Origin: Bryum argenteum
Taxonomy: Eukaryota; Streptophyta; Bryopsida; Bryales; Bryaceae
Assembly: GCA_037043015.1 (NCBI GenBank)
Contig: CM073331.1
Location: 6,583,305 to 6,647,304 of the forward strand
Reading direction: 5' to 3'
DNA: 64,000 nt
In this document: piece after piece, positions 1-64,000 of the stretch
Numbering within the stretch: position 1 is the stretch's first letter
Layout of the letters: each line of letters opens with the position of its first letter
Translations under genes and position numbers: made by a program
Notes under the pieces: model-generated
Seen by the model: only the letters and a program-made list of their open reading frames with translations
The model's database searches: none
What the model was told of the DNA's origin: nothing

Positions 1-79
1 CCAAGAAAATTTGTTCTAGTATGTTCATGGTATTGTTTGTCTATTTCAAAATTAAGCTAAGCAAGTTCCTTGTTCTCAG

Positions 80-1089
80 GATTTGGAAAGGGCAGCCGCT
101 GTTGCTGCAGAAGAAAGAGCTCGTCGTCTGGAACCCCTACTTCAGCAGGAGAAAGTTGTGGGTTAACATAAAGCAAGGTCCCTCGTCCATTTCTTATCGT
201 AGCCGACATCGCTTAATCTAAACGTTTTGTCTAAAGAATACCTGATCACTTCACAGGTTTTTCTTAAGAGCTTTCATCGCTCATGATTTTTGATGGTGTA
301 TTCTTTCCATACCTCAGCGATCAGATGATCTCCATGTCAAACTTCGGGAGACATGCAGAGAGTTGGAAGAAGAAAAGGTAGAAGATACTCTGTGAATGAA
401 TCCTACAAAAACAACCCTAATCTCATCACTTGGAGTTCTGATTTGTCATATCTAATAGATGGCAAGAGAAAGCGCCGATAAAAGGTTTGTGGTGCTCGAA
501 TTGGAAGTGAAAGCAGCATCTAGCGATCTCAAGTTAGAAAAGCTGCGTTTGCAAGGTGCCCGAGAACGCCTTGGTACATGCCTCTTGAGCTTTATTTTTC
601 TGTGGTCATGATCATTTTATTCTTCACCTTCACAAGACTTTCAACCATGAATCCGTGATTATTTCTGTCCTTCCAGATCTTCGCTCTTAAATCTACAAGT
701 CGAGCACAATATATGATTCGAGTTTCTAATACGCATTATATGTTTATCTAACAGGAAATCTCTACTTCGAGTTTTCATTCCAGGATTTTACAAAAATAGC
801 TGAAGTCCAGCAGGACCAGTTTTCGATGATGCTCCGAACTCTTGAAGATGGTGACAGTGATGATGATCTCGACAACTCCAATGTGCGGAGTAGTAGGAGT
901 CCGTCCAGTACAACACGCCCTGATCCCCTGTATGAACACGCCCTACAGCAACAAAGCAGCAAGCGAGTCTGGACGACATCTCAAAGTACCACCTCCTCAA
1001 AGCGTACAAGTGGTGACAATTGGAGCCACACAACCAGAAATTGTCGGAGTTGGCTTCACGCTCATCGCTCAGACTGCTTGTACGTTTAA
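80..1089 (+). CDS. 3' exons of a coiled-coil protein gene (partial)
   Basis: Four exons splice in frame: 80-154, 318-377, 459-573 and 755-1089, the last ending at a stop. Each junction has GT and AG, and the phases agree (0, 0, then 1). The first three exons give a charged, heptad-like helix rich in Glu, Arg, Leu and Ala (for example LERAAAVAAEERARR, then RETCRELEEEK, then LELEVKAASSDLKLEKLRL), so a coiled coil. The last exon starts with a short hydrophobic and aromatic stretch, an acidic DGDSDDDLDN patch, and then a Ser/Thr-rich tail likely to be disordered. The 5' end lies outside the window. The family was not recognised; a structural or scaffold role is only a guess from the coiled coil. 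Short open stretches continue to about 1280 in another frame, so a different last exon is possible. Confidence 0.65.
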
Positions 1090-3460
1090 GAAGTCTCAAT
1101 GGATGGTTGCCAACAGTCAGTTCCTACGAGACCTAATCTGTTGCCTGTGTGAACCACTTTCGACCTCTAGAATTACTTGCTCAGGCTTTGGATTACGTAA
1201 TAACCAATGCTGATTTGGTGGCAGTATGTTCACAGAATATCAAGAGATACAACTCGGGACGTCAGGAGCTGGGACAACTTTAAGGAAAATTCTCTTAGAC
1301 AGCAGAAGGCATGGCAGGTCGGCCATGCCCAAACCGACCAGAGTCCGTAAAGAGCGGCGTGATCCTCGGATGGAAGCGATCCGCAGGATCAGTGGTGAGG
1401 GAGGTGAGAGATATCAGAATTTTATGGGAGTTCTTGGATGTGGATGCTACCAACATTCTACAGCGGCTTCTTGAACAACTCTCATCCTCAGATACTTTAG
1501 GCAGCTGCCCGACGGGCCTCTCAGTTTTTCTATTACTGTCCAGGTATGTCAATTTTTGGTGAGGCCTGTGTAGTTTTCGAAATTTTTCGATGCACTTTCA
1601 CTATCTTCGTTTTTCGGCTTTTTGGTTGTGTCCGAGTCCCAGAGATGAGATTTGAATTGTTAGCATGATTATTATGTTTTTCAACGTATTCAGCTAGAAC
1701 TGATTCCTGTCAGCATTTCGTTGGTATGGACTAAAGATCTAGCATTCACTTCCTCTTATTGCTGACTTCTGAATGCCTTGTCGCTTCGGGATTCAAAGAG
1801 ATTTTACTTTTGGAGATGATACAGATGGGTCGCTTTTCTTCAAATGATTTGCAGCAGCTGCTACAGGGTTTTTTTACGGTCTCTGACAGTCCACTTCAAT
1901 GAACAATAACTTTAAAATTCTGTATAGAGCTTTTTTTATTTATTGATTGTTGGGGAAAAGATAGGATTGAGAGGTGCGTATAGCGGAACTTCAACAGTTG
2001 AGTGTCATTTACTACGAACATGGTGCAAATTTCAGTAGTCCATCAGACCCACGGGCTTAGTCATACAATAGACTTGGGACATATTTTGTTTACATCTTGT
2101 AAATCATGTGCGAAGTGCTAAGAATTCCACGCTGTCCACGTCGAACCAACTAATCAGAACCAAAGAGTTGAGGTTTTTCTGCCAAACCCTTGGAGAGTTC
2201 TGAAGGTCGCTCTTGGCTTATAACTAAAGCATGCTTTGGATTTCTTCGGATTTCACTAAATTTAGTTAGTCATCAGGAGATTTCTTAAATCATTGGTAGA
2301 TGTGAGCAACGGTCGTCATTTTTGGACTTTGCAAAGTCTAGATTAATTTAAATGTGTCATTCTTGCTCATCTTGAACTTGAATTTACCAATAATCAGATT
2401 TTTCTTTGGACTTTTTTTTGCCCTCAAAGACTGTCCTAACATCTTTGGAAGGCTGGATAAAAGAATATATCATGTTGAAGCCACAATTAAATTTAGCTAA
2501 TGTGACACTTGATTACACAACAACCTCTATCATATGACATATTTTTGCACAACCAATTTTTGTAATTCCAACTCCCTTATGATAAGATTACAATACACTG
2601 TAATATAACATTCCATTAAATTGTCATTTAACAAAGAAAACATGAATGAAAAACCAACAATGGGACTTCATATCAAAACCCCAAACCAAATTTATTTGGA
2701 AATCATTTCAAAGAAAACAAGACTTATTTTTCCAAAAGTATCAATCAAATATTAGTGACCCTACCATGGTACTTGGCATTAAAGTGACTTATTATCCTTT
2801 CAATTCACTCTCTAAGTGTAACTCTCTAAGTGTAGTTTGAATTATTGGGCTCATGAAAGATTTGACTACGTCGTAAATGAGACAATTAAGAAAATCATAG
2901 TGTTTGATGCAGGCCTTCATAATCTATGTCATTAAGGAGGAATTGATCTAACAGAAGAGTCTGAAAGTATTTATGATCACCACTTATCGCTTGCTAATAC
3001 CTAAAACCAAGTCAAGTCCTATATGAATATGAACAAATTCACGTAAGTTTTGAATGTCAAGGATCTAATGTCAAGGATTTAGCTACAGAGATCCTTTGTT
3101 GAATTGGCATTCAGTTAGACACGAGCTGAATTCTTCAAATTTTTTTTGGAGACAACAAAACCACTTTCTCTAAAACCAGAAGGTGCAGAGTCCAGCCCTT
3201 ACTTTTGGACGTTAGGAATTTAGCAATTGCTTGAGATTTTGTTGATACAGTCCTTTGCCTGTAGGTGATTTGTAAAGGTTGACGCTATCCATTCACATTG
3301 AAGTTGATTTTACGACTACAGCCCCTTGATTCAAGTCTCGATGTGCCATACGAACTAACTAAATTTCTAATCGAGCACAAGATGGGGTGACGATACAACA
3401 TGCAACCTATCCCACAGTTTTATTTTCTAATAGCTCTGTTGCAAGCTCATGAGATAATCC
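1090..3460. other. No gene recognised; 3' flank and AT-rich spacer
   Basis: From 1137 to 1280 one frame stays open with a protein-like composition (LLAQALDYVITNADLV), which could be an alternative last exon of the upstream gene. From about 1560 to 3460 there is only AT-rich sequence with no coherent reading frame, and nothing repeated that I could recognise. Confidence 0.5.
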
Positions 3461-3646
3461 TGTAGAAGCTGCCACCTCAACAGACAGCATGGCGGTACCT
3501 GCAGGCCGGTAACTGATTCAGTTGCCGGTGACACTAATCTAGTTAGTAGTTAGTTATCAAGAACTGTGGCCCTGTATATAACCTGCTATGGGGCATTTTT
3601 AAAGTATCTGTGTTTACGCTATTTGACTGAGTCCGAAACCTCCACA
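3461..3646 (+). repeat. 5' LTR of the Copia element
   Basis: It begins TGT (3461) and ends ACA (3646), directly before the primer site. A TATA-like TATATAA lies at 3575-3581, as expected of an LTR promoter. A length of 186 bp is normal for small Copia LTRs. The right edge is fixed by the primer site. The left edge is inferred from the TG..CA rule, because no second LTR is available for comparison. Confidence 0.7.
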
Positions 3647-3658
3647 TGGTATCAGAGC
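3647..3658 (+). promoter_or_regulatory. Primer-binding site (initiator Met tRNA type)
   Basis: TGGTATCAGAGC is the standard plant Copia primer-binding site, complementary to the 3' end of initiator Met tRNA. It abuts the LTR end. Confidence 0.9.
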
Positions 3659-3880
3659 GAGGAAGTAGGCAGTATTCGTCTTCTTTCCACAGGATCAAGC
3701 TTACAGCGTCGTCCTTAGTAGAAACTTGAGATACTGAGAAAGAGTAATAGCTAGAAACAAGAAGTAGTGTCTTTATTTCAGAGCTGAGCATAGAGGCGTC
3801 AGTCTTAATAGAATACAGAACTACCTGTAGAAACAGATCAATCACTAACCTCTAGAGTCATAGCACTTAGAGATGGCCTG

Positions 3881-6617
3881 ATGGGTGACTCCTCTAAGCT
3901 TGAGGGGATCCCGAACTACAGTGTCTGGTCTTTTAAAATGCAAAGTCTCCTGAATCGTGATGATGTCTGACGCATTGTGGATCCCCCTCCTGGCACTCTC
4001 GCTCCCACAACCCCTGCCGAAATAGCTGCATTAGAAGCATTGAAAAAGAAGGCTCTAAGCATGATAGCACTGTCAGTCCATGATAATGTCATTCCATACA
4101 TTATTAACATTAGAGAACCAGATGTCTGCTGGAATAAGCTTAAAAGCCTCTACGCTAACGGGATTGATTCAAGAAAGCTGATGCTACGCAGGAGGCTCGC
4201 TAACCTCAAAATGGATGAAAAAGAGACACTCACCACTTTCTTCAGACAGGTACAGGAGCTGATAAACGAATTCGCATGCACGGGTGAGGTCATCTCTGAC
4301 AGAGAGCTGGTTCAGCACACGCTTCTCGCCCTACCTGCAAGCTATGAGGGACTGGTGAACACGGTAACGTACCAGTCAAATCTGCCCTCCTTTGCAGATC
4401 TCACTATTCTGCTCTTAGAAGAGGAGCAGCGACGAGCTCTCCGCGACTCCAAGCTGCAAGGCGACTCCGAAGCGCTACTGGTGAAAAGTGCAGGACGCTA
4501 CTCTGCGCATCGCCGGCCCAACAACAACAATCAAGATCAAGATCACTAGATCAAGATCAAGAAAAATGGGGTGACCTGTCACTATTGCGGCAAGGTTGGC
4601 CACTGGATGAAACACAGTCCTGAGTTAGCTGCCGAAGTGAAGCGACGTCGGGCCTCTCGAATCGACAAACCGTCACTGAACGTGGTCGACAGCTGGGAGA
4701 GTGGAAACTCCGACTCTGACGGCCCCTACGACCACAACAGCAAAGACCACCACTTAGTAGAAGCTACTGAAGCTGATCTGGAAGCCAACTTCACAGAGCT
4801 AAACCTTGCTAGCAATCAGGAAGAGGAGTGGTATCTTGACAGTGGCGCCTCACGCCATGTCACCGGTCAAAAGCAACTTCTGTCAAAACTTAGAGCAGAA
4901 AATCGATCTAAGATTAGTACAGCAGGAGGTGACAAGTTGGATGTAGCTGGAAAAGGATCGGTGTGTATTTCCACCACCTCTGGAGGAATAACATTTGATG
5001 ATGTTCTATATGTCCCTGGTGTCACCAAGAATCTCTTGTCTATCGGCACTATCACTGATTCACAAGAAAAGTACAAACTACTGTTTGATTCCAAACAAGT
5101 TTGGGTGCTTCGTGATTTCCCTGCTCCGAAGCCTCACTCAGTGATCACCACAGGCTCACGAGACCATCGAAATGGGCTGTACAGGCTCCGACCTCCAGAG
5201 ACTAGCGTCTAGAACATCGATCTCGCTCTCGCCACACATGCCTCCGAAGCCCATCTCTGGCATCGAAGAATGGGTCATGCCAACTACAAGCTATTGACCT
5301 TCATGAGCCAGCAATCGAAAGCAACAGGTCTGCCGTCGCTCTCAATACCGCAACACTTCTGTCCTAGCTGCCGCCTCGGAAAGCAGCATCGACAGCCGGT
5401 CCAACGTTCAACTCAGCAGAAGCAACGAAGCGTAATCCCACCCAACGTGACTCACCTCACAGAGACTCGCACCAACACACCATTGGCTCTTCTTCATTCT
5501 GACCTGTGCGGTCCTCTCTCCACGCCCTCGCTTTCCGGATCTCGGTGCGTTCTCACGATAACTGATGACTTCAGTCGGTTTACTTGGATCTTCTTCTTGA
5601 AACTCAAAAGTGAAACCCTGTCCAAGTTCAAGAAGTTTAGAACAATGATCGAATTGCATACCAACCACAAAATCAAGACGATTATATCTGATCGTGGTGG
5701 GGAGTACTTGTCAAAGGAGTTTGACTCATTTTGTGAAGAATTTGGCATCCTTCGCCAATTTACACAAAGCTATACCCCGCACCAAAACGGCGTGGCCGAA
5801 CGCAAGAACCGCAGTCTGCTTGACAAAGCTCGCAGTATGGCGTTTGACTGTCATCTTCCAATTTACCTTTGGGCTGAAGCTGTCTCCACGGCGAACTATC
5901 TCATCAACCGCACCTCCACTCGTGCGAATGACGGCGATACTCCCTATGAGCGGTTCACAGGGCAAAAGCCCTCCCTCAGCCACTTGAAGGTGTTTGGATG
6001 CAGGACCTTTGTCCTCACCACCAACCCTGCATTGAAAAAATGGGCACCAAGGTCGAATGAGTGCACATTTCTCGGGTATGATCACAACTCTCGTGGATTC
6101 CGCAACTACCATCGTCAATCCAGACGAATCCTAATCTCAAAAGATTTTGAGTTTGATGAACTAACCTTTCCTTTTGCTCCATCTAACTGCACTGCTCGCT
6201 CGCTCGACGCTTCTCACAAGGCAAGGCAATCTTGGCCCAGTGATCTGACTCCCTCGCCCAAGATTAGCTCGCAGTCCAATCCCAGCCCTGCCAACGGCCA
6301 CTTGCCACCGAATGCCAGCAACTCCCAGATTAGAAACACAGGTCCCAAGTCTCGCTAGATCTGACTCTCATCCACAACATTCTAATCTAACTGATACTAT
6401 CTCTAGTCCGCCCTCTCCACCACAGAACGTCTACCTTGCCGTTGGAACGTCTAGTCCCAACTCCAGATCTGTCTCCTACACTACTCGTCCAGTCACTGAG
6501 CTCTCTGTTGATGTTCCCATAGAACCAGATCTCTCCCATCATGCTCAGACCCCTCTCTTCACGTACCAGCGACGTTCGAGGCAGCCTGCGCAAGACCAAT
6601 CCAGCGAGTTTCCCTAA
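3881..6617 (+). pseudogene. Copia gag-pol, broken (gag, protease, integrase)
   Basis: From ATG 3881 one frame runs through gag (UBN2-type), with in-frame stops near 3968 (TGA), 4547 (TAG) and 5210 (TAG) but no frameshift until about 6320. The zinc knuckle at about 4575 reads CHYCGKVGHWMKHS, so the last Cys of CX2CX4HX4C is Ser. The protease motif DSGAS is at about 4840. The pre-integrase HRRMGHANY is at about 5260. The integrase keeps all three catalytic residues: D in LHSDLCG, D in ISDRGGEY and E in NGVAERKNR. The C-terminal part has the usual FGCRTFV and FLGYDHNSRGFR. After a frame change, a Pro/Ser-rich linker ends at 6617 where reverse transcriptase should begin. The stops are of the kind C-to-T change makes (TGG to TGA, CAG to TAG), consistent with decay of methylated DNA. 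Confidence 0.9.
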
Positions 6618-6639
6618 TTGATGATGCAAGGGTGTAAGG

Positions 6640-8990
6640 ACAAGAAGGTCCTTAAATTTTAAGATATATTATAAATTTTATTATAAATATAATAAAATTA
6701 AATTTATAATAAGGGCATAATAAATGCATAATAAGGTTCTTATATATTACACTTCGAATATCTATGTTGTATTTATGTGCTACACTTTGTTTAGTTGGTA
6801 AATTTTTTATTGTACAGAAAGTTATAATAAAGCATAATAAGATTCTATTTATTAAAAAATTTGATTCCGTCAAAAGATGCAAATTATGCGTTATTATAAA
6901 TGGAATAACGAGTATGAATTGACTTATTATGCCGCACAACCCTGCCTATAATAAGTGAGTTGCCTCCCGGGGTTTTGTTGGCTCAAAAATCCATTGTTCA
7001 TATGAAAATATAAACAATGCTTTCCAAGTGAATCCCCCTAGGCAAGGAATGAGTTGGTCTTCGTTCCATGACACTATTTGAAGTCAATTTTATTTGAAGT
7101 CAACTTCATTAGTAGGCATTGTAATGTGACGTGCATGATTGTCACATAATGTTGTGTCATATCGATGCCAAAAACAAGACTTTCATTCTTACATCACTCT
7201 GATATCATTCTAAATTCAATTATTGTGTATCCATCATGTTGGAGTGAAAATTGCCAATTGAGTGTCATTTTAACATCAATCTAGTAAAAATCGGCACGAT
7301 GTCAATATGTTGTAAATATGACTGGTATCCTTTACAGTCAAAGCATAAGAAAGAAATTGAGCACGAAATTGACTCGTTCTCCACTATCTCGATGTGAGAT
7401 GCCGGGGAGGCAATTAAATTGCATAGAGGGCACTGCAAGAACATAAGAAACTCGCGGCCCTTTCATGGCTCAATTTACCAATCATGTAATGCTTGATGTT
7501 ATGTTGGATGCTCTCAAAATGAATGTAAGTAAGTGCCATTTTGACATGCAATGTTTTAATTTCATGTTTTTGATAATATTATGAATGTCATGTTCGCTGT
7601 GATGTAGCATAGTTACGCTTTGTTTGTGTTATTTTGATGTCTCCTAGGTAACAAATATCATTTGGCGCCATTTTTAAATCCATTATTTTGATATTATTTT
7701 ATTCTCTTATTAACAATTGTTATTGTAGCACCAATATGACATGCCCTCTATTGGTGCAATATTCATGTCATTATGATGATTATCATTTTAGCACCATTTG
7801 TATTAAATAATCTAGAAAAATATGTAAATATTGAAACATATTAATGTGGAAATAGAAATGTAAATACTATTTTGTAAATAGAAATAAGTGTTGCGAGAAG
7901 TGATTGATTTTAGAGTCGGTGTATCCAAGCAATGATGACTATAATCATAAAAATATGGAAATCAAATATCATCATGGAGCATGATGTTGTCGCTCGATGA
8001 TGATGGCTGCCCGAAGGCCGCCGCCCGCCGCCAGCGAAGTTTTTTCATAAGCTTTTGAACTTAGCATATATCATATGGAATTTTCAAATTTGCATTTTAT
8101 ATAGTTGCTAATTATTTATAAAAGAAAGGTACTTCACATACTTCATTGTGAAAAACAATGTAGAACAGACCTGAAATAGACTTGTAATCTCAACTTAGAC
8201 AGGAACTACCTAGGTAACAGAACTCCATTTGCGTACAAAAGTAAGTCAAAAAATCTACAAAGAAACAAAGAATGAAAAGGCATTGTACACTTAGATAAAA
8301 TATCTAAAATATTTCAAAAATAATTTGAATACCAAATTTAAACCAAACATCTTTGTAATGGATTACGAAATTTGCAAAGAAAAAGTAAACAACGTGATTC
8401 TTAAAATTTAAATTTTATAATATATGGTACACTACTAATAAAAAATACCTTAAAAAAATAGAATACTAACATACAATAAAAATATCAAAAATAAATGGGC
8501 ATACGAATAAATATAAATATACATCAATATATACATAATGTGTTAAATACATAATATTTTAACTCAATTATAATTGATTATATGATAAATTTGAGTACAT
8601 ATTGAGCATTTATTGTCTTATCTTAATATAGAACAAGGAAAGCGCCATTATAGGCCCATACGAGTTCAAATATGTATGTATATGAATAAATAAATAAATG
8701 AATATATGTATATATAGATATATACACAAGTACAAATGTATATGAATAGATAAATAAAGAACGGTGCGGCGACCAATGAACTTGCTTAGTGCCTGTTGAA
8801 TGTCATCTTTGTCAATCATCTGCAATAAGATCAGTCTCAAAGCTCAAAGTACGCTCAGGTGTACCGACTCAAATGTATATGAATAGATTATTAAGTACGT
8901 ATATATACATAGATGCGTTATTTAACTAAATATGGACAATCCAAAGTCCAGGAATAACGAAGAGCACATTGTGAGACTCATGGGTTGATC
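6640..8990. other. AT-rich spacer without recognised genes
   Basis: At 6650-6960 the sequence is dominated by recurring ATAATAAG and CATAATAA words. The rest has many short TATG and ATAC microsatellite-like stretches (for example 8680-8760 and 8880-8930). The segment at about 8560-8690 is similar, in the same orientation, to 48940-49080, so it is part of a dispersed repeat shared with block B. No coding frame is convincing. Confidence 0.6.
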
Positions 8991-8995
8991 CACCG

Positions 8996-9181
8996 ATGAT
9001 TGATGCTACGGGGAGACAGTGTCGCGGAGAAGAGAATGATAGTCTAAAAGAGCGAGACGGTAATGAAGTGAGGTTGCTTATCGTTCGTGTGAAAGTGGAA
9101 AATAACTTAGTACGTGACTTTTCTTTGCCAGGAGATGCCATCAGACAAGGATATTATGAGGATTTTAAAATCTGTAAGTAG
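8996..9181 (+). pseudogene. Relic of the C-terminal tail of an FCP1-like gene
   Basis: The end of this frame, from PGDAIRQ to the stop at 9181, matches at DNA level the last codons and stop of the FCP1-like gene at 46050-46110 (both have GCCAGGAGATGCCATC, then a GTAGGTAG stop context). The similarity continues past the stop: 9200-9560 resembles 46130-46390, including the words CATAACATTAATTTTCA and CAGCGGCCA. Upstream of about 9120 no FCP1 domain is left. It is therefore a partial duplicate of the 3' end of the gene in block B, probably not functional. Confidence 0.7.
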
Positions 9182-9560
9182 GTAGTGTTGTGGTTTCTTT
9201 TACAGTCATTGGCCTCTTTTGCAGTTATTGATTTATGTTTTAGTCTCCTTATTATGACTATGCACAATTAACAAAGCCTGAGCTGCAGCGGCCACGAACG
9301 AGAATGAGGCGAGGCCACATATGCTTATTTCACGTACGAACTTCATAGCGACTGACCAATACCCATTCCCATCGGGGGATCGCCCCATCGACGTCCGTTA
9401 CCATTCTAACTTAGGTTCTAAAGTTTGAAGATTCAAAGGCAAGTAACATTACTTAAATTTATAAAAGCATCCTTATATAAGCAGACACGTAGTTACCTAT
9501 ATAATGCTTAATATTTCACTTGTTCGGTTGTTGACGATACCATAACATTAATTTTCACTT
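9182..9560 (+). repeat. Copy of the 3' flank of the FCP1-like gene
   Basis: This flank matches the repeat unit seen at 46130-46400. It carries its own 18-bp palindrome (9371-9388, ATCGGGGGATCGCCCCAT) and the unit's hallmark CCATAACATTAATTTTCA near 9540. It is the only unit outside the block B array. Confidence 0.65.
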
Positions 9561-10036
9561 AATGCTTACTGCAAAGAGTCGATTCTAATAGCGGGATTCA
9601 GGAATAAATGCCTAAAAACATCTGTGGAGCTCCACGTCGCCAACAAAACATCACGGGATACCTAGAGCAAAGAAGACAAAATTTAACATGGGGGCATCCA
9701 CTCGGCCTTTCCGGAGGATCGATAGAGGAACATAAAAAATTGCTCGGACTAAGAACGAAACGTTCGAAGCTTAAACATGGGCGATGCCCCGATCAAGAGA
9801 ACCGATATTATACGAAATATTAACTATGTATAACAATACGAAATTCATAAAACAACCGCTACAGAAATCGAAAATCCCATCATGATTCAATCATCCGACC
9901 GAAATGAAAATTTAGTCCATTATCGATACATTAGTGCAGTAAGCAATTAACATCGGGCGATCTACCGATACTGGTTGAAAGATGAGATGCACGACAAAAT
10001 AACTGTAACTTAAGATGATTCAATAAACCACAAGAA

Positions 10037-10459
10037 TCAGAACTCTGACCGCTGTAACTTCTCCCGGAGACACATGAGCTCATGTGGGGTCATCTCCCTC
10101 AACGGCTTGTAAAGGTATAAATATCGATGAAAAGCTGCGTGTGGCCCACACTGCAGCTTCTTCATGTCACACCATATGGGTCGCAGTTGTGTGACGACTT
10201 CCTCTGATGGCAAAACCCACGAGTTCGGCGGCAATTGTGCTCCATGCCAGAATGCCAACTTCACAGCGAAATATTCCACTCGGCTGTGTAGGTACCACCG
10301 AAGATGGGAGCATGCCTTGGCAACATTCATGATGAGCTGCAACGAGTCAAAGTTGAGGTCCGATACGAACCCCTCATCCCAGGCACAATCTATGTACACT
10401 GGTTGCAAAACGAAATCCACAAACGGGAAGGCCCAGGAGAGATCCAAGAACGAACTCCT
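10037..10459 (-). CDS. Candidate last coding exon, unknown protein
   Basis: On the minus strand a pyrimidine-rich CTTTGACAG acceptor lies just before 10459, and the frame runs open to a stop at 10037. It encodes about 140 residues of normal, non-repetitive composition (motifs LDLSWAFPFVDFVLQP, LRWYLHSRVEYFAVKLAFWH, MTPHELMCLREKLQ). Upstream on the same strand lie the exon-like stretches at 10950-11276 and 11658-11918, both ending at GT donors, so this could be the terminal exon of that gene. The family was not recognised. It could equally be a relic of the transposase-like gene upstream. Confidence 0.4.
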   Translation of the reverse strand, partial: RSSFLDLSWAFPFVDFVLQPVYIDCAWDEGFVSDLNFDSLQLIMNVAKACSHLRWYLHSRVEYFAVKLAFWHGAQLPPNSWVLPSEEVVTQLRPIWCDMKKLQCGPHAAFHRYLYLYKPLREMTPHELMCLREKLQRSEF

Positions 10460-10799
10460 GTCAAAGTCAAAACAAAACAAAGTTAAACATTTAGTTGAAA
10501 TTTGAACTCATAGTAGAAAGAGGAGGACGACTAAATGCTACACATCTCGCAGGCACTTCGTGCTCATGGGGAAATTGTCCTATAACTTCATCATTTGTCA
10601 ATTGGAAGTAAACTATCGGGATTATTAGATCGAAAAGAAGAAGAAATATCGGGCGATCGACCGATCCAAGAGCACTTTTAGTCCCACCGACTGCACTCGT
10701 AGCGCCGCTCTCAAGCCTTTGCGAGAGAAAACATTCTTGCATCATCCAATTATAATCGGGCGACCGCCCGATCCTATGGCCCAATTTATATCCCAAAGA

Positions 10800-11720
10800 T
10801 CGTGTAGTATCGACACACACGATCCAGCCGCAACACCTCGAAGAAAACTCCATTTGTCTAAGACATCTCACATTACATTTTTCGCGAAAACAAATACACA
10901 TGAGCTCGAACAAGCTAGAGAACATTGAAATGAATAATATAAAATTTCATCAATAAATCGTTCGAGATAAATTTACATGCCCCAAAGTATGTAATATCGA
11001 TCGCCAAAAAAGATGAGGACACCGAACATCTTGTTTAAGCAAATTGGAAAAACCCAAACCTAAACCAATATGAACCTCCAAGAATGAACCAAAGTCCACA
11101 ACATGTTGGGGTCTGAAGTCGTTGTAAAAATAAAAACTGCCCATCGGGCGATCCCCCGATGATGCACCACTCACTTGCACTGTCATGGAGAATCCGATAT
11201 ACGGATGAACAATGATCGTAGTCGTCAAGTTAATCAACGAACGAGCATTATCGCTTTCCGGCAGAGAACGTGACATTTGGATTTGCTATCCTAGAAATAG
11301 AAGCACCTCAAAGAAAATTCATTCCGTCTATAACATCTCACAGAACATTTCCTAGCGACACATGCACACCTCAGCACGTACGAGTGAGACATATAATATT
11401 TCATAAAATAAAATCTCATGAAAATTTACATTCTCCAAAAAATGTAATAAGGTAAGATGACAAAGTAGAGGACCCTAAACATCTTCTTTACGCAAAGCAG
11501 CAAAATCCGAACTAAAACCACTAGGAACCTCCCAAAGTGAACCGAAGTCCACAACATCTCGACATCTAAGGTCGTACTAAGATTGAAAAATGCCCATCGG
11601 GCGATCCCCCGATGATGCACCAGTCACTTGCCCTGTCATGCAAATCCGCTTTACGGATCAGCAATATTCGCTCTCGTCAAGTTGACCAACGCCCGCGCTT
11701 TATCCCTTATGGGAATAGTA
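10800..11720. repeat. Direct tandem duplication, unit about 453 bp
   Basis: Two diverged copies lie head to tail. The palindrome and its flanks (GCCCATCGGGCGATCC..) occur at 11141 and again at 11594, 453 bp apart, followed in both by GATGATGCACCA and a related stretch. Read on the minus strand, both copies contain the end of the same exon (ARALVNLTRAN in one, ARSLINLTTTI in the other) just before a GT donor. This is an exon-plus-intron duplication inside the transposase-like gene. Confidence 0.75.
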
Positions 11721-14700
11721 CGTGACTTCGGATTGGCGATCCTTGAAAACGAAGCGTACAAAACAGCACCAACATCGATCCATTCGGGACGGCGGTTCTC
11801 GACAACCCACTTAGCTGACCAACAATTCTCATACTTCTTAGCCATGTCTCGTGCAGCATTCAGGGGCTCCCAATACTGGATAAGGAACTTTCCATAGTTC
11901 TCATCCTCTTCATCCCTACACACATCAAGACACACTCTTCTTCAACCATCATTTGGACATACTATAGGGTTTTCGTGTCCGAGAAGTACCCACCGAGAGA
12001 GGGGCAATGCCGCCAAGGATTAAATCGCTCTTCGGGCCGTTCGTTTTTTGGCCCGCAGATGCCTCGGGTTCTTCGTCTTTGAGTTGAGTCGAATGGTACT
12101 AGAGTCAAGCGTGGGATGGTGACCAACGGCCCGCGCCAATCAATCATGTAGGGGCCAAAAGCCCTCCACAAGACGAGACGGTGTTGGAGGAAGAGGCATC
12201 TGAAGCTCATGGAGAACTCGAGACCAGTATTCCACATACGGTTCGAATGCAGCAGCAAACGTCGAGCACCTTCTACGACCACTCTCCCAGTACTCAATGT
12301 ACTTACGGATTCCGAGTATCATGAAAGTCCGCCTTTCCGTAGCTTTTGCTGCAGACTCTCTTGCCTTCTCCTGATTCCCCGTTGCGGATGGAACTTGCCG
12401 CCCCACATATGCTTGAAAGGGGATCGGATTTAACGGACGGTCGGTAGTGATGGACGCCCGTATTCGTCCTCTTTCCAAAGTCGAATTGCTGGCTTGTTTT
12501 GCGGTTGCCACTCCGTATCCACCGCTGATTTCTTCCATCTCATGACCGGCCAACCATCAGAGTCAACAAAGAACTTGAAGAGGTGCATTTCCCCAAGGCC
12601 AATTAATCGAGTTGCCCCATCGCATTGGTAGCCCTTGATGTAGGACTTGAAGTCTGCAATCTCCTGCACAAACTCTGGCATGAAAGACAATTCCTGGGAC
12701 TGCATAAATGCCTTCATCAGTCCGAGACGAAAGTATTCCTGTTCTTGAGTGCCTTTGATAGATGGCTGAAATACGCATCGATATCCTCATGAGTATGTCC
12801 CACAAGAAGAAATCCCACCTGGATTTCCTTGAACACCCCTTTGCCGTAAGCAAAGATAGGAAGGCCATCGAGAATCGGTTCTTGTTGTCCTTCGCGGAAT
12901 TATCCAATTGAAGATACAAGTTGGGGGTAGCGGAGAACGGCCGAGTACATTTGTTTGGTTCCATCACCGTCAAAGCATCAATGCACTGGACTTTCCGCGT
13001 AGCAAAGCTTCGAACAGGGGGAGTTCTTTGGGGATGGGGAAAAAGCTCCGTGACTCTCGGAGCGGTGGCTCAAAAGTCTGCTGAATAATCTCGCAAGAGA
13101 AGAAATGGTGGCGTTGGAATCGCACGGCCAGCAATCGGGGAGTAGTAATGCGCATACGCGCCATCGCAATGGCCATGAGCAACCATCCCGATGAACGTTC
13201 ATGGGAAGTCGTCCCAAACCCGAGGTCGCCTTCGTTGTAGTCCGCATCCTTGGAAGAGTCTGTTTGTCTTTTTGTATCCATTTTGTCGTGAATAACGCAA
13301 AGATATTCTTGCGGATTTCGCTTTGATTCTTCTCGCCAAGATGCGAGAGTCGACGACATGACGCTTGATGATTCAAATGCGAAGTTCGTTGCTTCAGAAA
13401 CGACACATACTCGGGGCTGCCCTTACACTACTAGGATTTGACCCTGTTTGCTACGTTTGGGTTTTCACTAAAGCCACTTCAGGGGTGTAATGCTAGCTAC
13501 GTTTTTGCTAAAACGTAGTTTCAGAAGCTACGTTTTAGCAAAAACGTAGCTAGCGTTACACCCCTGAAGTGGCTTTAGTGAAAACCCAAACGTAGCAAAC
13601 AGGGTCAAATCCTAGTAGTGTTATGACACCTGAGAAGAAACTGCTGCAGAGTGTCGCATTCGGTACATTTGGCGAAACTGCTTCCTACTGGTTTGATGGC
13701 AACGTTGTTGAACATGCCTTTCTTGATCCGGCTTATAGCAGACTGGCTGACAGGCGGAAGGCCGTAAGACGCATTTGTCTAGTAATCAAAGTGCATAAGT
13801 AAGTTTATATACGAACGAAGTGAAAGGAATGGACGCACTTCAATACAAGCATCGGGGGACCGCCCGATACCCATATGCAAAAGCTGACACAACAATAAAC
13901 ACCGCAATACACAACTACACTGCAAATCGTACCTCATTTGCATCAGCATGCACTCGAGTCCAATTGTTTCCAGACGGCAGATACTTGAAAGTATCCATCC
14001 GCCCGTGCTTTCCAGTTCCACGCATCTGGTTAGGCATTTCATCCGCGTTCTCTGCCACAATAGCAGCAATTGTGCCCATGGCTTGGATTGTCCCGATCCG
14101 GGGCCGCTTGCATCCTTTATTTCCATGCTGTCCTGAAAGGACGCCTTCATTGTACTTCTCCATGTACGTATGGAATGTAGACTTGGCAATACCATGAATT
14201 TTATACCAAGCGGTAGCACAGACCTCATATCCCATAAGCGTCATATACTTCACTCTCATGCTCCCCTCCATTGCATGCATATGTCCTCCAGCCGCAATGG
14301 CATACTCACGACGATCCTCATAACTCTTCAGATAAAACAAGCGTCCCTGACACCCGAGTATCACCCGGGGAACATCGGCAAACATCTAAAAGCGCAACAC
14401 TTCTCGGCACTGACCAGGCGAATCTCAGAGTCTTCTGTCTTCTTAGTATACAGAGATACCTTTGGATCTTCACAGCGCTTTCTGTTGACGAATCGATACG
14501 GAGCTTTCTGAACTCCTCCTAGATACGCGTCAGGGTCGACAACTTCAGGAATTGAAGCAAAGTGCAGCAGAGTGTCATCCAGAGTCCGTCCACCGAAAGC
14601 AAAAAAGCAATCTGAAATGGGCAGCCGATGCGTCATAATCGTCATCACGTCACCGTGCATAACTTGCGAGCAGTGACCCCAATGAAGCCTTCGCCTAAAG

Positions 14701-15150
14701 TAGTGTCCTGGAAATGATCCGAAGGAAAGCAACAAATTATTCTTCCAGACGCATCAACCCGACCATTCTCGCCCTTCTTCAGAATTTCATGCCCGACCCA
14801 CTCCGATCTTGGACGGAAGCGGTAATCCCCGTCCGGGACATCCTCATCGATCGGGGATCGCCCGATGATATTACCAAGTCAAGAGCTTTCCAAAGAACGG
14901 TCTTATTCAAGGCATGGCCGACCACAAGAATCCCAAGTCGCCGAGGTTGTAATGGCAGATCATCGAAGCCCGGCAAGATATCGTGATAGGCGAAGAAGAA
15001 CATAGTCTTCGACATTGTGCGGGAAACAAACTCCTTCCCATATCCCAGGGCATCGAAGCGTCGATGAGAACGCCGGAACCGACCGCACCGATACCAGGAT
15101 ATAGAAGTGTGACCTCCATACCATTGCGGAGTGGACTTCACTGCGGGAAT
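11650..15150 (-). pseudogene. DUF7869-like transposase-type gene, frameshifted
   Basis: Read from about 14735 down, pieces in all three minus frames line up into one protein: a Cys-rich EKCCAFRC segment; an HTH-like stretch (AWYKIHGIAKSTFHTYMEKY, then HGNKGCKRP); a PSGNNWTRVHADANEV motif (about 13915); the signature CVIHDKMD (about 13290); GMVAHGHCDGAYAHYY (about 13170); LQLDNSAKDNKNR with GHTHEDID (about 12900-12780); GLGEMHLFKFFVD (12600); and QYWEPLNAARD (about 11870). The DN..NKN and GHTHEDID signatures recall the family I know as DUF7869, common in mobile-element-like genes of algae, mosses and animals. That label is from memory. A CACTA foldback sits between two conserved motifs (13426-13620), so this copy was disrupted by insertion. 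Frame changes occur about every 300-400 bp. N-terminal residues before 14735 are uncertain (candidate frame at 14779-15141). Confidence 0.65.
13426..13620. mobile_element. CACTA-type foldback MITE, 195 bp, with TTA target duplication
   Basis: It starts CACTACTAGGATTTGACC and ends with the exact reverse complement. The two arms (about 93 bp each) pair almost completely; the one clear arm mismatch is TAATG against the pairing partner of AACG. They meet at a short centre near 13520. It is flanked on both sides by the trinucleotide TTA (13423-13425 and 13621-13623), which fits the 3-bp target duplication of the CACTA (EnSpm) superfamily. It contains no coding sequence and would need transposase supplied in trans. 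The near-identity of its arms implies a recent insertion into the transposase-like gene. Confidence 0.93.
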
Positions 15151-15699
15151 GTCAAAAGCCGAGCCTCCGTGGTCGAGCCACTCCCCGAAGCCATGATTTA
15201 GAACTCAACTTATCGGGCGATCGCCCGACGCGCTTCTTGCAAGTCGAACCACGACGAAGAAGAAAAGAAATAGCCGACGAACGCCGCCTCGAACCGAGGC
15301 GATCATGGGGCGATCGCCCGATCCTCGGCCGCAAGCTTTATTTTATACGAGCATCGGGGGGTCGCCCGATGTGCTAGTTCTCCGACCTTCTCTTCCTGCA
15401 CAATTTGAATAGACGGGTCCCACGATATCTTATATTGAACATACACAATTATAAGCCTCCATTGATTCAATAGTCTGCAAGGAATCATTTAATGATTATT
15501 TCAGTTCGATTAGTTCATCGGGCGATCGCCCCATGCCAATTTAGAGTTTTTAAAGACTAGGACACTGCATGGGGCGACCGCCCCATGCCTTAGAGGCTTT
15601 CTCATAATGTTCAATATCTTAAGAACTTAGAGAAGTACTATCGGGCGATCGCCCGATGACGTGTACTATAGTACGGATTCGTACAAGCACACGTCATCA

Positions 15700-16400
15700 C
15701 CCCTCTCTTTGTTGACGTTATAACACTCTATATATGAAAACATGCAGTTGCATTACAATGTGTTGTTGATTGACTATTCCCATACTGAGGAGGATGTATT
15801 ATAAATCGATAAATCCTACCATGATAATTGAGGCTGTTGGATTAGGAGGCCTATAATAAGTTGAATACAATTGGACTACTACTAGCGCTCCAAATCCAGA
15901 GATTTGCAATACTTTAGGAAGCTATCAAATTCATTTAGCGGTGCGGCTAGAACAGTGTTAATTTCATTGCAGTATTCAAGAATTTGAAACCGATTTAATG
16001 GGATGAAGGAGTAATTCACACCTTATTGTATATGAATGTCGAAACTCAGCGGCAACAATAGGTCCAGCGTGGATTGCAGGAGGCGAGGAGGAAGAGGAAC
16101 TAACGTCCAGCAGCACCGTGAGGAAAAAGAGCACGAGTAGCACCGTGAAGAACAACACGAGTAGCAAGCGCACCAAACACCACGAGCAGCAAGAGCACTA
16201 GAAACTATCACTAGAAAGAGCACCACGAGCAGCAAGAGCACTAGAAACTATCACTAGAAAGAGCACCAACACGAGCAGCAAGAGCACCAACACGAGCAGC
16301 AAGAGCACCAACAGGGTTGTCAAATCGGTCGACATTCGGGGTAAACCTAGTCCGCGGACGTAGTCCGGACTATGTCGACCGGGACCATAGTCCGGACCAT
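15700..16400. repeat. CACGAGCAGCAAGAGCAC minisatellite
   Basis: At about 16085-16315 short words (CACCAACACGAGCAGCAAGAG, or CACTAGAAACTATCACTAGA) repeat. One 43-bp unit is directly duplicated (16181 and 16224). The same words recur at 34196-34275, upstream of the hAT-like gene. From 16325 to 16410 lie small palindromes built on GTCCGGAC and GGACCATGGTCC. No gene was recognised in 15700-16080. Confidence 0.75.
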
Positions 16401-16892
16401 GGTCCGGGGGGGTAAATGGGAGTTACCCCGGTCCCTGGTAACTTCTGGGGCCGTTGGATCATCCACCTGGAAGCATCTCGGCCGCCGATCTTGATCCCGT
16501 CTCGGCCGACCGACCCCGGCCGCTCCGTCGATCGGACGGCCGCCGACCGCATCAAATCCTGGCCGTCGGATCAAGATGGAACGTTGCGGGCCGTTGGATT
16601 GGGGCGCCGTCCGCATGCCCGACGGCCGTCGGATCGGCGCGCCGACCGACCGTCGGTCGGCGGCGGTGGTCGGGCCGTCCGATCGGACGGATCGGTCGGC
16701 AAAACCGGGCGGCCGGTCGGCCAGGCGGTCGGTCGGCCTGGCGGGCGGTCGGTCGGCCTGGAGGGCGGTCGGCCAGGCGGTCGGGCCGTCCGGCCGGTCG
16801 GCCGCGTCGGCCATCCGGGCGGGCCGTCCGATCGGTCGGCCAGGCGACCGATCGGCCGTCCGATCCAGGGCGGGCCGTCGGCCGCTATAAAA
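16400..16892 (+). promoter_or_regulatory. GGTCGG-rich GC block with TATA box (element 1)
   Basis: This is a roughly 480-bp block of almost only G, C and T words such as CGGTCGG and GGGCCGTCCG. It ends in CTATAAAAGGCCGACCGGCC (TATA box 16886-16892) followed by a CT-rich leader. It precedes the kinase-like gene, whose ATG is at 17113. Four similar blocks occur in the window. The long open frames inside the block on both strands are a by-product of the low-complexity GC sequence. Confidence 0.7.
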
Positions 16893-17112
16893 GGCCGACC
16901 GGCCTCCTTTTTTCTCACTTCTTTCCTCCATTCTCACGAAGAGAGGATGCGGAGTTTCTCTGGCTGGGAATTCTTTGTGATTCCTGTCCACTGGCTCCTT
17001 GTCTTTTGGAGGAAGGAAGTCACTTGTTATACGGGGGGAGTTTTTGCTCTTTTTTTTTGAAAAGTTTTTTTAAAAACTTCACACTTTACATATTTCCTTT
17101 TTTGGGATCAAG

Positions 17113-18595
17113 ATGCCGAAGGAGAAGAAGAAGAAGGGTGTTGCGAACTTCTTTGAGAAGTTTGAGCCTCATGAGGTCCCGGGCGACGCTTGTAAGGTAT
17201 TCTTGATAGAATTTACCGTCAAATTCTATGAGGCCAATGATCTTGAGCATTGGAAAGCAAATATGTGAGATATCAGGAGGAGGGCATCCAGAAGTTCAAG
17301 ATTGAAATGAGAGATCTCATGATAGAAGTGCTTCAGCATCCGAAGTGGGTAGCAGAGACAGAGAAACGAGGGTTCATGTGGTTTTTGGAGAATAGGGTGA
17401 AGGATGCACTCTGGAATCCCAAGGTTGTAATAGCCAAATATGGGAGGATATTTCGGGAGGGTGATGAGGATTTCGTTGACGTGGTGAATAGGGCTGATTG
17501 TTTTTCTGCCCAAATGAGGGCATTTTCAAAGAATTCACACCGTCGAGGCTCTGGAACATGGTGGCAATCGCTAGAGGGACGACAAACTCAAACCATGCGA
17601 TTGACTCATTTGGTTACCATTCCGGATACAGGCTCAAATCATACGAGTTGACGACACGAGGTTGAAGGGACGGTATGGTACTATTGTCAAAGTTCGCTTC
17701 AAGGTGTTGCAGGCATTGAACCATTTTGGGAATTTGCTGCAAAAACTTCCATTCACCACTTGACACGACCGGAGTTGGCAAAATTGGAGCATATGAATGA
17801 GTCTATGGCGATAAGGATTGGACACCCGGGTGTGACCGCTTTGTGGCCATTCATCCAGTGAAGAATCAAGGCTATGCGTTTTGGTGGAATGGCGGGACTA
17901 TCGAGAGATCTTTGAACCGCGATATGGATTATGGTGACGATGTCTTTGTACATTTGAACTTTGGGAATTACCCCGACGACGAAGTTATTCGGGCGCATCA
18001 ACTGATTCGATTCCGTAAAAAACGGACTGAGCTTGCTTGGGCGTTGTTGCATATCATGAACGAGGTCCACAAGAGCCACCACCTCCATAATGATATATCT
18101 CCAGATAATATCCTTCTCCACTTCCCCGCCGATGAATCACGAGTGTATATCGGAGTATGCGATTGGGGGTTCTCCACAACGGTTCAGGAACCAATGCAAT
18201 CCCTTTATACATTTACAAAACGTGAGGAGATGGTGGAGACCCTGCGAAAACGTTATTGGGTAGATCCACGAGTGGCGTTCTTGTACAAAGCGGGTGAGGA
18301 TTTACAGGTTATTCCAAAATACTCGATTGCTTCGGAGGAGTTTGCCACGGCCCGTATAGCACAAAGAATTAATGGGATGACCATGTCTACGGCGTACGAG
18401 AGCTTGCAACGTGGAAACCGAAATACTTCGGTATTCTCCAATGAAGACCTTGCACAAGCTTTCCATCTTTACATGGATAGAGTATGCAACGAGAGTCGTG
18501 ACGGCGCTGGAGGGTTGTCCCATATCATCTCACGGTTTAGCGATATGTTTCATTGGCCTACGCCTCGTGAGCATTTTCGGACGAATTACGAATAG
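17113..18595 (+). pseudogene. Protein kinase-like gene, apparently frameshifted
   Basis: ATG 17113 opens a Lys-rich start (MPKEKKKKGVANFFEKFEP). Coding sense moves to another frame near 17260 and again near 17640-17840. The segment 17843-18595 encodes about 250 residues ending at a stop. It has kinase hallmarks: HLHNDISPDNILLHF as the catalytic loop (HxD and N kept, Arg of HRD replaced by Asn) and, 11 residues later, CDWGFS in place of DFG. The N-lobe lysine and glycine loop were not found. It may be a pseudokinase or an atypical kinase of the 'HND.SP.N' type. It is intronless and follows the GC block and TATA box directly. The frame changes may be decay or base-calling errors. Confidence 0.6.
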
Positions 18596-19570
18596 GAGAA
18601 CGTAGAATTTGTTTTACGCATATCGGTTTTATTATAGTTTATGAATTAGTATGTTTGTTCTATTTTCAGTGCAACAATACTCTTTGTTTCAAATGCATTG
18701 CATGCCTTTCAAATTTTGGCCCTTATTATAATATTTTGCCCCTTTGCACCATTTGGATGAGGCCTTTAGGGTAAAGCCCAGAAAAACCTATTGATTCAAT
18801 TTTTAAGTGTTGGTTGGGTAATTCAAATTTAGCGATTTATCTTCTATTTTTCTTCTCATATGTTTATAAGCGAATCACTATTGAAATTCCAATATTATTT
18901 AAGTCATAATATTTACCAATTTTACAGTGGCAGCCTCCAGAAATTACCAACACAAGCTCAAAATGTATTAGTAAATTCTGAATTACATATTTCAGAATTT
19001 GTCAAAATTCTAGATTATGGAAAACTGTTAGAACTAAGTTACCTCAAAAATCACAAACTCCTACACTCACATACCCCACTCTAAGTTCTTTATAATCCGA
19101 AATATACGTAATGACGTGCATGTTTTACTATAGTATTGTTCAGACCTGCTTTTAGAAAATAACTTGTAAGAATGTCAATCAAGAGGAATGAGCCTCCCAA
19201 ATTTTGCATGAATTTACTACATTTGATTACATATAGGGAAAAAATATGTCCAAAATTTTGTTGGTAACAATCGCCAACTCCCCCTTTGCACCGTGGAGAC
19301 ACTGCCTCCGAAGCAAATCCCAAATAAAGTTTTAAACAAACTGGTTAATAAATGGAATCATAACATATTTACTCAAATAAATGTGTAATATAGGTTATGG
19401 TTCTACATTCCGTATATCATTCATATGATGTCCGTTTACCAACAAAACATGGTTAAGAAGGTCTTAGAAAATGACCTCTACCATATGGAGAATAGAGTTC
19501 TCATCCAAATACTACATGTACGTACAGTACATTATAACATGCCTATATGTAAATGTATAACTACTTTGCA
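18596..19570. other. AT-rich 3' flank, no gene seen
   Basis: This lies between the stop of the kinase-like gene and the stop of the converging Tyr/Gly-rich gene. It is AT-rich with scattered poly(A)-signal-like words. No coherent reading frame was found. Confidence 0.5.
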
Positions 19571-19573
19571 TCC

Positions 19574-21153
19574 TAGTCCTTATCATATTGTGTTCCACTT
19601 GGCCCTGCTTGGTCTGAGTACCGCCCTCGTGAATAAGCATCATACAAGCGCTGCTCGTCGTAAATACGATCATTTTCAAGCTTGCGGATGTACTCCGCTT
19701 GACTTTGAATTGTTGCCTCTCGTAGTTGTCTTTCAAACTCTGCATCTTCTTCTTCACGAGTTCGGAATGGTGGCGGGGGAGTGTTGTTACTCCCATATGC
19801 ATGTTGGCCATACCCTGGATATGGATACTGAGTGATATGCTCTTCACGATCCTTGTTCCGGTAATTCCAACTGGGCTCGTATTCATCTCTTGCTTGACTT
19901 GGAGTACGGTACTCGGGATTGGTAATAGCTCTACCGTACTCGCCGTGATGATCATGCGTATCTCTTGGATACGTTGGTCTAAAGCTATCTGGAACCTCAA
20001 GTCTTCTACCGTATAGGTTGTGAGCATCGTATGATCCAGTAGGATACGTTGTGAGGTACCTTTCTCGAATGTTAGGTCCTCTCCCATACTGGCCTTAAGA
20101 CTCGTATGTGTCCCTTGGATGTGTTGGAATATGGTACTATGGACTACTGGTACCTCTACCATATTGGCCGGGAACATCGTTAGATTCCCGAGGATATGTT
20201 GGCGTATAGCTCTCCGGAGCACTCATTCCACCGTATCGGCCTCCTGACTCGTATGTATCCCGAGGATATGTTGGCATATATCTTCCTCCAGCATTCGGAC
20301 TTGTATCGTGTTGGCCTCTGGATTGGTACGTATCCCTTGGATGCTCTGGCCTATATGTCTCAGGAGTAGTGGTTCCTGGACCGTATATATTGCTACCGGG
20401 ATAATACCCACCACTTCCTATGCCAAAAGAGATTGGTACCATACCCCGTTATTCTTTGCGATTATAATTATCTCTTTGTGTGACCCCCATATCCCCTCGG
20501 AGGTGTATGTTGTTGATGTTGATTGACATTCGTATCCCCTCGGAGGTGTGTCTTGTTGATGTTGTGTTTGACCCTCGTATCCCCTCGGAGGTGTATCTTG
20601 AGAAATTCGTATCGACCTCCATATCTCCTTGGAGGTGTACTTTCTTCATCTTGAACTTCCGACATCTCCGTATATGTCCGATTTGACCAAAGGGCATACA
20701 ATCATCGGGTCCAAGCCAACTAGTTGGTATGAAATCATGGCTCCGATCCAATTCGCAACATTCAAAACTCATTACGGTGCTCCAATTCACGTTCTTATGT
20801 AGAACGATTTACGCCCAAACCATAGCCATGTTGGAATATAACATGATTTCGGCCTAGTATTCCGTACTCCAACGGCAATGGTCACTTCATGATAACGAAG
20901 TGTGAAATGTTGACTTGTGCAATCTGGCGGCTAGTCCTTCGCGTCGTGGCCCCGATATAATCGCTTGATTTCTTGGCCATAACTTCATGAGGTGTTTCAT
21001 CTTCACATATCGCTTGCACATGGTGCAATTCCAAATTCTCGCCGGTTCATCTTCCCATCCATCTTGGCAACACAATTTGGATCGTCGATTTGCTTCCCAA
21101 TCCATCTCCGGGGCCTTGCCCTTGGGTGCACTAGTACGTCGTTCCCTCGGCAT
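19574..21153 (-). pseudogene. Tyr/Gly/Pro-rich repeat protein with shared N-terminal domain, frameshifted
   Basis: Read on the minus strand from ATG 21153 (MPRERRTSAPKGK). The N-terminal domain contains NCTMCKRYVKMKHLMKLWP. The element at 27.0 kb has ICKKYVKMFHIGKLWP in the same place, and further on both share an AMV[WY]A..NWST motif (here about 20790), so they belong to one family. From 20640 to 20100 the protein becomes low-complexity: four 44-bp units encoding TPPRGYGG-like words, then repeated YPRDTYESGGRYG-type words, resembling prion-like Tyr/Gly-rich sequences. The last part, in a third frame, is charged and helical (REEEDAEFERQLREATIQSQ) and ends at a stop at 19574-19576. At least three frame changes and one in-frame stop interrupt it. 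The function is unknown. Confidence 0.55.
20491..20640 (-). repeat. 44-bp tandem repeat inside the Tyr/Gly-rich gene
   Basis: ATCCCCTCGGAGGTGT begins at 20491, 20534 and 20579, with a diverged copy at 20623 (steps of 43, 45 and 44 bp). Because the steps vary and are not multiples of three, the repeats themselves shift the frame of the encoded low-complexity region. Confidence 0.8.
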
Positions 21154-21289
21154 ATTGTTCACCCACAAGAAGAAAAAAAAGCGCAAAAAAATGGCGTCGA
21201 TTATCAAGAGGGGACTCGAGGAGCGCAATCGACATGGAAAACCACAGCGACCAGGGCGCACACGAGTGAGAAGAAATGAGCCCCGGTCG

Positions 21290-21619
21290 GCTATTTATAC
21301 CGATCGCGGCGGTCGGCATTCGCCCGTTCCCCGGCCGTCCGATCTCCGTCGGCCGCGGTCGATTCCGCCATCGGTCGGCGGATCGGTCGGCCAATCCGAT
21401 GGCGCATTGGCGACCGATGCGAGCCGCCCGTCGGTCGACAGATCCGTCGCGCGCCGCCGGATCGGCCGGGCCATCGCGCCGACCGATCCGTCGCGGCCGA
21501 CGGATCCGACGGCCCGCCGTCCGACGGGTCGCGAGGGCGGGTCGCAGCCGTCCGATCTGGTCGCCCGCCGTCCGATGCGGTCGGGCCGTCCCCGTCCGGT
21601 CGCGGAGGGCTTTTTGTTT

Positions 21620-21680
<61 letters not shown>
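21290..21680 (-). promoter_or_regulatory. GGTCGG-type GC block, TATA box and 60-base poly-T (element 2)
   Basis: In minus orientation the order is a poly-A run (seen as about 60 T at 21619-21679), a GC block of CGACC/GGTCGG words (21300-21615), TATAAATAGC (near 21294-21301), then the gene starting at 21153. This is the same design as at 16.4 kb and 26.6 kb. The homopolymer is one of the longest in the window. Confidence 0.65.
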
Positions 21681-21681
<1 letters not shown>

Positions 21682-23382
21682 TAAACAACTGTTGGGTTTC
21701 CATAGGGAGAAGAAAATGAACGCGATGGAGAACCAAGTCTTGTTTTTGGATTTTTTCAAACATGAGGCATGCTTTCCCATGGCCCACAAAGAAAGGAATT
21801 TTTTTTTAATAGTTCTAGTCTTGGAGTCCAAATTTCCTCCACATGACCTAAACCAAGTCTTCTACAATGTTGTACGGTTGGGATCTAGATTGCTAACCTT
21901 TATTTTCATCTCTTGCACTTTGCAAAACGTGTGTTTCTAGGCTCTAGAGTCTACACCCCCTTGGGCATTTGAGGTTAAGGGTTACAAACTTACAATGAAC
22001 ATGTATTAGCTTAAAAATATATTTTCTCATGAACTATAATAGAAGGCTATTGGCGTTCATGAAAATATGTGTACGTATAAAACATATAACATATAAATTT
22101 CATTATACATACATGCGTCCCAAATTTAGAACCGGGGATGATAGAATCCATCAGTATCCTAATTTGTGTCTTCCATGTCAATGATAGGTTTTATGTAAAT
22201 AGACGTGGTTTTATTTATACCGTATATAATAATTACTCGTATTTTCTAATTTCATTCTTATTCACATTATAATTAGAATACTTCAAAATGACTTAAAGGA
22301 ACAAAATAAGTTTTTTTTTTTTTTGCCAATTGGATCTAAGATTATATACTCCCCAAACGTAGTGCCTATTTTTAACCAAATGACGCATTATCAAATGAAG
22401 GGTCCTATATTGAAATGAAGATGCACAATTTACATTCTCAAACATGTAATATTGTAATAGAATTATAGAGCATGTGTGACCATTTAGTTTCATAACTTTG
22501 GTATTACCGTGTTAGGCCTTACATTGACCACATTTAGACATAAGAATAGGCTTAACTGAAAAAACATTATGCCTAAACAACTCATTCTATTATTGGCTAT
22601 TTTTGTTTGACACCCTTGAACTAAGGTAGGAGTATATTTATAATGTAGTACATATCATTGTACTTAATTTGCACATATTCTTTTTCCATATTTATTAGTA
22701 CCATTTTTTTATTGTATTTATTTGAATAATTATTTATTTACCTCTTACAAAGGTAATAGAAAGAGGACTCTATTGTTTTCTATTTCGCAATCACAAATAA
22801 AGAGAAGTAAAAAGGAGACAAATAAATTTTTGAAAATATCCAACTCTAAAAGTTTTTAACATATCGCATCAACTTATAAAGATTGGTGTTGGAAATCTTT
22901 GGAAACTCAATTGTGTGTGGAATGAAAATAAGGGATTCGTGTATGCATGGTGTAGTATTGATTTATATTTTTAATCAATTAGAATGCCACTTTTCTCCAT
23001 CGCATTGTTATTATTATTGACATGGAATAAATCACGAGTTTGTTGCAAGGAATATATTGATAGTATTTTCAACATTCAACATAGCATCTAAGATTATAGA
23101 CTCCCCAAACCTAATGTCCATTTTTTACCAAATGTCGCATTTCCAAAATAAGGGTCCTATATTAAAATGAGGATCCTCAACTTACATTCTCAACCATGCA
23201 ATATTGAAATAGAGTTATAGTTGTAGGTCATGTGCCCCAAAGTTGAGTCATATAACCTCATACACTACGAGATCATAATATGTTAGTACACAAGAGAATT
23301 TACGAAATTTCATCACTTCTAGATTGAAGTGAAAATTCATATAACAAAGCTACTGCAATCATGAAATCTCTAAGTAAACCAT
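21680..23382. repeat. AT-rich spacer with diverged duplications
   Basis: No gene was recognised. The stretch 22334-22475 (ACTCCCCAAACGTAGTGCC..) recurs at 23089-23235 in the same orientation. The stretch 22490-22880 (TTTGGTATTACCGTGTTAG.., CTCTATTGTTTTCTAT..) recurs at 24535-24845. The stretch 23250-23340 recurs at 26205-26310. These are copies of one degraded, non-coding repeat family. Confidence 0.65.
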
Positions 23383-23450
23383 AAACCTAAACCCTAAACC
23401 CTAAACCCTAAACCCTAAACCCTAAACCCGGAACCCTAAACCACTAAACC
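23383..23450. repeat. Interstitial plant-type telomeric repeat
   Basis: There are at least five tandem CCCTAAA units, with diverged units at both edges (ACCTAAA, CCCGGAA, CCACTAA). TTTAGGG/CCCTAAA is the telomere repeat of most green plants and many green algae. Unique sequence on both sides shows it is internal, not a chromosome end. Confidence 0.9.
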
Positions 23451-23620
23451 AATATCCGTGAATAAAGAATATATAGCATTTCACAAATCAACATAGGATT
23501 CCTTTTTCATTGTGTAATAATGTTTGAGAATCTAATAACGAGTAAATCGAGAGGGATTAAAATTTAAAAAGGATCCTATGTAATTTTAAAAGATTCCAGA
23601 ACACAATGGAAACTAAGAAT

Positions 23621-23880
23621 AAAAAAAAAAAAAAAAAAAACCCGAAGCGGGCGATGGCGATGTACGATCGGTCAATCTGGGGCGCTCGTGCCCGGCCGAC
23701 CGATGGGACCGACCGCATGACCGGCCTACCGACCGCCCGGCGACCGCGGACGGCCGCCGCGGCCGGGGGGCCGCCGGACTGCGGTCGGCCGCTGACCGAC
23801 CGGCCGGTCGGCTATCCGTCGGTCGGCCGGCCGGCGTACCTCCCTCCCCCTCCTCTTCTTGCCTCTCCCGAAGGCCGTAA
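23621..23880 (+). promoter_or_regulatory. GGTCGG-type GC block with poly-A (element 3, gene lost)
   Basis: A run of about 20 A (23621-23640) is followed by a GC block of CCGACCG and GGTCGGC words to about 23840 and a CT-rich leader like the other copies (CTCCCTCCCCCTCCTCTTC). No TATA box and no gene follow, so this is a solo or decayed copy of the shared upstream module. Confidence 0.6.
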
Positions 23881-26580
23881 CTCCCGTTTCCTCAACTTCT
23901 CTCACTTCCCGCATTGCATATTTGCATTTCTATATTTAGCGTCTCGCGTACACGTGGCGTCTAAATCGGGGTAGGGAATGTTCTGACAAGGGAATGTCGG
24001 GAAGATCTCTTTGTCAGAAACAAGAATGTTTTATGACAAAGATACTCTAGGCTCCAAATAATTCTATAATAAGGGACTCCTTGCAAGAGGAGTCAAGGCC
24101 AACATATCTCCCATGCCTATTCCCCCATTAGTGAAGGTGTTGGGAGTTGGTGCCCATTTTTTCTAGAAGGAAAACGAAGGTTATGGGGCCAATTCTTATT
24201 ATTAGCGAGAGTCCATGTTTTAGATTTGTTCTCATTGATTTTATTTCTTACAAATATTCTTTCTTAATTTGAATGAAGAGAACGCTTTTATGCCATGAAT
24301 TTTCATTCATTTCTTGAATGTCCCAACTTTTGTCAAATATTGATCCATTCTCACAAGGAGATGTTTTCATGTATTGGCCCCATTAATGGCTTGGCCCCTA
24401 TTGTGCACTTTGAGGTGGCCCTAAATCCTCTCATATCACTTTCCGGACTTTTTACCTATTCCTTGATGAGAGTATACTTATGTCTAACATTGGAGAGATC
24501 TAAGTATATATTAAATGTAGGTGAGCATGTGTGAGTATTTTGTTTTCATAACTTTGGTATTACCGTATTAGTCAATATTTAAACTTCCTATTTAGCCCTT
24601 AAGTTGTCCACATTTTATGGTCTATATTATTTCATGTGCATTTAGAAATAATTTCATCGTTGTGTATTAATTTGAGTAATTATTTATTTACCTCTTGTAA
24701 AGGTAATTGATATCTGATTCTATTGTTTTCTATATTGTGATCATAAATTAAGAGAAGTAAAAAGCGTTACAAATAAATTAATAAAAATATCGCACCCTAT
24801 AAGTTTTTAACATATGGCAATAACGGCATTAACTTATAAAGTTATAATCATATTTGATCTTGTACACGTATAGTACTTCTATTTTATGTTAAATGAAGTT
24901 GATTATTCTTATATTAGAAACTTTGATGGATTGATTAGGGAATAGAATGATTTGAATAGCCATTGCTTTTTCATTTAGAGTATATTGTGGATGAAATCAC
25001 TTGAGCATAGGATATAAGGTTCATGGTCTAGGATTTATTAATTTCCCCTAGCTAATATTTTTATTTTTCCATATCCAATACATTATTTTACAAACCTTTG
25101 TAGGCTAATTCCTTTATTATATATTGGACATGTTATAGTCTCATCCGGGATGTTGGTTCTTAACTGGGGTCCCCTCTAAAATGAAAATAATAAAATAAAT
25201 AATATATATACACTATACGGTAAAGATAGAGCGTTTTTGCTAAAAACATATTTAGAGGTAAAGTCACTCTACATAAATAGCGATTTAATGCTAAGATTTT
25301 ATTTAGAGGTAAACAAGTTCTATATAAATAGTGGTTCTACTTAAATACATATTTAGAGGTAAAGCAAATCAATTCTACTTTGTGTGCGAGAACTATAAAT
25401 CAAAAAGTACATACATAAGTATATATACTATACATGTATTGATGTATACAGGAAATATTATATTTATAATAAATTCAACAATAATACGATACAATTATAA
25501 TATATATTACATATAATATATACCTTCATATACATATTATACTATGAAACATAAAGTACATACATAAATATACATATTCTAATTTATTAATACATAGTAT
25601 ATACGTAAATATACATATCCTACTTTAAGTATAAATGGTTTACATACATGAAGAGTTAGATTTCTATAATTGATCTATTAATAAGATTTGTTTTTAGAAA
25701 TTGGAAAGTAAAAGACTATAGAAAGACTTTTAGGTGGATATATAAACTCATGGGTAAGATGGAAGAGACTATTTTTTGTCGTGAGTTCTTTGGTTATATT
25801 TATATACAATTGTTATATTCGATATGAAAATTGGAGTTTGTATCTATCTATCTTCTTGAAGAACAAGAATTACCAGTTTATAATTATCCTATTAGTATAA
25901 GAAATTCGTTGCAAGGGAGACGGTTAAGTAGAAACTTTTAAGCGACTAGGTCTAATTTTTTAAAAAAACCTAAAACAAATTTAAATAAAACAACTTTAAA
26001 TTTGTAGGGAAAGTTTACACAATTTGGGAATAAAATTTTATCCACATTTCTTATTTCTTGAGATCTATCTCACGTTTTTTACATGCGCTTCTTACGTTGG
26101 TAATTGTATTTTTAATTCAAAATCACTCAAAACATAGAATTTGGTACAAAGGGCGGTTATTTAGTCTCCATTGAGGATGCCCTAAAAAACATACTCTTGT
26201 AAGTCATGTGCATAAAAGTTTGATTCATAGAGCCTCATAGATTGCGAGATGATAATTTATTAGTGCACAAGAGAATCTACTAAATTTCATCATTTTCGGA
26301 TTGAAGTGAAATTCATAAAAGTTGGTTTTGAGGGGTTTTGGCACTTTTTACGGCTACTTTATACTAGAGGCCATTTGAAGTTGGGCCCATTTGGAGTTGA
26401 GCCCACTTGGACTTAAAGTGTGCCTTAACTTTAGCTCTACTTTACAAAGTGGGTCATAGAGTGGATCTTGCAATATAAAGTCCTAATGCCCACTTCGAGG
26501 GCCCAAATTTAATATTTTAGAGATAGATAGATCTTCATTGGTTGATGCCTAGGGTTTGTAAAGGGGCACAACAAATTTTG
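23880..26580. other. AT-rich spacer, no gene recognised
   Basis: It contains the second copies of the repeats noted at 22.3-23.3 kb, and at 25240-25370 three imperfect units around TATTTAGAGGTAAA. There are many TATA-rich microsatellite stretches (25430-25640). No coding frame is convincing. Confidence 0.55.
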
Positions 26581-26589
26581 GGGTTAGGG

Positions 26590-26851
26590 TTTAGAGGGCG
26601 GGCGGCGGCCGCTCCGCTGAGCCCGGCTGCGAAGGGTTCGGTCCGTCGGTCGGTCGGCGAGGCCCGGCGGTCGGGCGATCAATCGGACGGTCCCGATGGC
26701 CCCACGGCCGGTCCGGGGTCGGTCGCAGAGTCCGGGGCGGTCGGCGGTCCGGGACCGGACGGCGGTCAATGAGCGGTCGGCCGCTCCGGGCTTGGACGGC
26801 TAGGCCCGGTCGGCGGTTCGGTCGGCCGGTCCGGCATGAGGGCACTATAAA
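26590..26851 (+). promoter_or_regulatory. GGTCGG-type GC block with TATA box (element 4)
   Basis: The GC block ends in CACTATAAAGGGCCGTCCGG (TATA 26846-26851) and a CT-rich leader, as in element 1 (compare CTATAAAAGGCCGACCGG). The downstream gene's ATG is at 27037, about 190 bp on; in element 1 the distance is about 230 bp. Confidence 0.7.
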
Positions 26852-27036
26852 GGGCCGTCCGGCTTCATTTTCCACCACTTCCTCTCCTCATGGTAACCCA
26901 ATTGAATTGCCTCGATTGCTAAGGCGCTGCCGCATTCTAGTTGGAGAGGAGAAGGGGTCGGTTTTTTTCACATTTGTTGCGGCCGCCGTCCGTGGATCCT
27001 TCGGTGATACTTGCACGATGACGTCGGATCGAGAAC

Positions 27037-30000
27037 GTGAACACGAGTATGGAGGTGGAGAATTCGATGATAACAGCAGAGGCGCCTAAGAAGAGGAATA
27101 AACAAAAAGGTGCAACTCATGGACTGAATTGGGAGATTTTAGAGAATGAAGACATTAAAGCGGAACGCGGTTGGGAACTGGAGGTGACGGAGTATTGGAC
27201 CGCTCAAATTTGCAAGAAATATGTGAAGATGTTTCACATTGGCAAACTTTGGCCTAAAGAATGTCATACAGTTCATACTAGGAACTTTTCTTGCAACCCG
27301 GCAACATGCAAGGATGATCACTTTATCCACCGTGCAGAGGAAGTATGGCGGGCCTTGTTCGGGGATCGTGCCAAAACAAAAGGGTACTTTTGTTACCAAT
27401 TGTTGGCAATGGTATATGCTGAGTTGATACTACAGCGGAAGATAAATTGGAGCACGTACCAAACTAATACTCAATTTCCGCTTCGCATTGAAAGGAAGCA
27501 GAAGTATATCCCGGATTGCTTTGATCCACAATCTGCCTTGACAAAGCATATTTTGGAGGTTTTGAGGAAAAAAAAAAAAAAAACAAAGGTCAAGAGGATA
27601 CAACGGAAGATGAGAATGTCGTTACAAAGGATACGGACATTCCTCTTGCCACGGATGGTCTATCAAACGAACAACTGCGGTTGATATAGGCTTGGGATGT
27701 AAACGATTGGAGAGCAGTCATTGGAAGAGGCGAATGCAGTGCAAGATCAGGTGGGGGACTTAGAGAATGTAGTGGAAGAGGTACTCTCCCCTCTCATTCC
27801 AGATAACCCTATTATTCCCAATGGCCTAAATTTGACCGATAATAATCCAAAATCGAATGAGGCAGGGCCAAGTAAACCAATGGAAACAACATCCATGCCA
27901 GATTCCATTACTCCGCAGATGGAGAAGGATTGGTGGTCAAATTTCGAAGAATTATATGAAGGAGTACCAAGCAACAAGAAACTGCGAGAGTATCTCACTT
28001 ATATTGACGAAGTAGCGAAGGTCATATACGACGAAACCATTCCAGATGGTGAGACGAAGATGAAGTGGGAAGACACCAAAAAAACCCATATATTGCAAGC
28101 TGGGACCGAGATGAAAGTCGGGGTTGAAGTTGTTGCTGCTGTGGTTCCACGGTTTTTAGAATTGGCTCAAACTCTTGCCATTATGACGCCTCGAATGCTA
28201 GAAGCAGCTATAGACTACGAGAAGATATCAGAGGCATAACTCCCGTATGTGAAAGCAAGGATAAAGGATACGGAGGAGTTTATAAGTCTTCAGGATAAGT
28301 ATAACGTAGCAATTACCGTGATTGACAAGGTGGTTTATGATTTCAAACTTAATGGATATGAGCGCAGAAAATCCCCGTACTACTGCAATCTCATGGAGCA
28401 AGCGATGAACATTTTGAATCCTCCCGAAGAAGGTGATGTGGAAGATGTCCCCGTAAATCCAAAAGATAATTCTCCAATTTCAAAAATTGGAGAAAGGATC
28501 GAAAGGGAAGGTGATCTTATCCCATCTAATAATGATGGGAATAATAAGAGTGATGGCCCGGAGATGAAAGGTACTCCATCATGCGAGCCAGGGCCTACTG
28601 AGGCAGTAGAGGACATTCAAGAGAAGGAAGCACGGTTCAGTACGCAGGAGAAAGGAAAACAAATCATCGATTTGGACGATGATACGGAATCGGAGGACAA
28701 TGGAAGGAGGGGCGTGCGTGTAGAGGATGATACACATTCGAAGGGAAAAGATTGCCTACATAATCAATGTCCTAAAGAAACATTGGAAATGCAATTGGAA
28801 GCGATGATGAAGCAGAGAGATGAGGCACGAGTGAACTAGAATCCATACGAATGGCATTGAGAAATGTGGATTATACACCACGCGAAGAGAACATATTGCC
28901 TTGGTTGGCTTGGGTTCACCGACTTCAAGATAGGGAGGCCATGGTTTCAAAGGCACAACATAATCTGAAGAAAATCGCCGCCAAATCATGTGGTTCGAGT
29001 GAACATGTGAATACATCATTGGAGGAATTTAAAAAATACGAAAGATTACGAGAACACGAACCTACTAAGGTCACTATTTGGGGTGATGTCGAGGAGATGA
29101 TGGAGCGAACAAATTTCAATCGGATGGGAAAAGATGATGATATTGATTGGAGTTTGGAAGTAGCAGAAGGATGGGTGCCATACAACTCATTCTCATCGCA
29201 TTTTGTGGAATCAAATCGAAATGTCGTTTACACATGCGACCCCCCACCGACAATACTGAAGGAAAAATGTGGCATGCGCCGATATCATTTCGGTCCAGAA
29301 GGAGCGTACACACTAGGCCAATGTGGCCATAACTTTCATGTTACTTGCATAGCAAGCCTTTGCCCGGGAAAATCATCATGTCCTATATGTCGTTCTCCAA
29401 TTAGCACGAGATTCTACGAAGTGATGGGGATGCGCGATGTCATGCCACCTGGGCACGAGTTCAACCGATGGAATCTCCCTTTGGATCAACTTCCAAAGAA
29501 ACTTCACAACTTTCGTGAGTGGGGAAAGCACTTGAATGGGATAGTTCAACATCAAAACACAGACTCCTCATGCATGATGTAGGCGAGACAGATCCATTGC
29601 TTTGGATGACACGTGACTACGAGGTGGAGATTAGGGCGCGAGATATTGAAGAGGCGAGCAACGAGAGATGTTTTGCCGCAACTTTGGAGGACATTGAGCA
29701 TCGAACACAATCGTTTCTTCCGATTCCCTCCAAAGAGAGTGGAGAAGGGAGAAGATGGTTTGTGGCATGAGGTAACAAGTGACATTGAGTTTGGAGAGGA
29801 GTACAAGAAGTACGATGATAGGCCGATTGGAAGGGCTTTAGTCCTAGCCAAGTTGGAAGAGGCCGCACACTTACGGATTTCAACGAAGGAGGAATCTTTC
29901 AAAGACGCAGATTGTACTTTACGGGAGGCGGTAGAGAAATTTGAGTCGCGCATTAAGAACATCATTACTCATTGGACGACAATGATCAAAGACCCGGCCG

Positions 30001-30281
30001 GAGTTATTGGTGTCTATCGCGTGCAGAGGACTCCTTTGTGAAGGATGTGGTGGGACGAATCGAGGAGGCCATGAAAATCTTCCGTTCCAAAAATGCTAAC
30101 CCACCCAAGAAACGGAAAAGGGATGATGGCAATGAGAGCGGACGCGGTTGGATGTCGGGCAACAACGAGAGAAATTGCTGCAGTGGATCAAGAATACGAC
30201 GAGGGCGGTAGAATTGCTAGACCAAGCCAAAGACCCCGGACTCGTAGTATAGCAAATACAATTGATACTGAAGAGCATTGA
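27037..30281 (+). pseudogene. RING-like gene with shared N-terminal domain, frameshifted
   Basis: Intronless. The N-terminal domain matches that of the gene at 19.6-21.2 kb (ICKKYVKMFHIGKLWP; AMVYAELILQRKINWST). At 27571 a run of about 16 A shifts the frame. Coding sense then runs through an acidic, disordered middle (27721-28839, with one in-frame TAA at 28237) and a charged helical part. A RING-type half follows at about 29260-29410: CGMRRYHFG, QCGHNFHVTCI, then CPICRSPI, which gives the C..H..C..CPxC ligands, while the first CxxC pair is not evident. After it come GHEFNRWNLPLDQLP and further helical, Lys/Arg-rich segments ending about 30281, with frame changes near 29550, 29770 and 30040. 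If functional, an E3 ubiquitin ligase-like role is possible, but that is inference. Confidence 0.55.
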
Positions 30282-30563
30282 TTGCGATGTAATAGAAATC
30301 CAAAGAGAAGCGTAGACGGTTAAGGAGGGTTACGATTCCCGGAATAGGGTCGCATACCATTTTGGATTTGTAATGCATGGTTTTTATAATGAAGTTTTTT
30401 TATTTCTTATGATGTAATAGTCTTTTGTTGACTATTCACCGACATTTTCGAGACAAAATAAAGTACGAACATATCAACAGTTTGGTAATAAAGTTTCACG
30501 AGCTATACTATCTCTAGCATACACGAAGTATGCTAGACCTCTACTACGTGTCTGAGCATGTAA

Positions 30564-33490
30564 TTAATGTTTATTCATCCACATCGGTAGGAATTGCATA
30601 ATCATTTGTCTCCTTTTACTTGACTCCGCTAGATCCCGTAGGGTCATCTTGAAATCACTACTAACTTCTTGTTTGATTCTTCGTTTGTGACTTCCCGAAT
30701 GAATGATCTTGAATTTTCCCGCATTCTCAATGGCATCAAGGGGATTCTTCGGTTTATCATGAAGAAACGAAAGCATTGGAGCTTTACGTTTCGTCATAAC
30801 TCTTGGAGGCTCCTTCTTCCGTAGCCCCGAACCTCCTGGAAGGTTCTTGTATCCCAATTGAAGAAGCGGTACATCCCAGTCACTAGAGATTCCGCCGGAA
30901 TTGGAACGTCTTGTTCGAGGTCGCACTTGATTTGAAAGTGACACCAAACGTTTGGAAGATTTCTCCATCATCAGAGGGGACTCTAAAATCACATTTTGAA
31001 ATAGAGACCGGGAGGCAACAAAGCAGCAAAGCGGAGTTCGTCGCGATGGCGGACGTCATATTTATCGTTATTGGATCCAACGTAATAAAGACGGCCATGA
31101 GTATCATCCCCACGATTTTCACATTCGAACAACGTTTCGTCCGTATTTGGAGTTAGTCCGATGACGAGGGGTATTATCACATGTGACTTTGTCGGTATCC
31201 TTTTGAAAACCGTGGTAATGAGCTAAGGGCAACAATTCATCTGGATCATCCGCCTCAGCTTCATCGTCAACAAAGTCATACGTGGTGTTCGGGACGTTCA
31301 AAGCATCTTGCAAGCTCATAGCGGGGATGCTATTGAGGTCATCTTCTAGGTCCTCCAAAACGTGATCCGAAAAGCCTTCACCAATTGAGTTATGGGGGGT
31401 TTCTTCATCCTCGGAGTCACGTACGTCACGATCCTCTACATCCAAGTTCTCCGAGTACCACCTCTTCTCATCCGTTAACTTTGCGTTTGCAAGTAACTTT
31501 GAGTTGGTGTATACAAAGACCAAGTCATCTGCCCTTTCCGGTAGCAACCGATTCCGCTTCCTATCGTGAACGAAAGAGTAACTGCTCCAATTGCGTTCGC
31601 ACGCCGACGATGACACCGTTTGAGCTAGGATTCGCTTTGCAATCGGAGCAAGGAGTTTTCCAACAAACCCTTCAATTTCCCACCAAACAAAGGGAGAACA
31701 TTTCGACTCAGTAGGATCCAACATCTCATGAAATGGTGCACTCCTCATTCGAAATGCCATATATTCATTCGCCACATCATGATAAGTGCCGGAGCACATA
31801 GAGTTTTTAGAACACGCCCGCACCCATGCGGACCTCGGTATCATCCGCTAACTCTTTGTCATGTAGTAAATAAGGATTCAAAAGTGCACCAAAGACAGAA
31901 GCGGAGATCTGTTGTCATCATCTTTTTCCTTGCGTAGAAGTTCTCCTTCGCAATGTCCGCTAAATCCGTCGGGAGTGAAAATGGTTCTGTAGATAGCGTC
32001 AGTACATGCTTCTCGAGCTGACGAACGATATGCAAAGCCTTGCCCGTACAAGGCTCCTTGCCGTCGAATTCAAGAAGAGCATACACTACCGGGGCCACCA
32101 TATCTCGGAAGTTTGTACAACGCTTCCAAAAACCGTCATCCAAAACCACTTTTCTTACGTTGCGGGACTCCAGTAATTTATCTCTAGCTGATAGAGACTT
32201 CTTCGAGGCATATGACAACCACTGGGGATCTACAACAGTTTGCTCCAAAGAATCGCGAACCTGCAATAAGCGATCTATCATTATAAAATTGCACGCAAAT
32301 CTTGTTTTCCCAGGCATCAATAGGCTAAACCTTGTCTCATGTTTACGAAACACGGCTAAAGGCATTTGACGATTTTTGATGAACTTGACCAAGCCCTTGG
32401 CCTTTTCCAAAGTTTCTTTCACCCATGACGCCTTTCCCCAATCTTCCAACAACAAATCCATCGCATGCGTGGCGCATCCCTGAATGAATATATGGGGATA
32501 ATCCTCAACGACTAATCGAGAGGCATTAATCATTACAGAAGCGTTGTCCGTGCAGACTTGGACAACGTTCTCAGGGCCAACTTGTTTGATGAACTTGACC
32601 ATGATAGAGGCCATATACATTCTTTGTCTTTTCTTTGCCGGTAGTATCGACGGCGCCAAGAAAAAAGCTCTCCAAATAGAGTCACTAGCATTGCATTTAC
32701 AAGAGGGCGACTACTCACAGATGACCATCCATCCATGGCTAAAGTTCCCCCGAACTTCCGAAGGCTCTCCTTGAGTCTACTATCTAGTTTTCCTTCTAGA
32801 TCACTTTTTACTTGTCCCAACAACTTTGTCCGAATGTCATGGTAAGAAGGTGGGACATATGGTTTTCGGAAAGAAGCGAGTTTTCATTACGGCTTCCTTG
32901 AAGATCGGATTCGTGCTACAAAGAAACGGTACGTTTGCTTCATAGAAAAACTTTGCCCAAAGTATGTCTAGTTCCCGCCTATCCGCTTCAGCAAAACCAT
33001 CTTCAATCACAGATTGTTTCATCGCCCTATTGATATGCCCACCAACCCTCACTTGTCCCGCAAAGTTAGGAACGGCAGAGATTGATCCAACTAAAGGTGT
33101 TGATGGAATCGAAGGGTAGCTTGAGAAGATCCCACGCAAGAGTCTCCACCGGTGGACCTTGGCGTGCCAACATTGAACTTCCCGATGACGATGGTATTGA
33201 ATGAAAACCGCTCATTTCTCCATTATGTGGAGGGAACCGCCCGTCACATCTTGAAATAAATCCATCACTCGGGTGTTCAATTTTGGACAAAGCGTAATCG
33301 TATTAAGGCGGACCCCACGCTTGCCTTCATAACCAAGGTGATCGAGTGCCGTTCTAGCCTCTTGCTCATAACCTTATGACGAGAGATTGCATTGGACAGT
33401 TGGGGTCGTGGTAGGTTGGCCTTGTACTTCATGAACATCGGTGAACCAAGGTGAGGATGATTTGTTGGCCATTTTGATAGGTAGGACACC
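30564..33490 (-). pseudogene. hAT-family transposase gene (DUF659 and hAT C-terminal domains), frameshifted
   Basis: Read on the minus strand. An N-terminal part (about 33490-32840) is poorly preserved; a BED finger is not clear. A DUF659-type segment follows (GGTLAMDGWSSVSSRPL near 32750). Then come VVQVCTDNASVMINASR and FIQGCATHAMDLLLEDW (about 32560-32440), the usual core of hAT transposases, and the dimerisation region with SSSACERNWSSYSFVH (about 31600). An acidic tail and a basic C-terminal stretch (to 30564) complete it. The break at about 32650 sits at a run of seven T (minus strand): removing one T joins GELF to LGAVDTTGKEKTK in frame. Other breaks lie near 31850 and 33100. The neighbouring GC block and TATA box (33673-33679) are its likely promoter. 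Confidence 0.8.
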
Positions 33491-33672
33491 TCAAAATGAT
33501 CAAACGTGGTAATAGATATGTAGAAAAAAATGTCAAGAGTTCGTAAACGAACTTTGCACTTCCGAACTCAATACGTACCAAGCAACGGACACATAACATA
33601 AAGTTATGCAGCTCAGAGACTTTGGGTCGCATTCACAATTCGGAAGTGAAATGAGGCCTTGTGTCTCTTCTC

Positions 33673-34275
33673 TTATATACCTTCAACCCTGAATTTGACC
33701 GTTGAAATTTGAATTTCTGCCGTTGAATCAAGTGGTCGGGCTTTGAGCCGGCCGACCTCGGCGGTCGCCCACGGTCGGTCGGCCGACCTCGCCGGGTCGC
33801 GACAATGGTCGTCGGCGGCCGACTCGCCCGGTCGCGACAATGGCGGTCGGCGTCGACTCGCCGGTCGCGACAATGGGTCGGGCGGCCGACCTCGCCGGTC
33901 TCGGGTCGGTCGGGCGGTCGACCTCGCCCGACCGCACACCGGTCGGCCTCGGGAACGCGGTCCCGCACCGGTCGGCCGGTCGGAGAGTCGGACGGGGTGC
34001 GGTCGGCCGTCAAACGGTCGGACGGGGTGCGGTCGGTCGGGACGGGGTGCGGCTTACCGGACGGGGTGCGGTCGGCCACTGTTTCGGACGGTAATTTACC
34101 CTAGGTAAATTATAAAAACCCGTTATGTCACCGACAGTCCTAGGGGTGAGGACGACGGACCATGGTCGGCCGCCGTCCGGTCCGGTCGTCCCGACAACCC
34201 CGAGCACCAACACGAGCCAAAGAAGAGCACCAACACGAGCAAAGAAGAGCACTAGAAACTAGCACTAGAAACTTG
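33673..34275 (-). promoter_or_regulatory. TATA box, GGTCGG-type GC block and CACGAG minisatellite (element 5)
   Basis: In minus orientation the order is CACGAGC/GAGCACCAACACGAG words (34196-34275), a GGACCATGGTC palindrome (about 34158), a GC block of CGACCGCC and GGGTGCGGTCGG words (34080-33740), then TATATAA (33673-33679) before the hAT-like gene. The same minisatellite, palindrome, GC block and TATA order precedes the kinase-like gene at 16.1-16.9 kb. Confidence 0.7.
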
Positions 34276-34499
34276 AATGAAGAAGAAGAGCGTGAAGAAG
34301 AGAAGTTGAAGTTTTGAAAGAGTGATGCGAATTCTAGCGGGAGGGAGGATGTCTTTAGAAAAGGAGGGAGCCGTTGTTATTGGCTAGGACATTGGGAGAT
34401 ACAATAAAAAGCATATTTACCAAACATGGCGGTCGCGGTCAAACGCACTTCGGTTCACCTCATGAGTGTCATGCACGAGTACGTCTAGTACCATGACTC

Positions 34500-37310
34500 A
34501 TATGTCAACTCCTCAAATTCATTGCACCTAGGTACTAGTAGTTCACCTAGGTACTAGTAGAAGTAATTCATTTAGCTAAGTATGTCACGAAACAAATCTA
34601 ACAATCGAACTTGAATATGAATTTTTTTGAAATACCGTTTATGCTTCAAAATTCCACCTAAAATTATGTTTCAATGGTTACCTAATAAAACAAATATTAA
34701 CGTGCAAAAATATATAAGAGTATAATTGCCAAGAATCATAAGATGATGTTTTCATTTAGTTATACAAAGATACCGGATAAAAATACAAGATCATAATGCA
34801 TAATTAATACGAGTTACTAGGTAAATATCGCATTAAATGCACGAGTAACCAAGTATAAAGTGCATGATTAATACAAGTTACTAGGAAAATACTCCATGAT
34901 CAGAACTTAAGATAATTGGTATTAGCAACTTGTAAATTCTATTTTTATATTTGCATGATATATACGAGTTACCATGTATAAAGTGCATGATTAATACGAG
35001 TTATTAGGTCAATCTCGCATGCCTAGTACGAGTTACTAGGTAAATAGTTAAAATGCATGATATGATATGTACGAGTGACCGGTATATACTCCATGATTAA
35101 TACGACTTACCAGGTATATACTGCTCGATAAATACGAGTTACTAGGTAAATAGTGGCTGATTGCACGATTAATACGCGGTACTAGGTAAATACTCCATGA
35201 CTAGTATGAATTATTACGTAAATCGTGCATATTTAAAACGAGTTACACAGTGAAATTAGAATCTACAAGTTGCAAATACTAATTTGCTGACAACGCATTC
35301 AATCCGTACAAAAATATATGAGAATATTCTCATGAATTCTAGTATAATGTTCTCGATTCGTTATACAAACATGACTTATACGAACAACTAGGTACATAGA
35401 GCATGATTAGAACGCGCGAACTAGGTAAATACTCGCATGATATATACGAGTTACAGGTATAAAGTGCATGATTAATAAGAGTTATTAGGTCAATACCGCA
35501 TGCCTAGTACGAGTTGCTAGGTAAATCTTCGCATGATATGTACGAGTGACAGGTATATACTCCATGATTAATACGACTTACAGGTATATCTTGCTCGATA
35601 AATACGAGTTACTAGGTAAATAGTGGCAGATTGCACGATTAATACGCGGTACTAGGTAAATACTCCATGACTAGTACGAATTATTACGTAAATCGTGCAT
35701 ATTTAAAATGAGTTACACAGTGAAATTAGAATCTACAAGTTGCAAATACTAATTTGTCGACAACGCATGCAATCCAGACAAAAATATATGAGAATATTCT
35801 CATGAATTCTAGCATAATGTTCTCGATTCGTTATACAAACATGACTTATACGAACAACTAGGTACATAGAGCATGATTAGAACGCGTAACTAGGTAAATA
35901 CTGCATGATATATACGAGTTACAGGTATAAAGTGCATGATTAATAAGAGTTATTAGGTCAATACCGCATGCCTAGTACGAGTTGCTAGGTAAATCTTTGC
36001 ATGATATGCATTTGAGTGACCAGGTATATACTCCATGATTAATACGACTTACCAGGTATATACTGCTCGATAAATACGAGTTACTAGGTAAATAGTGGCA
36101 GATTGCACGATTAATACGCGGTACTAGGTAAATACTCCATGACTAGTATGAATTATTACGTAAATCGTGCATATTTAAAACGAGTTACACAGTGAAATTA
36201 GAATCTACAAGTTGCAAATACTAATTTGCTGACAGCGCATTCAATCCGTACAAAAATATATGAGAATATTCTCATGAATTCTAGCATAATGTTCTCGATT
36301 CGTTATACAGCATGACTTATACGAACAACTAGGTACATAGAGCATGATTATAACGCGTTACTAGGTAAATACTGCATGATATATACGAGTTACCAGGTAT
36401 ATAGTGCATGATTAATACGAGTTATTAGGTCAATACTGCATGCCTAGTACGAGTTGCTAGGTAAATACTGCATGATATGTACGAGTGACCATGTATATAC
36501 TCCATGATTAATACGACTTACAGGTATATAGTGCTCGATAAATACGAGTTACTAGGTAAATAGTGGCATATTGCAAAATTAATACGCGGTACTAGGTAAC
36601 TACTCTATGACTAGTATGAATTGTAACGTAAATCGTACATATTTTAACGTTCGAGTTACACATTTCATATAGAATCTACAAGTTGCAAATACCGCAAGTT
36701 ACTAGCCGATTCATTAGTGCATCATTTATACGAATTACCGGGTATATCTTTGCATGATTTATACGAGTAACGAGGTATATACTACATGATAAATACGATA
36801 ACTAGGTAAATAGTGGCATACGGAATGATTAATACGAGTTCCTAGGTAAAATCGCATAACTAGTACGAGTTACTAGGTGAATCGTGCATAATTATTTAAA
36901 ACAAGTTACAAAGTATAATTAGAATCTACAAGTTGCAAATACTAATTTGGTGACAATGCATGCAATCAGTACAAAAATATATGAGAATATTCTCATGAAT
37001 TCTAGCATGATAATGTTTTCGATTGGTTATACACTATGACTAAATAATACGAACAACTAGGTAAATAGTGCATGATTAAAACGAGTTACTAGGTAAATAC
37101 TGCATGATATATACAAGTTACCCGGTATATTCTGCATGATTAATACGAATTTCTAGGTAAATAGTGGCACACTGCATGATTAATACAATTTTCGAGGTAA
37201 ATACTAGTAACTAGTACGAGTTATTACGTGAGTCCTACATATTTAAATCGAGATTTACGGTAAAAATAGAATCTAGAAGTTGCAAATACCAATTTGCTCA
37301 CAACGCTTGG
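34500..37310. repeat. Satellite array with a 470-bp higher-order repeat
   Basis: Short monomers of about 25-40 bp built on TACGAGTTACTAGGTAAATA and TGCATGATTAATACGAG are organised into larger units. The marker ATCTACAAGTTGCAAAT occurs at 35261, 35731, 36203, 36674, 36924 and 37271 (spacings 470, 472, 471, 250 and 347). Three complete higher-order units are therefore followed by shortened ones. A reverse-complement piece of the same marker (GCAACTTGTAAATTCT) is at 34926. The array is non-coding and typical of centromeric or heterochromatic satellite DNA. Confidence 0.9.
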
Positions 37311-37454
37311 AACCGTACAAGAATATATAAGAGCATTGTCATGAATCATGTTGTTGCCTTTGAGGTGGAGTATTCTCATAAACAAATTACACTATTCCCT
37401 CATGTATCAATACACAAGTTTTGAACATGGTAATTATCTTATCCATGTAGGAAT

Positions 37455-37835
37455 GTTTAGCCCTAGAGGTCTAAGCGCGTTCGCAGCGGCTAGTAGAATA
37501 TGGTGTATTTTGGGTGTATTCGGAAAGAATGAACACCTTTAACCCTTAAAAGTCCCTTGGGGATAGTATGTCTATTTGTCGTATAATATGGTTTTGCTAC
37601 CAACAAGAAACTCTAAACTGGAATCGTAATAGCTCACTAGAACCGCATTGATTCAAATGTCAACTTCTTCTTTGAACTCAAACCCATTAAAGGTGTGCAT
37701 TCACTCCAAATACAACCAAAATACACCGTATTCTACCGTGGTCGCCACGGCACGCTCAAACCTTTAGGGGTTAACGAAATTCTTATTATACGACAAGGTA
37801 CGTACTATCCCCAAGGGACTTTTAAGGGTTAAATT
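37455..37835. mobile_element. Foldback (inverted-repeat) element, diverged
   Basis: TAACCCTTAAAAGTCCCTTG at about 37541 is followed by GGGATAGTA, and its reverse complement lies at 37797-37831. The segment TAGAATATGGTGTATTTTGG (about 37492) has its inverted partner at about 37715-37745, and ACACCTTTAA its own near 37690. The arms are nested in a rearranged order. It is a MITE-like foldback or head-to-head duplication with no coding sequence. Target duplications were not identified. Confidence 0.65.
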
Positions 37836-37859
37836 TAGATTTTGTCTCGTATTTTAAGC

Positions 37860-38400
37860 AAAAAATGTGACATTGTAATTTTAAGAATACTAATAACAAA
37901 GTAGTTCAATTTTTGAAAATAAAATAAACTTACACTAAATTGTGTAATTAGTCTGTAATTACTAAGTACAGAAAAGTAAAGTAACTGAACAGTAAAAGTA
38001 AAGTAACAGTACACTAAAATTAAAGTAAAAGTACAGTAAAGTAAAAGAACAGTAAAAGTAAAGTAAAAGTACAGTAATGTAAAAGAACAGTAAAAGTAAA
38101 GTAAAAGTACAGTAATGTAAAAGAACAGTAAAAGTAAAGTAAAAGTACAGTAATGTAAAAGAACAGTAAAATTAAAGTAAAAGTATAGTAAAGCAAAAGT
38201 ACAGAAAAAGTAAAGTAAAAGTACAGTTAAAGTAAACACAGTAAAAGTAAATAGGTAAAAGTAAATAAATAAAAGTAAATACAATAAAAGTTAATACAGT
38301 AAAAGTTAAAGGCAATACAGTAAATACAGTAAATAGTAAATACGGAAGCAGTAAATAATGAGTACAGTAAAAGTAAGTACACGTGGCAGGTTGCCGTTGG
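37860..38400. repeat. AGTAAAAGTAC purine-rich tandem repeat
   Basis: Words such as AGTAAAAGTAAAGTAAAAGT and ACAGTAA recur about every 50 bp for over 400 bp, with near-identical 54-bp units at 38040-38200. The open frame on the opposite strand (Tyr/Phe/Leu-rich) is only a translation of the repeat. Confidence 0.85.
38378..38389 (+). promoter_or_regulatory. G-box-like CACGTGGC
   Basis: CACGTGGCAGG at about 38381 is a perfect plant G-box core, at the edge where the repetitive DNA ends and a GC-richer region begins. It could belong to the promoter of the gene in block B. No TATA box or mapped start supports this. Confidence 0.25.
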
Positions 38401-38589
38401 TGAGATTTGGCGGCTGAGAAGAGGACGGTAATGATGGATTGATGAAGAGTGATGAGAATAATGATGAAGAGGCGTTCGTCACTTCCCGCGCTCCCTCACT
38501 TTCATTTTGTTTTCTCTTCCATTCTATTCGTTTAGCGTGTTTCTTTGCAATCCCGTGAGAATTGAGCGACTTCTGTTGAGTTTTAATGC

Positions 38590-39010
38590 GCGCGCGTTCT
38601 CCTGCGACTTTAGCCAGTTCTAAAGCGAGGATCAGTTCTCCCAGTCGAGTGCTTTGCGAGGATCAGTTCTCGCAACGAATGAAACGAATGAGTTGAGCGA
38701 GGATCAGTTCGAGTGCTTTGGAAGTTGAGCGAGTATTGCGAGTATTGAAGTTGAAAGCAGAGTTTTGCGAGTGCTTTGGAAGATTCGCGAGTATTACGAG
38801 TAAATTTTGGACTTTTTCAGCGTGAGCGACTTCGCGCGTCTTTGTCAAGGCGCACTCGCTACTTGAAAGGTATTAGTGACATTTTGAGTGTTGCGATTCT
38901 AATTTTTTGGATTGTTGAGATTTTTGATAGTCCGAGTGAGATCGCTGCCCGTCTAAGCTACTGGAGCTCCGAATCGTAGCGAGAACTGATCCTCGTAGTG
39001 AGTGCTTTGT
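38590..39010. repeat. GCGAGGATCAGTTCTCGC-word repeat region
   Basis: Short interspersed words recur: GCGAGGATCAGTTC (about 38616, 38656 and 38697), GAGTGCTTTG (38648, 38709, 38769 and 39001) and GCGAGTATTGCGAGTATTG. The pattern is an irregular minisatellite. A reverse-complement copy (GAACTGATCCTCG) is at about 38982. Confidence 0.6.
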
Positions 39011-39720
39011 TCATTTTTGTCATTAGGTGCGTTGTGGCGGCGAACATCTCGGTGCAATCGGAGTTCGACGCTTGGTGCAGCATTTTGAAGGCAGCCTTTT
39101 GCGTCATCAAGGTAAATTGTGTAGTCTGAGGGTTTTAGAAAACCTAATTTGGGCCTTCTTCTGTAATTTCTAGAACCCAAATGAAAACCTAATTTCTGTT
39201 TTTGCCTCTGTCTGTGATTCGATCAGTTAAACTGTTCTTAAGCTTAGGATCTTGCTACTCAGACTGAATCTGGCTTCTGAAACTTCTCAATCTGGCTTCT
39301 CAAAAAATGCAATGTCTTATAATCCCAATGCAAATGTCGTCAACATACATCCGACTGAGAGATTGATTCCTGTTCTTCAAGTAGGACTCATGTATACCCT
39401 GTGAATTCTAGGATTGTTCGACTACCAGTAATCAAGCGTGGCGCGAACTAAGAGCACCTCACGGATAATTAGGGACAGCCCGCACAAAGTGCAGACGGCG
39501 GTGTTTGAGCAAATGGCAACGATTAGTAACCGACGCATCGGACTCAATCGAAGAAGCCGATCATACCGAAATGAAGTAAGTTGAAGAAGGCATAGAATTT
39601 CGATAATCAAACACGTTGATTTACTGAGATTGATGCACCGGGATCCGTGAGATGCGTTGTCCGTACAACTCATGTAGAAATTTTTTCGTGATTGATTGCA
39701 AGGAATACAATGTGATTGAT
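39010..39720. other. No gene recognised
   Basis: Mixed-composition sequence between the repeat region and palindrome cluster B. It could be the 5' untranslated or intron sequence of the downstream gene. I see no supported exon. Confidence 0.4.
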
Positions 39721-40335
39721 GCCAGCGGATGGGGCGTCGCCGATCTTGCTAAGCGAGATGGGGCGATCGCCCCATGCTGCTGAAAGCAGATGGGGCGACG
39801 CCCGTCCGCTGAAAGAGATGGGGCCATCGCCCGTCTGCTTTGGCAGATGGGGCGATCGCCCGTCTTGCTAAGCAGATAGGGATCGCCCCATGCTCCTAAC
39901 CCGTTGGTAGCATGAGGCTCTAACCTGATGCTGGTAAGTGGATGGGGCGATCGCCCGATGCTGGTCAGTAGATGGAGCGATCGCTCGATGATGCTTAGTT
40001 CTAACGAGGACTAAGAACTTAGTTCCAAAAATGGCGTATCTCAATATTCATTTCGTTAGATTATGCTTGTAGTTAAGTAGGAAGACTTAATAATCGTTGT
40101 GTATTATACGCACAGCCCTTCGAATCATAGAAGTGGTGATCAGATGGGGCGATCGCCCGATGTGTCCTTGTTGATGGGGGCCCACACGATGCTGATATGC
40201 CAATGGGGCGATCGCCCGATATGTCCTATTGGATGGGGCGATCCCCCCATCATAAGTGTTAGTTGCAGTCAGTTTGTTAGAGTATATCAGAATGTCCACT
40301 GTGAGAAACTGACAGCTGAAGTTGATTCCTGCAGT

Positions 40336-43233
40336 CATCCAAATTATACAGAGGCACCTGCGGAACTTCAGCCAAAACGCCTATCCCGATATGTCAATAC
40401 CTGGCTGCGTGAAGAATTCTACGAGTTGGATGACGGAACCGCTGTCGGAATGACTTTTCTGGTGATCCTAAACTGGAAGCCTGGGGTTGATTTGGCAAAA
40501 GAAACCAGACGAGCGAGCCCGTATCGTCCCGGTATTAGTGGCAGGAGGGGGGAAGTTTAAGAGTACAGCAGTAGGTGTCCAAGTTCTTGGAATGAAGGTG
40601 CCACGAAATAATGGGCTGCAGGTTGTACTAATAATTGAAGAGCTGCCACTCGGGAAGGAGAAGAATAACCGACGATATGGACTGAGTGTTGACGCTGGGA
40701 AGTTAGACTCGGCGTTATCAGCATCTGTTACTGAGAGGGGGTTTGAAATATACGACGACCCACAGCTTACGGTGGAGGATATTGAGAAGTCGTGGGAGCT
40801 TCTCATCGATGCCCTAGACGAATCTGCTGTTGTTGGGGAGGACCCGCCGGCAAATCTGGCATCCGCGAGCAAGAAGCGGAAGTCACCGATAAAGCCGAAA
40901 CGTCCAAAAAAGGGTACAACGGACAAAGTAGAAAGCGGCAAAAAACTATCACTCGCAGATGCAGTGAATTTCTCGGCCGAAGATAGTAAGCGGTTAACTC
41001 CTGAGTTGAGGGAAGAAATCAGAAAGTTATACGATACCGAGTTCTCCCCTCTGTATATTCATCATTCAGACGATACTGTCGGGATGGAATCATGGAAGGG
41101 TGCAGACGGCAAGGAGCTCCATGTGCACTACGACCACCTTCACCGCGCTCCTCCCGGGAAGATTGTGTACCGAGGCCTGGTTCAAGACAGGGTTGATCGC
41201 ATTGCGATGGCGGTAGAAATCGTGCCAGACATGAGCATGGTTAGAGCTCAGGTGATCGTTTTGCCACTTAAGGGATTCCTGAACAACAAGCCGATATACT
41301 TCACAACGAAGCCCGAGAAGAAGGACATTCAAGCTGCTACTCACTACTATATCATTGGTGGTGGCAAAGACACGATGAGCAGCTCACCGAAGGTTCTCGC
41401 GAATAAGGAGCGACTTTTTCGACTATAAGAGAGGATTCTTTGGAAAAGTTTAGCATCATCCCAGTCTGGTGCCCTGAGAGTCAGTTCCAGAAGCTACTTT
41501 ACCTCTCCCGTGTTTTAAATCAAGATGTTGCGGGCGAGCGAACGGAACAAACGTTTCTGCAACAGCTCGCGAACGCTCGAGTAGCGTGGAACGATATGGG
41601 AAAGCCGATGCCTGCTTTATGTGGACGCGTGCATTCCTCTCAATTTAAGGTGAGATGACCTTATTATGTTCATATTCGAAGGTGGTAGATCTGAGCTTCA
41701 GTTTTCATATAGACCATCGGGCGATCGCCCGATGTACAAATTGATTAGAGGATTCAAAATGGTATCTGAGAATATTTATTTGACTTTGATGAACTCATCG
41801 GGCGATCGCCCCATGTGATTTCTGAGTACCTGGTGTGTAGGGTATTGCATGGGGCGACCCACCCATGCCAAACAGGCTTGCTCACAACGATTTGTTTCTT
41901 CTGTGCAGAATGAGTTTCTTCCAAAGGTGAAGCTGATATTCGCAGGAAAAACAGTGAAATCCAAGAATGCAGGTGACGGTAGGCTTCCGTTGCTTTACCT
42001 CGAGAACGATCATTTCGACAAGTGGGTTTCGATTGAGAACGAGTGGTTAGCAGGAAGACTTCCTGACCAATGGGGAAAGGTAGTACCACCGCATGAGCAA
42101 GGGTTTAGCGGCAGGAAGAATTTTGTTGAAAACGACTTAAAGATTCTGCACAATATGCGGAATGAGGATGTCGCGGTTGTTGCCACTTATATCCAGGAGA
42201 AGAAAATCTGCGTCAAGAGTACACACTCGAAAAGCGTACCTCCAACTTTGATGTCGATGGTGGATTTTTGTAACCAGGAGAAGAGGATCCGAGTCATGAA
42301 GGACGAGCTTATGAATCTCTTTAAGGATAAGCCGCTTCCTAGCAAGAAGGCAGAATACGTTCCTTATACAGCGCTTGAATGGGATGATCTCGCTAGGGAA
42401 CGGGGTTATACTCGCGACACTATGATGGCACTACTTTCGCGAATTCAGAAACTCCCGGAGGGTGAGCTCTACTTTAATCGCCGACTCGACAACTTAGTGA
42501 AGAATCCCAAGGAAGGCGACCTCCCCGAACATATCAAGAGCGTCTACGAGTCCTATGGCGGGGGGGCAACTGACCGACTCGAACTCGAAGTCGATGATTC
42601 GTTTTCCAAGAAGTACAAATGCGCCACATTTGACTGGTTTAAAGGGAACCTCAGTGCCACGATGAAAGAGAATGGCGAGGTTCTTGACTGGATAATGGAC
42701 AACAACGAGGAAGTAAAATTCCTCTTCCTCTGTTTCTGCTTCACAACTGCAGAGAATGGAAAGTCGAAGCCAAGATTGCTTGAAGACAGAAGACTTTCAG
42801 GCATTTTCGACGCATGCGAGGTGAAGGAAAACGCAAAAATCGATATTCAGTCACCTGCAATCATTATTACGGACGTGCACGGAATGTCACAAATTGCTAA
42901 GGAGATAGAGGTGCGGAAGAGAAGATCGAGCTCATCACCATGGGATTATCATGTGGTTCACTACCTTCCACAACCTGATGATGAATTTCCTCCATGTGAC
43001 ATCGGTTCCCAGGTTCTCGTATATATCGTTTTCATCTTTGGAAGAACCACTCGTGGAAGACGTTCAGACTTTGATTTCTACTTCGAGCGGGAGAGGGGAT
43101 CTCGGGAGAGGCTGTCGGCCCTCTACTCAGCAGTTCAGTTTGCCGATGACACCGTCGACCGCGAATGGCGAATTCAAGGAACTGCATCTTTGAATTTGAG
43201 ATCGCCTTGGCAATGTTCACTCCTTTCTTAGGC
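40336..43233 (+). CDS. N-terminal part of a multi-exon gene of unknown family (block B)
   Basis: The first clear exon follows a CTGCAG acceptor at 40335 and encodes RLSRYVNTWLREEFYELDDG. Coding sense continues to 41650 after one-base shifts at short homopolymers (a TTT near 40492 and a TTTTT near 41417). Removing one base from each joins the frames (..PGVD to WQKKPDERARIVP). Features are a basic KKRKSPIKPKRPKKG stretch (possible nuclear signal) and a conserved-looking HYYIIGGGKDT motif, which might be a degenerate ParB-like GG.H motif. An intron (about 41651-41908) holds three palindromes. The next exon, from NEFLPKVKLIFAG, runs about 1.3 kb and ends at 43231 in the present frame, although a neighbouring frame (IFEFEIALAMFTPFLG) stays open to a GT donor near 43290. 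The function is unknown. Confidence 0.55.
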
Positions 43234-43347
43234 AGGATATACTTCTTGTCAATCTGCACGGAGGACCAAATTTTACTAACGTCGGACTGGTAAGTTATCA
43301 AGTTCTTCAGTGGCAGTAGTGTCTCTGTGATGTAAACCTGGTAGTTT

Positions 43348-43554
43348 ATCGGGGGATCGCCCCATCCGTTCAGAGGATTTCACTAACTCTATTTTGTCTC
43401 TCTACCTGTCATCCACATCGGGGGATCGCCCCATCTGTGTAGTGAATTTCACTAACCTTCTTCTATCACTCTACCTGTCGTGCGCATCGGGGGATCGCCC
43501 CATCCTTGTAGAGGATTTCACTAATCTTCTTATGTCACGCTCTCTGTCATGCGC
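43348..43554 (+). repeat. 69-bp intronic tandem triplication carrying the palindrome
   Basis: ATCGGGGGATCGCCCCATC begins at 43348, 43417 and 43486, exactly 69 bp apart. Each unit ends in a CTCTACCTGTCRTGCGCA-like stretch, and the third supplies the actual CATGCGCAG splice acceptor at 43554. The intron grew by duplicating a unit that contains a palindrome and a near-acceptor. Confidence 0.9.
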
Positions 43555-46110
43555 AGAGGAACAACGCCACGGTCTTGGAATTCGTTGAGAACGATTCTAA
43601 GCTGGACGATGCCAAAAGTCGAACCGAACGAATGTGGGCTGTCATCACCAAAGATGTCAATTTCGAGAATCCTGCGCCGTCATCTCTTCCTTCGACAAGT
43701 ACTGGTGCAGTTCTTCGTCGTTCAACGGACCCTTCCACAACTTCGATGCATAACACTAGATCAGCTTCCCGTCGCAACATCGATGTCGATCTTGTAAGCC
43801 CCAACACTCTGGCGATAGCATTGACGGGCCGACGATAGCATACGCAACGCCGCTATGGACGTTGATTACGCATCCTCGCACCCCATGCATACCCAAAGTG
43901 CGGGAACAACTACATCTGCGGCCAGGGTACTGTTTCAACTAGGCAATGACGAAGCTCGAACTCATGCTGCCAAGGATTCGAGCCTGGTATGATAAACATT
44001 TCTAAGCTTTTTGTAAAGAGATATATGGCACTCTATCAATTCATCCTTAATTAACTTTTGCCGACTCTACTTGTTCTGTGACCCATGCAGGAAGTACTGT
44101 TCCATGCTAATATGTATGTCGGGAAACTTTCTATGTCTGACGCTGATCTCACTGATGAAAATTCGTGGGCTCAGTTGCCTGGATCAGGCTATAGGGATTC
44201 TATCTCTATAGCTAGAAAGTATGCGGAGCGAGTTCATACAAGGCACCTGCCGTTGCGTACTCTTGCATATGACATGCAACAAGTGCATCCAGTCCGTGAC
44301 ATGGTAGCTAACCCCACTACATCGACCTTAATACAGGTGACTCGAGTTGAACAGCGACGGAATTCTTCACCTCAGAAGTCCGACACTGACGAACCCCAAA
44401 GAGCTGAGAATCCCATCGATCGTTCTACTCCGCTGCGATCGGAAGCTATCCCCGGCATCGGTTCTAACCAAGTTGTATCATCAAGCAGACAGGATGCTTC
44501 ACAGTCGCAAGAAGATGCGATGGCAGAGTCACCCTTTAACGAAGCTAATGCGGACGTTGAGGCGTCCATTCAAGAGAATTCATTGGATGGATCAGTTCCA
44601 GACACAGCACTAGCTTTAATTGGGCTATCGGGCGATCGCCCCATCATTGATGCTGCAAATGCGGGTGCCGGCGAAGTAGAACCTCTGGACTCATGCATGG
44701 TGGACTCCATGACTGATCTCGAGAGAATGAGTCCAGCTCGCGATCGTGCAAGTGAGCATCCTGACGGAGTTCGTTCTCAGGACATTCCTTTAGCGGGCAG
44801 TTTCTGTATAGTACCTAGGGACAAGGCCGTTTCCGCGGAAGTTGAAGATACTGCAATGGAGGAGTCATCTGCGGGAGTTGAGGCGGTGGAGCGTTCAACG
44901 GAGATTGTTTTCGACGCCTTGGCTATTCGTGAAGAACCTCGCGGGAAAGCTTTGTCGAACGCAGAGTTAGAGCCTTCAAATAAGCGGAAGGCGAATGTCA
45001 GGGACTTGTTGACAGCTGAGGGGCGGGAGGAAGGAGGGAGGACGAAGGTGAAAAATATTCCGGTATCAAAAGCCTCGCGACACAACGAAAAGTCCATTAA
45101 GTCCCGACATGACACTTTACCACTAATTTCTGAGGTATTTCAGAGCAAGTCCTTGCAATTTCTTGCACATGGTGTTTAACTTTATGCCTACTACTGAATT
45201 CCAAGTTTCAATGTTAATTTGGTATTGATAATTATTGGTTCCCAGGGGGAGCACTTAGTCGATGTAAACACCTTATCGGGCGGTCGCCCGATCTCAGGTG
45301 CTGCACCAAGTGCGGTTAGTCCTGTGGAACAGGTGGTACAGTGTAATGATCCCAAGGGTACGTAGTTAATTTCCTCATCGTTCTTGCTCATGGTTTCAGC
45401 TTCTTCCTTTACCATACTGATTAATCTGCCGATTCCAATATTGATTTCCTGCAGAGAGACTCCCGAAAGGAGTTATCGGGCCGAGCCTCCCAAAAGAAAA
45501 AACAAAGGTACCGCCACCACGATACATTGTAGTGTTTGACTTGAATGGGGTCCTCTGTTATAGAAGCCCTTTCGAACAGGGTAAGCAGAGGATTGTTTAT
45601 CCTCGACCTGGTTGTGCGGAGTTGTTGAATTTTGTAAGAAGCCGGGCTCAAATTGTGATATGGAGTTCCGCTACCTCGAAGAATGTCGCCAATATGGTGA
45701 ATGTGGTCACGAAGGGTTGCTCCTTCAACGCACAGAGCCGCCTTGACTTTCTCAAGCCGATTGTTCGTTCATTGAAAAACGTGCTCGATAATAACAAGAC
45801 GTTGTATCTCAAGGATCTAACCGTTGTGCGGTGGCGTTTGTCTTTAAATACTCCCGATCGTATTGTATTAGTGGATGATTCTCCGTTGAAGTCTTCGCTC
45901 AACGCCAATCATACCATGATCCACCCACCATCTTGGCATGGTGATCAAGCCGATATCTTCTTAGACTCGTTTTACGGCCTTGGCTACAAGGCCTTTTTGA
46001 CTCAGTCTATCTGTTCAAGATTATGTCACCAAAGAATCCGCTTCCGGTGGCCAGGAGATGCCATCGACAAGAATGTTCAAGTGAGGATTTTGGAGTCCAT
46101 ACGTAGGTAG
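43555..46110 (+). CDS. C-terminal part of the block B gene: disordered region plus FCP1-like (HAD) phosphatase domain
   Basis: Exons are 43555 to about 43840, about 43855-43986, 44091-45134, 45245-45357 and 45454-46110 (stop). From 43987 on, every splice phase agrees. The middle exons are Ser/Glu/Asp-rich and disordered. The last exon carries an FCP1/SCP-type HAD domain: YIVVFDLNGVLCYR (motif I, D-x-N-G, so the second Asp is Asn, a variant common in plant FCP1-like proteins), IVIWSSAT (motif II region), and RIVLVDDSPLKS (motif IV with DD). Lys in LKDLTVVRW may serve motif III. It could be a CTD-like Ser/Thr phosphatase or an inactive relative. Two palindromes are translated inside exons: LSGDRPII at 44627 and LSGGRPIS at 45273. 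A frame break remains near 43840, so the upstream part may be a separate gene. Confidence 0.65.
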
Positions 46111-46129
46111 TGCGATGGAGTGATTAAAG

Positions 46130-48560
46130 TCTACGGCCTCTTATGTTGCTTTTTACATTTTTATGTTTTAGAATGTGTTTTTTCGTATTTTGACCAATGA
46201 ACTTAGAATACTGAACTACAGCGGCCATCGGGCGATCCCCCGATATGATCACTGCTCTCTCTCGTGGACCAGTACTTGTATAAGTTGTTGTAATTGTTAA
46301 TTAGTATGTTTCTTATCATTACACTTCGTAGGTTGACCATACCATAACATTAATTTTCATCCACTGCCTAGTGCGAAGGTTTTAGTAAATGAATGAATAC
46401 TTTTGTAGTTTTGTGATTCAATACTAGCCTCTGATTCATTAAACGTTTGATCAGTAGTTAGAATGGACATGGACATGGGGCGATCCCCGATAGGGCGATC
46501 CTCCGATAGGTATGGCTATTGGTCGTTCATCCCGATTTCTCCTTGACTTGGCTATCAACTGCGTGTGATACTTAATAAGTATGTTTCTTCTAATTACACT
46601 TCTTAGGTTGACGACCGTTCCATAACATTAATTTTTGTCCACAGCCTAGTACATACGTATTAGTAAATGAATGGATTCTTTTCTAATTTTCAGATACGTT
46701 ACTTGCCTTTGACTCATTAAACTTTTCAACAGTAGTTAGAATGGACATGGACGTCGATGGGGCGATCCCCCGATTGGTATGGCTATTGGTCGTTCAGCCT
46801 GATTCCTCCTTCGACTTCGCTATCAACTGCCTGTCATACTTAATAATTATGTTTCTTCTAATTACACTCGTGAGGTTGATGACAATACTATAACATTAAT
46901 TTTTGTCCAAAGACTACTGCAAACGTATTAGTAAATGAAAGGATCCTTTTCTAATGTTGACATTTTTACTTGCCTTTTATTCATTATGCTCTTCAACAGT
47001 AGTTAGATTGGACATGGACGTCGATAGGGCGATCCCCCGATAGGTATGGCTATTGGTCATTCAGGCTGATTCTAACTCGGACTTCGCTATCAAGTTCGTG
47101 TGACATTTTATAAGTATGTTTCTTTTAATTTCTCTTGCTAGGTTGTCGACCATACCATAACATTGATTATCATTCATTGCTTACTGAAAAGGTATTAGTA
47201 TTTGGTTCTGATGAGTGGAAGGGGATTTTCATGAATTACTTTTATGTTGACGCTTCACATATCACCAAAGACAACTATTCTTTTTTTTTTATTATCAAGT
47301 TAAGAAATAAGTTGCTATGAACTATTTCGTCGCGTGGATCGGGCGATCTCCGATATGCTATTGTAACTCTTTACCATGAGTTGGATATCACGTTAACGCT
47401 TGTATCGGCTATTGCGAACGTGATTGTGTTTTTCATCAGCGGTGTACTTTGCTTTGAGGATTACATGGGCATCAACCTGCGGAGTTTGACGCAACGAGAA
47501 TCCGTCGGCGACCGGATTGCATGGTTTTCTCCGGAATCTCATGAAGCATTTTTATGTTGGCATTTGGTCATCGATGCCTGCTGGTCGACTTCGACATGTT
47601 ATTGAATTTTTGCCGCCGCAGGAAATTTCCTCGCAGCTATTATTTGTTTATGGACGAAATAAATGCCATAATCCGCATCGTACCCCTCTCGAGAAGTTCA
47701 TGAAGCGGCTAATGAAAGGTTCCAGGACTTGGAAAGTTTGTCGTCCGGATCGTATATTGATGGTGGATGACTGCCAATGGAGGAATAGGCGGAATGGTGA
47801 TTCATGCTGCTATTTTCCAAGGTCCTGGTTGGGGGAGCTCGAGTTTCCAAATTCTCGGAACGTCATTCCAAATATTTCTACAGCGTTGCTTCCCTTTATT
47901 ATGCCTCTTCGTTCTTATGATAGTGTTAGTCAATTCCTCTTGAACTCTGAGATGGATGGAAAATTCCGTCGCCGACTCTTGTGAGAGGCTATGCCGCACT
48001 TGAGTTCTTTTGTATAGGTGTACTTGACTCTCATGGCAGTCATTCTAACAATATGTAGCTTTTGACGGCTTCACGTGGGGGATCCTTTGTATAATTTATT
48101 GCTTCGAAATTCGGGGAAGAAATAGAGATTCTTACTTCAGTACCTTTTGCTCAATACCTTAACCTAGATTCGTTACTTGCCTTTGATATCTTTAACTCTA
48201 CAACTTCTATTACAATGGACACGGACGGCGATGGGGCGATCCCCCGATTGTATGGCTATCGCGCATTCTGAGTTCTTCTTGGAATTTGCTATGAAGTTCG
48301 TGTGACATTTTATTAGTTCGTGTCTGCTAATTACACTTCTTAGGTTGTTCACCATACCATCACAAAGTAATATTCATCCACTGTTGGTCCAAAGGTTTCA
48401 GAAAATGGAAGGTTACTTTTCTAATTTTCAAAACGTTACTTGCCTTTGAATCTTTTATCTTTAGAACTTCAGTTAGAATGGACACGGGCGGCGATGGGGC
48501 GATCCCCGATTCTATGGTCGACCCGATTCATGTGGCCACTGATCTTCCCTTCGAATGTTG
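46130..48560 (+). repeat. Tandem array of about 270-bp units, each with a palindrome
   Basis: CCATAACATTA or close variants mark units at 46342, 46620, 46888 and 47155 (steps 278, 268 and 267), with a fifth at about 48357 beyond an inserted 1.2-kb FCP1-like piece. Each unit contains TTAGAATGGACATGGACG, one GCGATC palindrome, TATGGCTATTGG, and a TTCTAATTACACTTCTTAGG stretch. The first unit continues directly from the gene's 3' end, so the array grew from its downstream flank. Confidence 0.85.
47381..47984 (+). pseudogene. Decayed FCP1-like domain copy inside the array
   Basis: The order of motifs matches the intact domain at 45.5-46.1 kb: VIVFFISGVLCFEDY in place of IVVFDLNGVLCYR (the catalytic Asp is lost), then in another frame FYVGIWSSMPAGRLRHVIEF in place of IVIWSSATSKNVANMV, and RILMVDDCQWRN in place of RIVLVDDSPLK. 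The frame changes near 47510. It is a diverged duplicate that cannot have normal HAD activity. A stop follows at 47982-47984. Confidence 0.7.
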
Positions 48561-48701
48561 TCAAGCTTTATTTTTGTTCAATACTTAGTACAACCTGATT
48601 AGATTTTGTGGAAACATATTTGTTCTTATTAATCTTAAGACGAAACCGCTAAGATAATAGTTTAAGGCCACTCTGTGTCACATTGGTATCATTCCTATGT
48701 A

Positions 48702-48768
48702 CCTCCACTATTTCTTTTCCTCCACTATTTCTTTTCCTCCACTATTTCTTTTCCTCCACTATTTCTTG
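48702..48768. repeat. 17-bp minisatellite, four copies
   Basis: CCTCCACTATTTCTTTT repeats four times head to tail with almost no divergence, which suggests recent expansion. Confidence 0.95.
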
Positions 48769-48859
48769 GTATGGATTGTATTTTCAGTTTGATCTCGTGA
48801 ATTTTCATGTCATTAGTCCTATTTATTGGAAGAAATCGGGAGATCGCCCCATCCCACTT

Positions 48860-49619
48860 ACCATGTTTCAGTCCAGAATTGACGCCAAAGTCCATATTTA
48901 GTTAAATACTGCATATAGATACTAGTATAGAAGTTAAATTCATCAAATCTTAATTCTATTATATTAATTATAAGATAAAGTTGAAAACAAATTAAGCATT
49001 TATCGTCCTATCTTAATATAGCATAAAATAAGCGTAATTACATGCTAATACGAGTTCAAATATATACAGGATTGCAGCTGTGCGAGCAGTGAGCAGAAAC
49101 CGATGAGCAGTGAGCAGACTTTTCTGCTCATTGAGCAGATTTTTAATGAATATTTTAACATTTGGAAGTCATCAAAGTGTATCCAAATTTTGAAAAAAAA
49201 GATAAAGAAGTGGTGTGCAATTCCGTGGAATGTCCTAAACCCGTAGTAATGGAGGTCAATATCATCTTGGTAAAAGAGTGTTGTATACAGAAATTTAGTA
49301 CCTCGTGGCACTGGCTAGTAGTTTAGGTCAATTGGAAATTGTAATAAAGGGACCAAATTAGGGCTGACGTCATCAATCAGTCGAGATTTTTAGTTTAGGG
49401 CAAAGGGGTTGCGAGGCGTGCTCTCTTGTATTGGCCACGCTGCCGGAGATGTATCTCCGACATTCTGTGCTAGTGCTACTTTGTGCCATCAATACGCTGG
49501 CCGAGGGCATATGTTCTTGGAGAGTACACCAGATTGAAATATGAACACGGAGACAATCAAGTGTTTGTTTTGCCATATTAGCACCTGGTATCTAGTGCTG
49601 GATGTGGTAGAATGTAACG
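48860..49619. repeat. Dispersed repeat shared with 8.5-8.9 kb; GAGCAGT tract; no gene
   Basis: The segment 48940-49080 matches 8560-8690 in the same orientation (GCATTTATYGTCYTATCTTAATATAG, then TACGAGTTCAAATAT). The stretch 48883-48905 matches 8918-8940 in inverted orientation. At 49078-49145 the word GAGCAG recurs six times in one orientation or the other. No gene was recognised. Confidence 0.6.
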
Positions 49620-49858
49620 ATGATCAAGAATAGTGAGGGCGTGGGTTGTAGTGTAAGATTGGGAATGTGTGAACTTTATGTGGAGTTCAGCGATGAGGCG
49701 ATTTCGACAAAGGTAAGTCAAATATATTCTGCTCATTTGTGAATGTTCATTTGAGTTCCGAGTTTGTTTACTTGGAATTTTGTCCGGTGGACAGGTCCGC
49801 AATGGATGCAAGTTATGGAGTACGTATCGTGGGCTTACAACATGTCGGCTTCTTCCAT
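49620..49858 (+). CDS. Two possible exons upstream of the ADD gene
   Basis: ATG 49620 opens a 31-codon stretch (MIKNSEGVGCSVRLGMCELY..) ending at a good GTAAGT donor (49713). An acceptor at 49791-49794 starts another open stretch (VRNGCKLWSTYRGLTTC) that reaches a GTAAGC at 49859. The phase does not join directly to the ADD exon at 50587, so at least one more exon would be needed. They may be 5' exons of the ADD gene or unrelated. Confidence 0.3.
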
Positions 49859-50586
49859 GTAAGCTATCTTACGTAGATAGAAATAGCTTTAATGTCGAGA
49901 AGATGCATTGTCACCTCACTATCAATTGAAATCTGATCGCGTATTGTTTGGGGAGAGTAATCTAAAAAATTGTGGTAGAAATCTGATGTACATGCATAAG
50001 ATGGGAGGATCGGTGTAAGGAATTATTTATGGTACTCAAGAATAAATGCTATGCTAAGATAGTCGTCAGCCATATTGTTGTCAGTCGCCCTCGAAGCATG
50101 CATCGAGGTGACAGCCCTCTCTCCCATGATCATCTCCGACATGTCAATGACGCACATATGGCGTACCGTAGGCTGGTCAATAGCATGTGCCGGCTTTCAG
50201 TTTAATGGAGCAGTTGTCGCGGCTCTCATTATCTGGTCAAGGTTGAAAACTTGACTCTGAATTAGAGTCAACACGATTTGCGGGACTCATCGGTTTGCGT
50301 TCTTTATGTTGGAAATCCAGCATTACTAATTGTGCTTGAATTTGAACTGAACTTCATCACATTCTTCGTGTACTTAGTTGGTCGAAATTTGGGAGAGGTG
50401 TGTAGTCGCAAGCGCATTTGGTGCTCGACATAGAATTTGTTAGAACTGTAGCGAGCGCAGTAAGGATCTTGTGATGGATGGTCAATTGTCGTCGTAGGTC
50501 GTAGAACATTTTTTCTCGCACTTGAGATAATTGACGATGCGTTTGTAGCACTCCGGTTCACTTAGAAGCTCGGTTTGTGTTTGCAG

Positions 50587-51105
50587 GTACTTATGCTGAC
50601 AATGGCGGAGCGGACACTGACATGCACAGCTTGCGGGGAAGAAATAGAAAGTTTGAACGACCTAGATTTTCATGCGGAACTGGACGTTGTAATGTATGTG
50701 GTATGCGTGGCATTTCAGGAGCATCGGATTGAGAGGAGCAACGACGTTCAGAAGCATGTAAGTACGACTTGTGGTTCACGTAAAAAGGTGGTGAGGTTCG
50801 AGTTCGATTAATTGTAAGGTGCTCATGATTTGGAATTGGTTGTGTAGGCAAAGGATGTCGATACGTGCTATTGGTGTGGAAAGACAGACGATCTCATCGT
50901 GTGCAGTTGCTCTGAATTATGTTGGTGCGCGACGTGCATCATTCGTAATTATGGTGACGACCTAATCGAAGAAGTAATAGCGGCCGGAGACATCTGCTGG
51001 ACTTGTTTTGTATGCTTTCCCGAACATATGCATGGCCTCCTAGATGAGGCGGCATTCCAGAAGGGATATATTGCGCTTGAACAAACAGATGGTAGTACGT
51101 CGTGA
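50587..51105 (+). CDS. Small ADD-domain (ATRX/DNMT3-type) zinc-finger protein
   Basis: Two exons, 50587-50757 and 50848-51105, are joined by a 90-bp GT..AG intron in phase 0. ATG near 50602 gives MAERTLTCTACGEEIE. The order of ligands follows the ADD fold: a GATA-like finger (CTAC, then YVVC) followed by an imperfect PHD finger (CYWCGKTDDLIVCSC, then CWCATCIIRNYGDD, then DICWTCFVCFPEH). ATRX has CRWC, FCKKCILRNLG and WYCYICHPE at the equivalent places. ADD domains read histone H3 tails unmethylated at Lys4. One finger-1 Cys appears replaced by Tyr (MYVVC), and the PHD CxxC pair is shortened to CSC, so zinc binding may be altered. There is no helicase or methyltransferase domain; the protein is almost only ADD. 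It converges with a methylase-like gene 540 bp away. Confidence 0.75.
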
Positions 51106-51646
51106 AGCTTTGAAAGAAGGTGGTAAAACTCTTTAAATTGAATGTAGACAATGTGGTTGATGACTCTAAGCAATGAAAATGACTGGTAATGATTGAGTAC
51201 GGCCTTGTACGAATAAGAGGATCTGAATATTTTGTGGTTTAGGAATTGAGTACGGTTAAAACTTGAATGGAAACTTGTTGGAATGCAATGGGACAAGGCG
51301 TATTTGAACACAAGAAGCTTGTTTTGACTATGGTGATGATGTTTAAATTACATGTCTAGTGCTGATGTCTAAATTACATCCAGCGCTGCCTCGTTTGACA
51401 ATGCTAAAATGATACGATTAATGACATCGAGAGCATGCTTTTCAACTTCCTTGTGCAGTGTCTTTCTTGTAGAAATTGAGAGTTTAGACCTTCTTCGCAG
51501 CAGGGGTAGTAGTGCGATGTCACACGAAAAAGGTGAGTTTAATATAACTAGAACTGGATACATTCGGATTCATGAGTCTCAAGCAATGTAGTTATAAGAT
51601 AAGAAAAAACACATAATACTGAATAGTAAACTCAAAAAGAACATGC
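51106..51646. other. Convergent intergenic region
   Basis: This lies between the stops of the ADD gene (plus) and the methylase-like gene (minus). No gene was recognised, and it presumably contains both 3' untranslated regions. Confidence 0.5.
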
Positions 51647-54600
51647 TTAGGAGTCAGACTCTGAGGCGCTCAAGTCCAAGTAGCGCTTCACCCCCGGATG
51701 ATACCGAGGCCACCGCGGAACAATATCTGGGGAGGAGTCTGAGGAAACTATGGCGTAAGCCTCTGCTAGGCCTTCCGCGTACGAAGGGAGACTAAATGAT
51801 ACTGGAGGACTAATTTGAAGCGACGAGAGTCTATCAAAGACACTCACTAAACTGCACAAAAAAGCACACAAGTTGATTAGAATAATGGAAGAAGGATTAA
51901 TCAAATTCAAATTAAAAATAAAACAGTTGAGTGGCACTCACAAAATCCATCGCGATGCGCAGCACGGACTGGAGAGTCGTTGTCGCCATCGCCGGCGCTT
52001 GATGCTATCGGTGTGCTTGGTGGTGGCAGCGCTAGGACGGTAAGTGGTAATAGAACCTCACTGTAAATCTCGCGGTCCCCCTCGAGAGCGAGAATGTTGC
52101 GGTTTAGAGACCGCGCTGCCTGTACAGATGCTCCTGCGGTCAGATACGAGTCAAAGTTAGTTTCACAGTTCAATTTCAATGACTCATCCTAGGAAAGAAA
52201 AGTGCAATCTACATGAGAAATTACAACTGATCACTTACCCGTTGAAGCTGCGAAGTCCATTACTAAGCCCCGCTCAGGACACATTCCGTAAATCAGAGGC
52301 TTGAAGAAAAGCTCTGTACGCTGTTTTGGACCTCGCCATGGCTTGCCATCTGACTTCTTCCGAAGAATACTTTGCTCGTCAATGGCATTGAAGAGCATGT
52401 CTTGCTTGTTCAGGTCAAGGGCTGGTGTGAACGGATTCAGCTTGATGTCGAGCTGGATGGGCTGACGTCGACAAGTAGATGGCAGCGCCCGCACCATAAC
52501 GATGGCCTTGGAGATATAGGTCTGCACAAAACATAAATTCAGACGATATGATTTAGTACTGACACAGACCTGTTAAAGATAATAAAGACTCATCTCTAAA
52601 TTACAAACGAAAATGCCAATAGCTCGGCAAAAGAGCATTAGGGCCGGCATTGGCAAAGGAAGTGCCAACGCCAGCGAGAGAATGTAAGTGCGGGTGTGCC
52701 GCTACAAGTGACCCGACACGTTCGACACACGAAGAGTTTCCCAGATCGAGTTCTTGAGTGCTAGTTCGAATTTTCAATGACACCTGTCTCGGACACCAAC
52801 GTATCCTCCTCCTGCGAAGATCGTATATCCAAGTTAAGCATCTCGAAGCAACACCGGAAGCGCAATACTGAAAGCTCATGACAGAAATCGAGAGAATGAA
52901 ACGACTGGGAACCGTAGCACCTGTTACGCACCGGAAACCCTGGATTAAGCTTGTGACTGTGAGGGTGTGCCGTTACTAGAGACCTGCCACAATCCCACCA
53001 CGACTGCCAATGCGAGGGTCCCATTGCAGGTCTACCTCCAGACGGTCTATCTCCAGCCAGTTCGAGTGCTAGAGTTCGAGTGCGAGTCCCAGTGACCCAT
53101 TGCAAGTGCCAGTGACCTCGTGTGGGTGTGGCGGCACAAGTGAACCGCAACAATCGCCAGACCATGAGTTTGCAAGTAAGCGGGTCCCAGTTGGCGTGAC
53201 CCATAGCGAGTGTGTCGCCACAGGAGACCTGCAAGGAGCGTTCCTCCAGGAGAGTTCCAGTGGTGGTGTCCCAATGCGAGTGTCGCACTGCGAGTAAATG
53301 TGTCGGCAGAGCTGCCTGCAGTCGGAGGGATGGGGTGACCTGGTGGCTTGCGTGGTGGTCTACCGGCCCCAAGGCGGAGCTGCCGGCTTGCGAGGACGTC
53401 TGCCGGCGCCAAGGCGGAGCTGCCGGTCCCGGCAGGCAGAGTAATGTAACGGCTCTCCGAGCGACTGCCGGCGCCTTACAGGTGTCTGCGGAATCCAAAA
53501 AGCAAGGAGGGTGGCCGTTGCAAAGGGGGTGACAGCCGAGACCCTGCTCTCAGGGATTCTCGATGCTGCCATTGGTGCAGAGTGGGAGGCCATCGCCAAC
53601 ACCAGGAAGCCTCCGCCCCCTCGGCCAAATCCCAGGACGCCTCCGTCCTCAGGGATTCTCGATGCTGCCATTGGTGCAGAGTGGGAGGCCATCGTCAACA
53701 TCAGGACGCCTCCGCCCCCTCGGCAAAATCCCAGGACGCCTCCGTCCTCATGGATTCTCGATGCTGCCATTGGTGGATAGTGGGAGGCCATCGCCAACAC
53801 CAGGACGCGTCCATCCCCTCGGCCAAATCCAAGGACGCCTCCGCCCCCTCGGCCAACCCCAGGACGCCTCCGCCCTCTCGGCTTGATGCCACCATCAATT
53901 GGGTGAGCCGACTCCAAGGGTGAGCTGCCAGCCCCGGCACTCGATAAAATACTGGTGCCCAATTCGATAGGCCAACGGTCTGCCGTCTCCAAGGGTGAGA
54001 TGCCAGTCCCGGCACACGAAGAAATACTGGTGTTCTATTTGTGAGCCAACGGCATGGGGTTGTCATCCGCGGCGGGAAACGCTGGTTACGACAAATGAGC
54101 TCCACAAAAAAATAGCAGAGGCTCACGAAAAAGCAGCACCAGCATGTATGCGTCATTATTCGACCATGGTCCGCTCCGTATCATGTCCGAGAAGCAGTGG
54201 CAGAGTGGCGACATTCTTCGCCAGTGGACAGCTCCGTATCTTGTCCGAGAAGCAGTGGCTGAGTGGCGTCGGGAGTTGCATTCTCTGGGCCGGGATCTAA
54301 GTCAAGTAGTTTGCATTCGTGTCAAGTACTTCAATGGCGTGCTTACACACCACTGGACTCGCGGCTCTGCTGAATTCCGTCCACCACATTTGGAGCACGG
54401 CCGCCATGAAATCCGCGCTGAAGCTAGACCATCGCGACTCCACATGACACATCGTGTGCAACCATCACCACCGCAGAGCGCTTCAACACGGCCTCACAAT
54501 GAGAAACATGCTCGGGATTGACGCGACCGAAGCTGGCGATGAATCCAGGAGTTGATTACGTCGGTGTCGGCAGGGCGACTGAGGGTCTTTGCTTGGGCGA

Positions 54601-57600
54601 TATAGAGTCCTGGTGCGCTTGAAAGTGGGTCGCAGGATGAGTGCCGCCACGAGAAACCCATCGCCAGCGTCCCACGAGGAGTGTCCAATTACGTGTGACC
54701 TTGTGCAAGTGATCCAGTGCGAGTGCGAGTGCGACTGTCCTTCAGCTCTTGCCCCGGGCTACAACCACTCTAAACCGCAAACAAAAAAACTAACAAATTG
54801 AAGAACTTACCGATCGTGCAGGGTTCAATGGGCTGCATAGTGGAAGCGAGTTGAGGATGTTCCACTCGAGCGCAATCTTGAGGTTGAAGTTCGATGTGAA
54901 CGCCTCGATCTTCTTACGCACGGCATATGAATCCGGGTAAAAGATTACAATCGCTCCGTCGTCATGCAGGTACCTATACGCAAATTCGACGATTGTCTTC
55001 AGAAATGTTTCTTGATCGGAATTCCAGCGTGGAATCTGGTGCTCGGGATCGGATACTCCTGGAACACGTAGTCCATCTGGGTACTCCGCCAGCATCAAAT
55101 CGATGCCAGGCCGACCGACTTCGGGTACGCCTTCGAAATACAAGCGGCGACCTATGGAAACCTGTCATGCGATGATATCAGGTAACATCAAGACTTCGTT
55201 TTATTACAAGTAATGGAACTCAACAAGGAAGAAGTGGTTTACCTCAGAAAGGAAGCTCTTTGCATCTTCAAACTCTGCAGGAAAGGAGCCCGTCATCTTC
55301 TTGAGATCCCACCAACGCACTAACGTGTCGTTGATTATTTTGACACGAGCGCCAGTTGGAGCCCCTGTTGGGTGTATATCAAGCATCATGCCACGAATTG
55401 CAGAAGGAAGCATGGAGCTTTCGGCTGCAATCATGGTGTCGGTGGCGATTCCAGAAGACTTTCCTGAAACATGACCGAGGCGAGCTTTCTTCTGCAGCGG
55501 ACCACGATCAATGTGAGCAGGACTGCTCTCAAAGTGATCCTCAATGGTCAAATCGGCGTCGACGTGGGGCATAGCCCGTCTAACGTCTCCCAGAGCAGCG
55601 TCCTTCGGAATCGCTTGATTCTCGTCATCAACCTTCGCATCTAGAGGGGCGGCAGCAGGTGGGGACACCACGGGAGGACGGAGTTTGCGCTTACGCCGAC
55701 TCGTGGTGGCCTGACTGTCGTCTAGGTTGATGACTGCCTTGAACTTCATCAGCTCGGGCTCAAGCTTGGAAATCAGGTCCTCTTCGAACTCCGGAAACAT
55801 ACCCTTAGGCATGTCCATGTACCAACCACATGGAACGTAGTGGTGCTTCTTGTACTCCTTAAGCTGTGCAGCAGTATACATACACTTCTCATCGCTCGTA
55901 TTCGTGTAGTTGACGAAGCTCGTAGGGGACTTCGAAATAGCCTTCTGCGGGAGAAGGACGTGCTTCACATACCGGTAAAGCACTCGTGAAGTAGCCTTCT
56001 CGAAATTTGGCTGCTTCTCAGGAGGGTTGTTCTTGTGAACTCCCTTCCCACCCCCTTCCTTGTTCAGCTCCTTGTCTTTGATGGCGAATTCCCTGAAAAA
56101 TGCGTTCTCCCATAATGCGATTCGCATCCTCTCGACGTACTCGGTTACGGTGTCGATCGGCTCCTCTGCACCGGGTGGGTTGTAGTTAATCTCCTGTCGA
56201 CCCATGTCCATCTCGTCTTCAAAATCCTTTGCAACAGCAATGGACAGCTGCGTAGGCCACATCACCAAAAATGTAAGAGTAAATATGGCAACAACATGAG
56301 ACCAAACAGAATAGGAAAGTGGTTGGAATGTATACCTGAGACCACCACGTTGCCTTGTTCAGGAAATTCAAGTACGTTTGCTCACTGAACCCAACCTTGG
56401 GGAAGCGCTGATTCTCACGGAACTTGGGCGGCTTGTTCCACCGTTCCAACCAAAGGAGCTTCGTGTCAATGTCCATTGCAGAGATCGCAAAATACCACAG
56501 TTTCTCCTGAGACATCTCAATCTCCCGGAACGTCTCGTAATGCTCCTTGACGAGTTCGAGGAACCTGGGAGTATTATCGGGGTGGCAAATCGGTAACTGC
56601 TTCCTTTACTCGCTCAATAGCGAAGTTTTCTTCTCTTGCACACGTTTGTTGACTGCATCGTGGATACTTGCTGCAGTAAACTTGCCTGCTTGACAATCAC
56701 GCCTAAAATCCGAGGCCGCCTTTGCCGCTTCTTGAGCAAACTCCGTCTGCAAAAGCCATCCAAGTAAGTCGAGAATTCCGCTTATCATCGTTCTGAATCA
56801 AATTCAAAGATGCATACCTGATACAAGACATTGCAGAGTGCACTAGCGGTAAGCTTAAACCATGTGGACTTCGTAAGGTTTTTGAGGTTTGATGCTGCTT
56901 CTTCCTCCGCTGTAATTATCCCTTTGAAGTAGGACACGTCTTGCCGCCCAATCCTCTGCACCCGGTAGAGTTTGTGCACAAGGTTCAACTGAACATGACT
57001 ATTCTCCACTCGCCTGCACATGGAACAAGTTTGATTAGAATTTGAGGATTGTACTAATCAACTCTCACAACCAGCTTTCAGCTCAGAGTCCAACACACGC
57101 AAGATAAATAGCTCGAGCAAGGAAAAATACAAAATCCGGTACGTGACTTACCAGTTTATTTCGTGGAGCGCCGTCAGAGCAGTCATGTTGTCACCTTTAA
57201 GGTCAAGCAAGATGCAATCGACCCTAAAATGCCATGATGGATCATGGGATTTCTATGCATTGATGTATGGCAACCAGGCCTCCAACCGGTGGTTTCCGTC
57301 CCAAACGTGAAACATCTTCCCTGAAAACTTCTGAAGGTCAGGATCGGCTTGCAAGAAATCCTCAAATTCGGCATTTACCTTCACCCAATTAGGGCTCCAC
57401 GAGGCAATGGTTTCTGGCGTCACTTCCACCGTATTCACCTTGCCTGGTTCCTTGTTGTCGTTCTCGATCGCAACATAGAAGACTCCCTGACCTTCCACGT
57501 AGCCAACATCACGAAAGTGATCTTGGAGTCTGGCTATGTCGGACTTCATCGCTGGCCTTACAACTGGCAATCCCAACATTCGACAAAGCGGGATACACAT

Positions 57601-57848
57601 TCGCGATTTCTGAACTGGTTGGAAGCGCAATTGCTGAATTTTAGAGACACTCTTGGCAGCTTCCGAACTGACAAGATTGTTGACCTCCTTATTCACATCG
57701 GCCTCCGATAGCACATCAGCATCCGCTTGCTCTTCATCTTCTACTTCGAGAGCAAGGAATTCGTCATGTGCACATCCTTCATCTGCAACATCTGACTCCT
57801 TTGGGACGTTGCCGTCAGCATCCTCCATGGCGTCATCACCACCTCCAT
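51647..57848 (-). CDS. ParB-like / permuted N6-N4 DNA methylase-like protein (multi-exon)
   Basis: Minus-strand exons, in order: 57848-57152, 57013-56818, 56746-56336, 56247-55243, 55161-54811, 52521-52238, 52133-51942 and 51846-51647 (stop). All junctions have GT/AG and agreeing phases. Exon 1 ends in a ParB-like motif (IARLQDHFRDVGYVEGQGV, then FHVWDGNHRLEAW). The middle is helical with a basic, disordered stretch (SRRKRKLRPP). Then comes a class I methyltransferase domain of permuted order: motif IV-like IDLMLAEYPDGL, FAYRYLHDDGAIVIFY, and after the 2.3-kb intron KQRTELFFKPLI, motif I GLVMDFAASTG and QAARSLNRNILALEGDREIY. This matches N6_N4_Mtase proteins (DPPY..., then vlDpfaGsGtt and aa..lgR..i.iE.d..y). 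The DPPY motif is degenerate (EYPD), so activity is uncertain. A TAG lies in frame at 57253-57255, and a local double frame change lies near 56600-56650. Confidence 0.7.
52700..54800. repeat. Large methylase-gene intron filled with minisatellite words
   Basis: Between exons 54811 and 52521 the intron consists of GAGTGCGAGTGTCCC, GTGTGCCG and CTGCCGGCGCCAAGGCGGAG words. It belongs to the same degenerate minisatellite family that fills 58.5-63.2 kb. No exon was recognised in it. Confidence 0.65.
53553..53900. repeat. 99-bp tandem repeat within the intron
   Basis: GATTCTCGATGCTGCCATTGG recurs at 53553, 53652 and 53751, exactly 99 bp apart, followed by shortened units (AGGACGCCTCCGCCCCCTCGG) to about 53880. 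Because 99 is a multiple of three, open frames arise on both strands and show a 33-residue repeat; I do not consider them genes. Confidence 0.92.
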
Positions 57849-59882
57849 CTGCAAAATTACAACATCAGATTGTTAGAACACCGTTTAAGCATTTCCCAAA
57901 AGCCGTTTGAGCGGGACATCGGATTCAGCGTCCGCCGTGTCGTGAAGGTGGTCTCGATGGTGTGTGCTCGGATGCGCGGCTATAGCTGTCGAGGGCCAGG
58001 TCCACGAACTCCTTCCAAACTACACAGCACAATCAAAGCGTACAATATCAGCACTAATCTTGGAAGGGTAGAGCTGATAACGATGAGCTCACGTTACATG
58101 AGCTGCAAATGGAGCAAGTGCCAGCGGTACGTGCCCGTGCGCACCTCGTTGATCGTAGTGGTGGCCGGCTCCTGTCTCGTCGAGAATCTTGTGGGAAGCC
58201 TCATGACCTTCTTCCACCGACATGTCACTTTGCATATTCGTGCATCTGGCTGCAGGATCATCACACAGGACTGTTATAAAACTTCTTGCCATTTCCGCGA
58301 TAGTCAACATGCTCACCTCACATTCACATACACATGCACAAACTTGAGAAGGAAGGGCCAATACATAAGGTACTCCTGATACACACCTGGATACCATAAT
58401 CAAGGCAGAACAGCTCCCACCAAGACAGCTCCCAGATCGAGGCCTACTAAAATTCGTGCTTGATCCGCAGGAATAAACAAGGACCCTCTCATGATGAGTC
58501 CACGACAACCTGAACGCTTTCAAGACATGGCAACTAGCCTGCTTCCAGCTTGCAATTAGCCTAATTTCAGCTTGTACGACGACTCGATGAATGCCTCGCC
58601 TGTAGTGTCCCAAATCGAGTACGAGTTTCCCAGTGCCATTGTGCCGCCACAATCAACAGGCTACAAGCGTCCCTCCACGAGATACGAAGTGCGAGTCACC
58701 AATCGCGCGTGTCTACGCGTGTCCCAGGGCGTTAGTGTGTTTCCCACGACGAGTGTCCGGGTCACCCATGTTCCCTTCCTGCAAGGATCATATATCCTGG
58801 ATTTGCATTGCGAAGTTCCAGACTATCGAAAGTGAAAGCTCATCACACTGTCGAAAGAATGAAAAGCCAAACAACCTGAGCGTAAACAAAAGAAAGTCGT
58901 GTTCGACTGTCCCATTGCAGTTCGACTGCCCCACAGCAAGTGCGAGTGTCCGGAGCTGGTGTGCAGCGACTTGTAACCGGTCTTGAGCGCCCCACCACGA
59001 CTTGGCGTGTGCAAAGGTCTTTATTCATGTGATAATACGAGTGGGAGTGCGAGTGTCACGCTCAATGCGAGTGGTCCGTTGCAGGTGTGCCGCCACTAGT
59101 GGCCCATCACGAGCGTCCCACGACGTTTCATTGCCACGGTCCCAGTTCGATTGACAGTGCGATGCGAGTGTCTCGGTGTAATTGCAAGTGGCCCCGTGCG
59201 ATGTGCCGCCACGAGCCACCTGCCACGAGCGTCCCACCAAGACAAGTGAGCCAGTGCGAGAGCGTCCGTTCCCCGGCGTGTGTCCTGTTCGATGACCCAT
59301 TCTCGTCCTGCACAGATCGATAATGAAGGTTTATCAACCCGGATTAAACGGATCAATAAGCTACACTGAAAGCAAAATGCAAAATTGAGAGGTGGAAAAG
59401 CCAAGCGTCCGTATCACTTGCGTTCAGACCAGATAGCGCGAAATCGGAGATGGTTGTGATGAGAGTGACTCTGTCGCAAGTTTGTCTCTCTTTGTTGGTA
59501 TGCCGCCACCTGGATACCATGACCATGGCATGGCTGTGCCTGTGTGAAGTTCCCAGTTCGATTGCCATATTAAGAGTGGGACTGCGTATGTCGCGGCGAT
59601 TGCGAGTGACTCCGTATGGGTGCGCGATACTACTGGTTTGCCCGGAGCTGTGCCGCCACGACTGTGCCTATCTGAGGGTCCTTGTAAGAGTGCGAGTGCG
59701 AGTGTCCCGGCGAGGGCGAGTTGTTCTTGCGCGTGTGCCGCCACAAGTGGCCCTTCACGAGCGTCCTCCACTAGCGTCCTCTCCTGGATCACTACAAATT
59801 AAAGAATGTAAGCTTCCAGTAGGGTGCTTCTTGCCAACATTGAACGAAGTGCCAGAGAATGTAATTGGTGGTCAGATCGTAC

Positions 59883-60256
59883 CTTTTGGTAGAACCCCCG
59901 CTCAAAGATGAAGAAAGTTGGAGGTGTACTTGAGTTACTACTGCTGTCACTCGTAGACACCCTACACAAGGAAGTGATCCTCAGTAATCTAACGCCCGAT
60001 AGATTTTAAATGCACATGGTCGTTATTTCGGCAACTCACAGTTCTATCGTTCATCTCGCTCATAGAACAGTACTCGTGGGATAACCAAGCATCGACCCAC
60101 TTCCTGTACCATTGGATTCCTTGTATCACTTTCTGCCTGTCCATGGCCGCAATGGTGAATCGGACCACCACGGAATAGGTCCGGGTATCCTGGCGAAGAA
60201 CACGATAGTCTTCGCAATCTGCTCGAACACTCACGACATTAGAGCTCTGTCGCAAC
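59883..60256 (-). CDS. Two exon-like stretches upstream of the methylase gene
   Basis: On the minus strand 60256-60040 has a TTTTTTAG acceptor and a GTGAGT donor and encodes a non-repetitive 72-residue stretch (VSVRADCEDYRVLRQDTRTY, then MDRQKVIQGIQWYRKWVDAW). A second stretch at 59961-59883 encodes a Ser-rich run and PPTFFIFERGFYQK before a GTACG donor. Their phases do not join each other or the 57848 exon directly, so more exons or a separate gene are needed. The domain was not recognised. Confidence 0.4.
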
Positions 60257-61339
60257 CTAAAAAATCAATAGAAAGAAACTATTATCGCGGTCAAACACTC
60301 ACGAAGTTCTCAGGTTGTTTGTGATGAGAGTGGATGTCATACTGCCAGTGCAAGTGTCTCTGTGTGTGCCGCCACTAGTGGCCTGCACAGAGCGTTCCAC
60401 CATGGCCGTGCCTATTTAAGAGTCCCTGTTCAATTGTCGTTGAAGGCGGGGGACTGCCTATGTCCCAGCGCTTGCGAGTGTCTTCGCGCGGGTGTGCCGC
60501 CACTTCTTGTTTGGTAGGAGCGTAACTCCACGGCTTTGCCCATCTGAGGGTCCCAAATTGAGTGTCAAAATAAGAATGCGAGTGCGAATGCAAATGGATG
60601 CTGCGCGTGTGCCGCCACATATGGCCCCCCATGAGCTTCCCACATCCGCTTTGCCAATGCCAGGGACCCAGTTCGAGTGTCATGGTTTGATGCAAGTCCA
60701 AGCGTCCCGGTGTGGTTGCGAGTGTGTCCCGGTCATCCAATTTCTCGTCCTGCATAGATCGATAAACCAACAATGGTTCAGTATTCAACAATGCAAGCAT
60801 ATTACGAAGGTTGAGATCAATGTATCGGTAGCAATTGTTTTCAGACCAAGAAGCTCAGATTCGCAGGTCCTCACGATGCGAGTTCTCCATGTGGGTATGC
60901 CGCCACTTCTGGCTTGCCCCGAGCGTTGCACCACGGCTGTGCCTGCTTGAACCAACCATATCGAACGATACGAAGATCGAGTGACCCGGCGAGTGCCGCC
61001 ACTTCTGGCCTCTTCCGAGCGTGACTTTACGAGTGCGCCTTTGAGAGCGCGAGAGTCTCGGCGAGTGCGAATGTCCCCTCTTGCGGGTGTGCCGCCACTT
61101 GTAACCCGCCATGTCCATCACACCACGACTGCACAAAGCTGGTCTGCCGCCACTAATGGCTCGGCAGAGACACCATACATTTCTCGTGTGCCGTTGCTCG
61201 AGATTGTGTGCCGGCGGCTTTGATGTCCCTGTCGAACCCGACATGTGAGTTTCTTTGGTTCCGACGGGCGCAACAAGGCATGGAAATGACCACTTTTACC
61301 ATAGAACTGTGTGCTGGCGCCCGGTGGAGGGTTGCCGGC

Positions 61340-61560
61340 GCCCAAAAGTTTACCAGCCGGCAGCTAAGGTCCGATGCCGGCAGATAAGTGAGGTCTGCCG
61401 GCACCATAGGGGTCCTGCCGCTGCCGGCACCCGGGCAGGAGAGGCGCCGCTCGTGCGTGTGCTGGCAGCATCGATGTGCTGCCGCTCCCGGCACCCGGGC
61501 AGGAGAAACGCCGCTCTGTGCATGTGCCGGCACGGAGAGGATGGCAGCCGCTGCCGGAGT
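61340..61560. repeat. TGCCGGCACC-rich direct repeat
   Basis: CCGGCACCCGGGCAGGAGA occurs twice about 70 bp apart (near 61424 and 61493), each followed by a CGCCGCTC word, within a stretch of TGCCGGC words. It is a local expansion within the minisatellite domain. Confidence 0.75.
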
Positions 61561-63249
61561 CCGCTGAGTTGTGCCGGCATTGTGGGACTGACATTCGATG
61601 ACTGCGCTTGCGAATGTGTGCTGGCGCGAATGGAGACCCTTCCGCTTCCGGCGATGTCGTGTCGTTCAGTGCCCAGTGTGAGTGCCGCCACAAGCGACCT
61701 TTCTCGAGCGTCCTATCAAAATTGTCACAGTGCGGATGTATGAACCAGTGACCCGCGTTGAGGGTCCAAACGCCTGTGTGCCGCCGCGGATAACTAACAA
61801 CGGGCGTCCTTTTACGGCTGTTCTAGTGCGATTGCACCAATGCAAAAGTTTGCAAGTGCCTGACACTCATTGCGAGGATCCATCTTCGAGTGAAATTCCC
61901 GGGTGAAACCATGTCCCCAGACAAATTTCCCAGCGCGAGTGCGGGTGTGCCGCCACTTCTGTGTTTTAAACAAGGATGTGTTTAAAGCTTGACTGCAATA
62001 TCAAACCTCATGGCATGTCAGTCACATGAGATCTCTGAGGCTTTCTGGTGACAACTCTAGCATCCCTCCTCTTCGCAAGCTTTAATCGAGCTCATCCTGC
62101 AATCAAACGAGACGGTCACTCCCAAACCTTCTCTGCTCGATATCCATCTCTAACCACGATTATTTTAAGGTGATTTGCACAGATCATGATGTAATCATCT
62201 CTTGCATGCACGTACCTCGGAGGGATAACCGGGACATGAAGCCCAGGAGTGCTCGTGTGCTGCCACGGGATCACAGCCTCAAGCGAACCAACAAAAGTGT
62301 CCAAGTATGATTGAGTGCGGGTGTCCTTGCAAGTGTCCATGTCTGAACGTCCATCTGAGGGTGTGCCGCCAAGAACGATCGCCATGACCGTCTCACCTCG
62401 AGTGTCCTCGTGCAGGTGTCCCACATCAATATACGGTCAACCGTATCTTGGAGACCTCGGCGCTGGTGCCACAGATCGTCGCTGGCTAGAAGGCGACCTC
62501 CCTCACACTGTTAACGCGAAGCTCACAGCTCCACCTCGAGAGTCATATTGCTGGTGTGCCGCCCCGAATGACGCACCACGAGTTTCCCACAACCAATAAG
62601 CCGGCACGAGCGTCGCACGTTAGAGCTAGTGTGCCGCCCCGAATGACGTTCAAACGAGTTTCCCACCTTCATTGTGCCGGCATGAGCGTCGCACTACGAG
62701 TGTCGCAGTGCGGGGGTCGTACTGCGGGTGAATCAAAGAGTGCGCGTCTGAGGGTCCCAGTGCCAGTGCGAGGGTCCCAGTGTGAACGGGCCACCAGTAG
62801 ATACCCCTTCAGTTCGTACCAACACAAGTTTCTTATTGCGAGTGTCCGAGAGCAATTGTGCTGCCACGTGTGTCCACAGCTGACCATATTCAAGACAGAT
62901 TGGAATTTCTCAAAGGGGTTGATGGAATGTCTTATACGTTCATAAGGAAATGATACTGCTAGCAGTTCTGGGTGTCCATGTACACAGCAATCACTGTATC
63001 CAAGAACCCGTGCCACATAAGCTTGCAAGCATACAGAATGTTGATCCTTTTTTGAAAGGGACGGGGAACAAACGCGCTTTCGGATCGTGCCTCAATGCGG
63101 GCGAGCCCGGTACATGCACAGCGTCAGTTGCCCTGAAGTCCCCGTCATAGTCGATGGTTCAAGCCGCCATGAAGCCTCTGCCGCCACAATGCAGCCACGA
63201 ACCATGTGCCTCCCCGGAGCTTGTGTCGCCCCAAAGCCTGTGTTACCAC

Positions 63250-63814
63250 AACCACTTGGGGAGTCCCTGCTGAACACTGAAAACGGCTAAGCCGTGCAAC
63301 ATTTAAGGATGAGCTCTGGTTTGTTATACGAGACTGCATAACGGAGACTGCATGCAAGCAAGGTTGTCAATCTCAATCAGACATGTGTGATGGAGAGAGG
63401 CTCCGGCGATGTTTCCAGTAATACCTGCATACATGGCCTCTGCATTGGCGTCTGTATTGGGAATTCTCAGTCAGCCTTTTAGGCCTCGCAGTCGAGGAGA
63501 GACTCGACCCAGGCGATTCCGAGTGGTGAACTGGCGCTGACAGTCTTGTCGAGGTCGTCCATCTGCGAGTACCGATACGAGAGCTGCCGCGAGATTCATC
63601 TCGTAAGGCGTGGCTGACCTCACACTGCTCATTCGAAAGCCAAGGTCGGAAGGAGTCCAAGTGCCCAAGCCCCCGAAGTTTCGACCCCGTCGCCCGGATT
63701 GCTCAGAGTAATGAAGTGACTAAGTCTCACAATGTCTCCAGTGGCGGCAACATACCCAGCGTTCTACATTTTCAACAACAGAATAAAACACATGGTGGAA
63801 TTCAATGCTCTTAC
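63250..63814. other. No firm gene; open frames of mixed quality
   Basis: At 63373-63668 two overlapping minus-strand frames stay open (one Ser/Arg-rich). Neither has clear splice signals. Nothing else was recognised. Confidence 0.35.
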
Positions 63815-63992
63815 CAGGAGTAGTATCTGGCGTGTCTTGAAGACAAATGACTCCATCTGGGACAAGTGTAGCCGCTCCAGGTGAGCCAATTTCTGCGGCT
63901 TCCTCTCCCGACAGAGCAGGCGATCCAGGAGATGGATTCTTCGACGTGGCATGGTCTTGATCACGCGGCGACGCCTGCGTCATCGCTTGACC
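63815..63992 (-). CDS. Possible 5' exon of the methylase-like gene
   Basis: On the minus strand a TATGCAG acceptor precedes 63992, and ATG 63983 starts MTQASPRDQDH. The frame runs through an acidic, Pro/Ser-rich stretch to a GTAAGA donor (63814) in phase 1. The exon at 57848 begins in the matching phase (G plus AT gives Asp), so the two could be spliced across a 6-kb repeat-filled intron. Support is limited to splice signals and phase. Confidence 0.35.
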
Positions 63993-64000
63993 TGCATAGA

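Follow-up and report, generated by a model that had tools for sequence, protein, structure and literature searches.

A ParB-fold and methyltransferase-like fusion protein encoded by a dispersed, intron-containing repeat family in the moss Bryum argenteum

The closest described counterparts of the protein reported here are phage and bacterial proteins in which a ParB domain is joined to an N6_N4 DNA methylase domain (PF02195-PF01555). This fusion is listed as phage-enriched in the available text of a 2025 survey, which searched with TIGR00180, PF02195 and K03496 and names sulfiredoxin (Srx) as the most common eukaryotic form of the ParB fold (PMC12704722). A permuted PF01555 domain is also known from a eukaryotic nucleus, in the bdelloid rotifer enzyme N4CMT, a host gene with conserved introns, an SPPY motif and a chromodomain; the available text of that report states that N4CMT has no eukaryotic homologs and does not mention a ParB part (PMC8885841).

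We examined a 64,000-nt stretch of the B. argenteum genome (C11:6583305-6647304; hereafter the window) with a gene whose product has a ParB/sulfiredoxin-fold domain at the N-terminus, a long linker, and a permuted N6_N4-methyltransferase-like domain of the PF01555 type at the C-terminus. The fusion itself is already known from phages. The moss protein differs from the phage and bacterial ones in its eukaryotic setting with introns, its size of about 1100 codons with the long linker, a ParB part that PF02195 does not match although that family was among those used in the survey, [ED]YPD in place of DPPY, and its location in a high-copy dispersed unit. With N4CMT it shares the permuted domain, the eukaryotic nucleus and the conserved introns. 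Eukaryotic sulfiredoxin is a small single-domain enzyme, whereas the moss protein couples this fold to a methyltransferase-like domain. We recognized no earlier description of such a eukaryotic fusion in a literature search, which was judged largely from titles and does not imply absence from print.

The gene lies on the minus strand at 57828-51647, as originally predicted, and consists of eight exons with a start codon in a GCCATGG context, GT-AG borders at seven of seven introns, agreeing phases and a CDS of 3315 nt (Table 1). The DGNHR, EYPDG and ASTG segments, with the catalytic-type segment ahead of the SAM motif, were all recovered in the spliced model. The original prediction of at least eight exons in matching phase also held, but its junction after GNHRLEAW was wrong: a 51-nt first intron at this place is ruled out by the metagenome relative P0003 and the copy on contig C2, both of which read straight through it as coding sequence.

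Table 1. Features of the repeat unit and of the gene within the window.
Feature	Position	Strand	Description
Part of repeat unit inside window	49067..64000	-	Alike to C6 copy at 95-97% identity; 53649-54150 89% or unaligned; unit runs past window
Sharp 3' end of unit	49067..49200	-	Ends GCTGCAATCCTG at 49067; palindromic CTGCTC repeats; at least 40 genome matches
Cys-rich coding pieces	50587..51102	+	Opposite strand inside unit; weak, below-cut-off matches to ADD_ATRX and zf-4CXXC_R1; counterpart in C2 copy
Exon 8	51647..51846	-	C-terminus and stop
Exon 7	51942..52133	-	ALEGD acidic segment past SAM-like motif
Exon 6	52239..52521	-	GKPWRGPK and SAM-motif-like VMDFAASTG
Intron 5	52522..54810	-	2289 nt; G+C-rich decayed repeats; middle without counterpart in C2 copy
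Exon 5	54811..55161	-	First half of methyltransferase-like domain; AEYPDG where DPPY expected
Exon 4	55243..56247	-	Linker with basic SRRKRK stretch; compared with C2 copy
Exon 3	56336..56746	-	Linker; in-frame TAA 56608-56606, sense codon in C2 copy
Exon 2	56818..57013	-	End of ParB region and helical part; close counterpart in C2 copy; P0027 runs on into exon 2
Exon 1	57152..57828	-	Holds start codon, acidic N-terminal stretch and ParB/Srx-fold domain (VWDGNHR); TAG in frame at 57255-57253

The reading frame had been taken to be open, but in the window copy it is interrupted by TAG at codon 192 and TAA at codon 338. The first of these positions is a sense codon in P0003, and both are in the C2 copy. 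A 45-nt intron or a compensating double frameshift at the exon 3 stop was likewise ruled out, as the C2 copy reads straight through. Because of these two stops at positions that are sense codons in relatives, the window copy probably makes no full-length protein and is probably dead. Compared with nine near copies, it has a dN of 0.009-0.028 and a dS of 0.20-0.64; given this low dN, the stops look recent, or are assembly errors. Both pieces of exon 1 were matched by a profile of relatives (E 5e-79 and 2.3e-10), the first piece being itself a row of that profile. The basic stretch in exon 4 is possibly a nuclear signal.

In metagenome sequences the ParB part had 41 relatives, with E-values from 4.3e-95 to 1.4e-17, and the methyltransferase part had two, at 5.2e-42 and 2.0e-28; with such E-values chance is excluded. 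The 41 relatives may come from the same or a close species, and the moss genome itself holds subfamilies about 50% and 40% identical to P0003. The end of exon 1 is reached by 34 of the 41, among which 18 stop within one residue of the window donor, 14 diverge and two (P0027 and P0035) stay in the family. By-eye reading of P0001 and P0002 suggested read-through introns at the places of the window introns.

The predicted structure of P0003 (pLDDT 86.1) gave ParB, Noc and Srx as its leading Foldseek matches, with a lowest E-value in PDB of 0.018. The GxxR P motif (Box II) that the available survey text gives for the ParB-CTPase fold (PMC12704722) is present in the relatives, with G in 41 of 41 and R in 40 of 41 rows with a letter. 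The ParB-like context predicted for VWDGNHRLEAW agrees with fold and motif, but sequence profiles did not bear it out. No ParB family was found by sequence in Pfam, NCBIfam or PHROGs; PF02195 was absent among Pfam matches up to E 10 for the whole protein and the family rows; and PDB sequence searches gave nothing significant (best E 0.3). One ParB profile comparison was no better than shuffles, and another scored 18.0 against a shuffle maximum of 16.2 and was out of register. Pfam named no helix-turn-helix or C-terminal dimer domain in the whole protein. Weak matches to PF14072 (DndB/DGQHR) occurred in three of 42 family rows (best E 0.0059). DndB has a DGxHR motif and no methyltransferase domain; the motif is alike and the match is not a confident one. 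From the structural model, the exon 1 product is predicted to be a ParB/sulfiredoxin-fold domain, a candidate NTP binder and DNA clamp. In the available survey text, 17 of 28 purified ParB-fold proteins did not bind NTP (PMC12704722).

For the C-terminal part, PF01555 matched spliced exons 5-7 with an E-value of 1.3e-5 (25.8 bits, just under the cut-off of 26.7) and the whole protein with 5.5e-4. A reference profile was made from seven phage methylases and a consensus of our own; against it the window sequence scored 29.6 over 223 columns (15 shuffles, 17.2 or less), and a profile of the window sequence with its two metagenome relatives scored 39.7 over 57 columns (20 column-shuffles, 19.3 or less). 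A phage search with the methyltransferase region returned 26 records; among the eight listed (E 0.3 to 4), seven carried a methylase or methyltransferase annotation and one carried none. The domain model, built from a four-row alignment, was too poor for use (pLDDT 37.6); its matches were mostly SAM methyltransferases, the best with an E-value of 0.07. The PF01555 match and the profile scores above all shuffles support the permuted N6_N4 methylase domain that had been predicted. The segment EYPDGLRVP is common to P0001 and P0002, and ASTG also occurs in P0001. Pattern matches to EYPDGLRVP in three prokaryotic loci and one viral contig were judged to be chance (best tblastn E 0.003, with 12 aligned residues coinciding with the motif), as was a 13-bit match at 2072-2200.

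Amino-methyltransferases carry the catalytic motif [DNS]PP[YFW]. This canonical form was absent from all 30 copies examined at exon 5, which read EYPD in 16, DYPD in 13 and DYPV in one, so that [ED]YPD is found in 29 of 30. The window copy has EYPD at this position and DFAASTG at the SAM motif. The DPPY motif had been described as degenerate from one copy, and the same change extends across the family. The available text on N4CMT lists SPPY, DPPY, NPPY, DPPY/F and DPPW as forms of the catalytic motif, with [ED]YPD not among them (PMC8885841). Judging from the changed motif, the C-terminal domain may still bind SAM. With DPPY replaced and the SAM motif altered to AASTG, it is also conceivable, with slightly less than an even chance, that catalysis has been lost and that the second domain binds SAM or DNA only. 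This would be compatible with the mobile-element interpretation developed below; constancy of [ED]YPD in 29 of 30 copies, a median dN/dS of 0.094 for the exon, and retention of an acidic first residue and of proline in third place speak against loss of catalysis.

The genome (258,844,377 bases in 25 contigs) contained at least 152 ParB matches to P0003 (150 of 1079 candidates scored) and at least 188 matches to the methyltransferase exon (150 of 1468 scored). These copies are dispersed over contigs C1 to C11, mostly with the two parts paired. At 28 of the best 30 ParB places, a same-strand methyltransferase exon lies within about 2.7 kb downstream (exon 6 only in two cases); the exceptions are a C4 copy with its partner about 16 kb away and C1:43709150, with none among the matches listed. 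Nine examples of the subfamily at about 50% identity were also paired. Stops are contained in 12 of the best 30 ParB exons, and 18 are without them. A ParB subfamily at about 41% identity (C6:18921609, C4:2564920, C7:4631241 and similar) has 222-residue open frames, mostly stop-free, and no methyltransferase partner among the matches listed. C4:20498341-20498493 and C7:9878472-9878624 exceed the PF01555 cut-off and are not among the family matches listed.

Introns and copy number also bear on whether the sequence is a bacterial contaminant of the assembly. Phages and prophages are the typical carriers of such a fusion according to the available survey text (PMC12704722), but the gene has seven GT-AG introns at places apparently common to relatives, many copies lie on contigs of 7 to 44 Mb, and no significant relative turned up in phages for P0001, P0003 and the methyltransferase region, or in plasmids for P0001 and P0003. 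We agree with the original prediction in considering contamination negligible as an explanation.

Selection on the copies was estimated by the Nei-Gojobori method from ungapped alignments, with stop codons skipped and pairs that are not independent. The median dN/dS was 0.066 for the ParB exon (21 copies compared over 190 exon 1 codons, with 76 of 210 pairs used; highest used value 0.31) and that given above for the methyltransferase exon (16 copies compared over 116 exon 5 codons, with 102 of 120 pairs used; highest used value 0.39), from pairs with dS between 0.05 and 1.5 in the ParB set. For the ParB exon, 30 loci were fetched, 26 entered, 24 passed the motif filter and 21 were kept; for the methyltransferase exon, 14 of 30 loci, with DYPD or DYPV and not EYPDG at the common column, were left out. 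The copies differ at synonymous sites while the protein is nearly constant, which is strong purifying selection.

The numbers and dispersal of both exons, together with a common 3' end, contradict the idea of a single domesticated gene. What remains of the original interpretation is an intron-rich eukaryotic gene for a ParB-type fold with a permuted N6_N4-type domain and a degenerate DPPY; the window, however, holds a broken copy of a dispersed repeat family. An unusually large family of nuclear genes that arose through duplication and serves the host, for example in chromatin or defence, would agree with the strong purifying selection, with subfamilies of about 50% and 40% identity inside one genome, and with the fact that no transposase or target-site duplication was seen. 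We regard it as rather improbable, since copies are spread over contigs C1 to C11 and, in 12 of 12 copies compared by eye, a common terminal sequence is reached at 49067, 2.6 kb past the stop codon, beyond which the flanks are unlike.

A search with the 134-nt 3' end gave at least 40 matches (40 of 130 candidates scored). Deviations at this end are small: a changed last base in C9a and an offset of two in C10. Over the exons and the 3' part, identity to the window unit is about 86-90% in the C2 and C9 copies, rising to 96% over the last 236 nt in C2; the similarity breaks off at 49067, or one base before that point in C9. The 5' end of the unit is beyond the window. A basic 87-residue open frame located about 1.2-1.5 kb beyond the window end accompanies the family (84 genome matches); it matches nothing significantly in Pfam (best E 0.045) and may be the first exon of the gene. 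AGTGAC was rejected as the 5' end, as the flanks ahead of it are alike between copies and homology goes on upstream. Scans for inverted repeats and target duplications are void because AGTGAC is not the true 5' end.

These properties could also belong to a known class of transposon, such as a Helitron or Crypton, that carries the protein as an accessory or captured gene and has its mobility enzyme in the 5' part. The palindromic 3' end fits, as do the homology upstream of the window and the distance from the 3' end to the upstream marker, about 26 kb in the C5 unit and 23 kb in the C1 unit versus 15 kb in the window unit. Unlike what a recent capture would give, even strongly diverged subfamilies retain the protein pair together with the upstream open frame. 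No mobility enzyme of this kind was noticed in the parts of the window unit or C2 copy that were read by eye, with Pfam run on a few open frames. We consider a known class somewhat unlikely. The remnant of an integrated large DNA virus is far less plausible: the ParB model has weak fold matches to giant-virus proteins (E 0.0066 and above), but four scans of viral contigs gave no relative apart from the chance pattern match, Pfam on selected open frames of the window brought no virus hallmark gene to notice, and the introns are at places apparently common to relatives.

With moderate confidence, we conclude that the window gene is a damaged copy belonging to a large eukaryotic mobile element of high copy number, the class of which we leave unassigned, and that it codes for the best conserved of the element's proteins identified so far. 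Several points count against this reading: neither a 5' end nor a target-site duplication was found, and no transposase in the parts read; dN/dS is low in host gene families as well; and 12 of the best 30 ParB exons contain stops. The profile, fold and cut-off results given above for the two domains, and the ParB-fold proteins that bound no NTP, count against it too. As to how the protein might act, motif and fold suggest that its ParB part would load onto DNA with NTP bound; the second domain would then bind SAM and either modify nucleic acid or sense its state, and the element's own DNA would be marked, protected or copied. Selection across copies suggests that the element would benefit. More tentatively, and with considerable doubt, the family may be a new class of mobile element, maintained or moved by its own ParB-fold, methyltransferase-like protein acting as an NTP-driven clamp that marks element DNA with a non-canonical [ED]YPD enzyme. 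If selection keeps a domain pair of plasmid and phage type in a repeat family dispersed through a eukaryotic genome, DNA marking would be linked to selfish spread. Such a pair would be a candidate eukaryotic nucleic-acid-modifying protein outside the families matched here, and might mark out a kind of transposable element not described before.

Other features were observed elsewhere in the window. A plus-strand coding region with apparent frame breaks at 40300-43835 ('gene B') has a HYYIIGGGKDT segment, ParB-box-like by eye, and DVHG and LHGGPNFT pieces; it had no match in Pfam or NCBIfam, a chance-level match in PHROGs, and none to the family profiles or to a phage ParB or methylase profile. 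The palindrome GCGATCGC, which we take to be the cyanobacterial HIP1 word, occurs 13 times at 15217-15652 and 39763-44639, against 0.6 expected from base composition, and GGGCGATCGCCC occurs 12 times. Two plus-strand pieces coding for an NIF/FCP-type phosphatase lie at 45445-46107 and 47490-47981 (E 7.8e-16 and 1.7e-4). A DUF659 protein is encoded on the minus strand at 31862-32710; DUF659 is found in hAT-type transposons. Finally, the plus strand at 3971-6355 reads by eye as a Copia-like gag-pol.
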